NCBI GenBank assembly: GCA_028829895.1
Contig: CM054180.1
Location: 120,231,363 to 120,295,362, forward strand
Length of the DNA stretch: 64,000 nucleotides
Direction: 5' to 3'
Source: Sinotaia quadrata
Taxonomy: Eukaryota > Mollusca > Gastropoda > Architaenioglossa > Viviparidae
A model generated the notes under the pieces. That model was not told where the DNA came from. It worked only from the letters and a program-made list of their open reading frames with translations, and made no database searches. Made by a program: the position numbers and the translations under genes. How positions within the stretch are numbered: the first letter of the stretch is position 1; the number at the start of each line of letters is the position of its first letter. This document shows, in pieces, positions 1 to 64,000 of the stretch.

Positions 1-628
1 ATGCTCGTAGTTGTACTGCCATTTTGGTCGCATGCCTTGACGCATTTATAAACATGAACTCTCTCTATTCGCGGCTTTCGTTGCATTTTTCAAGAGAGAT
101 AATCTAGCACTTTAAAAAAAAATGGTAGCAGGAACTGCCTCCCCTCTCTATCTACCGGCTCTATCCCCCCCCCCCCCCACACACACAAACTATTCCCCTG
201 CCAGTACCACCCTCTTTCCCTCTCCCCTTATCTCTAACTCTCAGTACTGTTACAGTGACATTTGTTTTGTCTTGTGTGGAGAAGAAAACGATTACTATGG
301 TAAAAAAGCATGCACTGTAGAGTTTAAGGTAAATAAATCAAGTCTCTAAGTTCAGCCTGATTGAACTAGTGTTATTCACGCTCATAAATGTAGCCTCGAA
401 TTCCATGTACAAACTTGATAGTCTTTAATTTCTGCCTGTTAGAACAAGATAGAAAAGGACTAGATATTTTGTTACTTATCGCTTCTTCGAGCTAAGACAG
501 CATTTTGCCTTTGAATGTACCTTCTGTCGGTGTTTTTGTTTGTGTGTGTCCATGTCTGATTCGTTATGTACCTGCACTCTTGTGACAGTGAAACTCATGC
601 AGTTTGCTATCGATTGACCTACTTTCAG
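1..628 (+). other. Part of intron 1 of GST-1
   Basis: No exon A could be found here on the plus strand. The last ~200 bases resemble the end of GST-3 intron 1 (matching stretches around 440-628 and 23140-23341), which supports calling it intron. It holds a C-run at 167-178. Confidence 0.6.
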
Positions 629-3600
629 ATGCACCATATGGCCAGGCCCCTTACCTGGAGTACAATGGCAAGAAATACGGACAAAGTATTGCCATAGCGA
701 ACTTTTTGGCGCGAGAGTTTGGTGAGTATCTTCTTTACAAGCCTGGTTGACAAAATAAGAACTCACAAACTGTTACGTGTTACGTCAATCTGTTCTGCTG
801 CTCGTCTCAAGTGATACTGGGTTTTTATTGGCAGCAAGTTAATCTGTCAAGAGTAAGTGTCAAAATAACTTGTTAGCATTTGTGCCTCTGTTTTTTTTTT
901 TTTTTTTTTTTTTTTTTGTTGTTGTAGTTGTTAATTTCGTCTCGGTTCAGCGTTTTTCTGTCATTTATCGGGATGATACTGATAACTAGAGGCTACAATA
1001 TGTGCGGACTCTCGAATGTTTGTTTTAAAGGACATCTGTCATTGATATTCACCGCATTGACCACACACTTTGACATACACAACATAATGTACACGCAGAA
1101 CACCCATTCACATTGTCACACACAATATTAAAATCACATTTATGTTCACATGACCACAAATTGACCACACAGGCAAGCGGCCCACACATACTCACCTCAT
1201 CACTCGGGTAACTTGAATACATCATATTATAAACTACTCATTTGGTATTTGTTAAATATTAGTTCACGTCAGTGCTACGTACATTTTTGTTGTTGATGAT
1301 GATGTATTTATAACATCTGACTTCATATAGACTTTCAGAGATATAAGTTTTCAAAGGTAGGATAAAGGTTATCACCTTTTGAAAGACGAGAGGGCCTCTT
1401 TTGTTGTTGCTAAACTGATCCGTTCAAGCAATGTTTTTCGAAAAGCGGTGAGCTCCCTTTCAGTGGTACGTCCTGCAAGGGTTTTGGTGTCTGCTGAACG
1501 GTAATAGTATCAGGTTTACGTACAGTGCGTACCTAGACAGAACTTGGGGAAAATACGTCGGCTGTTTGTGTATTTTATTACATTGCCTGTCAATGTGTAT
1601 CATTATATTGGACAGTGCATAGTGTTTTCGTTGGGATTATTGCATAGTGTTTTTGTTGGGATTATTGCATAGTGTGCATTGTATAGTTTGTTAATGAATG
1701 ATATTGGATATATTCGATGACGCTCAGAAATAAGACTGCTCTAGTAATGCACATATAAAAGTGAACTCAGATATGCATTGATGAAATCTAGACATACCTG
1801 TGTAGAATGTTGTTGTGTGGTTTTTTCTTATGGTTTTTCTGTGTTTTTTTTTTTAAAAACAAAACTATATATCATTTTATTTTGTTGATTGTAACCGACA
1901 TTGGTTACATGTTTAGTCCAATTTGGAAGATTCAGTAAGTTATTTTATTTCTAAAATTAACAAAATGAACGTTGTGTGTTTTTTTTTCATTTCCCACCAC
2001 ACTTTGACATTCTCTCTCTCTCTCACACACACACACAACACATACACACACAATTTAAATATTATAAAAAGCACAACATGCATATAAACCTTTTTTTGTT
2101 GATGACTACCTTGACAGTAACCGCGGTATTGTGTGTATGTTCCGCTCACACTCACCCCAGAAGCCATAATAGACCTTACATCTTCACGATGTTCTCAGTC
2201 TTGGTCTGCTTCTGGGGGAGCCCCATAACCTCGCGGTGCGTCTTAGGTGGAGGGCTGGCGGAAGGGGGTGAGACAGGTCGCACCAGTTTCATTTGTAGTT
2301 TTTTCAGCGAAAACTCTCTGACATGAATTTATCAAAATGTTTTATTAGGCTTGACATTATTAAAATTACCGACAATGTCGAATGAATTTTAATAGTGCCT
2401 ATCAACATTATTCAACATATTTGATCGATTCACTATACTGTCTGTGTTATACAAGTATGAAAATGGGAAAAAACGTAATATATTAAATTTTCAGTATAGT
2501 TACGTCCCTTGAGCGCGTGTTCTCTTGTAATAACGTTATTAAACAAGGATTCAAACGCAACTTGAAAACAATTCAGTTACACCAAAATTAAATCAGTTAC
2601 ACCAAATTAAAATCTGGTAGAACTAGAAGCCTATGAAGACGTATTCTCCTGGCCTGGCTTTTTAACGTGTTTCTAGATTGTTTTATAACTATGATAATAA
2701 GAAACATCCTTGGTATGTACAGACCTGCGGTAGATCAAAGATGGCTATAATGAGGTCAATATTTGGAAATCTGATAAAAGTGAGAGAAGGTCCGCCTGCT
2801 TTTTTTTAAAAAAAATTTATATTATGTAATGATAGTGTCATAAATCATTCATCGAATATTTCACTAACTGATTAGTAGATGGAAAAATAAAAATTAGAAA
2901 TGACGGCCCTCAGAAAGCTACAGAGCCAGTCTATAACCTGTCCGTTTGCGACAACATTCTAATTTTGTCTCTCAGTTCAAAAACGCAGTGGTGATAATAA
3001 GAATTATACATCTGACCAAAGCAATGACAAATAGTGGGTTGTTGTCGCGATGAAAGAGCCGAATGCGACCGACCACAGCATTAAATAATAATAATAATAA
3101 TAAATGCGGGTGTGCTTAATTAACGTTGTTACGAGATAACGAGCTGTCTCTAATTGAAAACTGTTTCTTAGGTTTTTACGGGAAAACAAATCTTGACGCC
3201 TTCCGCATAGACGAAGTAGTACAGCTGGTGAATGACATACGACAAGCATGGCACAAGGACTTCTACGAGCAAGATGAAGTGAAAAAGGTAGAGACTCTCT
3301 AGACTTTGTTTCTGGTGTTTTAGTGCAGATAACGACTGGCTGAATGTGCATCGCTTGCGTACACTAGTAAATGATTGCATTCTGTTTCTATGGCGACGTT
3401 TGCTCCAAGTTAATTGTGTGTATCAAGGGAGGGATGGATTGGACGGATGTTTTGAGAGGGAGAAATGGTATGACTGCTAATGATATCACTGGTAAGGATT
3501 GCTTAAAGAATTACTTCCCTTGTAAATTATGAATGTTTTAGTCCTAGAACCGCCCGCTGAGTAGCATTATCTTACTTTTGCTCATGTCGCTATTTGATTT

Positions 3601-5864
3601 TGTAGTTAAGAGCAGTCCATAACATAACACTGAGCAGAGGAGGGGTGACTTTATACCAGGACTGTCTGATTGGACGTTCTAGATAACGTTGATAGCTTGT
3701 GGTGGTTTGGAAGGTGAATTCCGAGGAACCGAAGGAATAAATAGAGAAATGGTTCTTACCTGTTTGAGTAGGAGAGTTGGTCCCAAATTCTGAGGAGCCG
3801 AAAGAATAAATACAGAAATGGTTCTTACCTGTTAGAGTAGGAGAGTTGGTCCCAAATTCTGAGGAACCGAAATAATAAATAGAGAAATGGTTCTTACCTG
3901 TTAGAGTAGGAGAGTTGGTCCCAAATTCTGAGGAATCGAAAGAATGAATAGAGAAATGGTTCATTATCTATTAGAGTAGGAGAGTTGGTCCCAAATTCTT
4001 TTGGATACATTCATTTGTCTACTTCATTCTTGAACTCAATTCCAAGCCTTTTCTGTGCAGCCGGTGCCCGTTGGCTTGACTACTGTTCTAATCTAGTCTT
4101 TAATACTTCGGCTAGGCTTGTTGGTTTGACCAATTACTACTCGACAATCAGGCTTCACGCTGTATTTTTTTGTCAATGTTTCTGTATAAACAATTCGGAT
4201 CTCTGTGGTGATGAAGTGATGGTCAAGTGTGAATTTAGTAAACTGTGTCAAGCAATCTCATTCTTGCAGTAAGCCCTTTTGGTGTTAGAATAAAGAGTCC
4301 ATTGAATGTTGGCGTTAGCAATGCACCATGGGAAAACTTTAAACTTCACTTAATAATTTCAGGAGGAATATGGCAGGAAACTTGTTGAAGAAGATCTTCC
4401 GAGGTACTTTGGCTTTCTGCAGAGGCTCCTGCAAGAAAATGGTACGGGGGTCTTTGTGGGAGAGGAGGTTTGTAATTTTATTTTATTTTCATAATACATT
4501 TTAGTTAATTATAACAATTGAAATAAAATGACACTTATCCTATTTACAAGTTGAAAATATCATGAATCTTGGACTAACACTTTTATGTAGAGTATTCAGT
4601 CACAAAAGTGTAATCTGTAACGCCATGCTCTGCGGTTTATACAGGGTCTTAGATACTCAATTGAAGTACCCGGAAAATGCACTCTTTTTCCCGAAACAAA
4701 TATGTACCCTTCCTACATGCCAAAATGCAGCTTCACTTAAGCCAGGTGGTACGTTTCCTGCCTGCAAATTTACCCTGTCAGGGTCGTGACGTAACAACAT
4801 AACACTCATTACTCGACCTGGACACGTTCATTATTTGCGCGTGTTTCTTTGCCCAATGTAGAAATAAAACAATATACTGTAAAAAATAAAATATTATACA
4901 GTAATGTATGTTAAAAAATCTCACTCTCTCCTCTATCAGTCTATCTATCTATATTATTACATATGCGGTGCCGCCCGCCTACCCACCCGAAGAGAAAAAA
5001 ATTCAGGTGCATTGAATTCGAAATTGCCGTCCTCCTTCCGCACTACTGTATATACAATATTGTTGTGACACTGAAACTCATGCAATTTTGAACTTCAGCC
5101 GCTCTGGTGACGCGAGAAGTTTTTGTACTTAAACCATTCGTGTTAAATTTTAAACTGAAATTGAGCTTTACTTTTCAGCTCAAACTTGAGGCTGGCATCT
5201 TTCAGTTTCTCTGCCCAGGAATCTTATGTTTGCTTATTGTTATATTAGTGTGTACGCGTGCGTGGATGTAAAATACACTTTCTTCTGTAATTAATTATCT
5301 TTAAAGACGGGTTGAAGTCTTTGTTCTTGCAAATGAAGTTATTATAAAGAGTAAGTTAAACGTCCAGGGAGTCAGGGAAAGTTCAAAACCAATGGATACT
5401 CTCCCTTTAAATAAACATAATCACGGTTAGGGTGTAAACAGTGAGATAAATTGTTACTGATATGATCTTCGAAGTCAATATCTTCAGTGTTTTGTGGTTT
5501 TAGTCCATTTTGTACGACATTTTCTCCCATCACGACAGAACTGGATTGTGTTCATCAGTAACCGTTTGGATTTTAAATTTACATAACACTGCTGAATTTT
5601 GTATTCTCAAAATATTCAGACCTGAACTCTTTTACGAGAGTGTTTCCTAAGTGGTTCCAGACTTCATTAGAATTTTTCTCTTATTTCTGTTTCCAGCTAA
5701 CACTCGCTGATCTTGCCGCCTATGACGTCGCATTTCAAATGAAAAAAGTTAAGAATTTTGATGCCCCGGCCAAGTTCCCTGAGCTGCAGACTTTAAAAAC
5801 CAAGGTGGAAGAGAATCCCAACCTGAAGAAATACCTGGAAACCCGAAAAGACACACCCTTGTAA
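629..5864 (+). CDS. GST-1: sigma-class glutathione S-transferase, partial (exons B-E, first exon outside window)
   Basis: Exons read as B 629-721, C 3172-3287, D 4363-4467 and E 5697-5864 (TAA at 5862-5864). All introns are GT-AG, with phase 1 after B and phase 0 after C and D. Exon B carries the glutathione-site strand and turn (APYGQAPYLEYNG, with the expected cis-Pro, then QSIAIA). Exon C begins the all-helical C-terminal domain (NLDAFRIDEVVQL), D contains DLPRYFGFLQRLL and FVGEE, and E starts LTLADLAAYD, the conserved N-capping region of the GST C-domain. The protein should be cytosolic and conjugate glutathione or isomerise substrates. Exon A with the catalytic Tyr is not found in 1-628 and must lie upstream. 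Exon sizes match the other four loci exactly, and introns share stretches with GST-3, so the two are tandem duplicates. No frameshift or stop is seen. Confidence 0.9.
722..3171 (+). other. Intron 2 of GST-1
   Basis: No coding exon is visible. It contains a T-run at about 892-917, a 25-bp direct duplication near 1618-1668 (TGCATAGTGTTTTTGTTGGG type), short CA/CT tracts near 2010-2050 and an ATA/TAA run near 3087-3102. Its 3' part matches the same intron of GST-3 (about 3000-3060 with 25280-25330). Confidence 0.6.
3715..4000. repeat. 69-bp minisatellite, about 4 copies, in intron 3 of GST-1
   Basis: A unit containing GGAGAGTTGGTCCCAAATTC recurs every 69 bp. Because 69 is a multiple of three, a 23-residue periodic ORF appears on the minus strand; it is a repeat artefact. 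GST-3 has one copy of the same unit at about 25915-25998, so the expansion happened in GST-1 after duplication. Confidence 0.85.
4468..5696 (+). other. Intron 4 of GST-1
   Basis: It starts GTTTGTAATTTTATTTT, closely matching GST-3 intron 4, and ends in a pyrimidine tract with TTCCAG. No exon or mobile element is seen. Confidence 0.6.
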
Positions 5865-6208
5865 TGGCCAAACACCTTTCGTCGCCAATCATGGTAGATG
5901 GTAGAGGACAGTTCACTTCCGGTTGGATGACCGAGAGCGCTTCACTTCCTGCCATCCGTGACCGAAAACAAATCACTGCCTGCCATCCGTGACCGAAAAC
6001 AAATCACTGCCCTGCTATATGAGATGGACCAAGTCTAATTTCATCCATTTTCCGTTAATGGATTTGCATGCCTTTCATTTGCTTTTGACTTTTTGCAAAA
6101 CGAGCACATTTTAACAATTATCGATTACAGTATTACACTTTTTTTGCTACTGACATTTATTTTTATTTTTATATTGTGGCTTATATGTGCGTTACTGTTT
6201 AAGAGAGA

Positions 6209-6210
6209 GA

Positions 6211-6268
<58 letters not shown>
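6209..6268. repeat. (TG)n microsatellite
   Basis: Uninterrupted TG dinucleotides about 340 bases after the GST-1 stop codon, probably in or just beyond the 3' UTR. Confidence 0.95.
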
Positions 6269-6270
<2 letters not shown>

Positions 6271-6712
6271 CTTATTTCTTCAAAATCGTACGCGTCTTTA
6301 TCAGCTCTTCCTTCCTTCCTTCAGTGAATGCAGATAACTGAACTAGGACGAAATACAATTTCAATTTGCAGATAATTAAATAGATGTATCGGGAAAAGAA
6401 TTAAATTGCTAAGGGAGATAATTGTTTAGAAGAAATTTTTGTAAGTGCCTAGCCCAGTTTCTAAAATTTATTTATGTTAAATAATAGTTTTCTGTACCTT
6501 GAACAATGATTGCAATAAGGTTAAATTATTTTTGTTTTTCAATCACAGTTTGCTTGTATAGTAGAGGAGATTTATTCGAACAGTTTTGTATCAATTACTA
6601 TAGTGACCAATTCCAACGTCATTTGATTTCGCAAATGGAAATTTTTTGGTAATTACTTCTGGTTGGCGCAACGTTATTATTTGACAATAACACTTATGTC
6701 CTGTTTGCTGAT

Positions 6713-6992
6713 GTTATGAATAAAGTAATATTTGATAAATGGCACTCTTTCATCTGTACTATAATGATGTTATGAATAAAGTAATATTTGATAAATGGCA
6801 CACTTTCATCAATACTATAATGATATTATGAATAAAGTAATATTTGATAAATGGCACTCTTTCATCTATACTATTATGATGTTATGAATAAAGTAATATT
6901 TGATAAATGGCACTCTTTCATTTATACTATAATGATGTTATGAATAAAGTAATATTTGATAAATGGCACTCTTTCATCTATACTATAATGAT
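6713..6992. repeat. 56-bp tandem repeat, 5 copies
   Basis: Units start with GTTATGAATAAAGTAATATT at 6713, 6769, 6825, 6881 and 6937. Each unit contains AATAAA, so five potential polyadenylation signals lie in a row downstream of GST-1. Confidence 0.9.
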
Positions 6993-7119
6993 TAAAATAA
7001 AATGGCATAAGGTAACAACAAACATTTATTTCTTAAACCTCACATTCAAATATGTCAAGTCTTTCACTAATAGGCCGTCAGTTCTATGGAACAAAATCCA
7101 AACTCAATAGTATTAGGAA

Positions 7120-7350
7120 TGATTATAATCATCGCTTCTTACTCAAATTCTCAACTCATAAGTATCAGTAATGAAAATATAATCACTTCTTACTCAAATT
7201 CTCAACTCATAATCATCAGTAATGAAAATATATAATCACTTCTTACTTAAATTCCAAACTCAAAAGTATTAATAATGATTATAATCATCACTTTCTATTT
7301 AACATTATAACTAAAAGTTATCAGTAATGAACACAGTCATATATTCCTAC
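7120..7350. repeat. Degenerate ~52-bp tandem repeat
   Basis: Variants of CTTCTTACTCAAATTC plus CAGTAATGAAAATATA recur about four times with small indels. Confidence 0.6.
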
Positions 7351-7403
7351 TCAAAAGTATTAGCAATGAATATAGCCATTACTTTCTACTCTAAATTTGA
7401 ACT

Positions 7404-8737
7404 GGCATGTTGTGTCCAGTTTACAGGTGAAAACAGGTGCACCAAGGATAAATTCAAAGTACCAAAGAGAGTTTGCCAATGTTGTGAGGACTTTTCACAC
7501 AACTCCCATGTGGAGAGAGAGGCACTAAACATGTACTGCGTGTGGGGTTCCCTTGTCAGTGTCTTAAACAGATATATTTTTTACAGCATGGGTTTCTCTC
7601 TATTTGCTAAGCACCCATTGGTCAATTTCAGTTATTAAATGCCAACTTTAAGTTTCACAACGGCAAGTATGATATTTTAAAAACAAAATAAGTTGCCGTT
7701 GTGAAACTTAAAGTTGGCATTTAATAACTGAAATTAAGGTGGCTGGATGGAGAAAGAGTTGATCTTTCTAGCTAGATCAACCGAATTATTGAAACATAAT
7801 AAACATTACTTAGGACTTAACCGCATCAGTAGCAAAATCCTTGTATTCATATTTTGCTCCATTTCTTACTTCCCGCTCCCCCACCCCACCCACTTTCAAA
7901 TATGTTTTTATTGGTTGCGTTCACTGTAATATAGTGTAAGGGTTAATTAATGAAAATGTGAAACCAATATATTTGCTTATTTAAATGAACTTGTGTGGTT
8001 CTGATCTTACAGTACCACCGGGGCACAAAGGCGGTCCATTGTCATTGCATAATTCAAGTACTGGTTTTGAGTAGTAAACTGTTTCCTAGCTGTGACTAAT
8101 ATTTCCACTCCTTTCTTTATTTGTTCTTTTATATCTTCTATCCATATTTGTATATTTTTAGTTATAAAATACATTTTGTGATAATTGTGGAGCATTTGCT
8201 TGTATGCAAAAATTCTTATGGTATGTTTAAGTAGACATTGCACACTGCATTTTGAGTACACAGAGTGTGAAAATTAAAACAGATTATTAGACATTGCCCG
8301 GAGTACTATCATAATTAAATGACACTGGTCATCACTTCTGGTGGAATTCAATAGTTTAATGCCATGAATGTGTGAGCCCACCTCAAATCTTGTTATGAAT
8401 AAATGGCTTACTGCATGACGCAAGTGACCCTGAGAAGTTTGCCAGTTAGGATCAGCCATTGGCGACATAATGGCCATTTATAGTTAATCAATGGCTGTCT
8501 GCTGACCCACTGTAATTGACCAATGGGTGCTTAGCAAATAGAGAGAAACCCATGCTGTAAAAAATATATCTGTTTAAGACACTGACAAGGGAACCCCACA
8601 CGCAGTACATGTTTAGTGCCTCTCTCTCCACATGGGAGTTGTGTGAAAAGTCCTCACAACATTGGCAAACTCTCTTTGGTACTTTGAATTTATCCTTGGT
8701 GCACCTGTTTTCACCTGTAAACTGGACACAACATGCC
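7404..8737. repeat. Long inverted repeat: 224-bp arms 7404-7627 and 8514-8737
   Basis: The two arms are reverse complements along their whole length (starts GGCATGTTGTGTCCAGTTTA, inner end CATTGGTCAATT) with equal length and no indel noticed, enclosing about 886 bp. Each arm carries the same short ORF frame (KVPKRVCQCCED...). I recognise no protein family in it and see no convincing target-site duplication outside the arms. It could be a long-TIR DNA transposon, a foldback element or a local inverted duplication. The near identity means it is recent or kept alike by gene conversion. Confidence 0.85.
7624..7735. repeat. Perfect 43-bp hairpin with 26-nt loop
   Basis: 7624-7666 and 7693-7735 are exact reverse complements (the core contains AACTTTAAGTTTCACAACGG). 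The hairpin touches the inner end of the left arm of the 224-bp inverted repeat but is absent next to the right arm. It could be a MITE-type palindrome or, if transcribed, an siRNA or miRNA-like stem. No function is assigned. Confidence 0.85.
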
Positions 8738-8739
8738 AT

Positions 8740-10555
8740 TTCATGAACTCGTGAAACCAGCCATCATGATTGTTTGCAAGTCTGAAGGCCAGCCATGAAA
8801 TTCCAACATCATCTGCATGGTAGGAAAGAGAGACAATCCCCATTCAGGTAATGTTGACCCCTTTTCATAAAACTATTTGACTCCTTCAATCTTGTGATGT
8901 ACCTTGTTCATGTTTTCTGAACGTAAATGGATTCATCTAACTTTGTTATCAGGCACACTGTTGTTGATTCCAAGAACATACATTTTAATAAGAGAGCTGT
9001 TTCAGGCCTGGCACTATAATGACCAATTCATAAGTATAAGGTGCTTTGCGCATTTTTGTGTGTCTTCATTGTACATGTCGTTTACTTATATTTGATCAAT
9101 ATTGAATTGCTGTGAAGTATATAGATAAATCTTTAGTTAAAATAAATTTTGTTTCTTTATTTGTTAACCCCCTCAATCTGTGTTATAACTGGGTTAAAAG
9201 GTTAGAGTAGTATTGAAGCTTAATAATGAATAAGACGGGTGGTATGGGCCTTTTAAGAGGGTGTTCACCACTCTGTTTGCACATGTGCCAGTTCAGGGCT
9301 ATTCTGCCGTGTTCTTTACAATACTAGGAATTACTCTGGGGAGAGTGCAAGGGGTACTCTTCCAGTCCCTCACCCACAAGCTGAGAGGTGCGAATTATTA
9401 CACGCATGATAGGGGAGATAATTATCTCCTAGTAGTATAAAAAATACCTGTCGCACTGACGAAGCTTGGTATTGATTGTCTTCCTTTGAAAACATTAAAG
9501 TATAATCGAGGACGCACCTTCAGTGAACATATCAAATTTTTATTTTTGTCAATGTTAATTTTTATTCAGTTATTTTTCTTCTTATAGGAGTAGTTTAGAA
9601 GCAAAAAGATGACTCTTCAAATCTCAAGTGCTAACTTGCACTTTAGACAGAGCATAAACAATCTCTGTCCTTCCTCAATTTAATTCACATACCCACTGCA
9701 GGCCTTCAAGTTTCAGCAACAACCTGCCCACCCCACCACGACACAATCTACTGTTTTCCCCCTCTCTATTGAGGTGATCTGAGTTTAACCTCTATATTCC
9801 AACAGCATAGCAAAGAGGTATTATTGCCTATCACAGACGAGATGGGCGGGCGCGAGCAGGCGATGGGTGGGTGGGGGTTGAAGCTATTCGTCCCAGACCA
9901 CAATATTCACAAGACCCCAACAGTGGACTTCCTACGTAATACATGCGAGCACTTTTGTTATCCTGCTTTGGCATTTCTCCATTCTCCCCCCATCCCCAAC
10001 ACACCTTACACTGAAAACCCATCAACACAGAAGTGGTCCAGAATCCTCTCGACTTCGGATCGGTCCGGCTACGAGCACATATCCCGTGTTTATAGCTGAC
10101 ATTTTTCATATACACATGAATCTTTAAAAGAACTGCGAAACGAGTACATGAAATTATTTATCAACCTTACTTTCGCATATTAATAACACTTCCTTCTTTC
10201 CGACCCAGTGTAAGTTGGTTGACCAAAATAGTTCAAACCGAATTGCAAAATGTCACCACGGAGATATGCAAATTTTCATCACTGATGTCAGTCAGAAATG
10301 ACGATGGATGAAGAATTGTTAACTTTGAGTAATAATGTTTGCGTTACTCTTAGTAGCAGTGGTTATGGTTTGTTGTTGGTAGTGGTGGTGGTATTGCTGG
10401 TGTTAGTGATGCTTGTGCAGTTAGTAATGGTGTTCACTAAATTCCTTGTATCATTACAAAGAATAGGTAAATTAATACGAAACAATCATTTTGTGAATGT
10501 CTTAGTGATTTTTGTTTTATAAACGCACACGTTTCCAAAAATAAATCAACACAAA
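8740..10555. other. Intergenic, no gene recognised
   Basis: Only short unsupported ORFs are present, including overlapping ones on both strands at about 9824-10115, which I do not recognise. There is a TGG/TGGTGG-type imperfect run near 10365-10430. Confidence 0.4.
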
Positions 10556-10890
10556 ATACAAAGTGCAAATGCTGCACTAGACAAAAAAATTCTGTTACGC
10601 TAAGCAAAGCACTAACGCTGCGCGAGACAAAATTTTCTGTTATACGAAGCAAAGCACTAATGGTTGTATGAGACAAAATACGTTCTATTAGCCAAATAAA
10701 GCACTAATGTTGCACGAGACAAAATACGTTCTATTAGCCAAATAAAGCACTAATGTTGCACGAGACAAAATACGTTCTATTAGCCAAATAAAGCACTAAT
10801 GTTGTGCAAGACCAAATTTTCTTTTATGCGAAGCAATGCACTAATGGCTGTACGAGACAAAACACGTTCTGTTACGCGAAATTCAGATAG
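10556..10890. repeat. ~46-bp tandem repeat, about 7 copies
   Basis: Units contain AAAGCACTAATGTTGCACGA and a variant of GACAAAATACGTTCT. The three central copies are nearly identical and the outer ones degenerate, the usual pattern of a growing minisatellite. Confidence 0.85.
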
Positions 10891-11182
10891 ACTGTTTGCA
10901 TGTTGTCTTCCTGTCTACCCCTATTTTAAAATCACAAATGCGAGTGCGCTGACACGCATGATAGATTACATTGTTCTACATCTCAGTACACATCTAGGCC
11001 TCAGTTCTAGATGAGACGCCCTACATTAAGGTACATGAGCTATAAAACCCAGATATCTACAAATTTTTGATGATGATACTTTTGAAAATATTAAATGATG
11101 ACAACGACGACCATGATGTTCCGTTTATTATAATGACATCGATGATAAATTCAACAAGTGTAATAATAATAAGTGTAGCTAC

Positions 11183-11188
11183 TTTATT
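11183..11188 (-). terminator. Candidate polyadenylation signal of GST-2
   Basis: AATAAA on the minus strand, about 88 nt downstream of the GST-2 stop codon. This is similar in distance to the AATAAA at 43878-43883 after GST-4. Confidence 0.45.
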
Positions 11189-11275
11189 TTTTCTAATTAT
11201 TATACATATTTGAATTTCGGAGAATGCAGTTCACTTAAGAGAAATATCTTATTTACAATGTTGTTTTTTCAAAAA

Positions 11276-14200
11276 TCACATGGGTGTGTCTTTCCTGGTT
11301 TCAAGATATTTCTTGAGGTTGGGGTTCGATTCCACCTTGTCCTTAAGTGTCTTCAGTTCTGGGAATTTTGATGCAGCGTCGTAGTTCTTCACTTTGTTCA
11401 GTTGGAACATGATGTCGTACACATAGATGTCGGCAAGTGTGAGCTGTAAAGATTTCAGAAAGGGATGGGAGTTAATTGAGGGGTAAAAGTAAAGATACTG
11501 TTAAATTAAGTTTTAAATTAAATTAAGAGAAGTAAGCGATCATAGAACATTTAAATAAAATATGTTACTTAATTACATTGTGTCAAGTGAGTGTTCAAAA
11601 GACCTGAGTACAAGTCCGGATTTACTAAAAAAAAAAAAAAATGCCAGAGGCAAAAGTACAACGGAGCTGTATTTATAAAACGAGATACAGATATTACAAT
11701 GACTGGTCTGTGTTCACAAAACGAGAGACTGATATTACTATGACTGGTCTGTGTTCACAAAACGAGTGACAGATATTACTATGACTGGTCTGTGTTGACA
11801 AACTGCGTAGGTAAGTACTACAGGTGTGTGCTTATTAAAATATCACAGATAGTTTCACAAGAGAGCTGTGTTTACAAAACATGAGAGACATTTCTATGAC
11901 TGGGGTGTGTTTACAAACAACATGCGATATATTACTAGAACAGGTGTATGTTTATGAACACAGTGAGAGATATCACAATGACAGGTTTATATTTAGACAC
12001 AACGCGAGATGATACACAATGTCAAAGTCAGAGTGAGAAATATTACCAAGATTGGTCTGTGTTTATAAAGAGCGAGAGAGAGAGATGACAGTATGACAGA
12101 TCTATGCTTATAAACAAAGTGAGAAATATTACTAAGACAGGTCCACGACTGCAAACAGAAAGATAGCACTCAGACAGTCTTATAATTACAGAGAGATAGT
12201 ACTCAAGACAGTCCTATAATTACAGAGAGATAGTACTCAAGACAGTCCTATGATTATAAAGAGACAGTACAAAGTTCTATATTTCCAAAAGAAAATAAGA
12301 CATACAAATGAGGCATATCTATGTTTACAAACAATGGACGAGAGAGAAGGTCTATGCTACTAAACAAAGGGAGAAATATCTCAGTGCCAGGTGCATATTT
12401 ACAGAGAGGTCGATGTTTAGTGATTAAAAAGTGATAGATATGGCAATACATGCGTGTGATTAAAAATATGACTATCGCATAATTGTATTAACAAGAACGT
12501 GTTGTGTGATAGGCAGATAGGTGTAGTTTCAGCACACTTTTTACACATCAAAGGACAGAAAACGAAAGCTGCATTTGTTGTCATCGACTAACGCGCTGTC
12601 TGACAGGCAGATAGAAAACGAAAGTTGCTTTGTTGTCATCAAGTAACGAGTTGTCTGACAGGCAGACAGAAAACGAAAGCTGCATTTGTTGTCATCGACT
12701 AACGCGCTGTCTGACAGGCAGATAGAAAACGAAAGTTGCTTTGTTGTCATCAAGTAACGAGTTGTCTGACAGGCAGACAGAAAACGAAAGTTGCTTTGTT
12801 GTCATCAAGTAACGAGTTGTCTGACAGGCAGACAGAAAAAGAAAGCTGCTTTGTTGTCATAAAGTAACTTGTTAAGTGGCAGGCAGACAAATGTATTTGC
12901 AATATTTAGTCTACACAACCAAGGAAAGAAAACGAAAAATGTTTTTGTTGCCATCTCGTAACGTGTTATGTGACAGGCAGATAGATGCAGTTGCATAACA
13001 TTGTTCTTCCATCAAAGGAGAGAAAACGAACGGTGCATTTGTTGTCATCAAGAAACTTGGTATTTATATGTAACTGAAAAATACTGTAAATGACTGACTG
13101 ACTAAATAACTGATTCACTCATTTGCCCTTTTCTGAATTGACTGGATTCACGGAGAGATGTATTGACTGAGGATTTATTGTACTGAGTGAATAATTATTA
13201 TTCAGATTAATAAATGCTTCACAAGCTCTTGTAACGTCTGATCAGTATTTTAATTGCGTTTTGTTTGTACATTCCTCAGGTATAAATGTAGGCTATGACA
13301 AAATTTGTTAATAAGAAGGATATCACATTTTTTAAAATAAGGAAATGTTAGAGAAGAATATGCTTGCTGATTGTCTTGTTTTCGTAAATGCTTAATTTTT
13401 CTACCATTAATAAAATATACCTCTTCTCCCACAAACAGACCGGTGCCACTTTCCTGCAAAAGCCGTTGGAAGAAACCAAAATACTTGGGCAAATCTTCGT
13501 CTTCAAACTTCTTCTCCTGTTCAGCCTGCAAGTCAGTAAAGGGAAGTAACTATCACCTTCTTAGGAGATGCGCAAGTTACTGCAAGCGAGTGCAAGTAAA
13601 AAAAAATAATCTGGTTCGATGCATGACTCATACTGTCAAGCAAATATGTTTTCAAACCCAGCTATCAGTCATGAAAAGTCCATACTCGTACCCATTCTGA
13701 TTTTAAAAAAAACTTTTATCTAATCAGTCAAAAAAAAGTCCCTTAGAAACATGCTTCGACTCGTTCATTACTGCCCGCATTCATTTTACATTCAATGTTT
13801 TCAACATTACTGCCCGCATTCAATTTACATTCAATGTTTTCAACATTACTGCCCGCATTCAATTTACATTCAATGTTTTCAACATTACTGCCCGCATTCA
13901 ATTTACATTCAATGTTTTCAACATTACTGCCCGCATTCATTTTACATTCAATGTTTTCAACATTACTGCCCGCATTCAATTTACATTCAATGTTTTCAAC
14001 ATTACTGCCCGCATTCATTTTACATTCAATGTTTTCAACATTACTGCCCGCATTCAATTTACATTCAATGTTTTCAACTTCAAACTTCACTTTGGTTTAG
14101 CTCCCCGTTCTTGAAATAAGCGAAGGCTGTATGTAAATAGGCGGTAAATAAATAAATAAATCAGTCAGTCAAACTAGGTGGTCCTACTTCATTCTTTCAA

Positions 14201-16016
14201 TTCATGGCATGACATGACATTTAGCCTGCCAGCAATGATAATCATAATTACATTCAGAATTATATTTGTCGAATTTCTAACGCTCATTTTTCAGCGACAA
14301 ATCGAAGGACTGGGGTAATTGATTGAAATCAGGTCACGCTATCGATCGACTGGTTGCAAGGAGTCAATGTGCACGCACATGGGCTGTACTTATAAATATT
14401 TACTGCCCCTTGCAGAAAGCGAACACCGGTAATGTGACGTTATAAATAAGGCAGAAAACCCCTCCCCTCCCGTCTTTAAGCTATGGTCTTCAATTTCGCA
14501 AAACAAACTAGACAATTAACCAATCATCTAATGAGATGTGCTTTAATAAGAAATACTTTTACACAAATTAAAATTCCATTTTTCATATGGATATATGCTA
14601 TGTTCTCCTTAATTATTATTATTTTTTTTAATAGTTAAAGTGTTAGTTTGATTATTAACAGGAAATACATTACTGTAAAAGAAACCTACCTTCTTGATTT
14701 CATCCTTTTCCTGTGCAAATTTAATCCATATCTGGTGGATGTCTCTGACCAACTGCACAACCTCATCGATCCGTAACCCATCGAGATTTGTTTTTCCGTA
14801 CAGACCTGAATAAATGTAGTTAAATTATATAAGTCAGAAAACAGATTTAAATGTGATGATTTCTTAAAACATAGCTTCATCATTATCACCAGTGGCAGAG
14901 TATTTTATTTTCTTATGATGCCTACCCTACCTGTAACACAATGAACTTACCATTACTATTCTTACATTCACGGGTGTGTTTGCTCGTGTGCTATGTGCGT
15001 ACCTTTCCGGTGCGTGGAAATATGTTCACGTGTGTTGTCATGTGGGACGTGTCGTTACAATTTATCTAATTCTCAAATGGAGATTTCGCACAATTGCAAA
15101 GTATTTTTTTAAAAAGTATTATCAGTATACATATTGAGATGTACACACGTTTGTGTACACGAGTACGCATCCAAAATATCGTTCTTATCAGATAACTTTT
15201 ATTATACACACGACATGCATCAAGATTCATTTCATTCTAAATGTAAGCTTCACATCTCTGACAAACAGTTACTATAGAAATGTAATGTCGAAACTCACCA
15301 AATTCACGCGCTAGAAACGTCGCTATGGCAACACTCTGGCCATGTTTCTTGCCATTATACTCCAAATAAGGACCCTGGCCGAATGGTGCATCTTAAATGA
15401 ATAAATAAAATTAAATAATTAAACTAGTTAAGTACAAAAGGGTATAGCCAAACAAACAGACAAATTAAAGTATATATGAATGGATGTGTGAATAGATGGA
15501 TGGAAACGGAGAAAGAACAACGTACATTATGTAAATATGAGTAATTTGTATTAACACAGAAAACTATAGTCAGTTTTCAACCTCAGAAATTAGTTGCCGT
15601 GGTAAGGCTGGGCTTGTTTTAGCAACTGAAAGTTTGAAGGGATAACCTAGCCATGTTGTGGTTCTGCTTAATTCTATGAGAAAGATTTCCAAAGCAAGTG
15701 TATCGGCAGAACATGCCGGTTGAACGCAACCACGTCACTAAGCACTTAAAGTTTTGTCTCCTCACTCACTAACTTCTTCCCTAGATTTGTTTTATCAGAA
15801 TGACTCAGCGATTTTCTTCAAGGAGAAGAAAAAATCAAATGAAGTCGTCTTAACAAACAAATAAAACGGTAATCCATCCTTACCTGGTTTGTACTTCGGC
15901 CAGTCCTCTCCAGACCAACGTACATCTTCATACTCTTTGCCTGCTAGAGCCAGGATTAACCGAGAGACCTCGGCAAACCCTCGTGCATCAAAATAGCAAA
16001 GTTTTATGTTCGCCAT
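11276..16016 (-). CDS. GST-2: sigma-class glutathione S-transferase, complete, 204 aa
   Basis: Minus-strand exons: A 16016-15884 (ATG at 16016), B 15391-15299, C 14805-14690, D 13525-13421, E 11443-11276 (TGA). All splice sites are GT-AG, phases 1-1-0-0. The N-domain has MANIKLCYFD with the catalytic Tyr at residue 8, Trp39 and Lys43 of the glutathione site (EDWPKYKP), the cis-Pro in APFGQGPYLE and QSVAIA. The C-domain has NLDGLRIDEVVQLV and LTLADIYVYD and ends RKDTPM. The length is usual for the family. Residue 14, Arg in canonical sigma GST and haematopoietic prostaglandin D synthase, is Phe here. It is the only cluster member on the minus strand, diverging from GST-3 with 6.1 kb between starts. 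It is probably a soluble dimeric enzyme; the substrate cannot be told. Confidence 0.92.
11665..12300. repeat. Degenerate ~50-bp tandem repeats in GST-2 intron 4
   Basis: Variants of GACTGGTCTGTGTTCACAAA with GAGAGACAGATATTACTATG recur about ten times, becoming looser to the right; the last copies are 35-40-bp TAATTACAGAGAGATAGTAC units. Confidence 0.7.
12540..13055. repeat. ~60-bp tandem repeat, about 8 copies, in GST-2 intron 4
   Basis: The unit contains AGAAAACGAAAGTTGCTTTG and AGTTGTCTGACAGGCAGA. Two alternating variants (CATCGACTAACGCGC and CATCAAGTAACGAGT) show a two-unit higher-order repeat at 12560-12780. Confidence 0.85.
13765..14082. repeat. 39-bp minisatellite, 8 copies, in GST-2 intron 3
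   Basis: Eight units contain CATTACTGCCCGCATTCA and TTACATTCAATGTTTTCA. Units differ at one site (ATTCATTT or ATTCAATT). Since 39 is divisible by three and the unit lacks stops, long ORFs open on both strands (13-residue periods); the position between exons C and D argues against coding. Confidence 0.9.
14806..15298 (-). other. Intron 2 of GST-2
   Basis: No element is seen, only GT-rich imperfect sequence near 14970-15050. Confidence 0.6.
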
Positions 16017-16762
16017 AATGTTGTAAGTTTTGCGGCAAATGTGAAACTGCAAGAGATATCGAATCGCCGATGGAAAAGGTCGCTGAGTTAACCAATGGCG
16101 TTCGCTGGGAAAGTTCGGTGGTAAAGTTTACGTGCACTTTTGAGTATGCGCGTTGACTAAGAACTGAAGCACACGGCTGGTGGTGCAATTATTTTTTTAA
16201 ATTACCGATATGGTAGTCCGAGGATGGATGTAATAGCTTTTATGTCGTTGCGTATTGTGACAGAGGTGTGATGAGAAGAAAGTGGGGCACGTTTGCACTG
16301 ACGTTAATCTCTACTCTTCGTTGGAATCATTTTGGGAACTGAGTTCAGTCAAGAAAGACAACTCGCATATGTGTATGACGTTTATTAAAAGAAAACACTA
16401 CAACATAATAATTATGTATGACATATAGTGACGTGTGTGTGTGAAGGCTTTAGACTTATGCATTTATAAATAATATATTTTGTATTCGACTTGTATTAGA
16501 AATGTGTGGTTGGGGTTTATGAACACAGTCTATGTGATCTGATCTATAGAAATGTGTTTAAACCTGTACAGCACTTGACTGAAGAGGCACGAATGTTTGA
16601 CGTTTATAACTGATAAATGTTCATATCACTGACAGTCAGGATTTAGTATACATTAATCTAAGTTCGTGCGAGATTATACAGTTTGGTTTGAGTTAGGTTA
16701 GCTTTCCTCAACAGCACTGTGTGGAAACTTTGGAATTTGTAAAAGGTGTGTATATTTGCGCG

Positions 16763-16767
<5 letters not shown>
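16017..16767. other. Upstream region of GST-2
   Basis: It must hold the GST-2 promoter, but I see no confident TATA box, initiator or antioxidant-response-like element. Confidence 0.3.

Positions 16768-16832
<65 letters not shown>
16768..16832. repeat. Compound (TG)n-(GA)n microsatellite
   Basis: A TG tract is directly followed by a GA tract. Confidence 0.95.
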
Positions 16833-16835
<3 letters not shown>

Positions 16836-17328
16836 AGAGAGAAAATGAATGAAGTGCAGTGCTGTTTCAAAGCATGCAAGATAATGACGGTGCTAGTCTG
16901 TGGTTAAGGAAACAAGAAAAAAGAAAAAAAAACTCAAAAGCAAGTCTCTGCTATCAGAATTGGCAACAGATCGACAGCCTCACTGACCGGGCTTTCAACA
17001 ATACGTCGTGTGAGTAAACATACCATAGTCACCACACTCAACAATCACATTAGGCTTGCTAAATATTTAGGTCATCGAGATTTGGATGCCATATTTGGGC
17101 ACCAGCAACGAAGGAATTCGTCACTGAACGTAGGACTACAACATGGTTCCAACAAAAATGTACTACAGCTACTCAAGTGAGGAGGGATCAAATCTTTCGA
17201 CTGCAAAATTTTGAATTTCACTTCGGCTACAGATTAAGTGTATTTTTTCTGTAGGCCATTCGATGTTACCGGTACAATTCCGAATTAGCTAGATAGCTAG
17301 GTAGGTTGGTAAGTAAATAGTTAGGTAG

Positions 17329-17331
<3 letters not shown>

Positions 17332-17372
<41 letters not shown>
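17332..17372. repeat. (GA)n microsatellite
   Basis: GA dinucleotides preceded by TAGGTAGG-type tetranucleotide repeats. Confidence 0.9.
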
Positions 17373-17376
<4 letters not shown>

Positions 17377-17605
17377 GGCCAATATCGATTGGTCAAATCA
17401 GTTCCATTGTGTCCAGATTACCGCCATGACAATTAGGGCAAAAACATTGGTATTGGATGTAACAATATGTATATGTGATATGTAATTAAAAATATAAACA
17501 AAACACCAACTTTAAACTTCCCAAAGATAACACTTGTCCATTCTGTATAGTCGATAAATTTATTTTTTCTTCTTCTGAAATTCACCGATATGCTTCACTT
17601 TTATT

Positions 17606-17745
17606 ACAGAGACTGCAGTTATTAATATTACTGTTATTACAGAGATTGCAGTTATTAATATTACTGTTATTACAGAGACTGCAGTTATTAATATTACTGT
17701 TATTACAGAGACTGCAGTTATTAATATCACTGTTACTATCAGTAC
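17606..17745. repeat. 33-bp tandem repeat, about 4 copies
   Basis: Units of TATTACAGAGACTGCAGT plus TATTAATATTACTGT. The 11-residue periodic minus-strand ORF over it is an artefact of the unit length. Confidence 0.9.
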
Positions 17746-18700
17746 AGTATAGACTATAGAGAGAACAGTCATTCCTCTGTTGGCTTCATTATGGGCATAC
17801 GTTACAAATCGGTGTTATTATGACATCCAAATTTGTTATTATGTTTTATTTAATCCTCTATCAATATCTGAACAAAGTTAACAATCGAAAATAAAATTAG
17901 GAAAGTAATGGTGAATTATAACAAGAAACACATTTGTAATACGCTAGAGATGTGAAAATAAACATTATTTTTAATCCTATGATTGATGGTGTGTAAAGTG
18001 GAATTTGCTGGTGCCTATCTCAAATGGACTCTCAATAATTTTAGTTAAGAGTTAACTATTATATTTTTAAATAATTTAGAATTCAAGTAAGGCATTATAA
18101 AGTTGTCTTATTATTATAGGTGTCATTACTCTTAATCTGCTGTTTGTAATTTGCTAATCCCTCCCACACTCCAGTTCGTGAATATTATGGTGAGGTCACA
18201 TGATGTTCTAATTATTAAATCACCATAATCTGGAGTTTTGGATTAGCTCGATCTAGGGAACATATCTTCCAATCATCATTGCATACATTACTAAATGCTA
18301 TGGCTCGTGAGCCCCCCCCCCCCGCCTTTTTGCCTTGCCACTAATTTACATCACACTGAGACAAACAATGATGTGGGGAGACAACATAACATAAAATTTT
18401 GGTTTGGAGACAAATGCAACAGACTTTTACGAGTATTCAACTGAAATGGATATCCAGGCAAGTACAAACGATTTGCAAATTTAATCAAATTTGAATAAAT
18501 TCAAAATACCAATTTAATACAATGAAGAGGCACTTGAAATAAGTCAGCATTTACGAAATAATATTACAAGTGAATATTGGCAAATAGTTCCATGAATAAT
18601 TGTCAACAGTCCCAAAAAGATTCAGACATTGACATGATTTCATCTTTCCAATTAAAAGTGTTCATTTTCAATTTGTTGCTGATTCTCTAATAATTTAATA

Positions 18701-19185
18701 AAATCACTCAAATACAGATATCATTAGTACAGTGAATAAAACATACATCAATACATAACTACAATACATGCCAGGTATGAAATAATAAATAATAATAAAA
18801 TCACTCAAATACAGATATCATTAGTACAGTGAATAAAACATACATCAATACATAACTACAATACATGCCAGGTATGAAATAATAAATAATTATAAAATCA
18901 CTCAAATACAAATATCATTAGTACAGTGAATAAAACATACATCAATACATAACTACAATACATGCCAGGTATGAAATAATAAATAATAATAAAATCACTC
19001 AAATACAGATATCATTAGTACAGTGAATAAAACATACATCAATACATAACTACAATACATGCCAGGTATGAAATAATAAATAATAATAAAATCACTCAAA
19101 TACAGATATCATTAGTACAGTGAATAAAACATACATCAATACATAACTACAATACATGCCAGGTATGATAGTACAATATACAGGA
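18701..19185. repeat. 97-bp tandem repeat, 5 copies
   Basis: Units begin AAATCACTCAAATACAGATA at 18701, 18798, 18895, 18992 and 19089 with an exact 97-bp step and almost no divergence, so the expansion is recent. Confidence 0.95.
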
Positions 19186-19199
19186 CACATGAACACTAC

Positions 19200-19336
19200 A
19201 CTTAACCATATCAACACACTCACTTAAAATACACGTGACAGATTTCTAACCATATCAACACACTCACTTAAAATACACGTAACAGATTTCTAACCATATC
19301 AACACACTCACTTAAAATACATGTAACAGATTTCTA
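19200..19336. repeat. 44-bp tandem repeat, 3 copies
   Basis: TAACCATATCAACACACTCA begins at 19203, 19247 and 19291, directly after the 97-bp array. Confidence 0.9.
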
Positions 19337-19339
19337 GCA

Positions 19340-22149
19340 AGAAAAAAACATTGTATTAATTGCTAATTGCATGAATCGGGATTTTCAATTAAAAAAAAAA
19401 AATATGTCCTTATCAAAACCTACAGGCCAGCAACCGGTTTATACTGAAACCACAATATAATACTGACTAGCAACTTTCATTACAATTGTAACAATATTAC
19501 ATCTTCTTTGATACTACTTTCGTGAAGTGTGAATCTAGCATCTTGTAAGCAAACCCTGTACTCGACTAATGCTACAAATAAGTAACACTACCCACAATAC
19601 ACAGACCCCGACTACTAACAGTATTACATCACTTTTGATACTACTTTTCTGTAGTGTGAATCCATCCTCAAGTAAGTAAATTCTGTACTGATCTAATGTT
19701 ACAAATAAGTAACACTACCCACAATGCACAGACCACGATTACTTACATTACATCTAACGAATTTTCTTAAAGTAAGGTGCTTGAGAATAAAAGTCTGCCG
19801 AGTTATATTCTGAGTTTTGATATGTTGAACGTGTTTTCGTTGTTTAAATTTCTTGAGTATTGTATCATGAAAATCCGGTTCTTTTCAGAGTCACTCCAGC
19901 GTATATAGTTGTATGTAATAGGTTACCACAGACACTAGACACGGTTGATTTGATACCTGTCAGTCTTTGTGCCCATAGGCCAAGGGTCTGTAGTTCCACT
20001 ACAGTACGCCTTCGGTACGCCGTTCCATCGGGGTTTGTGCTCGAAGTGCAATATTTTTTTTAATGTTGTGGCCTTCTGTGACTAACCTAGTTGATCATGG
20101 GTTGAGAGCGCGCAGAAATTTTGTTTGTAGCCGGTATGGTGTCTTTGAGTTTGTAGGTATTTTTCTTAGTAGAGGTGAATTTGTTGTAGAAGAGTTATCG
20201 CCATCGGTAGTCAGCCTGACCTTCTGTGTTTCGCGTTTGAAGTTTCTTGATTCCTATTTTGTTTGTATGTGTGTACCCTTCCCTGGCGCGTCATTAGCGT
20301 CGGTAAACCTTACAGCATGGAAGGTCAAGTGTCAAGTGTCAAGTGTCTGTGCAGGAATATGAAAGCAAGACTTTTAAACATTTACTTACATTGTTCTTCA
20401 AGTAAATAATTTTTTAAAAATATAAATAATTGTTAATTTTTATTTGATCATTGTCACGTTTTAGCTAGCAACAATAATTACGGTAATTGCATTGTATTAA
20501 GGAACTTGATTTCCTAAAAGTGATAACCGAGGCCGTTCATGCACAACAGAACATTAAATCTAGTCATATCGAGTGCATCATAATTTTATATGTCAAATTA
20601 AAAAGAAGTAATTTATTTTAATTTAGAAAACCTCAGTATATATAAATATGCCTCTTATGTTACTGAATCAAGTCTGTTTCTAATTATCGCCTAATAAAAT
20701 GGCCGCGTAATTGTCATTTGCTTGCCTATCATAGCAACAGAAGTGCATATAGCGATTGAGTCGTGACGTAGGTGGGATTTCCATGAATGGAAGGTCGTGC
20801 GTTCAAAAAGCGCAAACGCCGCGTAACGTTAGCACTATAGCAGCGAACGTTAGCTCTAGCTGTTGAACGCTCGGTTGTACGGCAAACGTTTCAAGATGGC
20901 GGAAGATATATTCAAGGCAATGCTAATTTTTGATGAGTTGACCTAGGATTTCAGTTCAATTAATCACACTGTGGTTTATATATATATATATATACTTGAA
21001 CAATATTTGTAGTAATATTTGTGCAGGCAATTTCCCAATAATATATTTGTCACCATACTCTTTATGGTTAGATGCATTTTTCAACCTTGTAATGCAAGAA
21101 CTATTAGTATTGTACTAATTAGTACAGTTAGTTAATGTATTGTAATTACACTGCAATAATATTTGTATCAGTTTATTATAACATATTAATTATATTCGTC
21201 TATTATTATTAAAACAAACATCAACTGGGTTTATTAATAATACAAATATATACTATATCTGTTGGCTGCGTGTATTATAGTTTATATATATATATATATA
21301 TAGGTCTGTACTATATTAATATAACCTTAGTGTATAATAGCAAATTACTATTACTCTGAAATTCTAAACTTAGTGTAAATTATATTTAACAAAAAAAACC
21401 TAGCTAAAATTATAATAATTAACATAATTATAATAATTAGTCTATTATAATAACTGTAGTAATAAATTATTATTTCAACTAGATTTATTAATGGATATTT
21501 AACATACATATATATAACATATATATGTTGATTACATATAGTTTTATACAGATCTGTACCAGGAGAGGGGTTGCAGCCAGTACATTGTTCCGGGGCCCAA
21601 GGGAAAATTAAAAAAAAAATGCAAATCTAAAGTTTTAAAATGAAAAACAATATTGGATATACATACTTTATACTTTGTGCGTATAGAAAAACCGCATTGC
21701 AGCCTTGTTTGACATAATCTATGAAAAAAATACATGTTTGTTGAGCTTTGTATAAGGGCCCAGACACCTTCTTTGGACCGGGGCCTTTCTGACTTTCTCT
21801 CGGCGGTCCTGACTATATTTATATGATCTTAATATGTAATAGTAAGTTATTACTTTGAAATTCTAAAGATCATATTCATGCTCAGCATTAAACAAAACAC
21901 CATATGCAAACTTAAAACAAGCCAAGAAAGACGCCATTTTGTGTTGCGCGGTGAACTAGTGCGAGCCGTTTGCAAACGTCACAAAGCGTTATCAGGAAAC
22001 GGGTCATTCAATTACGAAACTGTAGCTGTATTGAACGCAAAGCAAACTACTTAAACACTGCGCCGATCACGTGACTTGAGGCGTTACAATCCTGGCGCCA
22101 AAAAACACAAGGTCAATCACTGCATCGCGGATATACAAAACTGCTAAAC
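19340..22149. other. Intergenic region upstream of GST-3
   Basis: A more CpG-containing stretch at about 20740-20920 ends in CAAGATGGCGGAAGATATAT, whose ATG opens only a short frame. A strongly AT-rich block at about 20940-21560 has (TA)n near 20976-20994 and 21283-21302. The last ~250 bp before the GST-3 ATG are again less AT-rich and contain CACGTGA and GGCGCC; they are the likely promoter, though no core element is certain. Confidence 0.35.
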
Positions 22150-25100
22150 ATGCCGCCTAAAAGAAAACAAGCTAAACCCGCTGCATCGGGGACACAGAAG
22201 AAAAGTAAACCAAGTACGCCTTCAATCAAACTGTGCTACTTTGATTTGCGTGGTCGTGCAGAGGTCTCGCGACTTATTCTGGCATTGGCAGGCGAAAAAT
22301 ACGAAGACGTCCGGTGGGCAAGAGAAGACTGGCCTAAATACAAACCAGGTAAGAGCGCGGCAAACGGAAGACACGATGAGACAGACGAGGGTAAGAAAGA
22401 ATCTGTGGAGACAGACGAGGGCTAGAAAGAATGGGTGGCAAAACAAGAGAGCTGTTTCAGAGAGTGATATGGGACTGAAAGCAACTCCAGACAATTCAAA
22501 GTTTTCCTGACTTATTCATTTATCGCGAGTCATTCCTACCCATAATACTCATGACTGCTACACGCGGATTGAGTGACAAGAGACTAGTAGAGCCCTCGGG
22601 GTTACCGTGTTTTAGGGTCAGTGGGTCACCGATGGTTTGACTGAGCACTTCCTGATGTGTTTGCATGGTTTCAAATTGTGGCTTGAATGCGCGCTTTCTA
22701 GTCGCGGCTTTTATCATATTTTTCTTGAGATTTTGTTTAAGTGAGAGTTTGTAGCAAGCACAGCTTTCCCTGTCGAGTTTGATCAATGGTTCTTAACCTG
22801 TTTTGAATCACGGACCCTTTTGAAAATCTGGTGAGAGCTGTGGACCCCCTCACTAGGAAAATGTTCTTATAATCTTAACCAGAATATAAAAATATAGTGA
22901 ATATTTAATTTTCACTTCGGACCCCCAGGTTAAGAACCTAGAACTAGATAGTGTTAACTAAAGGCTGATAAAAGAAGTCTAGAATTTTAGTCTTATGCAA
23001 CTACTGTATATAATCGTTAACTTCTGGCTATTAAAACAGTATTTAAAAATTTTATTTGATAGAACTAGATCTTTTTAATTTTAGGCCGTGTGAACTAAAT
23101 AGTATTCACTGGAGACTGATAAAACTAGATAGTCTTTAATAGTTTATATTTAGGCTGAGAGAAAGAACTAGATACTGTCATTCAATTGTTGCTTCAAGCT
23201 AAGATATAATTTTGATTTTGAATGCATCTACTGTAAACTACAGACATGTCTTTGTGTGTGTCGATGTCTGATTCTTATGTACATGCAATGTTGTCATGAC
23301 ATTGAAACTCATGCAGTTTGCCATTGATTACCTACTTTCAGATGCACCATTTGGCCAGGCCCCTTACCTGGAGTACAATGGCGAGAAATTTGCACAAAGT
23401 ATTGCCATAGCGAACTTTTTGGCTCGAAAGTTTGGTGAGTACCATTGTCACAAGTCTGATTGGCAAACTCAGGAGACAAAAGATTTGTTACATCAATCTG
23501 TGTTGTTGTAATTATATTTATTGGCAGCAAATGAATGTGTCAAGAGTCAGAGTCAAAATAACTTGTAGCATTTTATTTTTGGCATCTGTTGTATGTTTTT
23601 GTCTCGCTTCAGCTGTTTTCATGGTGCTTATCGGAATGGTGTTGGTGTGTGGACACTCTGATGTAGTCTTTTTTGATATTTTGTCATTGATCTCCACCAC
23701 ACTGACCACACAGACACTGATACGTACACGTGATGTACAAAAAATCCTATTTGCATGGACACACAATATTAAAATCACACTGTGGTGTACCTAACCATGT
23801 ATTGACCCTGCAGACAAGTAATAACTGGTTTACATCATGTTTTAAAGTATTTGACTAGTTTTTTGATTGATAGATATTACTTCTAGTCAATTATAAATAC
23901 ATTTTCTTTATTTCTGGTGATGATTTATTTATAAAATCTGGATCCTATAGATAGATTTGAAAGCAGTAATTTTTTCAAAGGTAGGATAGTAATTGTCTCC
24001 ACTGACTAAGTGACTGACAGGACAGCATCTAAGATTTTTTCCTTTATTTTTTTTTTGTTGTTGCTGAGCTGTTCAAACAGTGTTTTCATATAATCAATAA
24101 GTGATACATTTCATTCTTGGGAGTGAATATCATTTAATTAATTAAAGGTAGAAGGAAAGAGTTATTGGCTGGTGAATGGTGACTCCTATCACTTACATAG
24201 TTACAAGGTTTATACTATAGTGGTTTCTTAGAACTTTGGAAAAATATGTCATTTGTGTTCTTTATTACATGTCAGTGTGTATTATATATTGAGCATTGCT
24301 TAGAGTATTTGGTATTTTTGCATAGTGTGAATTAATAAGTACCTGTATTGCTTAGTGTATTAATTAATGATGTTGCATATAGTGATATATTCAATGACAG
24401 TACATAAATAAGATGCCTGAATTATACACATATAATTGAGAACATCTAATACATACATTTGAAATTAAGTCCTAATTTGCATGTTTATCCTTTTGTTTTA
24501 TTTTTAAACCTATAAACTGTCTCTTTAGAAAGACAAAGTAGATGGAAAGTGGGTACATATGACTGGTAGATCAGATAAAGTTTCCACCTAGCTAAAGAAG
24601 GAATTAGTTAAAACAAGATTTTACTCTTTCCTTGTCTTTCTGTCCTACATTTCACACATATACTATACTGTATACACCACCCCTATTATTATTTAACATA
24701 TTTTATCAATTCTTAATCTTATACCAGCTGTGTCATACAGTTAAAATATATTAACATAATGCATTATAGTCTCAGTGCAGTTACTTCCCTTGAGCAGTGT
24801 CCTCTTGTAATTGATGTTGTTTTACAAGTGTTCAAAAATTAATTGAAAACGATTCATTTATGCAAAATTAAAAGCTACTGGAGCCTGTGAAGAAGTATTC
24901 AAACAGCATGGCATTGCAGCAAATTAATCTAAAGCAATGGTTCTAGACTGTTTTATAATTATGAACATCTTTCATGAGTACAGAACTTGTAATAAATTAG
25001 AGATGGTTATAATAAGAATTTAGAAAATATTTTAAAATAACAATTAACAAACAGTGATGAAAGATCACTTGTTTTAAGATTTAATTACTAAGATTAGTAA

Positions 25101-28100
25101 GAATATATAATGATGATACCCTGAATAGTTTATCGAATATTTATTTAACTGATCAGTAAATGAAAAATTAAAAAAAAATAATTTGACCCTGACCAACGAC
25201 TGTTGCCATCCTATAACCTGTCATTGCAACAAAATATTTAAGGATAGTTCAGTTTAGCAACAGAGTGATGATAATAAGAGTTAAACATCTGACCCTAGCA
25301 ATGACAAATAGTGGGTTGTTATCGTGATGAAAGAACGTATACAAATGACGATGACAGCATTAATTAAATAATGATAAAAAATGTGGGTGTGCTTAATTAA
25401 CCTTGATCTGAGACAACAATTTGTCTGTAACTGAAAACTTTTTCTTAGGATTTTATGCAGACGATCTCCTTGAACAATTCCGCATAGATGAAATGGTACA
25501 ACTGGTGAGTGACATGTGGCAAGCCTTGTACAGGAGCTACTACTTGCAAGACGAAGCGAAAAAGGTAGAAACTCTCTTTAGACTTTGTTTCTCTCTGGTT
25601 GAATGTGTAAATGATTGCATTCTCTTTCTCTGGCAATGCTTGCTCCCTGTAATGAACTTTACACAGCCCAGTGAACTGTGTCAATGGTTGGATGGATTTG
25701 ACAGGTTTTTGTGTGTTGAAGTGATATGACTGTTTATTTTGTCTAATGTATTATTCACTAGTGAAGATTCCTTATATAATTATTTCCATTATCCCCCTTT
25801 ATCTCATGTTGCTGTTTGGTACTGCCCTAAGTTAGTAGTTACTCTCAGCAGAAGATGATAACTTTGTACCAGTATTTGCTGAATTTCATGTTTTAGATAA
25901 CTTTGACAACAGCGAATTTTGTGGACCCGAAATAATGAATGGAAGAATGATTCGTTACCTCTTAGAGTAGGAGAGTTGGTCCCAAATTCTTTTGGATACA
26001 TTCATTTGTGAACTTCATGCTTGACCACAGTTCTAAGCCTTTGTTGTGCAGTTAGTGACCATTGTCTTGACTACTCTAAGCCTTCATATTTTGATCTTAA
26101 GTTTGTTGGTTTGACCACTTGCTCTAAAACAGGCATCATGCATACTTTGTTGGGGTTTTTTGTCAGTGTTTTGTGCAAACAATTCAGAATTCTGTGGTGA
26201 TGAATAGGAGGACAAGTGTAAATTTAGTAAACTCTGTCAAACAATCTCACTCTTGCAATAAGCCCTTTTGGTGTTACAATAAAGAGTCTGTTGCATTTGT
26301 TGTCAGCATTGCACCATGTGGAAACTTGAAACTTCTCTTGATAATTTCAGGCGGAATGTGACAAGAAAGTTGATGATGAAGATCTTCCAAGGTACATGGG
26401 CTTTCTACAGAAGCGCTTGAAAGAAAGTGGCACTGGGGTGTTCGTGGGAGAGAAGGTTTGTAATTTTATTTTTCTTTCATAATGCATTTTAGTGAATTAT
26501 AACTTCTTCTTTGCTTAGGGTGATGGCAGCTTCCAGCCTGTGCTGATTTTGCTGCCTAGCACGAGGTGTGCAGCTGTTGAGAGGGTCAAAGATGGTGAAA
26601 GACAGAGTAAATTGTTGTTTAAAGTAAAGTTGTAGAGTGGTGATTAGAATGGTGGCGGGTGTGTCCAAGGTGCTCATGTCTGACCTGTAGAGGTATGCAT
26701 TAGCCTGGTAGTCCCTGGGATAACATCAAGGTAGTGACTTATAACTACTGAAATAAAATGACACATAATTGGAATACACCTGATATAGAAGGTGACTATA
26801 TCATGAATCTTGAACTCACACTTTTATGTAGATTCAGTTACAGAAAAGTAAAATGTAATTGGTAGAATGCAAGTCTGTGGTGCCATGCACTCGAGTGTTA
26901 TACAGGGCCTTAAGTACCCAATTGAAAGTACCTGGAAAGTGCACACCTTTTTTCTTCCAAAAGAAATATGCAGCTTCATTTAAGTGAGGCAATGAGTTTT
27001 CTTCCTGCAAATTTACCCTTTCAGGATCATCATGTAAAACTTTTTCTTGATCTAGATAAATTTACCTTTTCAGGACTGTGATTAAGGCTTTATTTCTTGA
27101 TCTAGATAAATTTACATTTTCAGGACTGTGATTAAAACCTTATTTCTTGATCTAGATAAATTTACCCTTTCAGGACTGTGATTAAGACTTTATTTCTTGA
27201 TCTAGACAAATTTACCCTTTCAGGACTGTGATTAAGACTTTATTTCTTATCTAGACAAATTAACTCTTTCAGGACTGTGATTAAGACTTTATTTCTTATC
27301 TAGACAAATTAACCCTTTCAGGACTATGATTAAGACTTTATTTCTTATCTAGACAAATTAACCCTTTCAGGACTGTGATTAAGACTTTATTTCTTATCTA
27401 GACAAATTAACCCTTTCAGGACTGTGATGTAAGAGTTTTTATTACTTATGACAAATATATAAAATATGATTATTGTTGTGATTGTGAAATTCATGCAATA
27501 TTAAACTTGTACAGCTGCTGGTGACACATTTTTACAGTAACCATGCTTGATAAATTTTAAACTGACATTTCTTGCTTCTCACAAAAGTTATGGCTGGCAT
27601 CTTTCATTTTCTCTGCCTAGAAATCCAAAGTGTGCGTATGTTAATGTACGTGTTAGTACATAAATATACATGAATTCTGTAATCAATTTTCTTTAAAGAT
27701 GGACTGAACTCAGAATGCATCTACTACAAAGCATAAGTTTAATATGCAAGGAGTCAAGGAAAGTGCAAAATTGCATCGAAGTTTTAAAAAAATAATAATC
27801 ATCAAAGTTAGAATGTAAACAATGAGATACATTTTTATTGATTATCATTGTCGAAGTCATTATCTTTAGTGTTCTTTTCGTATACTTTTTTCTCCTGTAA
27901 TGACGGGACTGGATAGTGGTTCATCAGTAACCATTGGGATTTTAATTTTACATAACAGTGTTGTATTTCATATTCTCAAGATATTCAGACCTGAACCCCT
28001 TAAGAGTGTTTCCCATTTGATTTGACTTATCTTTTTTTTCTGTTTGCAGCTGACAGTCGCTGATCTTGCCGTCTATGACGTCTTATTTCAAATAAAAAAT

Positions 28101-28217
28101 TTCAGGACTTTCAAGGACTTTGACAAGTTTCCTGAGGTACAGGCTTTAATGACCAAGGTGGAAGAAACCCCCAACCTGAAGAAATACTTGAAAACCAGAA
28201 AACACACCCCCATGTAA
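22150..28217 (+). CDS. GST-3: sigma-class glutathione S-transferase with basic N-terminal extension, 226 aa
   Basis: Exons: A 22150-22348 (ATG at 22150), B 23342-23434, C 25449-25564, D 26351-26455, E 28050-28217 (TAA). GT-AG introns, phases 1-1-0-0, exons B-E the same length as in all other copies. Exon A is 66 nt longer than in the others. The reading frame begins with a 24-residue Lys/Pro/Ser/Thr-rich stretch with two basic clusters (PPKRK near residues 2-6 and KKSK near 17-20) before the usual IKLCYFD start of the GST fold. This looks like a bipartite nuclear localisation signal, which is unusual for a sigma GST. It keeps the catalytic Tyr in CYFD and, unlike GST-2, -4 and -5, the Arg of the RGRAE motif. 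The C-domain is more divergent than in GST-1 (exon C has GFYADDLLEQF where others have GLYGKTNLDAF). No upstream stop removes the extension, and there is no alternative ATG at the usual site, so this start is forced. Confidence 0.9.
22784..22942. mobile_element. Short MITE, hAT-like, in GST-3 intron 1
   Basis: GGTTCTTAACCTG (22788-22800) and its exact reverse complement (22926-22938) bound an about 150-bp unit with inner GGACCCTTTTGAAA and CGGACCCCC stretches. This layout (ends like CAGTGGTTCTCAACC followed by a GACCCC motif) is common in non-autonomous hAT elements. No clean 8-bp target duplication was seen. Confidence 0.6.
22943..23190. repeat. Degenerate repeat in GST-3 intron 1
   Basis: GAACTAGATAGT-like units separated by 60-80 bp recur about four times. 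Confidence 0.45.
23435..25448 (+). other. Intron 2 of GST-3
   Basis: No exon or clear mobile element. The sequence can be followed in parallel with GST-1 intron 2 over much of its length, marking a shared duplication. Confidence 0.55.
26505..26738. mobile_element. 234-bp insertion with 8-bp target duplication, GST-3 intron 4
   Basis: Compared with the paralogous intron of GST-1, GST-3 has an extra block flanked by TTATAACT on both sides (26497-26504 and 26739-26746). The insert is more GC-rich than its surroundings. I see no clear terminal inverted repeat or poly-A tail. An 8-bp duplication fits a hAT-type insertion; a truncated LINE or SINE end is the alternative. Confidence 0.6.
27040..27440. 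repeat. ~50-bp tandem repeat, about 8 copies, in GST-3 intron 4
   Basis: Units contain TTTCAGGACTGTGATTAAGA, CTTTATTTCTT and ATCTAGACAAATT; the right half lost two bases per unit relative to the left half. Confidence 0.9.
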
Positions 28218-28676
28218 TGGCCGAACACCTTTCGCTTCTTATCATGTAATGGTTGAAAACAGTTCACTTCCTGTCTCTCATTCACTTCCTGTCTCTCATT
28301 TTCTGAGAGAACTTCATTTCCTGTCTGTCAGTGACTGAGAGGACTTCACTTCCTGCCATTCATGACCAAAAACAAATCATTATCCTGCTGAGATGGACTA
28401 AATCCATTATCATCCATTTTCCTTAGATGTGCATGCCTTTTGTTTGCTTTTACTTATTGCAAAACGTATACAGCAAGCTGTGCCATTTTAATTTTTATTG
28501 ATTACAGTATAACATTTTTTGCAACTGACCTTTAGTTTTAGTTTATATTGTGGTTTATAATTGCGTTAATTTGTGTGTGTGAGTGGGGGAGATCAGTTGT
28601 CTATAGTTCCCAGAATGTAACTTTATCACATCTTCCAGTTATTCCTTATTAAATGCAGATAATTGAACTAAGACAA

Positions 28677-28682
28677 AATAAA
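28677..28682 (+). terminator. Candidate polyadenylation signal of GST-3
   Basis: AATAAA about 460 nt after the stop. The matching place in GST-1 (near 6345) has lost the hexamer. Confidence 0.35.
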
Positions 28683-29039
28683 ACTTGATTATACACCTAA
28701 GTAGAAAAGAATCCGCTAAAAGAAATAATTGTTCAGAAGACATTTTTAAGTGCCAAGCCTTGTTTCTAAAAATTATTTCTAATTTCATAAACAGGTGTTC
28801 TCTACCTTGAATAATAATTGTGATAAGCTTCAATCTCACTTTGCTGGTATAGTAGCTTTTAGATGAGATTTAAGATTTCAAACAGTTTTGAATCAGCTTA
28901 CTGTGATTGCATTTTGCTTAGCATCTGTTTCGCACATTAATTGATTTCATCAAGATGAGCATCCATAAGTCAAGATCTGTATTATTATGTCTATCGTTGA
29001 AAATAGCTTCACATATTGTAAGAAGTCCACTCTTGATGG

Positions 29040-30350
29040 GGTTAAGTTTGCTAAATACCAATTGCTAACTAGTATACCCCTTAGTACCTCCTTACCATAA
29101 TCCAGGGGTGACCGTCTTTCCATTCACAGCACCTACTCTACTTAATTTCCTGGCTCGAACCCCCACCCTGACAGACTGCTGTTCATCATGCTGTGGTCGG
29201 GGGCAAAGGTGTGAGAAGACAACGCTGCACTACTCACAGATATATTTACAGGGTGAAGCTATAAGAGACGGTTACAAAACTCTAAAATTGAATTTGACTC
29301 TAACACAACTTTTAAATAAGAAAGTAATTTAATGAAATTTTTAAAATTTACAAAATACAGGCAGTAAACAGAAGAACAAAAGGTAAATGAAAGAGTGTTT
29401 TCAAGCAAAATCCAGAGGAAAAAAGGTCAAGGTCAAAAGTGAAATATATTTGAAAATCATTCATCGATATATCAAGGCAAATATATGTAGTAGCAACTAA
29501 CCCCCTCTGTTAATAATATTAAACTAAAGGTAAATGCTATGAGTCAAAATATGACTGTAGTGACAAGACAGTTAAAACAACACAACTGCTGACTCAGCTC
29601 TCCACTGACCTACATCATGACTGCAATGACAAAGGACAAAATAGACAAGACAGATACAAGCAACTCTTAACTACTGACCCTCAGCTCTCCACTGATTTAT
29701 CATATATTGACTACAGTGACAATAGACAAGACAGTTACATGCAACACAACTGCTGATTCTAGGTTCTCCACAACTACCCTTCTGATACAGAAATCGGAAG
29801 TTATAGCGGCACCCCAGCCTCTGATTGCAATGCTGCTGGTATAGACAACACACAATTGCTGACACCCATCTCAGTTCTCCACCTTCTGACTTGAAACAAT
29901 CTAGACCTAGACTGCAACACACATACTTCAACCAAAATGAACCACAATCACCCTAGACCAAAAATCAGTAAATTTTGCTCTAGCCCAAATCGAGTTCGAG
30001 CTACACTTCTATCCACACCAAGCAGTGGGACTGCCTAGACAATTCCATCATAGACAGTGGGTTTGCTGGCTGCTGAGGTATATATACCCTGAATATTCGA
30101 CCACTCATCCAGTTTCAGCCCTAATTCAGGCACTAATTAATGGCAATGTTCAAACAGCCACATGGATTTTCTGTGTTCAACTTGGACATCTTGATTAATG
30201 AGCCGCTGGCTGACCACAGATCATAAACCTATTCACTCCCGATGCATGCTCACACTCTCATTGGCACATCAAAACAAAGACCACACAGATAGCAAGAAGA
30301 GGAGGGTCAACAGCTTAACTAGAGTGCCCTAAATGCCTTCAACTCATAAA
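29040..30350. repeat. Unclassified interspersed-looking block
   Basis: The composition changes to CA-rich sequence. Degenerate ~85-100-bp units at about 29545-29790 share ACAAGACAGTTA and CAGCTCTCCACTGA. A TATATATACC box lies on the minus strand near 30080-30090. It may be an old LTR or other transposon, but I could not find ends or a target duplication. Confidence 0.3.
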
Positions 30351-30615
30351 AATAATACCAAACATGGTTTAAAGTTTTAGTAAATACACAAATATTACAA
30401 GATGCGATATTCTCTGATTGTTGTAAAGGTTGACAATGTTAATTCTATTAGAAAAAAGGTATAGCAGGGGGCTAATTTTGTCACACACAAATAAAATAAG
30501 ATTTTATTTTGTACACTATTATTTAATGAAGGAATCCTTTTTATGCCAACCAGATATAAAAAGTATCATCTGTTCTGTACTATTTTAAAATAATATAATT
30601 TTCAAGGTCCAACTG

Positions 30616-30858
30616 CTAGACTTCTGCTTGTCTTAGTTGATAGAGACTTGCAATCAAAGTAGCCATTTTTGTTTCCTCTAGTTGGCAGGTAAAAGGATTC
30701 ACAACCACAGACTCAGTGATGCTGAACTGTTGAAAACACTCTTCAAACTGCTTTAGAAATGTTTGAATATGGATAACCAGTGGTGAAGGGTTAAAATCAG
30801 TCATATACCATTTTCTTCTTAGAAAATGCACAAGAGATTTTGTCTTCTTATGTGACAT
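30616..30858 (-). pseudogene. Possible hAT-type transposase C-terminal fragment
   Basis: An 80-codon frame contains FLKQFEECFQQF, VVNPFTCQLEE and LIASLYQLRQ. The spacing of the aromatic-rich helix, the V-NPF motif and the following leucines recalls the region near the end of hAT-derived ZBED5/FAM200-like proteins. This is pattern memory, not a search result; no longer frame continues it. Confidence 0.3.
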
Positions 30859-31175
30859 TCACAAGATCAGTTTTGCCTGGACCAAGTGAAATGGAATCGA
30901 GGTCTGCCACAGATAAGAATAAATCCATGTGAAATGATTAATTCCCATTCTTAGAATCAAGACTGCAAAATTTAAACTTTCAGAGATTTGTATAAATGCA
31001 TTCACTTTTGGTATTGAATGTCAATATTTCTGAAAGAAATCAGAAGTCTCATTCATTTATGAGACTGCTCATCTATCAACATAACATTTGACATCACAAT
31101 ATGGAACTACAATCCTTGTGCAATGTCCAACATATTGTCTTGCATTAAATGAATGGTTTAAAAAATTTAAATGTG

Positions 31176-31357
31176 GTTAAATATTGCAGTGCATGTGGAT
31201 GCACAAACTGCAAACAAGCTAAGAATATTCATTTTTTCACATTTCTCAAAGATCTCAATTTATGAAAAAAGTGGATTTCAAAGCTGAAAAGAGAAAACTC
31301 ATCCAACAGCACATACGGTAGTGTGTAGCGAGCACTTCCCAAAAGAAGACTATGAAA
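31176..31357 (+). pseudogene. Degenerate THAP-domain relic
   Basis: The frame from 31176 reads a THAP-like start (KYCSACGC..C, then FFTFLKDLN), hits an in-frame TGA at 31263, continues KKWISKLKREN, and after a frameshift near 31318 gives VVCSEHFPKEDYE. The C2CH pattern with the invariant Trp and the CxxHF end is typical of THAP domains, found in P-element-type transposases and in cellular THAP proteins. Stop plus frameshift mark it as dead. Confidence 0.65.
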
Positions 31358-32499
31358 TGCAGAGCAGTTTAGCAATGCCAATAATAAATTTTAGTATGCC
31401 CACCTGTAGGGTACTCTCGGCAAATTGCATTTACAGCACAAACTAGTAATGGTACCCTGATCTGGGACACAAAAATGATACGCCCATTTGATGAGTTGTT
31501 TGTAGGCAATATTTCTACACCTGGTAAGAAAAAAAATATAGTTAAAATAAAAAATAAAATTGTAGAATTTTCTTATATAATTAGTGAATGATTTTATATT
31601 GAAGTGGTCACTCTACATTAAGCTGTATGATTCTTTTGCCTTATTTGATGCAAGAAAGAAATATTACATATAAACACATTGAAAAGTAAATTTAACATGA
31701 AGAGTAATTTAAAGATATAGTACTTTTAGCATATTTTGTTTAGAAAATAGATGTGATGTTTTAATGATGTGATGTAAGTCACATATCACTTTTATCTATA
31801 TTCAAAATAAATATAAAAATAAATCATATTTCTATCACAAGAAACAATAAGGTTTTGAGGAATTTTTTTAATTAAATAACATTTTACCACTGTTAATACA
31901 ATCATTATACTATAAAATCTAAAAGATCTGCCTATAAGTAGTGATGTTAAGATGAAAGAAAATTAATGTTTTCATCTTATCAAAATTTGCCTAACAAATT
32001 AGAATGAATTACTGATACATCTTTGAGTGTTCGACAAATATGCAAGAAAGATTAATGAAAGTGAGTAAAGTTAGATTTTACTAGCATTTCATGTCTGTAA
32101 AACACATCTGTTAATTGTGTGGCTAATATTGTAATTAGAGTGCTACTTCATCCTTAAAGTAAATATAATTAATATACTTCTATTCTGCTGATTTTATTAT
32201 TTCAATTATGTTTTTAAGTCATTAATTATTACTATCCTAATATGTTTATGCAATTCTGAAAGAAATTATGACACATTTGAAATCCTATAATTCTAATTTG
32301 TAAACAATAAAAATAACCAAATCCCTCTTACTTTTTTTATATCTAGTGAAATGCAACCCCTTTGTTACTGATTATTATTGTTATTAATAATAATCATTTT
32401 AAGCCATAATTACAAGTGATGGAGAAATCTTAATTTATGTTTATTAATAATTCTCCCAGAAGACACCACTTGTCTCTCACTTGGCAGAGTAAATACATG

Positions 32500-32730
32500 T
32501 TTAGTAAAAGTCTTCTCTCTTCCAGAATAATAAGGCTGACATTTTACTGTCACACGAGACTTTCAAAGGTGGAAACTTCTTATTAATGGAGTAATAAAAA
32601 TCCGTCTTTATTTATTTTTAATGAGCCCCCACCCACTATTACTCCAGCATACAATTTAATATGTGCAAGAAGGTTAATAAATTTAACAATTAATTTATTA
32701 AATATACAATGAGGAGGTTATTTGACATCA
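32500..32730. repeat. Dispersed repeat shared with 44280-44470
   Basis: Both places have GGTGGAA(A)CTTCTTA, then a CCCCCA tract followed by ACTCCAG, then GTGCAAGAAGG or GCGTAAGAAGG with TTAA. The order of motifs also loosely recalls the LTR of the retrotransposon at 46416-54703. It may be old LTRs of a related family; ends not found. Confidence 0.35.
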
Positions 32731-33330
32731 ATATTTCATGAAACAACATTCGAGTAATTCCAATACTTATTCAGTCTTATATTCTAAAACATAATTCAGC
32801 AGTCAGATTAGTACCAACATAAATTACAGGCTTATTCTATCATAGAAGACATGGAGTTATAGAGTGATATGATAATAGTGTGTGCATAACCTGTTCAATG
32901 ACTTAAGCTGCAACAGTCCTTCATGTGTTTTTGTAACAGTGCCACAAGTAGTAGTGGGTACCCGTTGTTGTCGTGCTAATACCCAGGTAGTAAAACTGAG
33001 AATGGGTACGACTGGTAATGTGGCCTCTACGTCTATACACGATTTAGCACACTCCCTCTCCAGTCACACTCGCATCTGGCCCCACTCGCATTCTGCCCGT
33101 AGATGGCAGCCTGTTAATTCGTGCCGGCTGTGGGCTGGCTTAATGAACAGCTGCGCTGTAACTAGATCTAATTATTTACAACATAGATCACACCAATCAC
33201 CACAGCTTGTGCCCTTTCCTTTCGCTTGTGGTTGTGCTCGTTAACAAGTGTAGCATGTTATTGATGTTAATAAGACTTCAGTAAACAAACTTGTCAATAA
33301 ATTAAATAATAACATAATTATTTTTAATAT

Positions 33331-33426
33331 GGGAAGACATCCTCTGTGTGGAGTCATGCCAAGCGATTGGATAGTGACACAGCGAAATGCAATCAGTGTG
33401 ATGAAATTCTGTCTGCAAAGGGCGAT
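33331..33426 (+). pseudogene. BED-type zinc finger relic
   Basis: One frame reads TSSVWSHAKRLD, then AKCNQCDEILSAKG and a stop at 33427. The SxVW...F/A...C-x2-C layout is that of BED fingers of hAT/ZBED transposases. The His pair expected next is lost behind the stop, so this is a fragment. Confidence 0.55.
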
Positions 33427-33429
33427 TGA

Positions 33430-34315
33430 ACTCGAGCCCTATTTTTAAATGCGTTATTGTTGTTGACATTTTATTTAGTTTTAGTTTATATAATGATTGA
33501 CAATATTAAAAATAAAAGTTTGCATTGTACATATAAAGATCATAACTAATAGTAAGTCACTAGATGCATAACTTTGGCTACTGTGTGAAATAGAGTGTAT
33601 GCTTAATGGTTAAATAGCTTTGTGTAGAGATCGCGAGTTGCGATGGAGATTATGCTAATTTTCTAACGGGTACCCGATACATCCGTGGAACATAATAAAT
33701 ACAACATAATTATGAACATGTTTCTGCTAGAAACAATGTCATGTGTTTAACATATTATGTACAAGTATCGTAATTTACAATTGTAGAAATAATAGTCTTT
33801 TCACATAATACACCTTTACATTAAATTACAAATATAATATAGAAATAGCAACGTGTACAAAATATTTAAGTTCTAAAACTTCATAATTCCTATTACTAAT
33901 TGGCATTGTACAGTACTGAAGGGCGGAAAAACGTTTTTCAATTTCCCTAAGTAATTCTATTATTAAATTATCACTCTATACTTTCAATAAAACATATTCC
34001 TGATTTCCCATTTAGGCAATTACATAATATAAAGCTTCGCAGTTCATGATCACTACATCAAATAGAAGATTACATTTATAAAAAAAAATATAGTCAATAT
34101 GGTCGCGAACATGAGCAAACCACGTTAATCACAAAGTGAAATTTCACATATTAACGTTATCTACTGCAAAAATGTCAATCACTATCCCAGAAGTGGACAG
34201 GCAAATGCATGAAGATTAATCAAATAACATCAATAAAACACATTTGAAATCGGGAAAATAATGGAATTAAAATTAATAATAAAAATACATCCGGCTTACA
34301 GTTGCTTCTCCTCAC
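33430..34315. other. AT-rich intergenic, nothing recognised
   Basis: No ORF, RNA gene or repeat array could be supported. Confidence 0.4.
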
Positions 34316-34317
34316 GT

Positions 34318-34447
34318 GATGCTAACACTTTCACAGGAGTGGATGCTAACACTTTCACAGGAGTGTGATGCTAACACTTTCACAGGAGTGTGATGCTAAA
34401 ACTTTCACAGGAGTGTGATGCTAAAACTTTCACAGGAGTGTGATGAT
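34318..34447. repeat. 25-bp tandem repeat, 5 copies
   Basis: Units of GATGCTAACACTTTCACAGG plus AGTGT; the last two have an A instead of C (CTAAAAC). Confidence 0.9.
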
Positions 34448-34569
34448 TCACGCTGATGATCTATCGAAAGTCGGGTGGTTTCTAAATATAGAAATATACA
34501 TTTCCTACACAATCCCCTTTGTTTCTTTAGCATAGTGATAGTGTTCTACGTTCTTTTCTTACCATAGTC

Positions 34570-34880
34570 AACTGGCTAACCATTGCACAGACTAGCCTTT
34601 TTACGCCACATCACTGTTGTAACTAGCTACCCATTGCACAGATTAGCGTTTTCACGCCGTATCACTGTTGTAACTGGCTACCCATTGCACAAACTAGCCT
34701 TTTCACGCCGTATCACTGTTGTAACTGGCTACCCATTGCACAGACTAGCCTTTTCACGCCATATCACTGTTGTAACTGGCTACCCATTGCACAGACTAGC
34801 CTTCTCACGCCGTATCACTGTTGTAACTGGCTACCCATTGCACAGACTAGCCTTTTCACGCCGTATCACTGTTGTAACTG
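34570..34880. repeat. 51-bp tandem repeat, 6 copies
   Basis: Units contain GGCTACCCATTGCACAGACT and CACGCCGTATCACTGTTGTA. The 17-residue periodic ORF over it follows from 51 being a multiple of three. Confidence 0.9.
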
Positions 34881-35399
34881 TATTTATTCTTTAAAGATAT
34901 AGAATGGAGGTTACGTGTCATCTACTCGCCCTACATCTCGGTATTTTACTGTCCTTGAAGGAATTCACGTATACACATACGTTCACGAATATCTTGTCCC
35001 TACGGGATAAAACAGATAACAGTGTAATGCATAGTCACTCAGATAAGCTGTCAAAATAACATGGTGATACAGGAATATTGGGTGTGCAAAGTAAGAAGCG
35101 AGGAGAGGGGGGAAAGGACCTAAGTCTGACCTACGTTTAATAAATCAAAGGAAATTAAGGAAATTACCTCTTTGCAATTTGTTCGTTACATTCGTTAAAT
35201 CTGTTTACGCTTATCGCAAGGTGCACTTGAAGCCGGTTAAAAAACAGCGAGTCATTCTAAACAGCGAAATTACAAAATAAGAAATCCCCCTACAGCTCAG
35301 TTTAAGATTCCGTGACCCACACCAGGTGTGATAAGACGGTGAACACACTGAGACCATACATTCGGTTCGAAATATTGGACAGGTGACGGCAGTTCAGAC

Positions 35400-35532
35400 A
35401 TGGCGACGATCAAGATTTGTTACTTCGACGCTCGCGGACTTGCAGAAGTGTCTCGTCTCATTCTGGCATTGGCTGGCCAAGAGTACGAAGACATCAGGTG
35501 AACAAGAGAGGACTGGCCAAAGTATAAACTAG
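35400..35532 (+). pseudogene. Orphan/defective GST exon A with in-frame TGA
   Basis: ATG at 35400, 133 nt, donor AG|GTAAGG: an exact match in length and phase to exon A of the other loci. It reads ATIKICYFDARGLAEVSRL with the catalytic Tyr kept. Codon 34, Trp (TGG) in GST-2, -3 and -5, is TGA at 35499-35501, and the last Pro codon is a Leu codon. Splicing to exon B at 39737 would give only 33 residues. Its 5' flank does not resemble those at 36600-37008 or 44740-45128, so it is from a different duplicate than the relic at 37009. Confidence 0.8.
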
Positions 35533-35930
35533 GTAAGGAAAGGGAGAAGGAGGAAGAGCTGGGAGGCAGCGCGAGGACGAAAGAAAAAAAAGTGTATGTG
35601 TGGGTTGGGGGTGGGGGTGGGTGTACTTGACGATTTCCACAACGCACAGAGCAACGATCAGATAAAAGTAAGAGAAAGTGATAGAACACTATAATTTCAA
35701 TTTCTATGGGACCATTGTAAGCAGTTTTGTCAAGTTTTGCTTTTAATGTAAAATTTAAGATATTTTCCTAAGATATTACTTTGGTTACGTTATTAAATGC
35801 AATAATTTGATCACACTATTAAATGCAATAATTTGATTTGACTATTAAATGCAATACTTTTCTTTGTGTGTCCATTTACATATTTTTGAAAACCTAAGTT
35901 CAGTGTAACTCCGTTAGGTCTATTTTGTTG

Positions 35931-35932
<2 letters not shown>

Positions 35933-36001
<69 letters not shown>

Positions 36002-36027
36002 CACACACACACGCACACACACACACG
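35933..36027. repeat. (CA)n microsatellite
   Basis: A long CA tract with a few CG interruptions at its right end. Confidence 0.95.
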
Positions 36028-36589
36028 CTGTCTACGTGCGCAATGTCTCTTAGCTTATCTCCTCTTTCTGGCACAGGAAATATGTTTATACAACTTCTGA
36101 ATGAATGTCTGAGATTAGGAGTCGAATAAGGTATGTGCGTCTCAGTGTGTGTGCGATTACCGAATGAGGCTGAGAATATATGTTTCGAGAGATAGATGGG
36201 GGTGGGGCAGTTGGACTGCTAGAGTGTTACATTGATATGTAGATTGGTCGATGAGTATAAAGATAACAATAATTGTGTACTTTAATGAAGTGGTTAGGTA
36301 AGAAAACAAAGTCGTTATAAATTAGCGTGAGTTAAGACTTAAGACAGTTTAACCCCATATGACGTCGGTGGTCCACTCCCAACCAAACTCTCTTATATAG
36401 CAATCCGATCGATATAAATTCCAATGCAATGATAATCAATTAGACAAGTTATGGTGTGTCTTTTCTCTCTGCGCCTAACATGAAACTTTAAAAAAAAAAA
36501 AGTCCTGCCTACTGCATTCAAACCATCTTCATGACGATTCTAGACTATTGTTGATTGTTAACTATCATAATCCTTTAAGTTGTTTAAAT

Positions 36590-37008
36590 ATGTCAAGTAA
36601 GACCGACTTTTGCTCAAATAATCATTTCAAGTGGGGAGGAAAAACCTTTGTATCATTTGGCCTAATTAGGTGGTATTAATTCAGCATTATTAATGAATAA
36701 AATTATTCTCTACCCATCCACCCTCCGAGCAAATATAAGTTGTGATGATTTTCTTTTTTTCCAAATTGCATTTCGTTGACCTAAAGGCATACAGATTTGG
36801 CGTATAATCAATATGTTTAGTACAATCCTAGGTGGACCTGTTCTTGTTGGCCGAGGGATAGCGTAGCCCCAATCTTTGCACAATAAATCCGAAGGCGTTT
36901 CTGTTTTGTGTCGAGTCACGGTCTAGTACAGTCGTTGATAACCGCTTTGCAGTCGAAATACTAATAAACGTTCGGCCTAGTCAACGCAATTTAGGAACTT
37001 TACTGATA
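36590..37008 (+). repeat. Duplicated 5' flank of GST-4, paralogous to 44740-45128
   Basis: Both copies start GTAAGACCGACTTTTGCTCA and continue with GGCC(A/G)AG(A/G)GAT(A/G)GCGTAGCCCC, TGTGT(C/T)GAGTCAC and an end in ATGGCGGAGATCAA. This is probably the ancestral promoter and 5' UTR of the GST-4/GST-5 pair. Conserved stretches between the copies are candidates for promoter elements. Confidence 0.65.
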
Positions 37009-37065
37009 TGGCGGAGATCAATTGCAGAGGTGTCGAGGCTCGTGCTGGATGTACCCGGTCAAGAC
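37009..37065 (+). pseudogene. Relic of GST-4 exon A (internal deletion, donor lost)
   Basis: Begins ATGGCGGAGATCAA like GST-5 exon A, jumps over about 28 bases that hold the codons for the catalytic Tyr region, resumes GCAGAGGTGTCGAGGCTCGT, and stops matching exon at CCGGTCAAG. From there it continues directly in sequence homologous to GST-5 intron 1 (from about 45768). So the 3' half of the exon and its donor are gone. Confidence 0.8.
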
Positions 37066-37229
37066 TGTTTATAAAATGAAATACGAACAATGTTGTTCTC
37101 AAATAATGAGACGGAAATTAAGTCCGAAAGGTGTAGATTTCAAATTTAAACTCTTTATTTCAGCGGTTGTAACTAAACTTCCAGCGGATCACAAAGAAAG
37201 AAAGAACGGTTGAAAGAATGAAAGAAGCA

Positions 37230-37421
37230 AAGACGCGCGCGCGTGTGTGTGTGTGTGGGTGTCTAGAGAGAGGGAGAGACCGACAGAGAGAAAAACAGAC
37301 AGATAAATCGAAAGGAGACTGGATGGAAACATTAGTCAGATAGAGCCAAAGACAGAAAAAGAGAAAGCCAGAAGAGACAGGCAAACAGAAACAGAGGGGG
37401 GAAACACACACACTCACTCAC

Positions 37422-37450
<29 letters not shown>
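37230..37450. repeat. Simple repeats: (GT)n, GA-rich, (CA)n
   Basis: Short GT tract at about 37241-37258, GA-rich purine stretch, CA tract at about 37408-37450. A purine-rich stretch in the same place of GST-5 intron 1 (about 45905-46200) matches. Confidence 0.75.
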
Positions 37451-37452
<2 letters not shown>

Positions 37453-37614
37453 GAAAGTATTAGAAACAATACATGTCACTTTGAGAGAAGATTCACTCAA
37501 TGCCGGATACAGTACGTGAAGTGACTTGTAACTGAACAAACGGAGATATGGAGAGCGCATGTAACTCACCTGACTTTTGTCTATGGCCGATTAGATCTGC
37601 ACTGAACAGCATAT

Positions 37615-37875
37615 GAAGACTAAAACTGCTTAGTATATATATTCACGACTAAAGGCTAAAATATTACAAGTATTCATGACTAAATACATATTCTTGATTA
37701 AATGCATATTCATGACTAAATACATATTCATGACTAAAATATTACAAGTATTCATAACTAAATACATATTCATGATTAAATGCATATTCATGACTAAAAG
37801 CTAAAATACTACAAGTATTCATGACTAAATACATATTCATGACTAAAGGCTAAAATGCTACAAGTATATGCGGCA
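37615..37875. repeat. Irregular tandem repeat before GST-4 exon B
   Basis: TATTCATGACTAAATACA and CTAAAATATTACAAG units alternate. The region corresponds to the insertion point of the retrotransposon in GST-5. Confidence 0.75.
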
Positions 37876-37879
37876 ACCT

Positions 37880-39580
37880 CTCCGAGGTCGCTGTTTAAAG
37901 GCCCCAATTTAAGTGCTATCTAAGTCAAGTGCACACTTTCCAGCGTATAGATAGACAAATAGATAGATAGACTATTGCTTATCTTTGATTTATTATTGCT
38001 AGATATCTACGAATGTTTTGTTTAATTATTTATTATGGATAAAGATCAATAAAGGTTTGTTTAACTCTTCCTAGCATTACTGACCTTCAAATTGTTTGCT
38101 AAACTTTTATAATTATAATCATTAAAGATCTGCAATCGTTCTCTTTAACTCTCACAGTACACAATGATTTTGTTTAGATATATTCCCTAAAAGGTTTTTA
38201 ACAATCTCAGATGACGCCCACATTAATATGTCACCACTGTACTAAAGTGACTCATGGCCCCCATCAATTATTAAACCAAGAAATAGATTTTATACAATAG
38301 TTACATAAATAGATGCAGAGACAGACAGAAAACAAGACATAATCATGAGACTATCACTACAAATTATGATAAAATAGAAACAAAGAATTCACATTTCATT
38401 AACAGATATGCAAGACTGAACAATTAATAACACTTTAATCAAACTTTAAAGAATCAGCAGAATACATTATGCCCTAGTTCTCATCATATGGTGATTTGGG
38501 GATTAAAAAGTCTGATTGAGTTCAAGGTGCACTGTAGTCACTGTCACAATCAGGGACATGGGTTCAATGTGCTGGCATGAGGGATGTCAAGCTGGTAGAT
38601 GCTCCATAGGACATGGCATAAATATCATCAGAATCAGGCACCCAAAGAAATAAAATAGAAATGAACCAAGAAGAGACAAACAGAAAAAACCCTTATCTAA
38701 GCAAGGGTTTCCTGCTCCACATAAAACCCACACTAGCAAGGGACTCAGTCTCAACACTTGCCCAAAGAGAGAGGAATGGAATTTCTACCATGGTTTTATT
38801 ACTCTTGAGGCCCTTTGTTCCACAGGGAATCCAAAAATAAAATAAAATAAAATTTATTACTCTGTGAACCACACCCATCTCTACACATACTCACTCTTGA
38901 TCCAATCAATTCAAATCCATGTCTTTCTAATGCATTCCACCCTACATTCCGTCAGCACACATACGACCTATCCAAATACAAGTTTGTGATTACTTCAGCA
39001 TAAGAATTGCATAAAACATAACTAAGGCCAAAACCAAGATTCCAGATCTAATGTTTAAGCTAAAGGTTAGAGATCAGGGCTCCAGTGTTCTACTGGACAA
39101 TAACAACATCCCTACCCACTGGCTACTACTTACTCAAAAGATAAATTTCTCCTTTCACCCTTGTCCAATGCAGACTTCACTTCTGGAAATATGTGAACGT
39201 TATATAAATCATAATTAATCAAAGTGAAAGATAACGTTGCCAACTGTAGGCATGTCACAGTCAGCTAATTTGTCGGTCGCTATGTTGGATGTGTAAAAGA
39301 TCCCAAAGAATGGATCTAATATAGAGATTGAAAAGAGCAGATTAGGCCACATGGGCTTCTGTCTGTATTAGAGATAATGCATTTCATGATTAATAATTTT
39401 GAGTCTGATACTGTGACAGGGTCATTAATCAAACCTGACACATGACACTGCATATGTAAATCAATTTATTTAGTTACATTGAGCTAATGTGACATTAACC
39501 AATTATTTCATACCATATGTGTCATTAACAGTTGCTGTGTACTATATCTGTCATTAGCCAGTTACGTTCATACTATATGT
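37880..39580 (+). other. Intron/upstream sequence of GST-4 exon B
   Basis: AT-rich, no exon seen. Its start matches 54760-54790 of GST-5 intron 1 (CTGTTTAAAGGCCCCA). The last 100 bases contain CATTAGCCAGTTAC-type units seen in bulk in GST-5. Confidence 0.5.
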
Positions 39581-39583
39581 GTC

Positions 39584-39740
39584 ATGTTCAGTGAGTGATC
39601 ATCTTGTCTTTCATTTCTCAAGAGGCACCACTTATGTGTTATGTTCAGTGAGTGATCATCTTGTCTTTCATTTCTCAAGAGGCATCATTTATGTGTCATG
39701 TTCAATGAGTGATCATCTTGTCTTTCATTTCTCAAGAGGC
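39584..39740 (+). repeat. 57-bp tandem triplication of the exon B splice acceptor
   Basis: ATGTTCAGTGAGTGATCATC begins at 39584, 39641 and 39698. Each unit carries the pyrimidine tract and CTCAAG acceptor (AG ends at 39622, 39679, 39736) plus the first bases of exon B. Only the third runs into intact exon B; entry at the first runs into TGA after a few codons. Confidence 0.85.
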
Positions 39741-40394
39741 ACCATTTGGCCAAGGCCCATACTTGGAATACAACGGCAAGAAATATGGGCAGAGCATTGC
39801 AATAGCATCCTTCTTAGCACGCGAGTTTGGTAAGTACATACGTCAGTCATGGATAGCTGTTTTAACCTTTGAGGCATATCTCAAAATAGTTACTTTGTTT
39901 AAAATGTGTTTCCTTGGTACATATCGATCTAATTGCTTGTATCTGAATCCAACATTTGCAAGCAGCTAGTGATAATTAAGCATTGGTATAATCTTAGTCT
40001 TGAATTTAAAATAAAATTTCAAACAAAATAACAAAAAAAGTCTTTCTTCAGTTTGAATGCCTCTTCTACAGATAATTGCCGTAAAGTTTATCAGCTTAGG
40101 TAGAGTAACTTAACCCATATTAATTTTAATTCATACTCGTTTTCGAATGCATGTCTAATTGTATGTTACTTGCATTAAAGAGGTTTTCAATACAATAAAA
40201 TCTAATCCATTATTTTATTATTTTATTTATTATTTTGTTTGCATTTCACATTCACACACCTTAAAAGTAATGATATTTGTATTTATTTCAATATTTTACA
40301 CATTTTCGTTGAAAGCTTTTTAGTTTACAGTTTAAAATGAAGTAGAATAGAGATTAATTATTTATATATTTAACTTTTTGTCCCTTTAGGTATG

Positions 40395-40425
40395 CTAGCG
40401 GTATATATATATATATATATCGGCG
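40395..40425. repeat. (TA)n in GST-4 intron 2
   Basis: Short TA dinucleotide run. Confidence 0.7.
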
Positions 40426-41434
40426 ATATATTTCTTAACTGGATTTAAACCCAGTCCTCCAAAGTACGCACATATCATACACATACACACGCATTCGCAC
40501 AAAACAAACTTAACCTTACTCTGCAAAACAACAATCTGCAAAATCTACGAGACAGATAATTCGGTGAGACATTGTATTAAACATATCACATTGTCCACAA
40601 TAGCAATTACCTCAGTGATATAAATCACGGAATGACGACAAAAATATCTTTTTACAATTGTTCACTGACGAGGAACACACTGTACAAGCTGATTACGTCT
40701 GTGCCCTTTTAACGACAATTGTAAATGATACTGTTGACACTAAAGACAATGACGAATTTTCCGTCGAGGCAAAGTACTACATCTATTATTTATCTTATTT
40801 ATCGTTACCCAGGACTTTACGGGAAGAACAACTTGGATGCTTTCCGTATCGACGAGGTCGTCCAGCTGGTGAAGGATTTACGGCTTGCCCTGGGGAAGGC
40901 TGTTTACGAGCAGGATGAGACCAAAAAGGTCTGGGACCTTTGGGACTAACAACTGTAGATATTCTTGAGTCATTGGGTGTTCATATCACGTTAGCCAGAC
41001 ATCACGGCACTTGATTAAGATCCTTGATCACTTGAAATAATCACTTGGGACTAAAACGGATCAGTTTATTTTAGGAGACATTTGGTCTGATAGAATTTAT
41101 TATTTGGACAGTTGATCTGGTAAATGTGTGGTGTTACTGGAACAGTTGGTCGTTAGTTTCAATCGAGAATTATGACTCTTCCATTTGTTGTTATCCACTA
41201 TAAACCCAGAATGCAGTGGCGGTTTGGGTTGGAGGGTAAAGTTCCGTACTTAGAGCGTTCAATTTTAATTTTTCTTCTCCAGCGATATTTTAACGCAAAA
41301 TTTTAATCATTACCCCTCCTCTTCGAACTCCAACTCCCACACCCCCACATCACCCCGCCCCACCTCACAGACCAAATAAAATTTCTGGATCCACTACAGG
41401 AGCAATAGGAAAAATCTGTTCATCGTTTGCTTGC

Positions 41435-41818
41435 AACATTATGCAAGTGAAAATTAGGCGCTATGGCCTACCCTGCAACATTATGCAAGTGAAAATTAGG
41501 CGCTATGGCCTACCCTGCAACATTATGCAAGTGAAAATTAGGCGCTATGGCCTACCCTGCAACATTATGCAAGTGAAAATTAGGCGCTATGGCCTACCCT
41601 GCAACATTATGCAAGTGAAAATTAGGCGCTATGGCCTACCCTGCAACATTATGCAAGTGAAAATTAGACGCTATGGCATACCTTGCAACATTATGCAAGT
41701 GAAAATTAGGCGCTATGGCATACCCTGCAACATTATGCAAGTGAAAATTAGGCGCTATGGCATACCCTGCAACATTATGCAAGTGAAAATTAGGCGCTAT
41801 GGCATACAGTATGACATT
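41435..41818. repeat. 42-bp minisatellite, 9 copies, in GST-4 intron 3
   Basis: Units of AACATTATGCAAGTGAAAAT plus TAGGCGCTATGGCCTACCCTGC; ATGCAAG falls at 41441, 41483 and so on to 41777. The first five carry GGCCTACC, the last four GGCATACC. The 14-residue periodic ORF is an artefact. GST-5 has a single, diverged seed of this unit at about 57587. Confidence 0.92.
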
Positions 41819-42960
41819 ATGCAAAATGACATCAAGGAATGTTGCAATATTGTCCTTCGTCTATTCACTGGATTACCTATTAGAAACAGACTTTCGTTTT
41901 TAATGATTTAAGTTTACAAGTCAAGCTCACCAACATAGGCAAATTATAATAAAATTGCTTTGGCCTTGAAAATAATTTTTCCGTTTTGGACATAAGCGTT
42001 TTGGAAAATATGGTATTTTGTAAAGTGTAGAGCAAATTGGTTTTTAAAAAATAGTTGTCATCTTATTAAATAAAAGTTGCAGTTTTTCTATTTGTTTCTG
42101 ATCGTTCTTGAGATGCACTTTATGGGTACTATTTATAACTGTTTATAAACGGACAGAGAAAGAAACACTTTTGCAATAAGCCTCACTTGCTGCTTATTTT
42201 ACATTGATCAGTTACGACTTCGCCTGTAGCTTTTTTAATTTTTATATATTATTAATGGCAGGCTGAACAGTTCCAAAAACTAGAGGACGATGAATTTCCA
42301 AAGTACTTTGGATTTCTGCAGAAACTTCTGCAAGAGAGCGGCACCGGCGTTTTTGTGGGAGACGAGGTAAGATGTGTACAGCACTAGCGCATCGACATCA
42401 CCACACATTAATTTGAAGGGTTCGGGGGTCAAATCTCATCTTGCTTGCTTTGCTGTGAATTTAGTAGCTCGAAATTTAGCAGCTTGACCCCCCCTCCAAC
42501 TCCCCTCTCCTCACGTCCTTTTGAATTTAAGTTAAAATTACAGTTTGAATGTCCAGAGAACTGGTCCGGAACTGGATTTATTGGTGCCTCATTCCAGTAA
42601 AAGCCGCGTTTAGGACCGAGTCGTATTTAATTTTTTTGCATTTCTAGTGAAATTAATTGCTTGTAAATATAGAAGTACTTGTCTGTGTTTTTTTATACAC
42701 TAAAACAGAGCAACCAACCAAATGAATTAAATAAACAGAACATATCACAAAAGTTTTATCAATAGCTATCGGTTATGCAAAATGTTTTACGATCACTGTT
42801 CCACCAACAAGAAAAAAATAAAATAAAATTACGTTTTGTAAGATCAGTAAATTAAATGCGAGGCTGACAAAATCTGATAGGAATTAAGCTTTAAAAAATT
42901 ACTAAATAAGGGATTTATACTGTTCCCATTTTTAAACAACGATATTTCACTGTAGAGCAA

Positions 42961-43244
42961 CTATTAGAAATCCTTTATTCTATTACCTTAGTTGAAAAGT
43001 AACCTTAGCAACAATACAAGAACAAATAAAACTATTAGAAATCCTTTATTCTATTACCTTAATTGAAAAGTAACCTTAGCAACAATACAAGAACAAATAA
43101 AACTATTAGAAATCCTTTATTCTATTACCTTAGTTGAAAAGTAACCTTAGCAACAATACAAGAACAAATAAAACTATTAGAAATCCTTTATTCTATTACC
43201 TTAGTTGAAAAGTAGCCTTAGCAACAATGTAAGAACAAATAAAA
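42961..43244. repeat. 71-bp tandem repeat, 4 copies, in GST-4 intron 4
   Basis: CTATTAGAAATCCTTTATTC begins at 42961, 43032, 43103 and 43174 with very few differences. Confidence 0.92.
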
Positions 43245-43948
43245 CAAAAAAACAACACTAACAATATCACATACAAAAGCATAAGCAACAACATACAACG
43301 CACTACAACACTGAGCTTTCAAGCAACACTCAAGAACAACAATGCAGCATATTAAAACCATGGTAAATGTAAAATGCGCCATTCAGCAACAACACTAATA
43401 CATAAACAATCACATCATTTATATCTTTAACATAATTATTCTTGCACTTTAATTTTCCAAACCGAAATGTGATTCTCCAATACTGTTGTATATTCCTTTT
43501 TTAAAAGAATTATTTTCTATTTCTAAGGTTGCATAATTTATTTATCATGAGAGTGTTATTTAAATTAAAAACTGAACATTTTTCTTTCCTTGAATTATTT
43601 ATTTATTAATATTATTATGCAGTTAACCCTTGCTGACCTTACGGCATATGACATCATGTACCACGTGAACAAGTTGAGGAACTACGATGCTGCCGCCAAG
43701 TTCCCTGAGTTAGAGACTTTGAAATCCAAGGTGGAATCGAACCCTAACCTGAAGAAATACCTGGACAACAGGAAGGACACACCCATGTAATGCATCATAC
43801 CCCCCTCCTCTGTGATTGACTCCAGAACTGACCTCTCGCGTTCTTTTATGGTCCAATTGAGAGCAGATGAAGATTAAAATAAAAATTCTTAGATCTGAGT
43901 TAATCATGACAATGGTTGATTTTCAGTGACTGCTTAACAAACAACACA

Positions 43949-43949
<1 letters not shown>

Positions 43950-43980
<31 letters not shown>

Positions 43981-44120
43981 ACACACACACATACACACAC
44001 ACACGCACACACATACACATACACACACACTCACACACATACACACACACACGCGCACACACATACACACACACGCACACACATACACACACACACATAC
44101 ACACACACACACACACACAC
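43950..44120. repeat. (CA)n microsatellite with TA/CG interruptions
   Basis: It gives long meaningless Cys/Val or His/Thr frames on both strands. Confidence 0.95.
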
Positions 44121-44239
44121 TATCAACATAAATACCTATATGTAAATGTGGCGCTATAAGACGTCCTGCCTCTGTTATGATTATTATTATGAATGACTTT
44201 ATCATTTAATAAACATAATCACTTATCAGTGGTTAAATT

Positions 44240-44690
44240 TAGGATTTGATTCCAATAAGAATTCCTCACACACACACCACTATAAGTAACGTACTACCGA
44301 CACAAAATTTATCTGTTCGCAGGTGGAACTTCTTACTTAAGGAGTAATGTAATTTATCAACTTTCTAACATTTATCCAATCATTGACTCTTCACGCCCCC
44401 ATGACTACTCCAGACGTATCAATTAACATGCGTAAGAAGGGATTAACAAAACAAAAAAAAAAGAGATAAAGATAAGAGATAAATAACTAAGTTCATGGCT
44501 TGCTCTGTTGGTCCACCATATATCGCGTCATCGAGAAACACACGTGTGTAGCTCATAACCATCGATAAGACACCAGTGTCCTTAGATAATTAGCATTATA
44601 CTAGCTAACTTCACAGTCAAAAGAATTCTCCATCATTATGGATTACAACAATTATCATTTAAAGGCAACAATCACATTAATTGTTTATAA
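44240..44690. repeat. Dispersed repeat-like block between GST-4 and GST-5
   Basis: Shares the GGTGGAACTTCTTA / CGCCCCCAT / GTAAGAAGGGATTAAC series with 32500-32730. The paralogous flank of GST-4 lacks this block, so it looks inserted. No ends identified. Confidence 0.35.
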
Positions 44691-44799
44691 ATAATCATAG
44701 TAAAAATATGCTAATGTTATGTAAAATGATCTAAAATAAGCTAAGTAAGACCGACTTTTGCTCAAATAACCGTCAAATAGAAAAAAATAAGCCCTTCAC

Positions 44800-44890
44800 A
44801 TCAGATGGTTTGATTGTGATTTTGATGGTTTGATTGTGATTTTGATGGTTTGATTGTGTCTTTTTTCTTCTTCCCCCCCCCCCCCGACAT
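44800..44890. repeat. 20-bp triplicate and C-run upstream of GST-5
   Basis: GATGGTTTGATTGTGATTTT occurs three times in a row, followed by a run of 12 C at about 44874-44885. Absent from the paralogous flank at 36600. Confidence 0.8.
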
Positions 44891-45128
44891 TCCATTTTTT
44901 GACCTAAAACAAAACTGATTTTATATATTCAGTCCAATCCCGTCGTGGACTTTTGTTACTGTCGGCCAAGAGATGGCGTAGCCCCTATCTCCGCGTGATA
45001 AGCCGGCAAACAGCGACTACATTTTCGCTTTGTGTTGAGTCACTGTCTAATCATTGTGTTCGCTCTGCAGCCGAGACACTAAAAGTTCATTCTAGTCAGA
45101 ACGGGTTAGGGAGAGGTATTGCATTGAC

Positions 45129-48100
45129 ATGGCGGAGATCAAGCTGTGTTATTTCGACCTTCGCGGCCTTGCAGAGGTGTCACGACTCGTGCTGGCTCTT
45201 GCCGGTCAAGAGTACGAGGATTTCAGGTGGTCAAGAGAGGACTGGCCGAAGTATAAGCCAGGTAAAAATCAATGAAAGAGATAATTGTCTGTAGAGAGAA
45301 AACTCCCCAGAATTTGACATGAAACGGCGTGTCATTATTACTGCGCTGAACATGGAGTAAGTCGTTAAGAAAAAGAAAATGATTAGAGTTGTGATTATTA
45401 TTTTGATCAGTCAGTTCCTATGATGTAAAATACTGGTGTTCTTTTAAATCTATTTTAAGCTAAAACTTGCATTGCTACATTTATCTTTTTATTTTTATTT
45501 TTATTTTGTTTGCGTGGGGTTTAAAAAAAATGAGAATGCCCATTTAATCACGGTACTTAACTATTCATAATTGTTAACTGCCAAACCTCCCTTTGTAGGT
45601 GTCGGAGAATATCCCACAATTCATATCCACCTTGTGTGTGAACGATGCTTAACAGTCCATTACTCCCGAATCTCTCTTGCGTGTGAACGTTGCTTAAAAG
45701 ATTTCTTTTGAGTACTGATTTTTTTTTTTTTACTACTTACCAATACTGCAAAGAAATGTAATTTAAGACTGTTTACAAAATGAAATATGAATAAGTTCGT
45801 TTTGTTGTTTACAAGCAATGAGAAGGTTTAACTCGAGCGTTGTGGATTTCAAGTTTAAACTCTTTACATCTGCGGCTTTAATTAAACATCTATCGGATCA
45901 CAAAGCCAGAGAGATGAAAAATGAAGGAAAGAGGTAGATAGAGGATGAGGGAGAGACAGACTGAAGCACAACACGGAGAAAAAGAGAGACAAACCATACA
46001 GAGACTGAGAGGAAAACATTAGTCAGGCAGAGCAAGAGAGGGTCTGAAAGAAAAAGGCAAACCAATGCAAATCAGAGAGAGAGAGAGAGAGAGAGACAGG
46101 CAGACAAATAGACAGGGGAAACATCGGATGGAGCCAGAGAGGTGGAGAGAGAAATAGATAAGGCCAGACAGAGGCAAACAAAACAGAGAGAGAAACACAA
46201 ACACAAACACAAACAGAAAAATATTAGAAGCAATCAATACATGTGGATGGATGGATGTACGTCAGCTTGAGAGAAAATTCACTGACAGAACGTCAAATGC
46301 TTTGTAACTGAATGGACGGAGGAAATTATGAGGAATGCTTGAAATTCTCTTGACCTTTTGCCTTTGACCGATTAGCAGCGTGTGAACACTAAAACTGCAA
46401 TTTAGCATGCCTGCTTGTTACGTTTCCAGTATTTATTTAAAGACCCTGCTTAGAATAATTAAAAGACTTTAAATATAATTAACTCTTTCTCTCATATCCT
46501 ATGCAGACTGGTTGCTCAATTTACTATTTGACTAATTAAAAGTGTGTCCTGTAGTTCAGACGACAAATTTACAAACTAATAAACTGCGAACTTTTAGCTA
46601 GATTTGAAAACAGTTAAATCCCTCTAAATTAATATGCACTCGTTATCAATCTTTCTGCTCATCCGCCCCCATTCAAATCTAAGAAGTAATCTAATTGGTC
46701 TATTGTGCATAGAAATCAACTACTAAGAGGTATTAACAAAAAAATAAGATTTAATAAAGTTTAACAAGTTAACAATAATCAAATGCAACGCGAATAGTCT
46801 AATTCTCTTGTCTTTACGCGCACATGCCGAGTTATTGTCAATCTAAATTGCCAGAAAAGTGTTCCTTTGAGATCTGTACACTTGGTTTGCACTTAGCTCT
46901 ATTCTTGTATCAATTTGGTCTCAACACTCAGTCATGCCGGTCCGTTCCCTCAGTCCCCCTTTAGCGACGCACGTGGTGCATAAGGAATGGTGTTCCCCTG
47001 TTAGTGGCTAGGAACTGGAATTTTAGCGGCATGGCCCTCAGAGTGGAATTCAACCATAGAATTCAGCTAGCTTATACAAATAAGCTAATGCAGGTGAGGC
47101 ATGGGTGAACATGAACCGACCTGTGGATGCAACGTGCTTGGATATAATTCTCAACCTAACACGTCCTACTTGGCATGGCTCAATTAAATGCGCTGAATCA
47201 AAGAGTTTTCGACCTCGCGTCGCTTACAATTAGATTTAGAAAAAATATAATCGTCTCACATGTGTTCCATTTAACAATCATGACGTATGAAGCAATAAAA
47301 TAGATACAACGTTAAATTAATGTTCATACAAAGAAGTAATTCAAACCGACAGAGCGCTTCACAATTTACAATTAAAATTACACGCAATAATTGAATTACA
47401 TGAAGAATTCATATCGAGCGCAGCATTCTGGCTCTTAGTGAATTAAAATAATATAAATTAAAGTACAAAATGGAAAAAGGGTTACAATAAATTTATATTC
47501 CATAACTTATAGGTTTTTCAGCTATTTCTCTGAACCATGCTCAAGCATATATGGAAATCATATAATACATAGCACAAATACATACTTAAACAATACATAG
47601 GCAAATACTATTAAATAAAATGATACCTTTATATGAGAAGTCGAAGGGTACCTTGATTCTCTATGGCTGTCGGCTGCCTCTCACGACCCGAGTAGCTGAT
47701 GGAATTAGCTAAAGTGTGCTCGAAGTGAGGGAGCGGAAGCGTGTAGGTACATATATAGAAAGGTATATTGCGTATCACGTGACTGTTCGCGAAGCATGTA
47801 GTTGGTTCGAGAACTGGACAATGGTCCTAAAGTTACATAACATCTTGACCTGTTCTAGAAGCACCTAGAAAAAGGAAGCTTTGAACAAAGGAGTCAAGGG
47901 TTTCAAATATTCGAATTTGAAGTAAACAAGGCTAAGTGGGTCATCAGGTCGGACATTTTTATCAGACTTGTGACACCCCCTTGCTTTTGAGGCGTTTATC
48001 TTGCCAAAGATAAAATGCCTCCTACAAATTATGTATGATAAAATGTAGAAGTCCACAATGAAGAAAATTTTACACAAAAAAAAAAATTTCAACATTCCTA

Positions 48101-51100
48101 GAAATAAAGTGTGCAACTATATTTCATATTTACAGGAAGGAATCCGTAGGGTTCAGTTAATTGGTTAAACGACATTCTATCAGTACCGGCACTTGATGGC
48201 ATCAAGCACGACTCATGTAATCTGCGCCAACATTCAAAGACCCTTTGATGTAATGAATATTTGCGTCATACTGTGTCAGAAACAAAGACCAACGCATTAA
48301 ACGGCTGTTCGTAAATTGCGCCTGTCCGAGAAAGGCCAACGGCTGGTGATCGCACTCAATGACAAAGGTTTTTCCGTACAAATAGTTTTCGAACTTTTTT
48401 ATGGCCCAAACTATTGCAAGACATTCCTTTTCACTGGTGGAATATTTCTGTTCAGTAGTTGTGAGTTTACGGCTTGCATATGCAACTGGGTGTTTGGTGT
48501 CATTGTGTTCTTGTAATAACACTGCTCCTAATCCTGTGTTGCTAGCATCAGTCCTTAACAAGAATGGTTTTGTCAAATCTGGCAGTTTAACAACTAAATC
48601 TGAAGTCAGTCTAGATTTCAGTGTGTCAAAAGCGTTTTGGCATGCATCAGTCCACACTACTTTTGTAGGCATATTCTTACGTGTCAAGTCAGTCAGAGGA
48701 CATGCAATGGCACTAAAATCTGGTACGAATTTTCTGTAGTAGTTAGCAAGACCAAGAAAACTTCTAACTTGTGTTTTTGTTAGCGGTTGTGAAGTGTCCT
48801 TAAGTTGTGCTATCTTAGCTTCACTTGGCGACATAGTTCCATGACTCAACTTGTGTCCCAAGAAGTCTAAGGAGAATTGTGCTATTTCACACTTCGTAGG
48901 GCGGGCAGTGAGGTTGGCTTGCTTTAATCTGGCTAGCACGTCTCGTAAGAGTGTCAAGTGCTCCTCCCATGTCTGGGTGCCTAGAATTAAATCATCCATG
49001 AAGTTCTCAACTCCACGTCCGTACAGTGGTTCTAACAATGACCGCATCATTTTAGAAAAAATGCTTGGAGCGTTTGAAACTCCGAAAGGCATAACTTTCC
49101 ATGTGTAGTTTCCTACTGGTGTAGTGAAAGCTAGTATGTGTCGATCAGTGTCCTTGACCTTGATTTGCCAAAAACCGCGTGACAAATCTATTTTGGTATA
49201 GTAATGAGCGTTAGCTAGCTTAGTGAAGATGAGATCCGGATCGGGAAGAGGTTCGGCACAAAACTCTGTCACTTGATTGAGTTTGCGATAGTCTACGCAA
49301 AAACGGAATGAATTATCACGTTTTTTAATCAACACGATGGGTGATCCGTAGGCACTGTCAGTCTTCTCTATGACCCCTAGATCTAGCATAGTCTTAATCT
49401 CACGTCTAACGTCATCTATCTTAGCGTGTGGCAACGGATACGGCTTCAAACGTATCGGTTTGTTGTCAGTCAGCTTCAGTGAAAATTCTATTAAGTCTGT
49501 CAACCCTGGTTTGTCTGTCAGAGTAGATGAGAACTCATTGAGCAATTTATTCACTTCTTTTTTCTGTCCTTCCGTCAAGGCGTCATTCACCCTAACGTCT
49601 TTAACAGTCTCCTCTGTCTGTAAAGGACAGTTCGGTAAAGTACCAGTGACGCAATCAGTATCCCCCTCGTCTTCTGTAACTATCGTCGCTACGACAAAAT
49701 CAGCTTGAGTGGTTTGATCCTCACGGCTTATGTACTTTTTGAGTAGGTTAACATGAAAGATTTTCTCTCTCTTTCCTGTCTGTACCTTATAGTTCAGTCC
49801 CCCTAGCTTGGCGGTAACTACAAAGGGCCCCTTCCATTTCATCTGAAGTTTGTTATGTGCTTCAGGGAGCAACAGTAACACTTTGTCGTTAACTTCAAAT
49901 TCTCTAGGTTTGGTGTGCTTATTGTAATATTCTGCCTGTCTAGACTGAGCTATCGTCAGGTTTTCCCGTGCTATCTTGCCTATAGTTTCAAGACGGTTTC
50001 TTAAGTCAGTGACGTATGTGTAAGTTGTTTTAACTTCGTCATCTGTCTTTTCATCAGTCCAAAGTGCCTTCAAAATCATCATCGGTCCGCGTACAGTACG
50101 TCCGTAAAGTAGCTCGAATGGTGAAAATCCAGTGGAAGATTGTGGCACTTCCCTATATGCAAATAGTAGGGCAGGGATGTATCTGTCCCAGTCTTTCGGT
50201 TTATCAGTGGCGAGCTTTTTAAGTGCTGTTTTTAATGTCCCGTTGTATTTTTCAATCAGACCATTTGCCTGGGGGTGGTAGGGTGTGCAAGTAAGATGCT
50301 TGATGGAAAGTAAGCGATTTACTTCCTTCATTACGTTGCCTACGAATTGACTCCCCTGATCTGTCAAAATTTCGGTGGGTATTCCAACACGACTCCATAA
50401 TCCGAAAAGGGCTTCGGCGACAGTTTCAGTATCGATATTTTTCAATGGTACTGCGTCGGCGAATCTTGTTGCGTAATCAATAGTGGTCAGCACGTATCGA
50501 TTACCTCTCGTTGATGTGGGTATTATAGGCCCAATCAAATCCATTGCTACGCGTTTGTAGGGCTCACTGATCAGTTCAGGCTCTCCTAACGGTGCGGGTC
50601 TGATTGAATTTTTAGACTGTGTTCTCTGGCATGTGTCGCAACTTAACACGAATCTACGGATATCGGCAATGATGTCCGGCCAATAAAACTCACTTGTGAT
50701 ACGACTAGTTGTTTTTTGTACACCCATGTGTGCACCAAAAAGACTCTCATGACCTAATCGTAATACGTCATTTCGTTTGGTTTGTGGAACGACTAATTGT
50801 TTCCGAAATTCGTCTCCCACTTTCGAATAGCGGTACAATAAACCCTTTTTCAGAATAATGCACGCTCTCTTATTCGAATCGTCAGTGTTGACGTCACTAA
50901 CAGGTACAGCTTGCTTGCGTAACTTGTCTAGTGTTTCGTCCTCAGCTTGTAATAATTTAATCTCGCTAACTGTTGCTTCATCTACGGCTGGTGCGGCAGA
51001 CATCGGTGCAGTTACAGATTTGTCTTTACTACTCGCTGCTCTGGTTACAGCGTTAACCAGTGGTGGTTCAGTTGAAGTTTGTTTTTTGCACGGCAAAACA

Positions 51101-54100
51101 TACTTGCAACCAAGGATCACGTCATGCGGTGAGTTTTCCATAACTGCCGCTTTGACTGTTCCTTCTACAAAGTCTGAAACAATCGAGACTTCAGCTACTG
51201 GTAAAATGTCTTGTTCGCCGTTCGCAAAGGTGACAGAGATTGTCTCCCCTGTGTAATCGGTACGGTTAACTAGTGATGCATTTACTATAGCGTCCAGCTC
51301 ACACCCTGTATCAAGCAAAGCGATTGTATCGTGACCGTTTGCCTGTACTGGTGTTCGATTCGATTTTTCCGTTTTAGGTGTATGACTTTCTACTGCGTAA
51401 ACCTTAGCTGTTTTCTTTTCAGGACATGTTCGTGAAAAATGGCCACTATCACCACAAGTGTAACATGCAAGATTCTTTTTATCTTTCTGTTTGTCGGACT
51501 TGTTTTTAGTGTCGGGTTTAGATGTTTTATCATCACGCTCGCTATGTGCCTTCCCGTCATTTTTCTTATCCTTTCGAGTCTGCGGTTCGTTCGGTCGAGA
51601 CTTGTTGTTCGCGTGTGCGTTCGAGAATTGAGAATGTGCGTCATCAAAGCGATCGGCGGCGTTGCCTATCTCCTCTAGCGTAGATTTTTCCCTTATTGCT
51701 AAGTGAATCAGTAGATCTGATTTGTATGACCCGAGAATGTGGTCCTTTATCATTTCATCCCTAAGACCTGCGTACGTCTGTGGAGTTTCAGCTAGATCTA
51801 TCCATCTTTGGAACAAGTCCGTGACGCGGCGTATGTACTGTGCGTGCGTCTCTGAACTCGCTTTTGTGGCCTGTTTAAACTTACGTCGGTATGTATCGGC
51901 TGTGAGTTTGTAACGTTTCAATAATGCGGCCTTGACTGTGTCGTAATTATCTGACTCAGAATCGCTAAGCTTATTGAATTCGTTTTTCGCACTGCCCTGC
52001 AATAATCCCGATAAATTTATCGCCCAATGTTCCGCTGGAATGCTTGTTGCTCTGGCTAATTTTTCAAACGTTTTTAAATACGCGTCTATTTGATCTTTGT
52101 TCTCATCAAATGGGACCATATTTATCTTTGGAATGATATTTTCAATTCTACTGTGATTATTTCCATCGCTAGAACGCGAATCACCACTGCTTCTGCGATC
52201 ACGGTTTGGATTAGTAAGTTCTAACTTCTTCACTTCTAATTCTAGCTGTTTTGTTTCCGCGTCTGCTGCGATGCGTTTGGCTTCTGTGTCCGCTGCGATG
52301 CGTTTTGCTTCCGTTTCTAGCTTTTTCGCTTCTGTTTCGGCTAACTTTTCAGTTTCTAACCTTTTCAGCTCGCGAGCAGCTACACGTTCTTCCCTTTCTC
52401 TTTCTTTCTCTTTTTCCGCTTTCTCTAGCTCAGTTTTGATGTAGTTCGTCAGTTCGTCACCCTGATATCCTATCATGATACCGGTTTCTTTCAGGTCTTC
52501 GATAACCTGTTTGCGATCCATTTTATTGTCTTAGCGCGCTGGCTACAATAAGAATGTATCTCGTGAATTGTGTGTTTTTAACCGTCGGCGATAACTCCGC
52601 TTATCCCGAAAATAACTTTTAGGCTGCAACCTTACAAAAATTATTTAATTTACTCAGAACACCTTCCGAAATAAATTACGCGTTAACTCTTTACACGTTT
52701 CACCTGCTTGTCACAGTGTCCGCTGTTCCAAGACTTCCGTAATGTCACGGCTCCTACCATACAACATTACACATTATATCTAGCACCCTAAATATAATAG
52801 TCCGAAGTCTGTTATTACCGATAACTCTCCTAGCTGGCGGTATAACCTTCGACTCCTCACAATGAAGTACTCAGTAACACAATACTAAATAAATCATTCC
52901 ATAATCAATATTAAACATTTAACTACGCTTAAACATATTAACATTGATTAAACATGCACGCTACTCTGCAAAAGAATACATGCACATGTCACAACAAAAG
53001 CAAAGAAAATCAGTGATACAAAAATCAAAAGAACAATTGGCAATTTCTTTTCGTTCGTTCGTTTCTAGGTTATGATACGCCCTATGTATAAAAATGTTAC
53101 AAGTTACAATTTAATACATATCAATCCCGCGACGACCCACACTTGTTACGTTTCCAGTATTTATTTAAAGACCCTGCTTAGAATAATTAAAAGACTTTAA
53201 ATATAATTAACTCTTTCTCTCATATCCTATGCAGACTGGTTGCTCAATTTACTATTTGACTAATTAAAAGTGTGTCCTGTAGTTCAGACGACAAATTTAC
53301 AAACTAATAAACTGCGAACTTTTAGCTAGATTTGAAAACAGTTAAATCCCTCTAAATTAATATGCACTCGTTATCAATCTTTCTGCTCATCCGCCCCCAT
53401 TCAAATCTAAGAAGTAATCTAATTGGTCTATTGTGCATAGAAATCAACTACTAAGAGGTATTAACAAAAAAATAAGATTTAATAAAGTTTAACAAGTTAA
53501 CAATAATCAAATGCAACGCGAATAGTCTAATTCTCTTGTCTTTACGCGCACATGCCCAGTTATTGTCAATCTAAATTGCCAGAAAAGTGTTCCTTTGAGA
53601 TCTGTACACTTGGTTTGCACTTAGCTCTATTCTTGTATCAATTTGGTCTCAACACTCAGTCATGCCGGTCCGTTCCCTCAGTCCCCCTTTAGCGACGCAC
53701 GTGGTGCATAAGGAATGGTGTTCCCCTGTTAGTGGCTAGGAACTGGAATTTTAGCGGCATGGCCCTCAGAGTGGAATTCAACCATAGAATTCAGCTAGCT
53801 TATACAAATAAGCTAATGCAGGTGAGGCATGGGTGAACATGAACCGACCTGTGGATGCAACGTGCTTGGATATAATTCTCAACCTAACACGTCCTACTTG
53901 GCATGGCTCAATTAAATGCGCTGAATCAAAGAGTTTTCGACCTCGCGTCGCTTACAATTAGATTTAGAAAAAATATAATCGTCTCACATGTGTTCCATTT
54001 AACAATCATGACGTATGAAGCAATAAAATAGATACAACGTTAAATTAATGTTCATACAAAGAAGTAATTCAAACCGACAGAGCGCTTCACAATTTACAAT

Positions 54101-57081
54101 TAAAATTACACGCAATAATTGAATTACATGAAGAATTCATATCGAGCGCAGCATTCTGGCTCTTAGTGAATTAAAATAATATAAATTAAAGTACAAAATG
54201 GAAAAAGGGTTACAATAAATTTATATTCCATAACTTATAGGTTTTTCAGCTATTTCTCTGAACCATGCTCAAGCATATATGGAAATCATATAATACATAG
54301 CACAAATACATACTTAAACAATACATAGGCAAATACTATTAAATAAAATGATACCTTTATATGAGAAGTCGAAGGGTACCTTGATTCTCTATGGCTGTCG
54401 GCTGCCTCTCACGACCCGAGTAGCTGATGGAATTAGCTAAAGTGTGCTCGAAGTGAGGGAGCGGAAGCGTGTAGGTACATATATAGAAAGGTATATTGCG
54501 TATCACGTGACTGTTCGCGAAGCATGTAGTTGGTTCGAGAACTGGACAATGGTCCTAAAGTTACATAACATCTTGACCTGTTCTAGAAGCACCTAGAAAA
54601 AGGAAGCTTTGAACAAAGGAGTCAAGGGTTTCAAATATTCGAATTTGAAGTAAACAAGGCTAAGTGGGTCATCAGGTCGGACATTTTTATCAGACTTGTG
54701 ACACTGCTCATGACTGCGCTTTGAAATGTTACAAGTATATATCTGTACACGGGCTATCTCACCGAGATAGCTGTTTAAAGGCCCCATTTCACGTGTTATC
54801 CATTATAAATCACACAGACTCACACACCAGCAAATACATATGTCCACAAATACTTACACACCGTGACTGCTGCTGGATTTGATTTATTTTTGTTAGATGT
54901 CTACGAAAGTATTGTTTATTTCTATCATTAAAGATCTATAAAGATTTCATTAACTCTTTCTATCAATAACACTAGCTTACGATTATTATATTATATATCT
55001 GTAATAGTTCTGTTTAACTCCTTCCATCAGCAAAGATCTTCAAAAGTTTTGTTTTAACCCTTTCTGCTTTAAAGATCTTTAAAAGTTTTGTTTAACCCTT
55101 TCTGCTTTAAAGATCTTCAAAAGTTTTGTTTAACTCTTTCTGCTTTAAGATCTTCAAAAGTTTTGTTTAACCCTTTCTGCTTTAAAGATCTACAGCAGTT
55201 TTACGCAACCATGTCTAGGCCATTGAGTACTGGGATGCTGCAACAAAATGGACTTTATGTCACGGACAGGCACCACAGCGAGCAAAAGATTTCTTTCTAT
55301 ATTTATTGAAATCTGGCTAAGGCCGCCTGTTGCAACAAAACCAATGCCTCACATTAAAGAAAAGTTTTCACTTTTTTTCTTAGCTTTTATTGGCAAAGCG
55401 CAAAAGTGCATTCTCATTATCTGTTTACGGTCTTAGTTCTCCCTACTCCAGCAAATGATGTAGCTGAAGTAAAATTATGGGGCCGACCTTGACATGCATT
55501 CGCAGCAACGTGCTGTAATTAAACTCATGATGTGTGAGAACGGGACAGTGGGGAAAACATCCTTAAATTAAACAAAGTGGGTTTTATTTTAGAAAACGAA
55601 ACAATAGCAATCATCATTAACTAACTAGAATTTACTCTGTATGACATGTGCCATTAGTCAACTACTTCATGTATACGTCCTATTAGCCAGTTTCTTCGTA
55701 ATATATGTGTCAATACCCAGTTACTAGGTAATATCTATGCCATTAGCCAATTACTTCCTAATATGTGTCATTAGCCAATTACTAGGTAATATACATACCA
55801 TTAGCCAATTACTTCCTAATATGTCATTAGCCAATTACAAGTAATATATATGCCATTAGCGGCTAGCCAATTACTTCCTAATATGAGTCAGTAGTCAATT
55901 ACTAGCTAGTTTATATGTCATTAGCCTAATCCTAACCAATTACTCCATAACCATTGTGACATTAGCCATTTATTTCAAACGGTATATGACATTAGCATTC
56001 GTTAATTAAGGGAAGCGTGTCCGGCCTGGGCTGTTGTTGTTCCGTTTACTTCTCTTCATGCCTGCGCATGCGTTGAAGTCTTCGTCCTTTGACGTTCTTT
56101 CCACTGAGGAAGGAGGAGGTGCGCAGTCAGGGCTTCGTGACATTAGTTAATTACTTACGTACTATATAAGGGTCACCATCCAATTACTTCATTACCCCTA
56201 TATATGTCACAAGCCAGTTACTTCGTACTAAGGGTCATTAGCCAATTACTACCTACTATATGCGTCACAAGCCAATTACTTGACATTAGTCAATTACTTT
56301 GCACTGTACATGTGACATTAGCCAATTATTTCATACCATACGTGTCGTTAACAATTACTGTGTACTATAGCTCATTAGCCAATTACGATCATACTTTATG
56401 TGTCATGTTCAGTGAGTGATCATCTTGTCTTTCATTTCTCAAGAGGCCCCATTTGGCCAAGGCCCATACTTGGAATACAACGGCAAGAAATATGGGCAGA
56501 GCATTGCAATAGCATCCTTCTTAGCACGCGAGTTTGGTAAGTACATTTCAGCCATGGATAGCTTCGTAGACCGTTTAAACATGTGAGGCATATCTCTAAA
56601 TAATTAGTTTGGTTAAAATAAAATGTTCAATCTGGTTGTCCGTGCCAGAAGACAACATTTACACATAGGGACAATTAAGCAGTTACATCATATTTATTAC
56701 TCTTGACTTATTTTATAAAAAAATACTCAAACAAAATAAAAATCTTCGTTTAGTTCGGAAGCTTTGTGTATCGATGATTGCCGAAAAGCTTAGCAGCATA
56801 GGCAGAGTAAATAGATCCATGTCTTTCCTTGATTAAATGATAATTGTAAACGATGATACATTTGATTCTAATACAATGACGATTCTCGCATCGAGACAAA
56901 GTACTACAACCGTTATCGTTACCCAGGACTTTACGGGAAGAACAACTTGGATGCTTTCCGTATCGATGAGGTCGTCCAGCTGGTGAAGGATTTACGGTTT
57001 GTCCTGGGGAAGGCTGCCCATGAGCAAGATGAGACCAAAAAGGTGCGCTCACAAACACACGCATACACGCAAATGCACACA

Positions 57082-57158
<77 letters not shown>

Positions 57159-60100
57159 GTCCAGCAATTCATTTGTTTAATCGATAAAGAACGGTTGGAG
57201 TATACCAAGGATTGCAGACTTATTTTTTTTTTAATTCACTGAATGTAGAGCTGGACAATTTCACCGGCTATTCTTTTCTCCCCGAGCTTGCTGTTATGGG
57301 GATCTGAGTGTATTAATTGAAGAGATGTCCCAGAATGCTTTTGATTCACGTGTTCTCGTTAGCGATCAATAGGATACTTGATGACGTGAAATGCATTTGG
57401 GGACTAAAGCGAAAGCCTTGTTATTTTTATATTTCTGCTCTACCGAAATTTGAATGGAAAAAGTTTTGCCATGATCCAACTTTTTCTAACTCCATCCCAC
57501 CGTCCGCTCCACCTTACTCCATGCATCAAATAAGGTCTGGATCAATCACTAGGGTAATGGGACACCTTTTCAGCTTGAGCCTACAACATTATGAAAGTGG
57601 AAATGGGTCACTATAACGCGGCGATACATCAAGTAATTTAAAGAAATGGGTCATTATTGCGCGGCGATACATCAAGTAATATAAAGAAATGGGTCATTAT
57701 AGCGCGGCGATACATCAAGTAATATAAATAAATGGGTCATTATAGCACGGCGAAGTGATGTTTTGGAAAGAAATATAAAGGAATGCTGCATGTTTTCTTT
57801 GTTCACTACTATCATCTGTTAGGGACGAATTTCACTTCGTTAAGGACCTCAGTTTCAAGATCGTATTCACAAAAGTAAACAAAGTAAAGAGGAGATGTAG
57901 CCGTTCGACAAATAGTTCGTGTCTGGATATATAATTTTTCTCAAATTTGCTACTTTGCACAGTTACGTTCAATTATTTTTAATAGTCGTTCTGTTAAATA
58001 GAAGTTGTGGTTTTGCGCTTATTTTCCCTGATTATTTAGCTGCATGTGTTTTGTAGATATTGTGGACTACAACTGAACGAATGAAGTGTTTTCACAATAA
58101 GTCTTTTCTCTATAAATTTTGTTATTTGTCAATTATCAATTCAGAGTTCTTTATGTATTTATTAATTTCTTTCTTTTTTTTTTAAATATTACTAACGGCA
58201 GGCTGAACTGCTCCAAAAACTAGAGGACGAGGAATTTCCAAAGTACTTTGGATTTCTGCAGAAACTTCTGCAAGAGAGCGGCACCGGCGTTTTTGTGGGA
58301 GACGAGGTAAGATGTGTACAGCACCAGCGCATCGACATCACCACACATTAATTTCAAGGGTTCGGGGATCAAATCTCATCTTGTTTGTTTTGCTGTGAAT
58401 TTAGTAGCTCCAAATTTAACATTTGATGTAAAAGTTACTTCCCCTTCCTCGCGTCTTCTTGAATTTAAGTTAAAATTACATCTTGAATGTCCAGAGATCT
58501 GGTCCGAAACTGCACTTTTGGGCGCTTCATTCCAGTAAAAACCGCATTTAGGACAAAGACATATTGCATTATTTTCTCTTCTTAATTAATTCACATTCAT
58601 TTATCCAGTTTGTGGCTCGCCCCCCCCCCCTCCCACCCGGAGCAGCAAATATTATTTTCTCCTCAATTAATTACACATTTATTCATCCAGCTTATGGCTC
58701 TCTCCTTCCTTAGAAACATCAAATATTATTTTCTCTTCTTGATTAATTCACATTCATTCATCCAGTTTGTGGCTCGCCGCACCACTCCTATTCCCCCCAG
58801 GAACAGCAAATATTATTTTCTACTCTTAATTAATTACACATTTATTCATCCAATTTGTGGCCCCCCCCCTCTCCTGCTGATCTTAATTAATTGTCATTGT
58901 TACGTTTCCAGTATTTCTTTATAGACCCTGCCTAGGATAATTAAGGACTTTAAAGATAATAGATTAAATTAATTCTTTTTCTCTATCCTATACAGACTGG
59001 TTGCTCAATTTATCATTTGACTAACTTAAAAATGTGTCTTGTAGTGCAGACAGCAGATTTACAAACTGATAAATTGCGTACGTTAGCTGGGTTGGAGTCG
59101 TTAAATTCCTCTAAATTAATATGCATTCGTTACGTCATTCAGCTCAATCGCCCCCATCCAATCCATGAAATAATAATTAGGTCTATTATGCATAAAAATT
59201 AACTACGAAGAGGTTTAACAATTAAAAATAAGATTTAATAAAGTTTAACAATTTAACAATAATCAAATACGAGCGCGAAAGTCTATTTCTTAATTCCGCA
59301 CGTACGTGTTTAATGTTTCTTGAGAAAGAGTGCCCAATTGTATCTTATTGAATTTTAGTCATCTGAGTGGTACTCAGCTTTATGTCCTTGTGTCGCCTGG
59401 TTTCTTGTTCCAGTCCGACCCGGTCTATCCCACTGTAGTTGCACCAGCGGAAATGCACGTGGCATACAAGGGAAACTGTCCTTTAGTTCGCCACGGGTGT
59501 ACTTGAGATTAGACCAGCATACGCCTACACGTTGACGTTGCTTTACAATGGTGGTGGACCTTTCTGGAAGAGTTGAACTCTCTCAACAGAGTTCAAACCG
59601 GCTTGTACAGGATTTCAAGGACGAAGACAAAGACAACTTGTCCAAGCTCAAAGACCGACTTTATGAGAAGTTGAAGTGTTTATCTCATCTATCACGCCGG
59701 TCTGTCCGTTCCTATACGACTCGCGAGTAGCTGACGTGGCTGTCGCGTAGCTAGTTGTATCTCCGAGTACCGGATGGATGCGTTTTACCAATATTTATAA
59801 GAAAGTATAGAGCATATCACGTGACGGATCGCGTGGCATGTAGTTGGTTCTAGAACCTAGACAATGGGCCTAAAGTTACATAACGTCCTGACCTCTTTGT
59901 TGGAAGCTTCTCCATATGAATATCACGAGAGAGCTCCAAACAAAGGAATTTCAAATCTCGATATTTGAAAAATAAACAAGTGGGTCAAACAGTCAAGACA
60001 TTTTAATCAGACTGTGACAGTCATCCAGAAAATTATGAAATGTGAAATACACCACTCGAGAACAACAATGCAACTCAAGAACTAAAAATAAATAACTCTC

Positions 60101-60711
60101 ATTTGAAATACACCACTCGTGAACAACAATGCAACACAAGAGCTAAAAAAAAAGAACTTTCATGTGTACACCACTCGTGAACAACAATGCAACACAAGAA
60201 CTAAAAAAGAAAGAACTCTCATGTGAAATACGTGAAATACACAATTTCAGCAACAATCACACAGAATGAACATCAATTATATCTGTAACGTACTCTTATC
60301 AGTTATAAATATGAACTGATAAATCTAAAAAATACAGTAACGAATATAAAAATGCTCGCACTTAAATTTTCCAAGCAGGACTTTGATTCTCTGCTCTTGG
60401 TGTGTATATTCAAATTTTAAAAGAATTATATTCTACAACATTCCACACTTTTATTTGTAATGAAAGTACTATTTAAGAAAAATGGCAATCATTTTTTTTT
60501 TTTTTTTTACCTAGAGTGATTTATTTAAATAATTATTATGCAGTTAACCCTTGCTGACCTATCGGCATATGACATCATGTACCACGTGAACAAGTCGAGG
60601 AACTACGACGCTGCCGCCAAGTTCCCAGAGCTGGAGACTTTGAAGTCCAAGGTGGAATCGAACCCTAACCTGTCGAAATACCTGGACAACAGGAAAGACG
60701 CACCCATGTAA
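45129..60711 (+). CDS. GST-5: sigma-class glutathione S-transferase, complete, 204 aa, retrotransposon in intron 1
   Basis: Exons: A 45129-45261 (ATG at 45129), B 56444-56536, C 56927-57042, D 58202-58306, E 60544-60711 (TAA). GT-AG sites, phases 1-1-0-0, standard exon lengths. It begins MAEIKLCYFDLRGLAEVSRL with catalytic Tyr8; Trp39 and Lys43 are present (EDWPKYKP); EAPFGQGPYLEYNG forms the cis-Pro turn; LTLADLSAYD opens the last helices. Residue 14 is Leu instead of the canonical Arg. Compared with GST-4 it has small C-domain changes (RFVLGKAAHEQD, NKSRNYD, NLSKYLDNRKDAPM). Intron 1 is 11.2 kb, of which 8.3 kb is the antisense LTR retrotransposon; intron 4 carries a solo LTR of the same family. 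All exons are open, so it is probably functional if the long intron is spliced. Confidence 0.9.
45262..46410 (+). other. First part of GST-5 intron 1
   Basis: Homologous in patches to 37065-37610. Purine-rich GAGA/AGAC sequence at about 45905-46200 explains a minus-strand Leu/Ser-rich ORF. No exon seen. Confidence 0.6.
46416..47975 (-). repeat. 3' LTR of the Gmr1-like element, 1,560 bp
   Basis: Identical in length and, except for one base at 46829, in sequence to 53144-54703. Read on the minus strand it begins TGTCAC and ends CGTAACA. Confidence 0.95.
47976..47990 (-). promoter_or_regulatory. Polypurine tract
   Basis: Minus strand TCAAAAGCAAGGGGG directly abuts the TGTCAC start of the 3' LTR; it is the expected plus-strand DNA primer site. 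Confidence 0.8.
48202..52521 (-). CDS. gag-pol: Gag-Pol polyprotein, 1,439 aa, order Gag-PR-IN-RT-RH
   Basis: Residues 20-105 form a highly charged coiled coil with an EAKRIAAD duplication. About 130-300 is the capsid, with a SCAN-like helical pattern (DLFQRWIDLAETPQTYAGLRD region). CCHC zinc knuckle CYTCGDSGHFSRTC at 353-366. Aspartic protease DTG at 404-406. Integrase HHCC zinc site H591, H598, C628, C631; catalytic triad D661, D721, E757 with 35 residues between the last two; GPF of the GPY/F module at 898-900. Then reverse transcriptase about 1010-1225, with FMDD at 1174-1177, and RNase H about 1315-1439, with D1325, E1364 or E1366, D1391 and D1434. Integrase before RT is the reverse of normal Ty3/gypsy order. 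No frameshift separates gag from pol. The first ATG follows a 622-nt leader. Nothing suggests an envelope. Confidence 0.95.
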   Translation of the reverse strand: MDRKQVIEDLKETGIMIGYQGDELTNYIKTELEKAEKEKEREREERVAARELKRLETEKLAETEAKKLETEAKRIAADTEAKRIAADAETKQLELEVKKLELTNPNRDRRSSGDSRSSDGNNHSRIENIIPKINMVPFDENKDQIDAYLKTFEKLARATSIPAEHWAINLSGLLQGSAKNEFNKLSDSESDNYDTVKAALLKRYKLTADTYRRKFKQATKASSETHAQYIRRVTDLFQRWIDLAETPQTYAGLRDEMIKDHILGSYKSDLLIHLAIREKSTLEEIGNAADRFDDAHSQFSNAHANNKSRPNEPQTRKDKKNDGKAHSERDDKTSKPDTKNKSDKQKDKKNLACYTCGDSGHFSRTCPEKKTAKVYAVESHTPKTEKSNRTPVQANGHDTIALLDTGCELDAIVNASLVNRTDYTGETISVTFANGEQDILPVAEVSIVSDFVEGTVKAAVMENSPHDVILGCKYVLPCKKQTSTEPPLVNAVTRAASSKDKSVTAPMSAAPAVDEATVSEIKLLQAEDETLDKLRKQAVPVSDVNTDDSNKRACIILKKGLLYRYSKVGDEFRKQLVVPQTKRNDVLRLGHESLFGAHMGVQKTTSRITSEFYWPDIIADIRRFVLSCDTCQRTQSKNSIRPAPLGEPELISEPYKRVAMDLIGPIIPTSTRGNRYVLTTIDYATRFADAVPLKNIDTETVAEALFGLWSRVGIPTEILTDQGSQFVGNVMKEVNRLLSIKHLTCTPYHPQANGLIEKYNGTLKTALKKLATDKPKDWDRYIPALLFAYREVPQSSTGFSPFELLYGRTVRGPMMILKALWTDEKTDDEVKTTYTYVTDLRNRLETIGKIARENLTIAQSRQAEYYNKHTKPREFEVNDKVLLLLPEAHNKLQMKWKGPFVVTAKLGGLNYKVQTGKREKIFHVNLLKKYISREDQTTQADFVVATIVTEDEGDTDCVTGTLPNCPLQTEETVKDVRVNDALTEGQKKEVNKLLNEFSSTLTDKPGLTDLIEFSLKLTDNKPIRLKPYPLPHAKIDDVRREIKTMLDLGVIEKTDSAYGSPIVLIKKRDNSFRFCVDYRKLNQVTEFCAEPLPDPDLIFTKLANAHYYTKIDLSRGFWQIKVKDTDRHILAFTTPVGNYTWKVMPFGVSNAPSIFSKMMRSLLEPLYGRGVENFMDDLILGTQTWEEHLTLLRDVLARLKQANLTARPTKCEIAQFSLDFLGHKLSHGTMSPSEAKIAQLKDTSQPLTKTQVRSFLGLANYYRKFVPDFSAIACPLTDLTRKNMPTKVVWTDACQNAFDTLKSRLTSDLVVKLPDLTKPFLLRTDASNTGLGAVLLQEHNDTKHPVAYASRKLTTTEQKYSTSEKECLAIVWAIKKFENYLYGKTFVIECDHQPLAFLGQAQFTNSRLMRWSLFLTQYDANIHYIKGSLNVGADYMSRA
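53123..53139 (-). promoter_or_regulatory. Candidate primer-binding site
   Basis: Four bases after the end of the 5' LTR (minus strand) stands TGGGTCGTCGCGGGATT. TGG is the usual start of a site pairing with tRNA CCA ends. I could not match it to a particular tRNA with confidence. Confidence 0.45.
53144..54703 (-). repeat. 5' LTR of the Gmr1-like element, 1,560 bp
   Basis: Carries the element promoter. On the minus strand a CACGTG E-box (54504-54509) is followed about 20 bases later by a TATATAT box (54479-54485); the same pair stands in the 3' LTR at 47776-47781 and 47751-47757. Confidence 0.95.
54704..55640 (+). other. GST-5 intron 1 after the retrotransposon
   Basis: Resumes homology with GST-4 intron 1 (CTGTTTAAAGGCCCCA at about 54770). 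It contains a 38-bp tandem repeat described separately. No exon. Confidence 0.6.
55025..55200. repeat. ~38-bp tandem repeat, about 4-5 copies
   Basis: Units of TTTCTGCTTTAAAGATCTTC plus AAAAGTTTTGTTTAACCC. Confidence 0.85.
55640..56405. repeat. Degenerate CATTAGCCAATTACTT array before GST-5 exon B
   Basis: About 20 loose 28-40-bp units built on GTCATTAGCCAATTACTTC and TAATATATGTG. A GC-richer unrelated block at about 56000-56140 interrupts the array. GST-4 has only 3-4 units at the same place. Confidence 0.8.
57050..57153. repeat. (CA)n microsatellite in GST-5 intron 3
   Basis: Begins a few bases after the exon C donor (57043), unusually close to a splice site. Confidence 0.95.
57600..57765. 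repeat. ~43-bp tandem repeat, about 4 copies, in GST-5 intron 3
   Basis: Units of AAATGGGTCATTATAGCGCG plus GCGATACATCAAGTAATATA. Located at the position homologous to the 42-bp array of GST-4 but built from a neighbouring segment. Confidence 0.85.
58565..58895. repeat. ~80-85-bp tandem repeat with C-runs, about 4 copies
   Basis: Units hold TTCTTAATTAATTCACATTC, ATCCAGTTTGTGGCTCGCC and AGCAAATATTATTTTCTC. Confidence 0.8.
58893..60024 (-). mobile_element. Solo LTR of the Gmr1-like family in GST-5 intron 4
   Basis: 58898-60019 (1,122 bp) begins TGTTACGTTTCCAGTATTTC and ends CAGACTGTGACA, matching the ends of the 1,560-bp LTR, with the same CACGTGAC and TAGTTGGTTC inner motifs but many substitutions and deletions. 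It is flanked by GTCAT on both sides (58893-58897 and 60020-60024), so it is a real insertion that lost its body by LTR recombination. Same orientation as the full element. Confidence 0.9.
60050..60235. repeat. ~53-bp tandem repeat, 3-4 copies
   Basis: Units of AATACACCACTCGTGAACAA plus CAATGCAACACAAGAACTAA. Confidence 0.8.
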
Positions 60712-60990
60712 TGCATTACCACCCATCCACCCCTAGCCTCTGGATTTGACACCAGAACGGGCCTTGTCGCGTCAGAATTAACCTTTAACGTTTCTAGCAC
60801 TTTGGTCCAACTAAGAGCAGCTGAAGATTAAAAAGAAATTTATAGAACTGTGCTAATCATAATAAAAGAAGAATTCACAAGCGTGTTGTTAAGTTTGAAT
60901 GGCAGGAATTTTATAACCACACGTACACACACGCACGCGTAAACACATACACTGACGACCTACTTACAATGCATTAAAAGATGTGTGAAA
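60712..60990 (+). other. 3' flank of GST-5
   Basis: Homologous to the GST-4 3' UTR. The AATAAA of GST-4 has become AAGAAA here; a second AATAAA is at 60861-60866. Confidence 0.5.
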
Positions 60991-60991
60991 A

Positions 60992-60992
60992 G

Positions 60993-61064
<72 letters not shown>
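60992..61064. repeat. (GATA)n-(GA)n microsatellite
   Basis: GATAGATAGATA followed by a long GA tract. Confidence 0.95.
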
Positions 61065-61065
<1 letters not shown>

Positions 61066-61214
61066 CATACAGACAGCTAGACTGTCATAAAGAGACTGCT
61101 TATCCTCTGACCTTTAATTGACCCCACTTTTGGAACAGCATGAACAAGCGCACACAGGACAGCGGACAGCCAACAAGATGAGGTTTAAACAGTTTACGCC
61201 AGTATCATTCATCC

Positions 61215-61216
<2 letters not shown>

Positions 61217-61286
<70 letters not shown>

Positions 61287-61492
61287 ACACACACACACAC
61301 TCACACACACACACTCACACACAAATACACACACACAAATACACACACACACTCACACACACACACAAATACACACACACAAATAAACACACAAATACAC
61401 ACACACACAAATACACACACACACACAAATACACACACACACACTCACACACACACACACACACTCACACACAAATACACACACAGAAACAC
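61217..61492. repeat. (CA)n and derived ACACAAATACAC repeats
   Basis: A pure CA tract followed by longer-period units with AAATA and CTCA interruptions. Confidence 0.95.
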
Positions 61493-61499
61493 AGTCTAA

Positions 61500-64000
61500 A
61501 TTAAATCTGTCATGAATCAGAAGGAAGGAACCAATTCTAGGCCCAATAACGGCTAGTTAACACCTGGCTGTGTTCAGCGCAAAGGCGTGGGTGAATACCT
61601 AATCAGTAATGTCTCTATAGCTATTATCACTCATGTGAAAATTCATGCAGATTAAAACACCCCGAGATCACCGTCGTACAATGATAGGATGGATTCTGTT
61701 TAGCACCCGCCTTAGAATCTCTGTAAGTTTCCCAACGATTTTATTGAACCCAAAGCAAACGTAAGAGAACACTATTATTGCGATGACAGACAACGGGCAG
61801 TGGGTTGCTTGATTTAACAAGAAATGGAGAGCAACATTTGAAAGAAAGATGGTATTCAACCAGATTTCAGCTGAAAATGTGGTAGTTTTCAAAAATATTT
61901 TAAGAAACTCTTCACGATGCGGTTCCATGCGTACGGTATTTCTTACCTCTGCAGTAATATATCTGCTCGATCATGCGGTATATTTATGGACAATTTAAGG
62001 CACCCATGAATGCTGAACATCTTATTTTTAGTAAGGAGGTAAAAATAACACGACCCCTTCCTTTGCAAACACTTTCAAACATATTTAAAAAAAAAAAATT
62101 GTCTAGTTTGAGCTACAGTCTCTTCACTTTGTAGGTTTGAATTCATATCGGTGCTTTTTATTTTATTTTATTTTTTTTTAGTTTTTCGCGTTGAGTGGTT
62201 CGAGAAATTCCTTTGCTGGTAAAAGTAGTATCTAGCTAAAGCAGATGGATGTGTTGAGATGACGTAACTGGTTTATTGACGGAGTGATGAGGATAAACTG
62301 AAATCCTGCGAGGTGTTTAGTGATAGGACCGAGGTTTGAGAGTGTCTGCCCTTTAATAGAGATTTTTGTGTCACTTTCTATCACAATTTTAAAACAAAAA
62401 CTATAACTATTAAGCATTTTTGCTTTTATGAGTACTGTCAAGCATCGCAAGACGTGATAAAAAAAATAAAAAAATAAAAAGTTCAGTTTTCGTTAATTGT
62501 AGTGTAGTTTGACTTTATATACAACACGCACGCACATATTAAACCGTTTCTCTTCGTACTAATACATTTCCATGTATTTTATTTCATGAAATCAATGCTG
62601 CATTCTGTACAAAACAAAATTATTGTACATGTATACATACTCCCGATGATTCGTTCTCAAGTCCAGTAACTGTTATTGGTTTGTACTTACGATACAGTTA
62701 TGTATTTTATGTTATTGTCTCCCTTTTTGCTGCTAAACAGTAGTCGTGTATGTATGAAACTACCACCTTATTGTTGTGAAAAAAATGATAATTTATTCAC
62801 ACCCAGGTTATGTTCACACAAGAATTGGCACGCGCTTTACGTCAGCTGACCTAATTACAACTTATAAACTATCGATTGTCCCGAGATTTTTTTTTTTTTT
62901 CCCACCGACAGCAATCGCTGCGTTGTTTGTCTGATTGTGAACGTGCATATCTCTCTATGTCACGTGATGCCCCTATCGTGTATTTACTGGCTAAAGTGCA
63001 TGTCACACTAAAACTGAAGTAGCAAATCAATTTAAAGGTGTGTGTGCACACGTTTTATAGTAGATTTCTTGCTTGAGTTTGGTCATCTTGCCTGACGTTT
63101 GGTCATCTTGCCTGACGTTTGGTATCAATCTGCTACTGGTTCTATGCAATAGAGAGCGAATTCCTGTGTAGATAGACTGGCTGTATCACATCGTTAACTT
63201 CTAGACGTTTATTTTCTGTCACCTACCCACAGCTGACAATTTCGCCTGAGATGTCCTCCTCAAGGCTACATCTATATCTGTCTTGGAAGCTTCCACATAA
63301 GAGAACTACTGCTATTCAATAGAATCAATAGCAGTACATCACTCTTATATCGGTAACCGCTTAAGGTCACTTACTGACCTCTTAGCAAAGAGTAGAAGTA
63401 TTCGATATGTCGCTACAGGCCCAAATAAGGCTTTCTCGCTCTATTAGTTAATTCTATTTATATATCATTGTCAACTTCAGTGGATTTTTGCTAATGGAGT
63501 GAGTTAATGAACATGGGGCTGCAAGGGCGTTAATAAAGAAAGAGAGCCGTAAGTCACAATGATTAAGAGTCCAGACTCAGGAACGAATGCTGACTGAAGG
63601 ACCAGGCAGTCGAACAATGCACTTTTATTTGAGCTGATAACTATGTTGTCGAGTGTTTACAGATATTCAATTTGAGCTGATAACTATGTTGTCGAGTGTT
63701 TACAGATATTCAACTTGTTATTGTTGTTGTTGTGTTTGTAATATATAATATGCCTACGTGTGTTTCTATACGTTGTGGCTTATAACCCAAATTTTAAAAC
63801 ACAATTGTTTAATGAACCTTTGTTGTTTTTACCTTTCCCACTTGTCTTATTAAGTGAACGTTCGTCATCTCTTTTGAGATGTGCTTTAAATTTGGAAATT
63901 CTAATACAAACCAGAAATCAAAGCGTAGTGCAATATAATGTAACTCCTAAGACTTTTGTAATCATTGATAATGTACAATAACTCCTAAGACTTTTGTAAT
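61500..64000. other. Right-end intergenic region, no gene recognised
   Basis: No GST exon or transposon protein seen. Small direct duplications: GGTCATCTTGCCTGACGTTT at about 63078-63120, a 43-bp doublet at about 63631-63717 (GAGCTGATAACTATGTTGTC), and AACTCCTAAGACTTTTGTAA at about 63943 and 63980. A 9-bp-stem palindrome (ACTGCTATT/AATAGCAGT) lies near 63307-63335. Confidence 0.4.

What the first reader, a model, noticed from the sequence alone, without database searches (positions are those of the whole stretch)
48202..52521. Gypsy-type polyprotein with integrase in front of reverse transcriptase (Gmr1 order)
The single ORF reads Gag, protease DTG, integrase (H591/H598/C628/C631, D661/D721/E757, GPF), then RT (FMDD) and RNase H at the C-terminus. 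RT and integrase look Ty3/gypsy, but the order is that of Ty1/copia. This combination is known for the Gmr1 group, first described from deuterostomes. An intact, fused, frameshift-free copy in a probable mollusc is a useful new member.
Basis: partly seen in the sequence, partly recalled or inferred. Interest (0 to 1): 0.9.

Follow-up and report, generated by a model that had tools for sequence, protein, structure and literature searches.

The report
Young, abundant Gmr1-like Ty3/gypsy retrotransposon
This is an intact jumping gene of a known type, unusual only in having its integrase in front of its reverse transcriptase, that has recently copied itself many times in its animal host, alongside a related shorter element that encodes an unknown protein.

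Summary
It is the only long frame of a complete LTR element at 46416-54703: 1,560-bp LTRs with one mismatch, 5-bp target duplication, primer slot, polypurine tract, no env.

RT and integrase are Ty3-like, in swapped order relative to Ty3. On RT/RH and IN trees the integrase-first elements form one clade that contains the window copy (SH-aLRT 99); 163 of 180 proteins examined have that order. Such elements are in print for fish, tunicates, crustaceans and an annelid, so this is a new member of a known kind; 0.9 interest was too high.

Beyond the finding: the genome holds 1,253 RT-core matches; in 11 copies measured the two LTRs differ by 0 or 1 base; Gag's N-terminus varies in length while the rest is fixed. 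A second, non-autonomous family (515 matches) shares LTR tail, leader and Gag N-terminus but encodes an orphan protein of about 980 aa. That pair is the interesting part.

The parts
46416..54703 (-). whole LTR retrotransposon, 8,288 bp
   Evidence: LTR pair, target duplication and internal ORF
53144..54703 (-). 5' LTR, 1,560 bp, TGTC...AACA
   Evidence: self-blastn and pairwise alignment, 1 mismatch to the 3' LTR
46416..47975 (-). 3' LTR, 1,560 bp
54704..54708 (.). target site duplication AGCAG, copy beside the 5' LTR
46411..46415 (.). target site duplication AGCAG, copy beside the 3' LTR
53124..53141 (-). 18-nt primer binding slot, two bases after the 5' LTR; some other copies carry a slot that I recognise from memory as a tRNA-Pro site
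   Evidence: comparison of 23 copies; tRNA assignment recalled, not tested
52522..53143 (-). 622-nt leader, containing the primer binding slot
   Evidence: 92-97% identical in 20 fetched copies
48202..52521 (-). single Gag-Pol ORF, 1,439 aa, no frameshift
52132..52521 (-). Gag N-terminal module (aa 1-130), coiled-coil-like by eye, length-variable between copies
   Evidence: 14 distinct DTG offsets among 21 copies; sequences
51487..52131 (-). Gag capsid region (aa 131-345); no SCAN match itself, homologous to Gag of relatives of which some score as SCAN
51424..51465 (-). CCHC zinc knuckle (aa 353-366)
51103..51351 (-). aspartic protease (DTG), aa 391-473
   Evidence: (matches below Pfam's cut-offs)
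49732..50790 (-). integrase: HHCC, DDE core, GPF/p58 C-terminal part, aa 578-930
48847..49329 (-). reverse transcriptase (FMDD), aa 1065-1225
48268..48654 (-). RNase H, aa 1290-1418
47976..47988 (-). polypurine tract AAAAGCAAGGGGG next to the 3' LTR
   Evidence: printed for 18 of 21 copies (window included); L017, L020 and L024 were missed there because the script read them on the wrong strand, and L017's is

Best explanation
A complete, very recently inserted Ty3/gypsy (Metaviridae) LTR retrotransposon of the Gmr1-like clade. Shown: LTRs, target duplication, one intact Gag-PR-IN-RT-RH frame, an order shared across a clade, and many related young copies in the host genome. Inferred from established LTR-element biology: Gag-Pol is made as one protein and cut by its protease; particles package the RNA; RT starts at the primer binding slot; plus strand starts at the polypurine tract; integrase inserts the cDNA with a 5-bp duplication. 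The integrase-first order was inherited from one ancestor of the clade and is not a rearrangement of this copy.
For: Domain order and catalytic residues. Element limits and duplication. RT/RH match Ty3 (4ol8, E 4.3e-70; 7q5b chain 611-995, E 1.1e-69) and IN matches the same 7q5b chain at 1085-1450, E 1.6e-35: order reversed against Ty3. Integrase-first rows are one clade in the RT/RH tree (60 v 26 rows) and the IN tree (60 v 12 rows), SH-aLRT 99 each. An RT/RH-only query, which does not favour either order, was added; over both searches 163 of 180 proteins (window included) are IN-first, 14 RT-first, 3 show no IN. SCAN is precomputed for 82 of the 120 proteins listed (my count from the table); in frogs SCAN was found in Gmr elements only (PMC4131045, passages). 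Of 20 fetched copies, 11 had both LTRs in the stretch: 10 with no LTR mismatch, 1 with one; 11 of 11 with a perfect 5-bp duplication. Selection: the integrase piece differs from 20 copies by 23.4 synonymous v 3.0 non-synonymous codons on average.
Against: SCAN is absent from the window Gag and not precomputed for its five best hits P0001-P0005. Scanned with a loose threshold, P0003 (8.4e-6) and P0004 (1.3e-4) match below Pfam's cut-off and P0005 not at all. No named Gmr1, Mag, CsRn1 or copia protein could be placed on the trees. Trees are quick SH-aLRT trees without bootstrap; the IN tree carries a long-branch warning (Ty3, P0124_c2). Many RT-first units come from fused gene models; two of the 26 RT/RH rows labelled RT-first are from P0127, which shows no integrase, and only 12 units had a usable IN. 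Activity was not measured.
Confidence: 0.9

Rival explanations
1. A private rearrangement: an ordinary gypsy element whose integrase was moved in front of RT in this copy or this host.
For: The usual gypsy order is RT before IN (recalled); Ty3 has it.
Against: 20 of 20 fetched copies and 163 of 180 proteins have IN first; one clade on two separate domain trees.
Confidence: 0.01
2. A copia element, or a gypsy/copia hybrid with a copia integrase.
For: The order matches that of Ty1/copia (recalled).
Against: Pfam matches are RVT_1, RNase H families and Integrase_H2C2, no copia RT family; IN aligns to Ty3 integrase from the zinc finger to the GPF part.
Confidence: 0.01
3. A distinct integrase-first gypsy lineage that is sister to, not inside, the Gmr1/Cigr-1 group.
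For: The window Gag and its nearest kin P0001, P0002, P0005 show no SCAN match; no named Gmr1 was on the trees; a mollusc survey lists 16 new MolGy clades, and the section read does not give their domain order (PMC6238403 section 6).
Against: Its RT/RH and IN lie inside the integrase-first clade, many members of which carry SCAN (82 of 120 listed).
Confidence: 0.08

Closest known systems
Gmr1 clade (Gmr1 of Atlantic cod and a Ciona element, as named in PMC8220671), Ty3/gypsy
   Same: Integrase upstream of RT; Ty3-like RT, IN and RNase H; Gag and Pol in one protein, as tabulated for Gmr1-4 of pufferfishes (PMC11117352, passages); SCAN-type Gag in many relatives
   Different: LTRs of 1,560 bp against 337-518 bp for pufferfish Gmr1-4; the window Gag and its nearest kin not recognised as SCAN; host probably a mollusc
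Unnamed integrase-first proteins of Littorina, Haliotis, Babylonia, Crassostrea, Diadema, Patiria and others
   Same: Same order and 50-55% identity over IN to RNase H for the named ones listed
   Different: Only P0001 (99%) and P0002 (85%) are close; neither carries an organism name
Ty3 of yeast (PDB 7q5b)
   Same: Homologous RT/RH and integrase
   Different: RT before IN
Plant TR-GAG elements (non-autonomous, Gag-coding; recalled, and seen only as a term in a search listing)
   Same: As for the second family here: non-autonomous LTR element that keeps an ORF
   Different: Here only about the first 45 Gag residues are shared; for the remaining ~930 residues no relative was found

Membership tests
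Gmr1-like clade | Integrase upstream of reverse transcriptase in one Pol | tested here: met
Gmr1-like clade | RT and IN of Ty3/gypsy type | tested here: met
Gmr1-like clade | Falls in one clade with other integrase-first elements, apart from RT-first ones | tested here: met
   RT/RH tree; IN tree; SH-aLRT 99 each, quick trees
Gmr1-like clade | Groups with the named elements Gmr1 and Cigr-1 | not testable with these tools
   no protein named so among those listed
Gmr1-like clade | SCAN-type Gag (over half of frog Gmr elements, PMC4131045, passages; so not universal) | tested here: inconclusive
   no SCAN match in the window Gag; of five relatives scanned, P0006 (3.1e-10) and P0007 (4.3e-12) pass, P0003 (8.4e-6) and P0004 (1.3e-4) fall below the cut-off, P0005 has none
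Ty1/copia | Copia-type RT and integrase | tested here: not met
   RVT_1 and Integrase_H2C2, no copia RT family among 13 matches
LTR retrotransposon | LTR pair, target duplication, polypurine tract, primer slot | tested here: met
   primer tRNA itself not identified

The most novel reading that the evidence does not exclude
The Gmr1-like family drives a second, non-autonomous family (515 pattern matches) that has kept Gag's N-terminal module and carries, instead of recognisable capsid, nucleocapsid, protease and Pol, an orphan protein part of about 930 residues. That protein is under weak selection and may enter the helper's particles through the shared module and favour the satellite's own RNA: a satellite retrotransposon that makes its own protein, with the length-variable Gag N-terminus as the contact surface.
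Probability: 0.3. Interest if true: 0.65.

Novelty: new member of a known kind. Interest (0 to 1): 0.42.

Why it matters
The order itself is known, so the window element only extends a clade. What could matter is the setting: a 984-Mb genome in 26 contigs with 1,253 matches to the family's RT core, copies young enough to have identical LTRs, one protein part that varies in length while the rest keeps its spacing, several primer-slot forms side by side, and a second family with an ORF of its own. This makes particle sharing between a helper and a satellite element testable in an animal.

Tried and rejected
Rejected: copia or hybrid origin; private rearrangement; an env gene: between ORF and 3' LTR lie 226 bp, and the longest minus-strand frame there has 83 codons; self-priming of the primer slot from the own LTR: best ungapped match 11 of 18. 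Led nowhere: relatives in viral contigs (2 stretches matched a pattern, none confirmed); Gag in solved structures (two matches at E 0.4-0.8, taken as chance); relatives of the satellite ORF (none at E 0.001 among 7,999 scored candidates; no Pfam match above a cut-off); a paper on a recent Gmr1 burst in gastropods (the 10 listed of 81 papers are on other subjects, by title); the tRNA gene for the window-type primer slot (not completed).
Full report
What is there. The ORF at 48202-52521 on the minus strand is one open frame of 1,439 codons. Base shuffles of the element never gave a frame above 199 codons in 200 trials. Pfam reads it as zinc knuckle, aspartic protease (below cut-off), integrase zinc finger, integrase core, integrase C-terminal part, reverse transcriptase and RNase H, in that order.

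The element. Limits are 54703 to 46416 on the minus strand: 8,288 bp, LTRs of 1,560 bp with one mismatch, TG...CA ends, AGCAG on both sides. The leader is 622 nt, the 3' untranslated part 226 nt, with AAAAGCAAGGGGG before the 3' LTR; apart from the polyprotein the longest frame in the element has 141 codons, on the other strand.

Relatives and order. A search with residues 560-1430 gave 3,652 proteins at E 0.001 or better among 7,999 scored candidates; the best 120 were listed, and 120 of 120 have integrase before RT. That query spans both domains and so favours this order. A second search used RT and RNase H alone; 120 were listed, 59 of them new. Of 180 proteins in hand (179 hits and the window), 163 are integrase-first, 14 RT-first and 3 without a recognised integrase. 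The 14 bear fish (4), frog (4), pseudoscorpion (5) and algal (1) names; many are fused gene models with several units. Where an integrase-first protein carries an organism name, it is a mollusc or an echinoderm; most rows carry none. Yeast Ty3, the best solved relative with both domains, has RT at 611-995 and integrase at 1085-1450.

Trees. On RT plus RNase H, 60 integrase-first rows (a subsample) and 26 rows labelled RT-first (25 units and Ty3; two of them from P0127, which shows no integrase) separate by one branch with SH-aLRT 99, the window inside the first group. On integrase, 60 and 12 rows do the same, again 99. P0134, P0135, P0155 and P0159, of odd architecture, were left out. These are quick trees; the IN tree was flagged for long branches. 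The order is therefore most simply an inherited trait of a clade.

Gag. SCAN is precomputed for 82 of the 120 proteins (counted by me in the table), but for none of the window's five best hits P0001-P0005. In frogs SCAN was found in over half of Gmr elements and in no other group there (PMC4131045, passages); a review states that SCAN derives from a Gmr1-like Gag (PMC3424704, passages). The window Gag shows no SCAN match; of five relatives scanned, two pass Pfam's cut-off, two fall below it and P0005 shows none. The window Gag is 42% identical to P0003 Gag across that region.

What was known. Gmr1-like elements are reported from cod and Ciona (as cited in PMC8220671, Discussion), from crustaceans as the first in protostomes (PMC3587641, passages), from an annelid (PMC8220671, passages; also PMC8556966, passages), from pufferfishes (PMC11117352, passages) and frogs. 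The mollusc survey describes the Gmr1 order in its introduction and lists Cigr-1 and 16 new clades in molluscs; Gmr1 itself occurs once in its text (PMC6238403, passages and section 6). The first description by Goodwin and Poulter is recalled, not seen.

The genome. The window lies at G000:C4:120231363-120295362 of a 984-Mb genome in 26 contigs. With the RT/RH piece, 105 of 6,178 candidates were scored; all 105 are 100% identical in protein and lie on C1, and 97 of them have an open frame of 1,435 codons or more, so this is a floor set by the scoring limit. Pattern counts, each with up to 2 mismatches and a control of 0: RT core 35-mer 1,253; window-type LTR-primer junction 854; LTR tail 26-mer 6,020. 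If all 1,253 were full length they would make up about 1% of the genome; this is an estimate, not a count.

Youth. Of 20 copies fetched on C1, 11 had both LTRs within the stretch: 10 with no mismatch, 1 with one, all 11 with a perfect 5-bp duplication of their own; the other 9 were cut by my choice of coordinates. Between copies, coding parts other than the Gag N-terminus are 94.6-100% and LTR parts 83-98% identical to the window, and two copies (L020, L028) show no match to the middle LTR piece, so several sublineages have been active. Four-gamete site pairs are common in each of five pieces examined (74 of 210 in the capsid piece, 122 of 300 in integrase), which suggests template switching or conversion between copies.

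A variable Gag end. In 21 of 21 copies the distances protease-integrase and integrase-RT are fixed, and the offset of DTG from the start of the open frame takes 14 values. By inspection the length change lies in the charged, coiled-coil-like stretch of Gag residues ~25-110, in short in-frame units. A paper search for such variation listed two papers on other subjects; this is one search of one library.

Primer slots. The slot after the LTR exists in several forms: the window form in 14 of 21 autonomous copies, a form that I recognise from memory as a perfect tRNA-Pro site in 3, an intermediate in 1 (L022) and a 23-nt form in 3 (L017, L020, L026). Which tRNA primes the window form was not settled.

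A second family. Among the first 100 LTR tails on C1, ten pairs lie 5.4-6.1 kb apart without an RT or primer-junction hit. Two such copies (L029, L030) share the leader (83-85%), the LTR tail (75-76%) and the polypurine end (87%) with the window element but gave no match to capsid, protease, integrase, RT or RNase H pieces. They have LTRs of 1,702 bp (0 mismatches) and 1,684 bp (1 mismatch) and perfect 5-bp duplications. Their single long ORF has 981 and 969 codons. Its first ~45 residues are homologous to Gag's N-terminus (scores 94-106 against at most 50 in 500 shuffles each); for the rest no relative was found. Of these ten copies, chosen by LTR spacing alone, 6 have the whole frame open and 4 are shifted. 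dN/dS over 36 pairs of nine of them (L038 left out for its short frame) runs from 0.38 to 0.76 with median 0.49; in the middle third three pairs exceed 1. This is constraint, but weak. In a genome search 104 of 910 candidates were scored, best first, and all 104 are open across the 400-residue piece; a 38-mer counts 515 matches. That the window family mobilises it is an inference from shared LTR tail, leader, polypurine end and duplication length; a separate helper with more similar LTRs is not excluded.

Verdict. As a finding it is ordinary for the clade; the score is raised for the young, mosaic, partnered state of the family in this genome.

Noticed in passing
L029 (G000:C1:15549450-15557150), L030 (G000:C1:17778400-17786050): Second, non-autonomous LTR family with the same leader, LTR tail and polypurine end, an ORF of 981 and 969 codons that starts like Gag and is otherwise without relatives found; 515 pattern matches in the genome.
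   Followed up: partly
window 52132-52521 and L009-L028: Gag N-terminal coiled-coil-like stretch varies in length in frame (14 DTG offsets in 21 copies) while the rest of the polyprotein has fixed spacing.
   Followed up: partly
window 53124-53141 and L009-L030: Primer binding slot exists in five forms among 23 copies, one of them apparently a perfect tRNA-Pro site and one (L022) an intermediate.
   Followed up: partly
window 58898-59894: Relict LTR pieces in the same orientation as the element (minus strand), 83-85% identical to its LTR.
   Followed up: no
window 15795-16127 (-) and 22075-22425 (+): Two open frames with weak, sub-threshold matches to the N-terminal domain of glutathione S-transferase; possibly first exons of neighbouring GST genes.
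   Followed up: no
window 41294-41911 (+): An open frame made, by eye, of tandem copies of a 14-residue unit (CNIMQVKIRRYGLP), that is a DNA tandem array.
   Followed up: no
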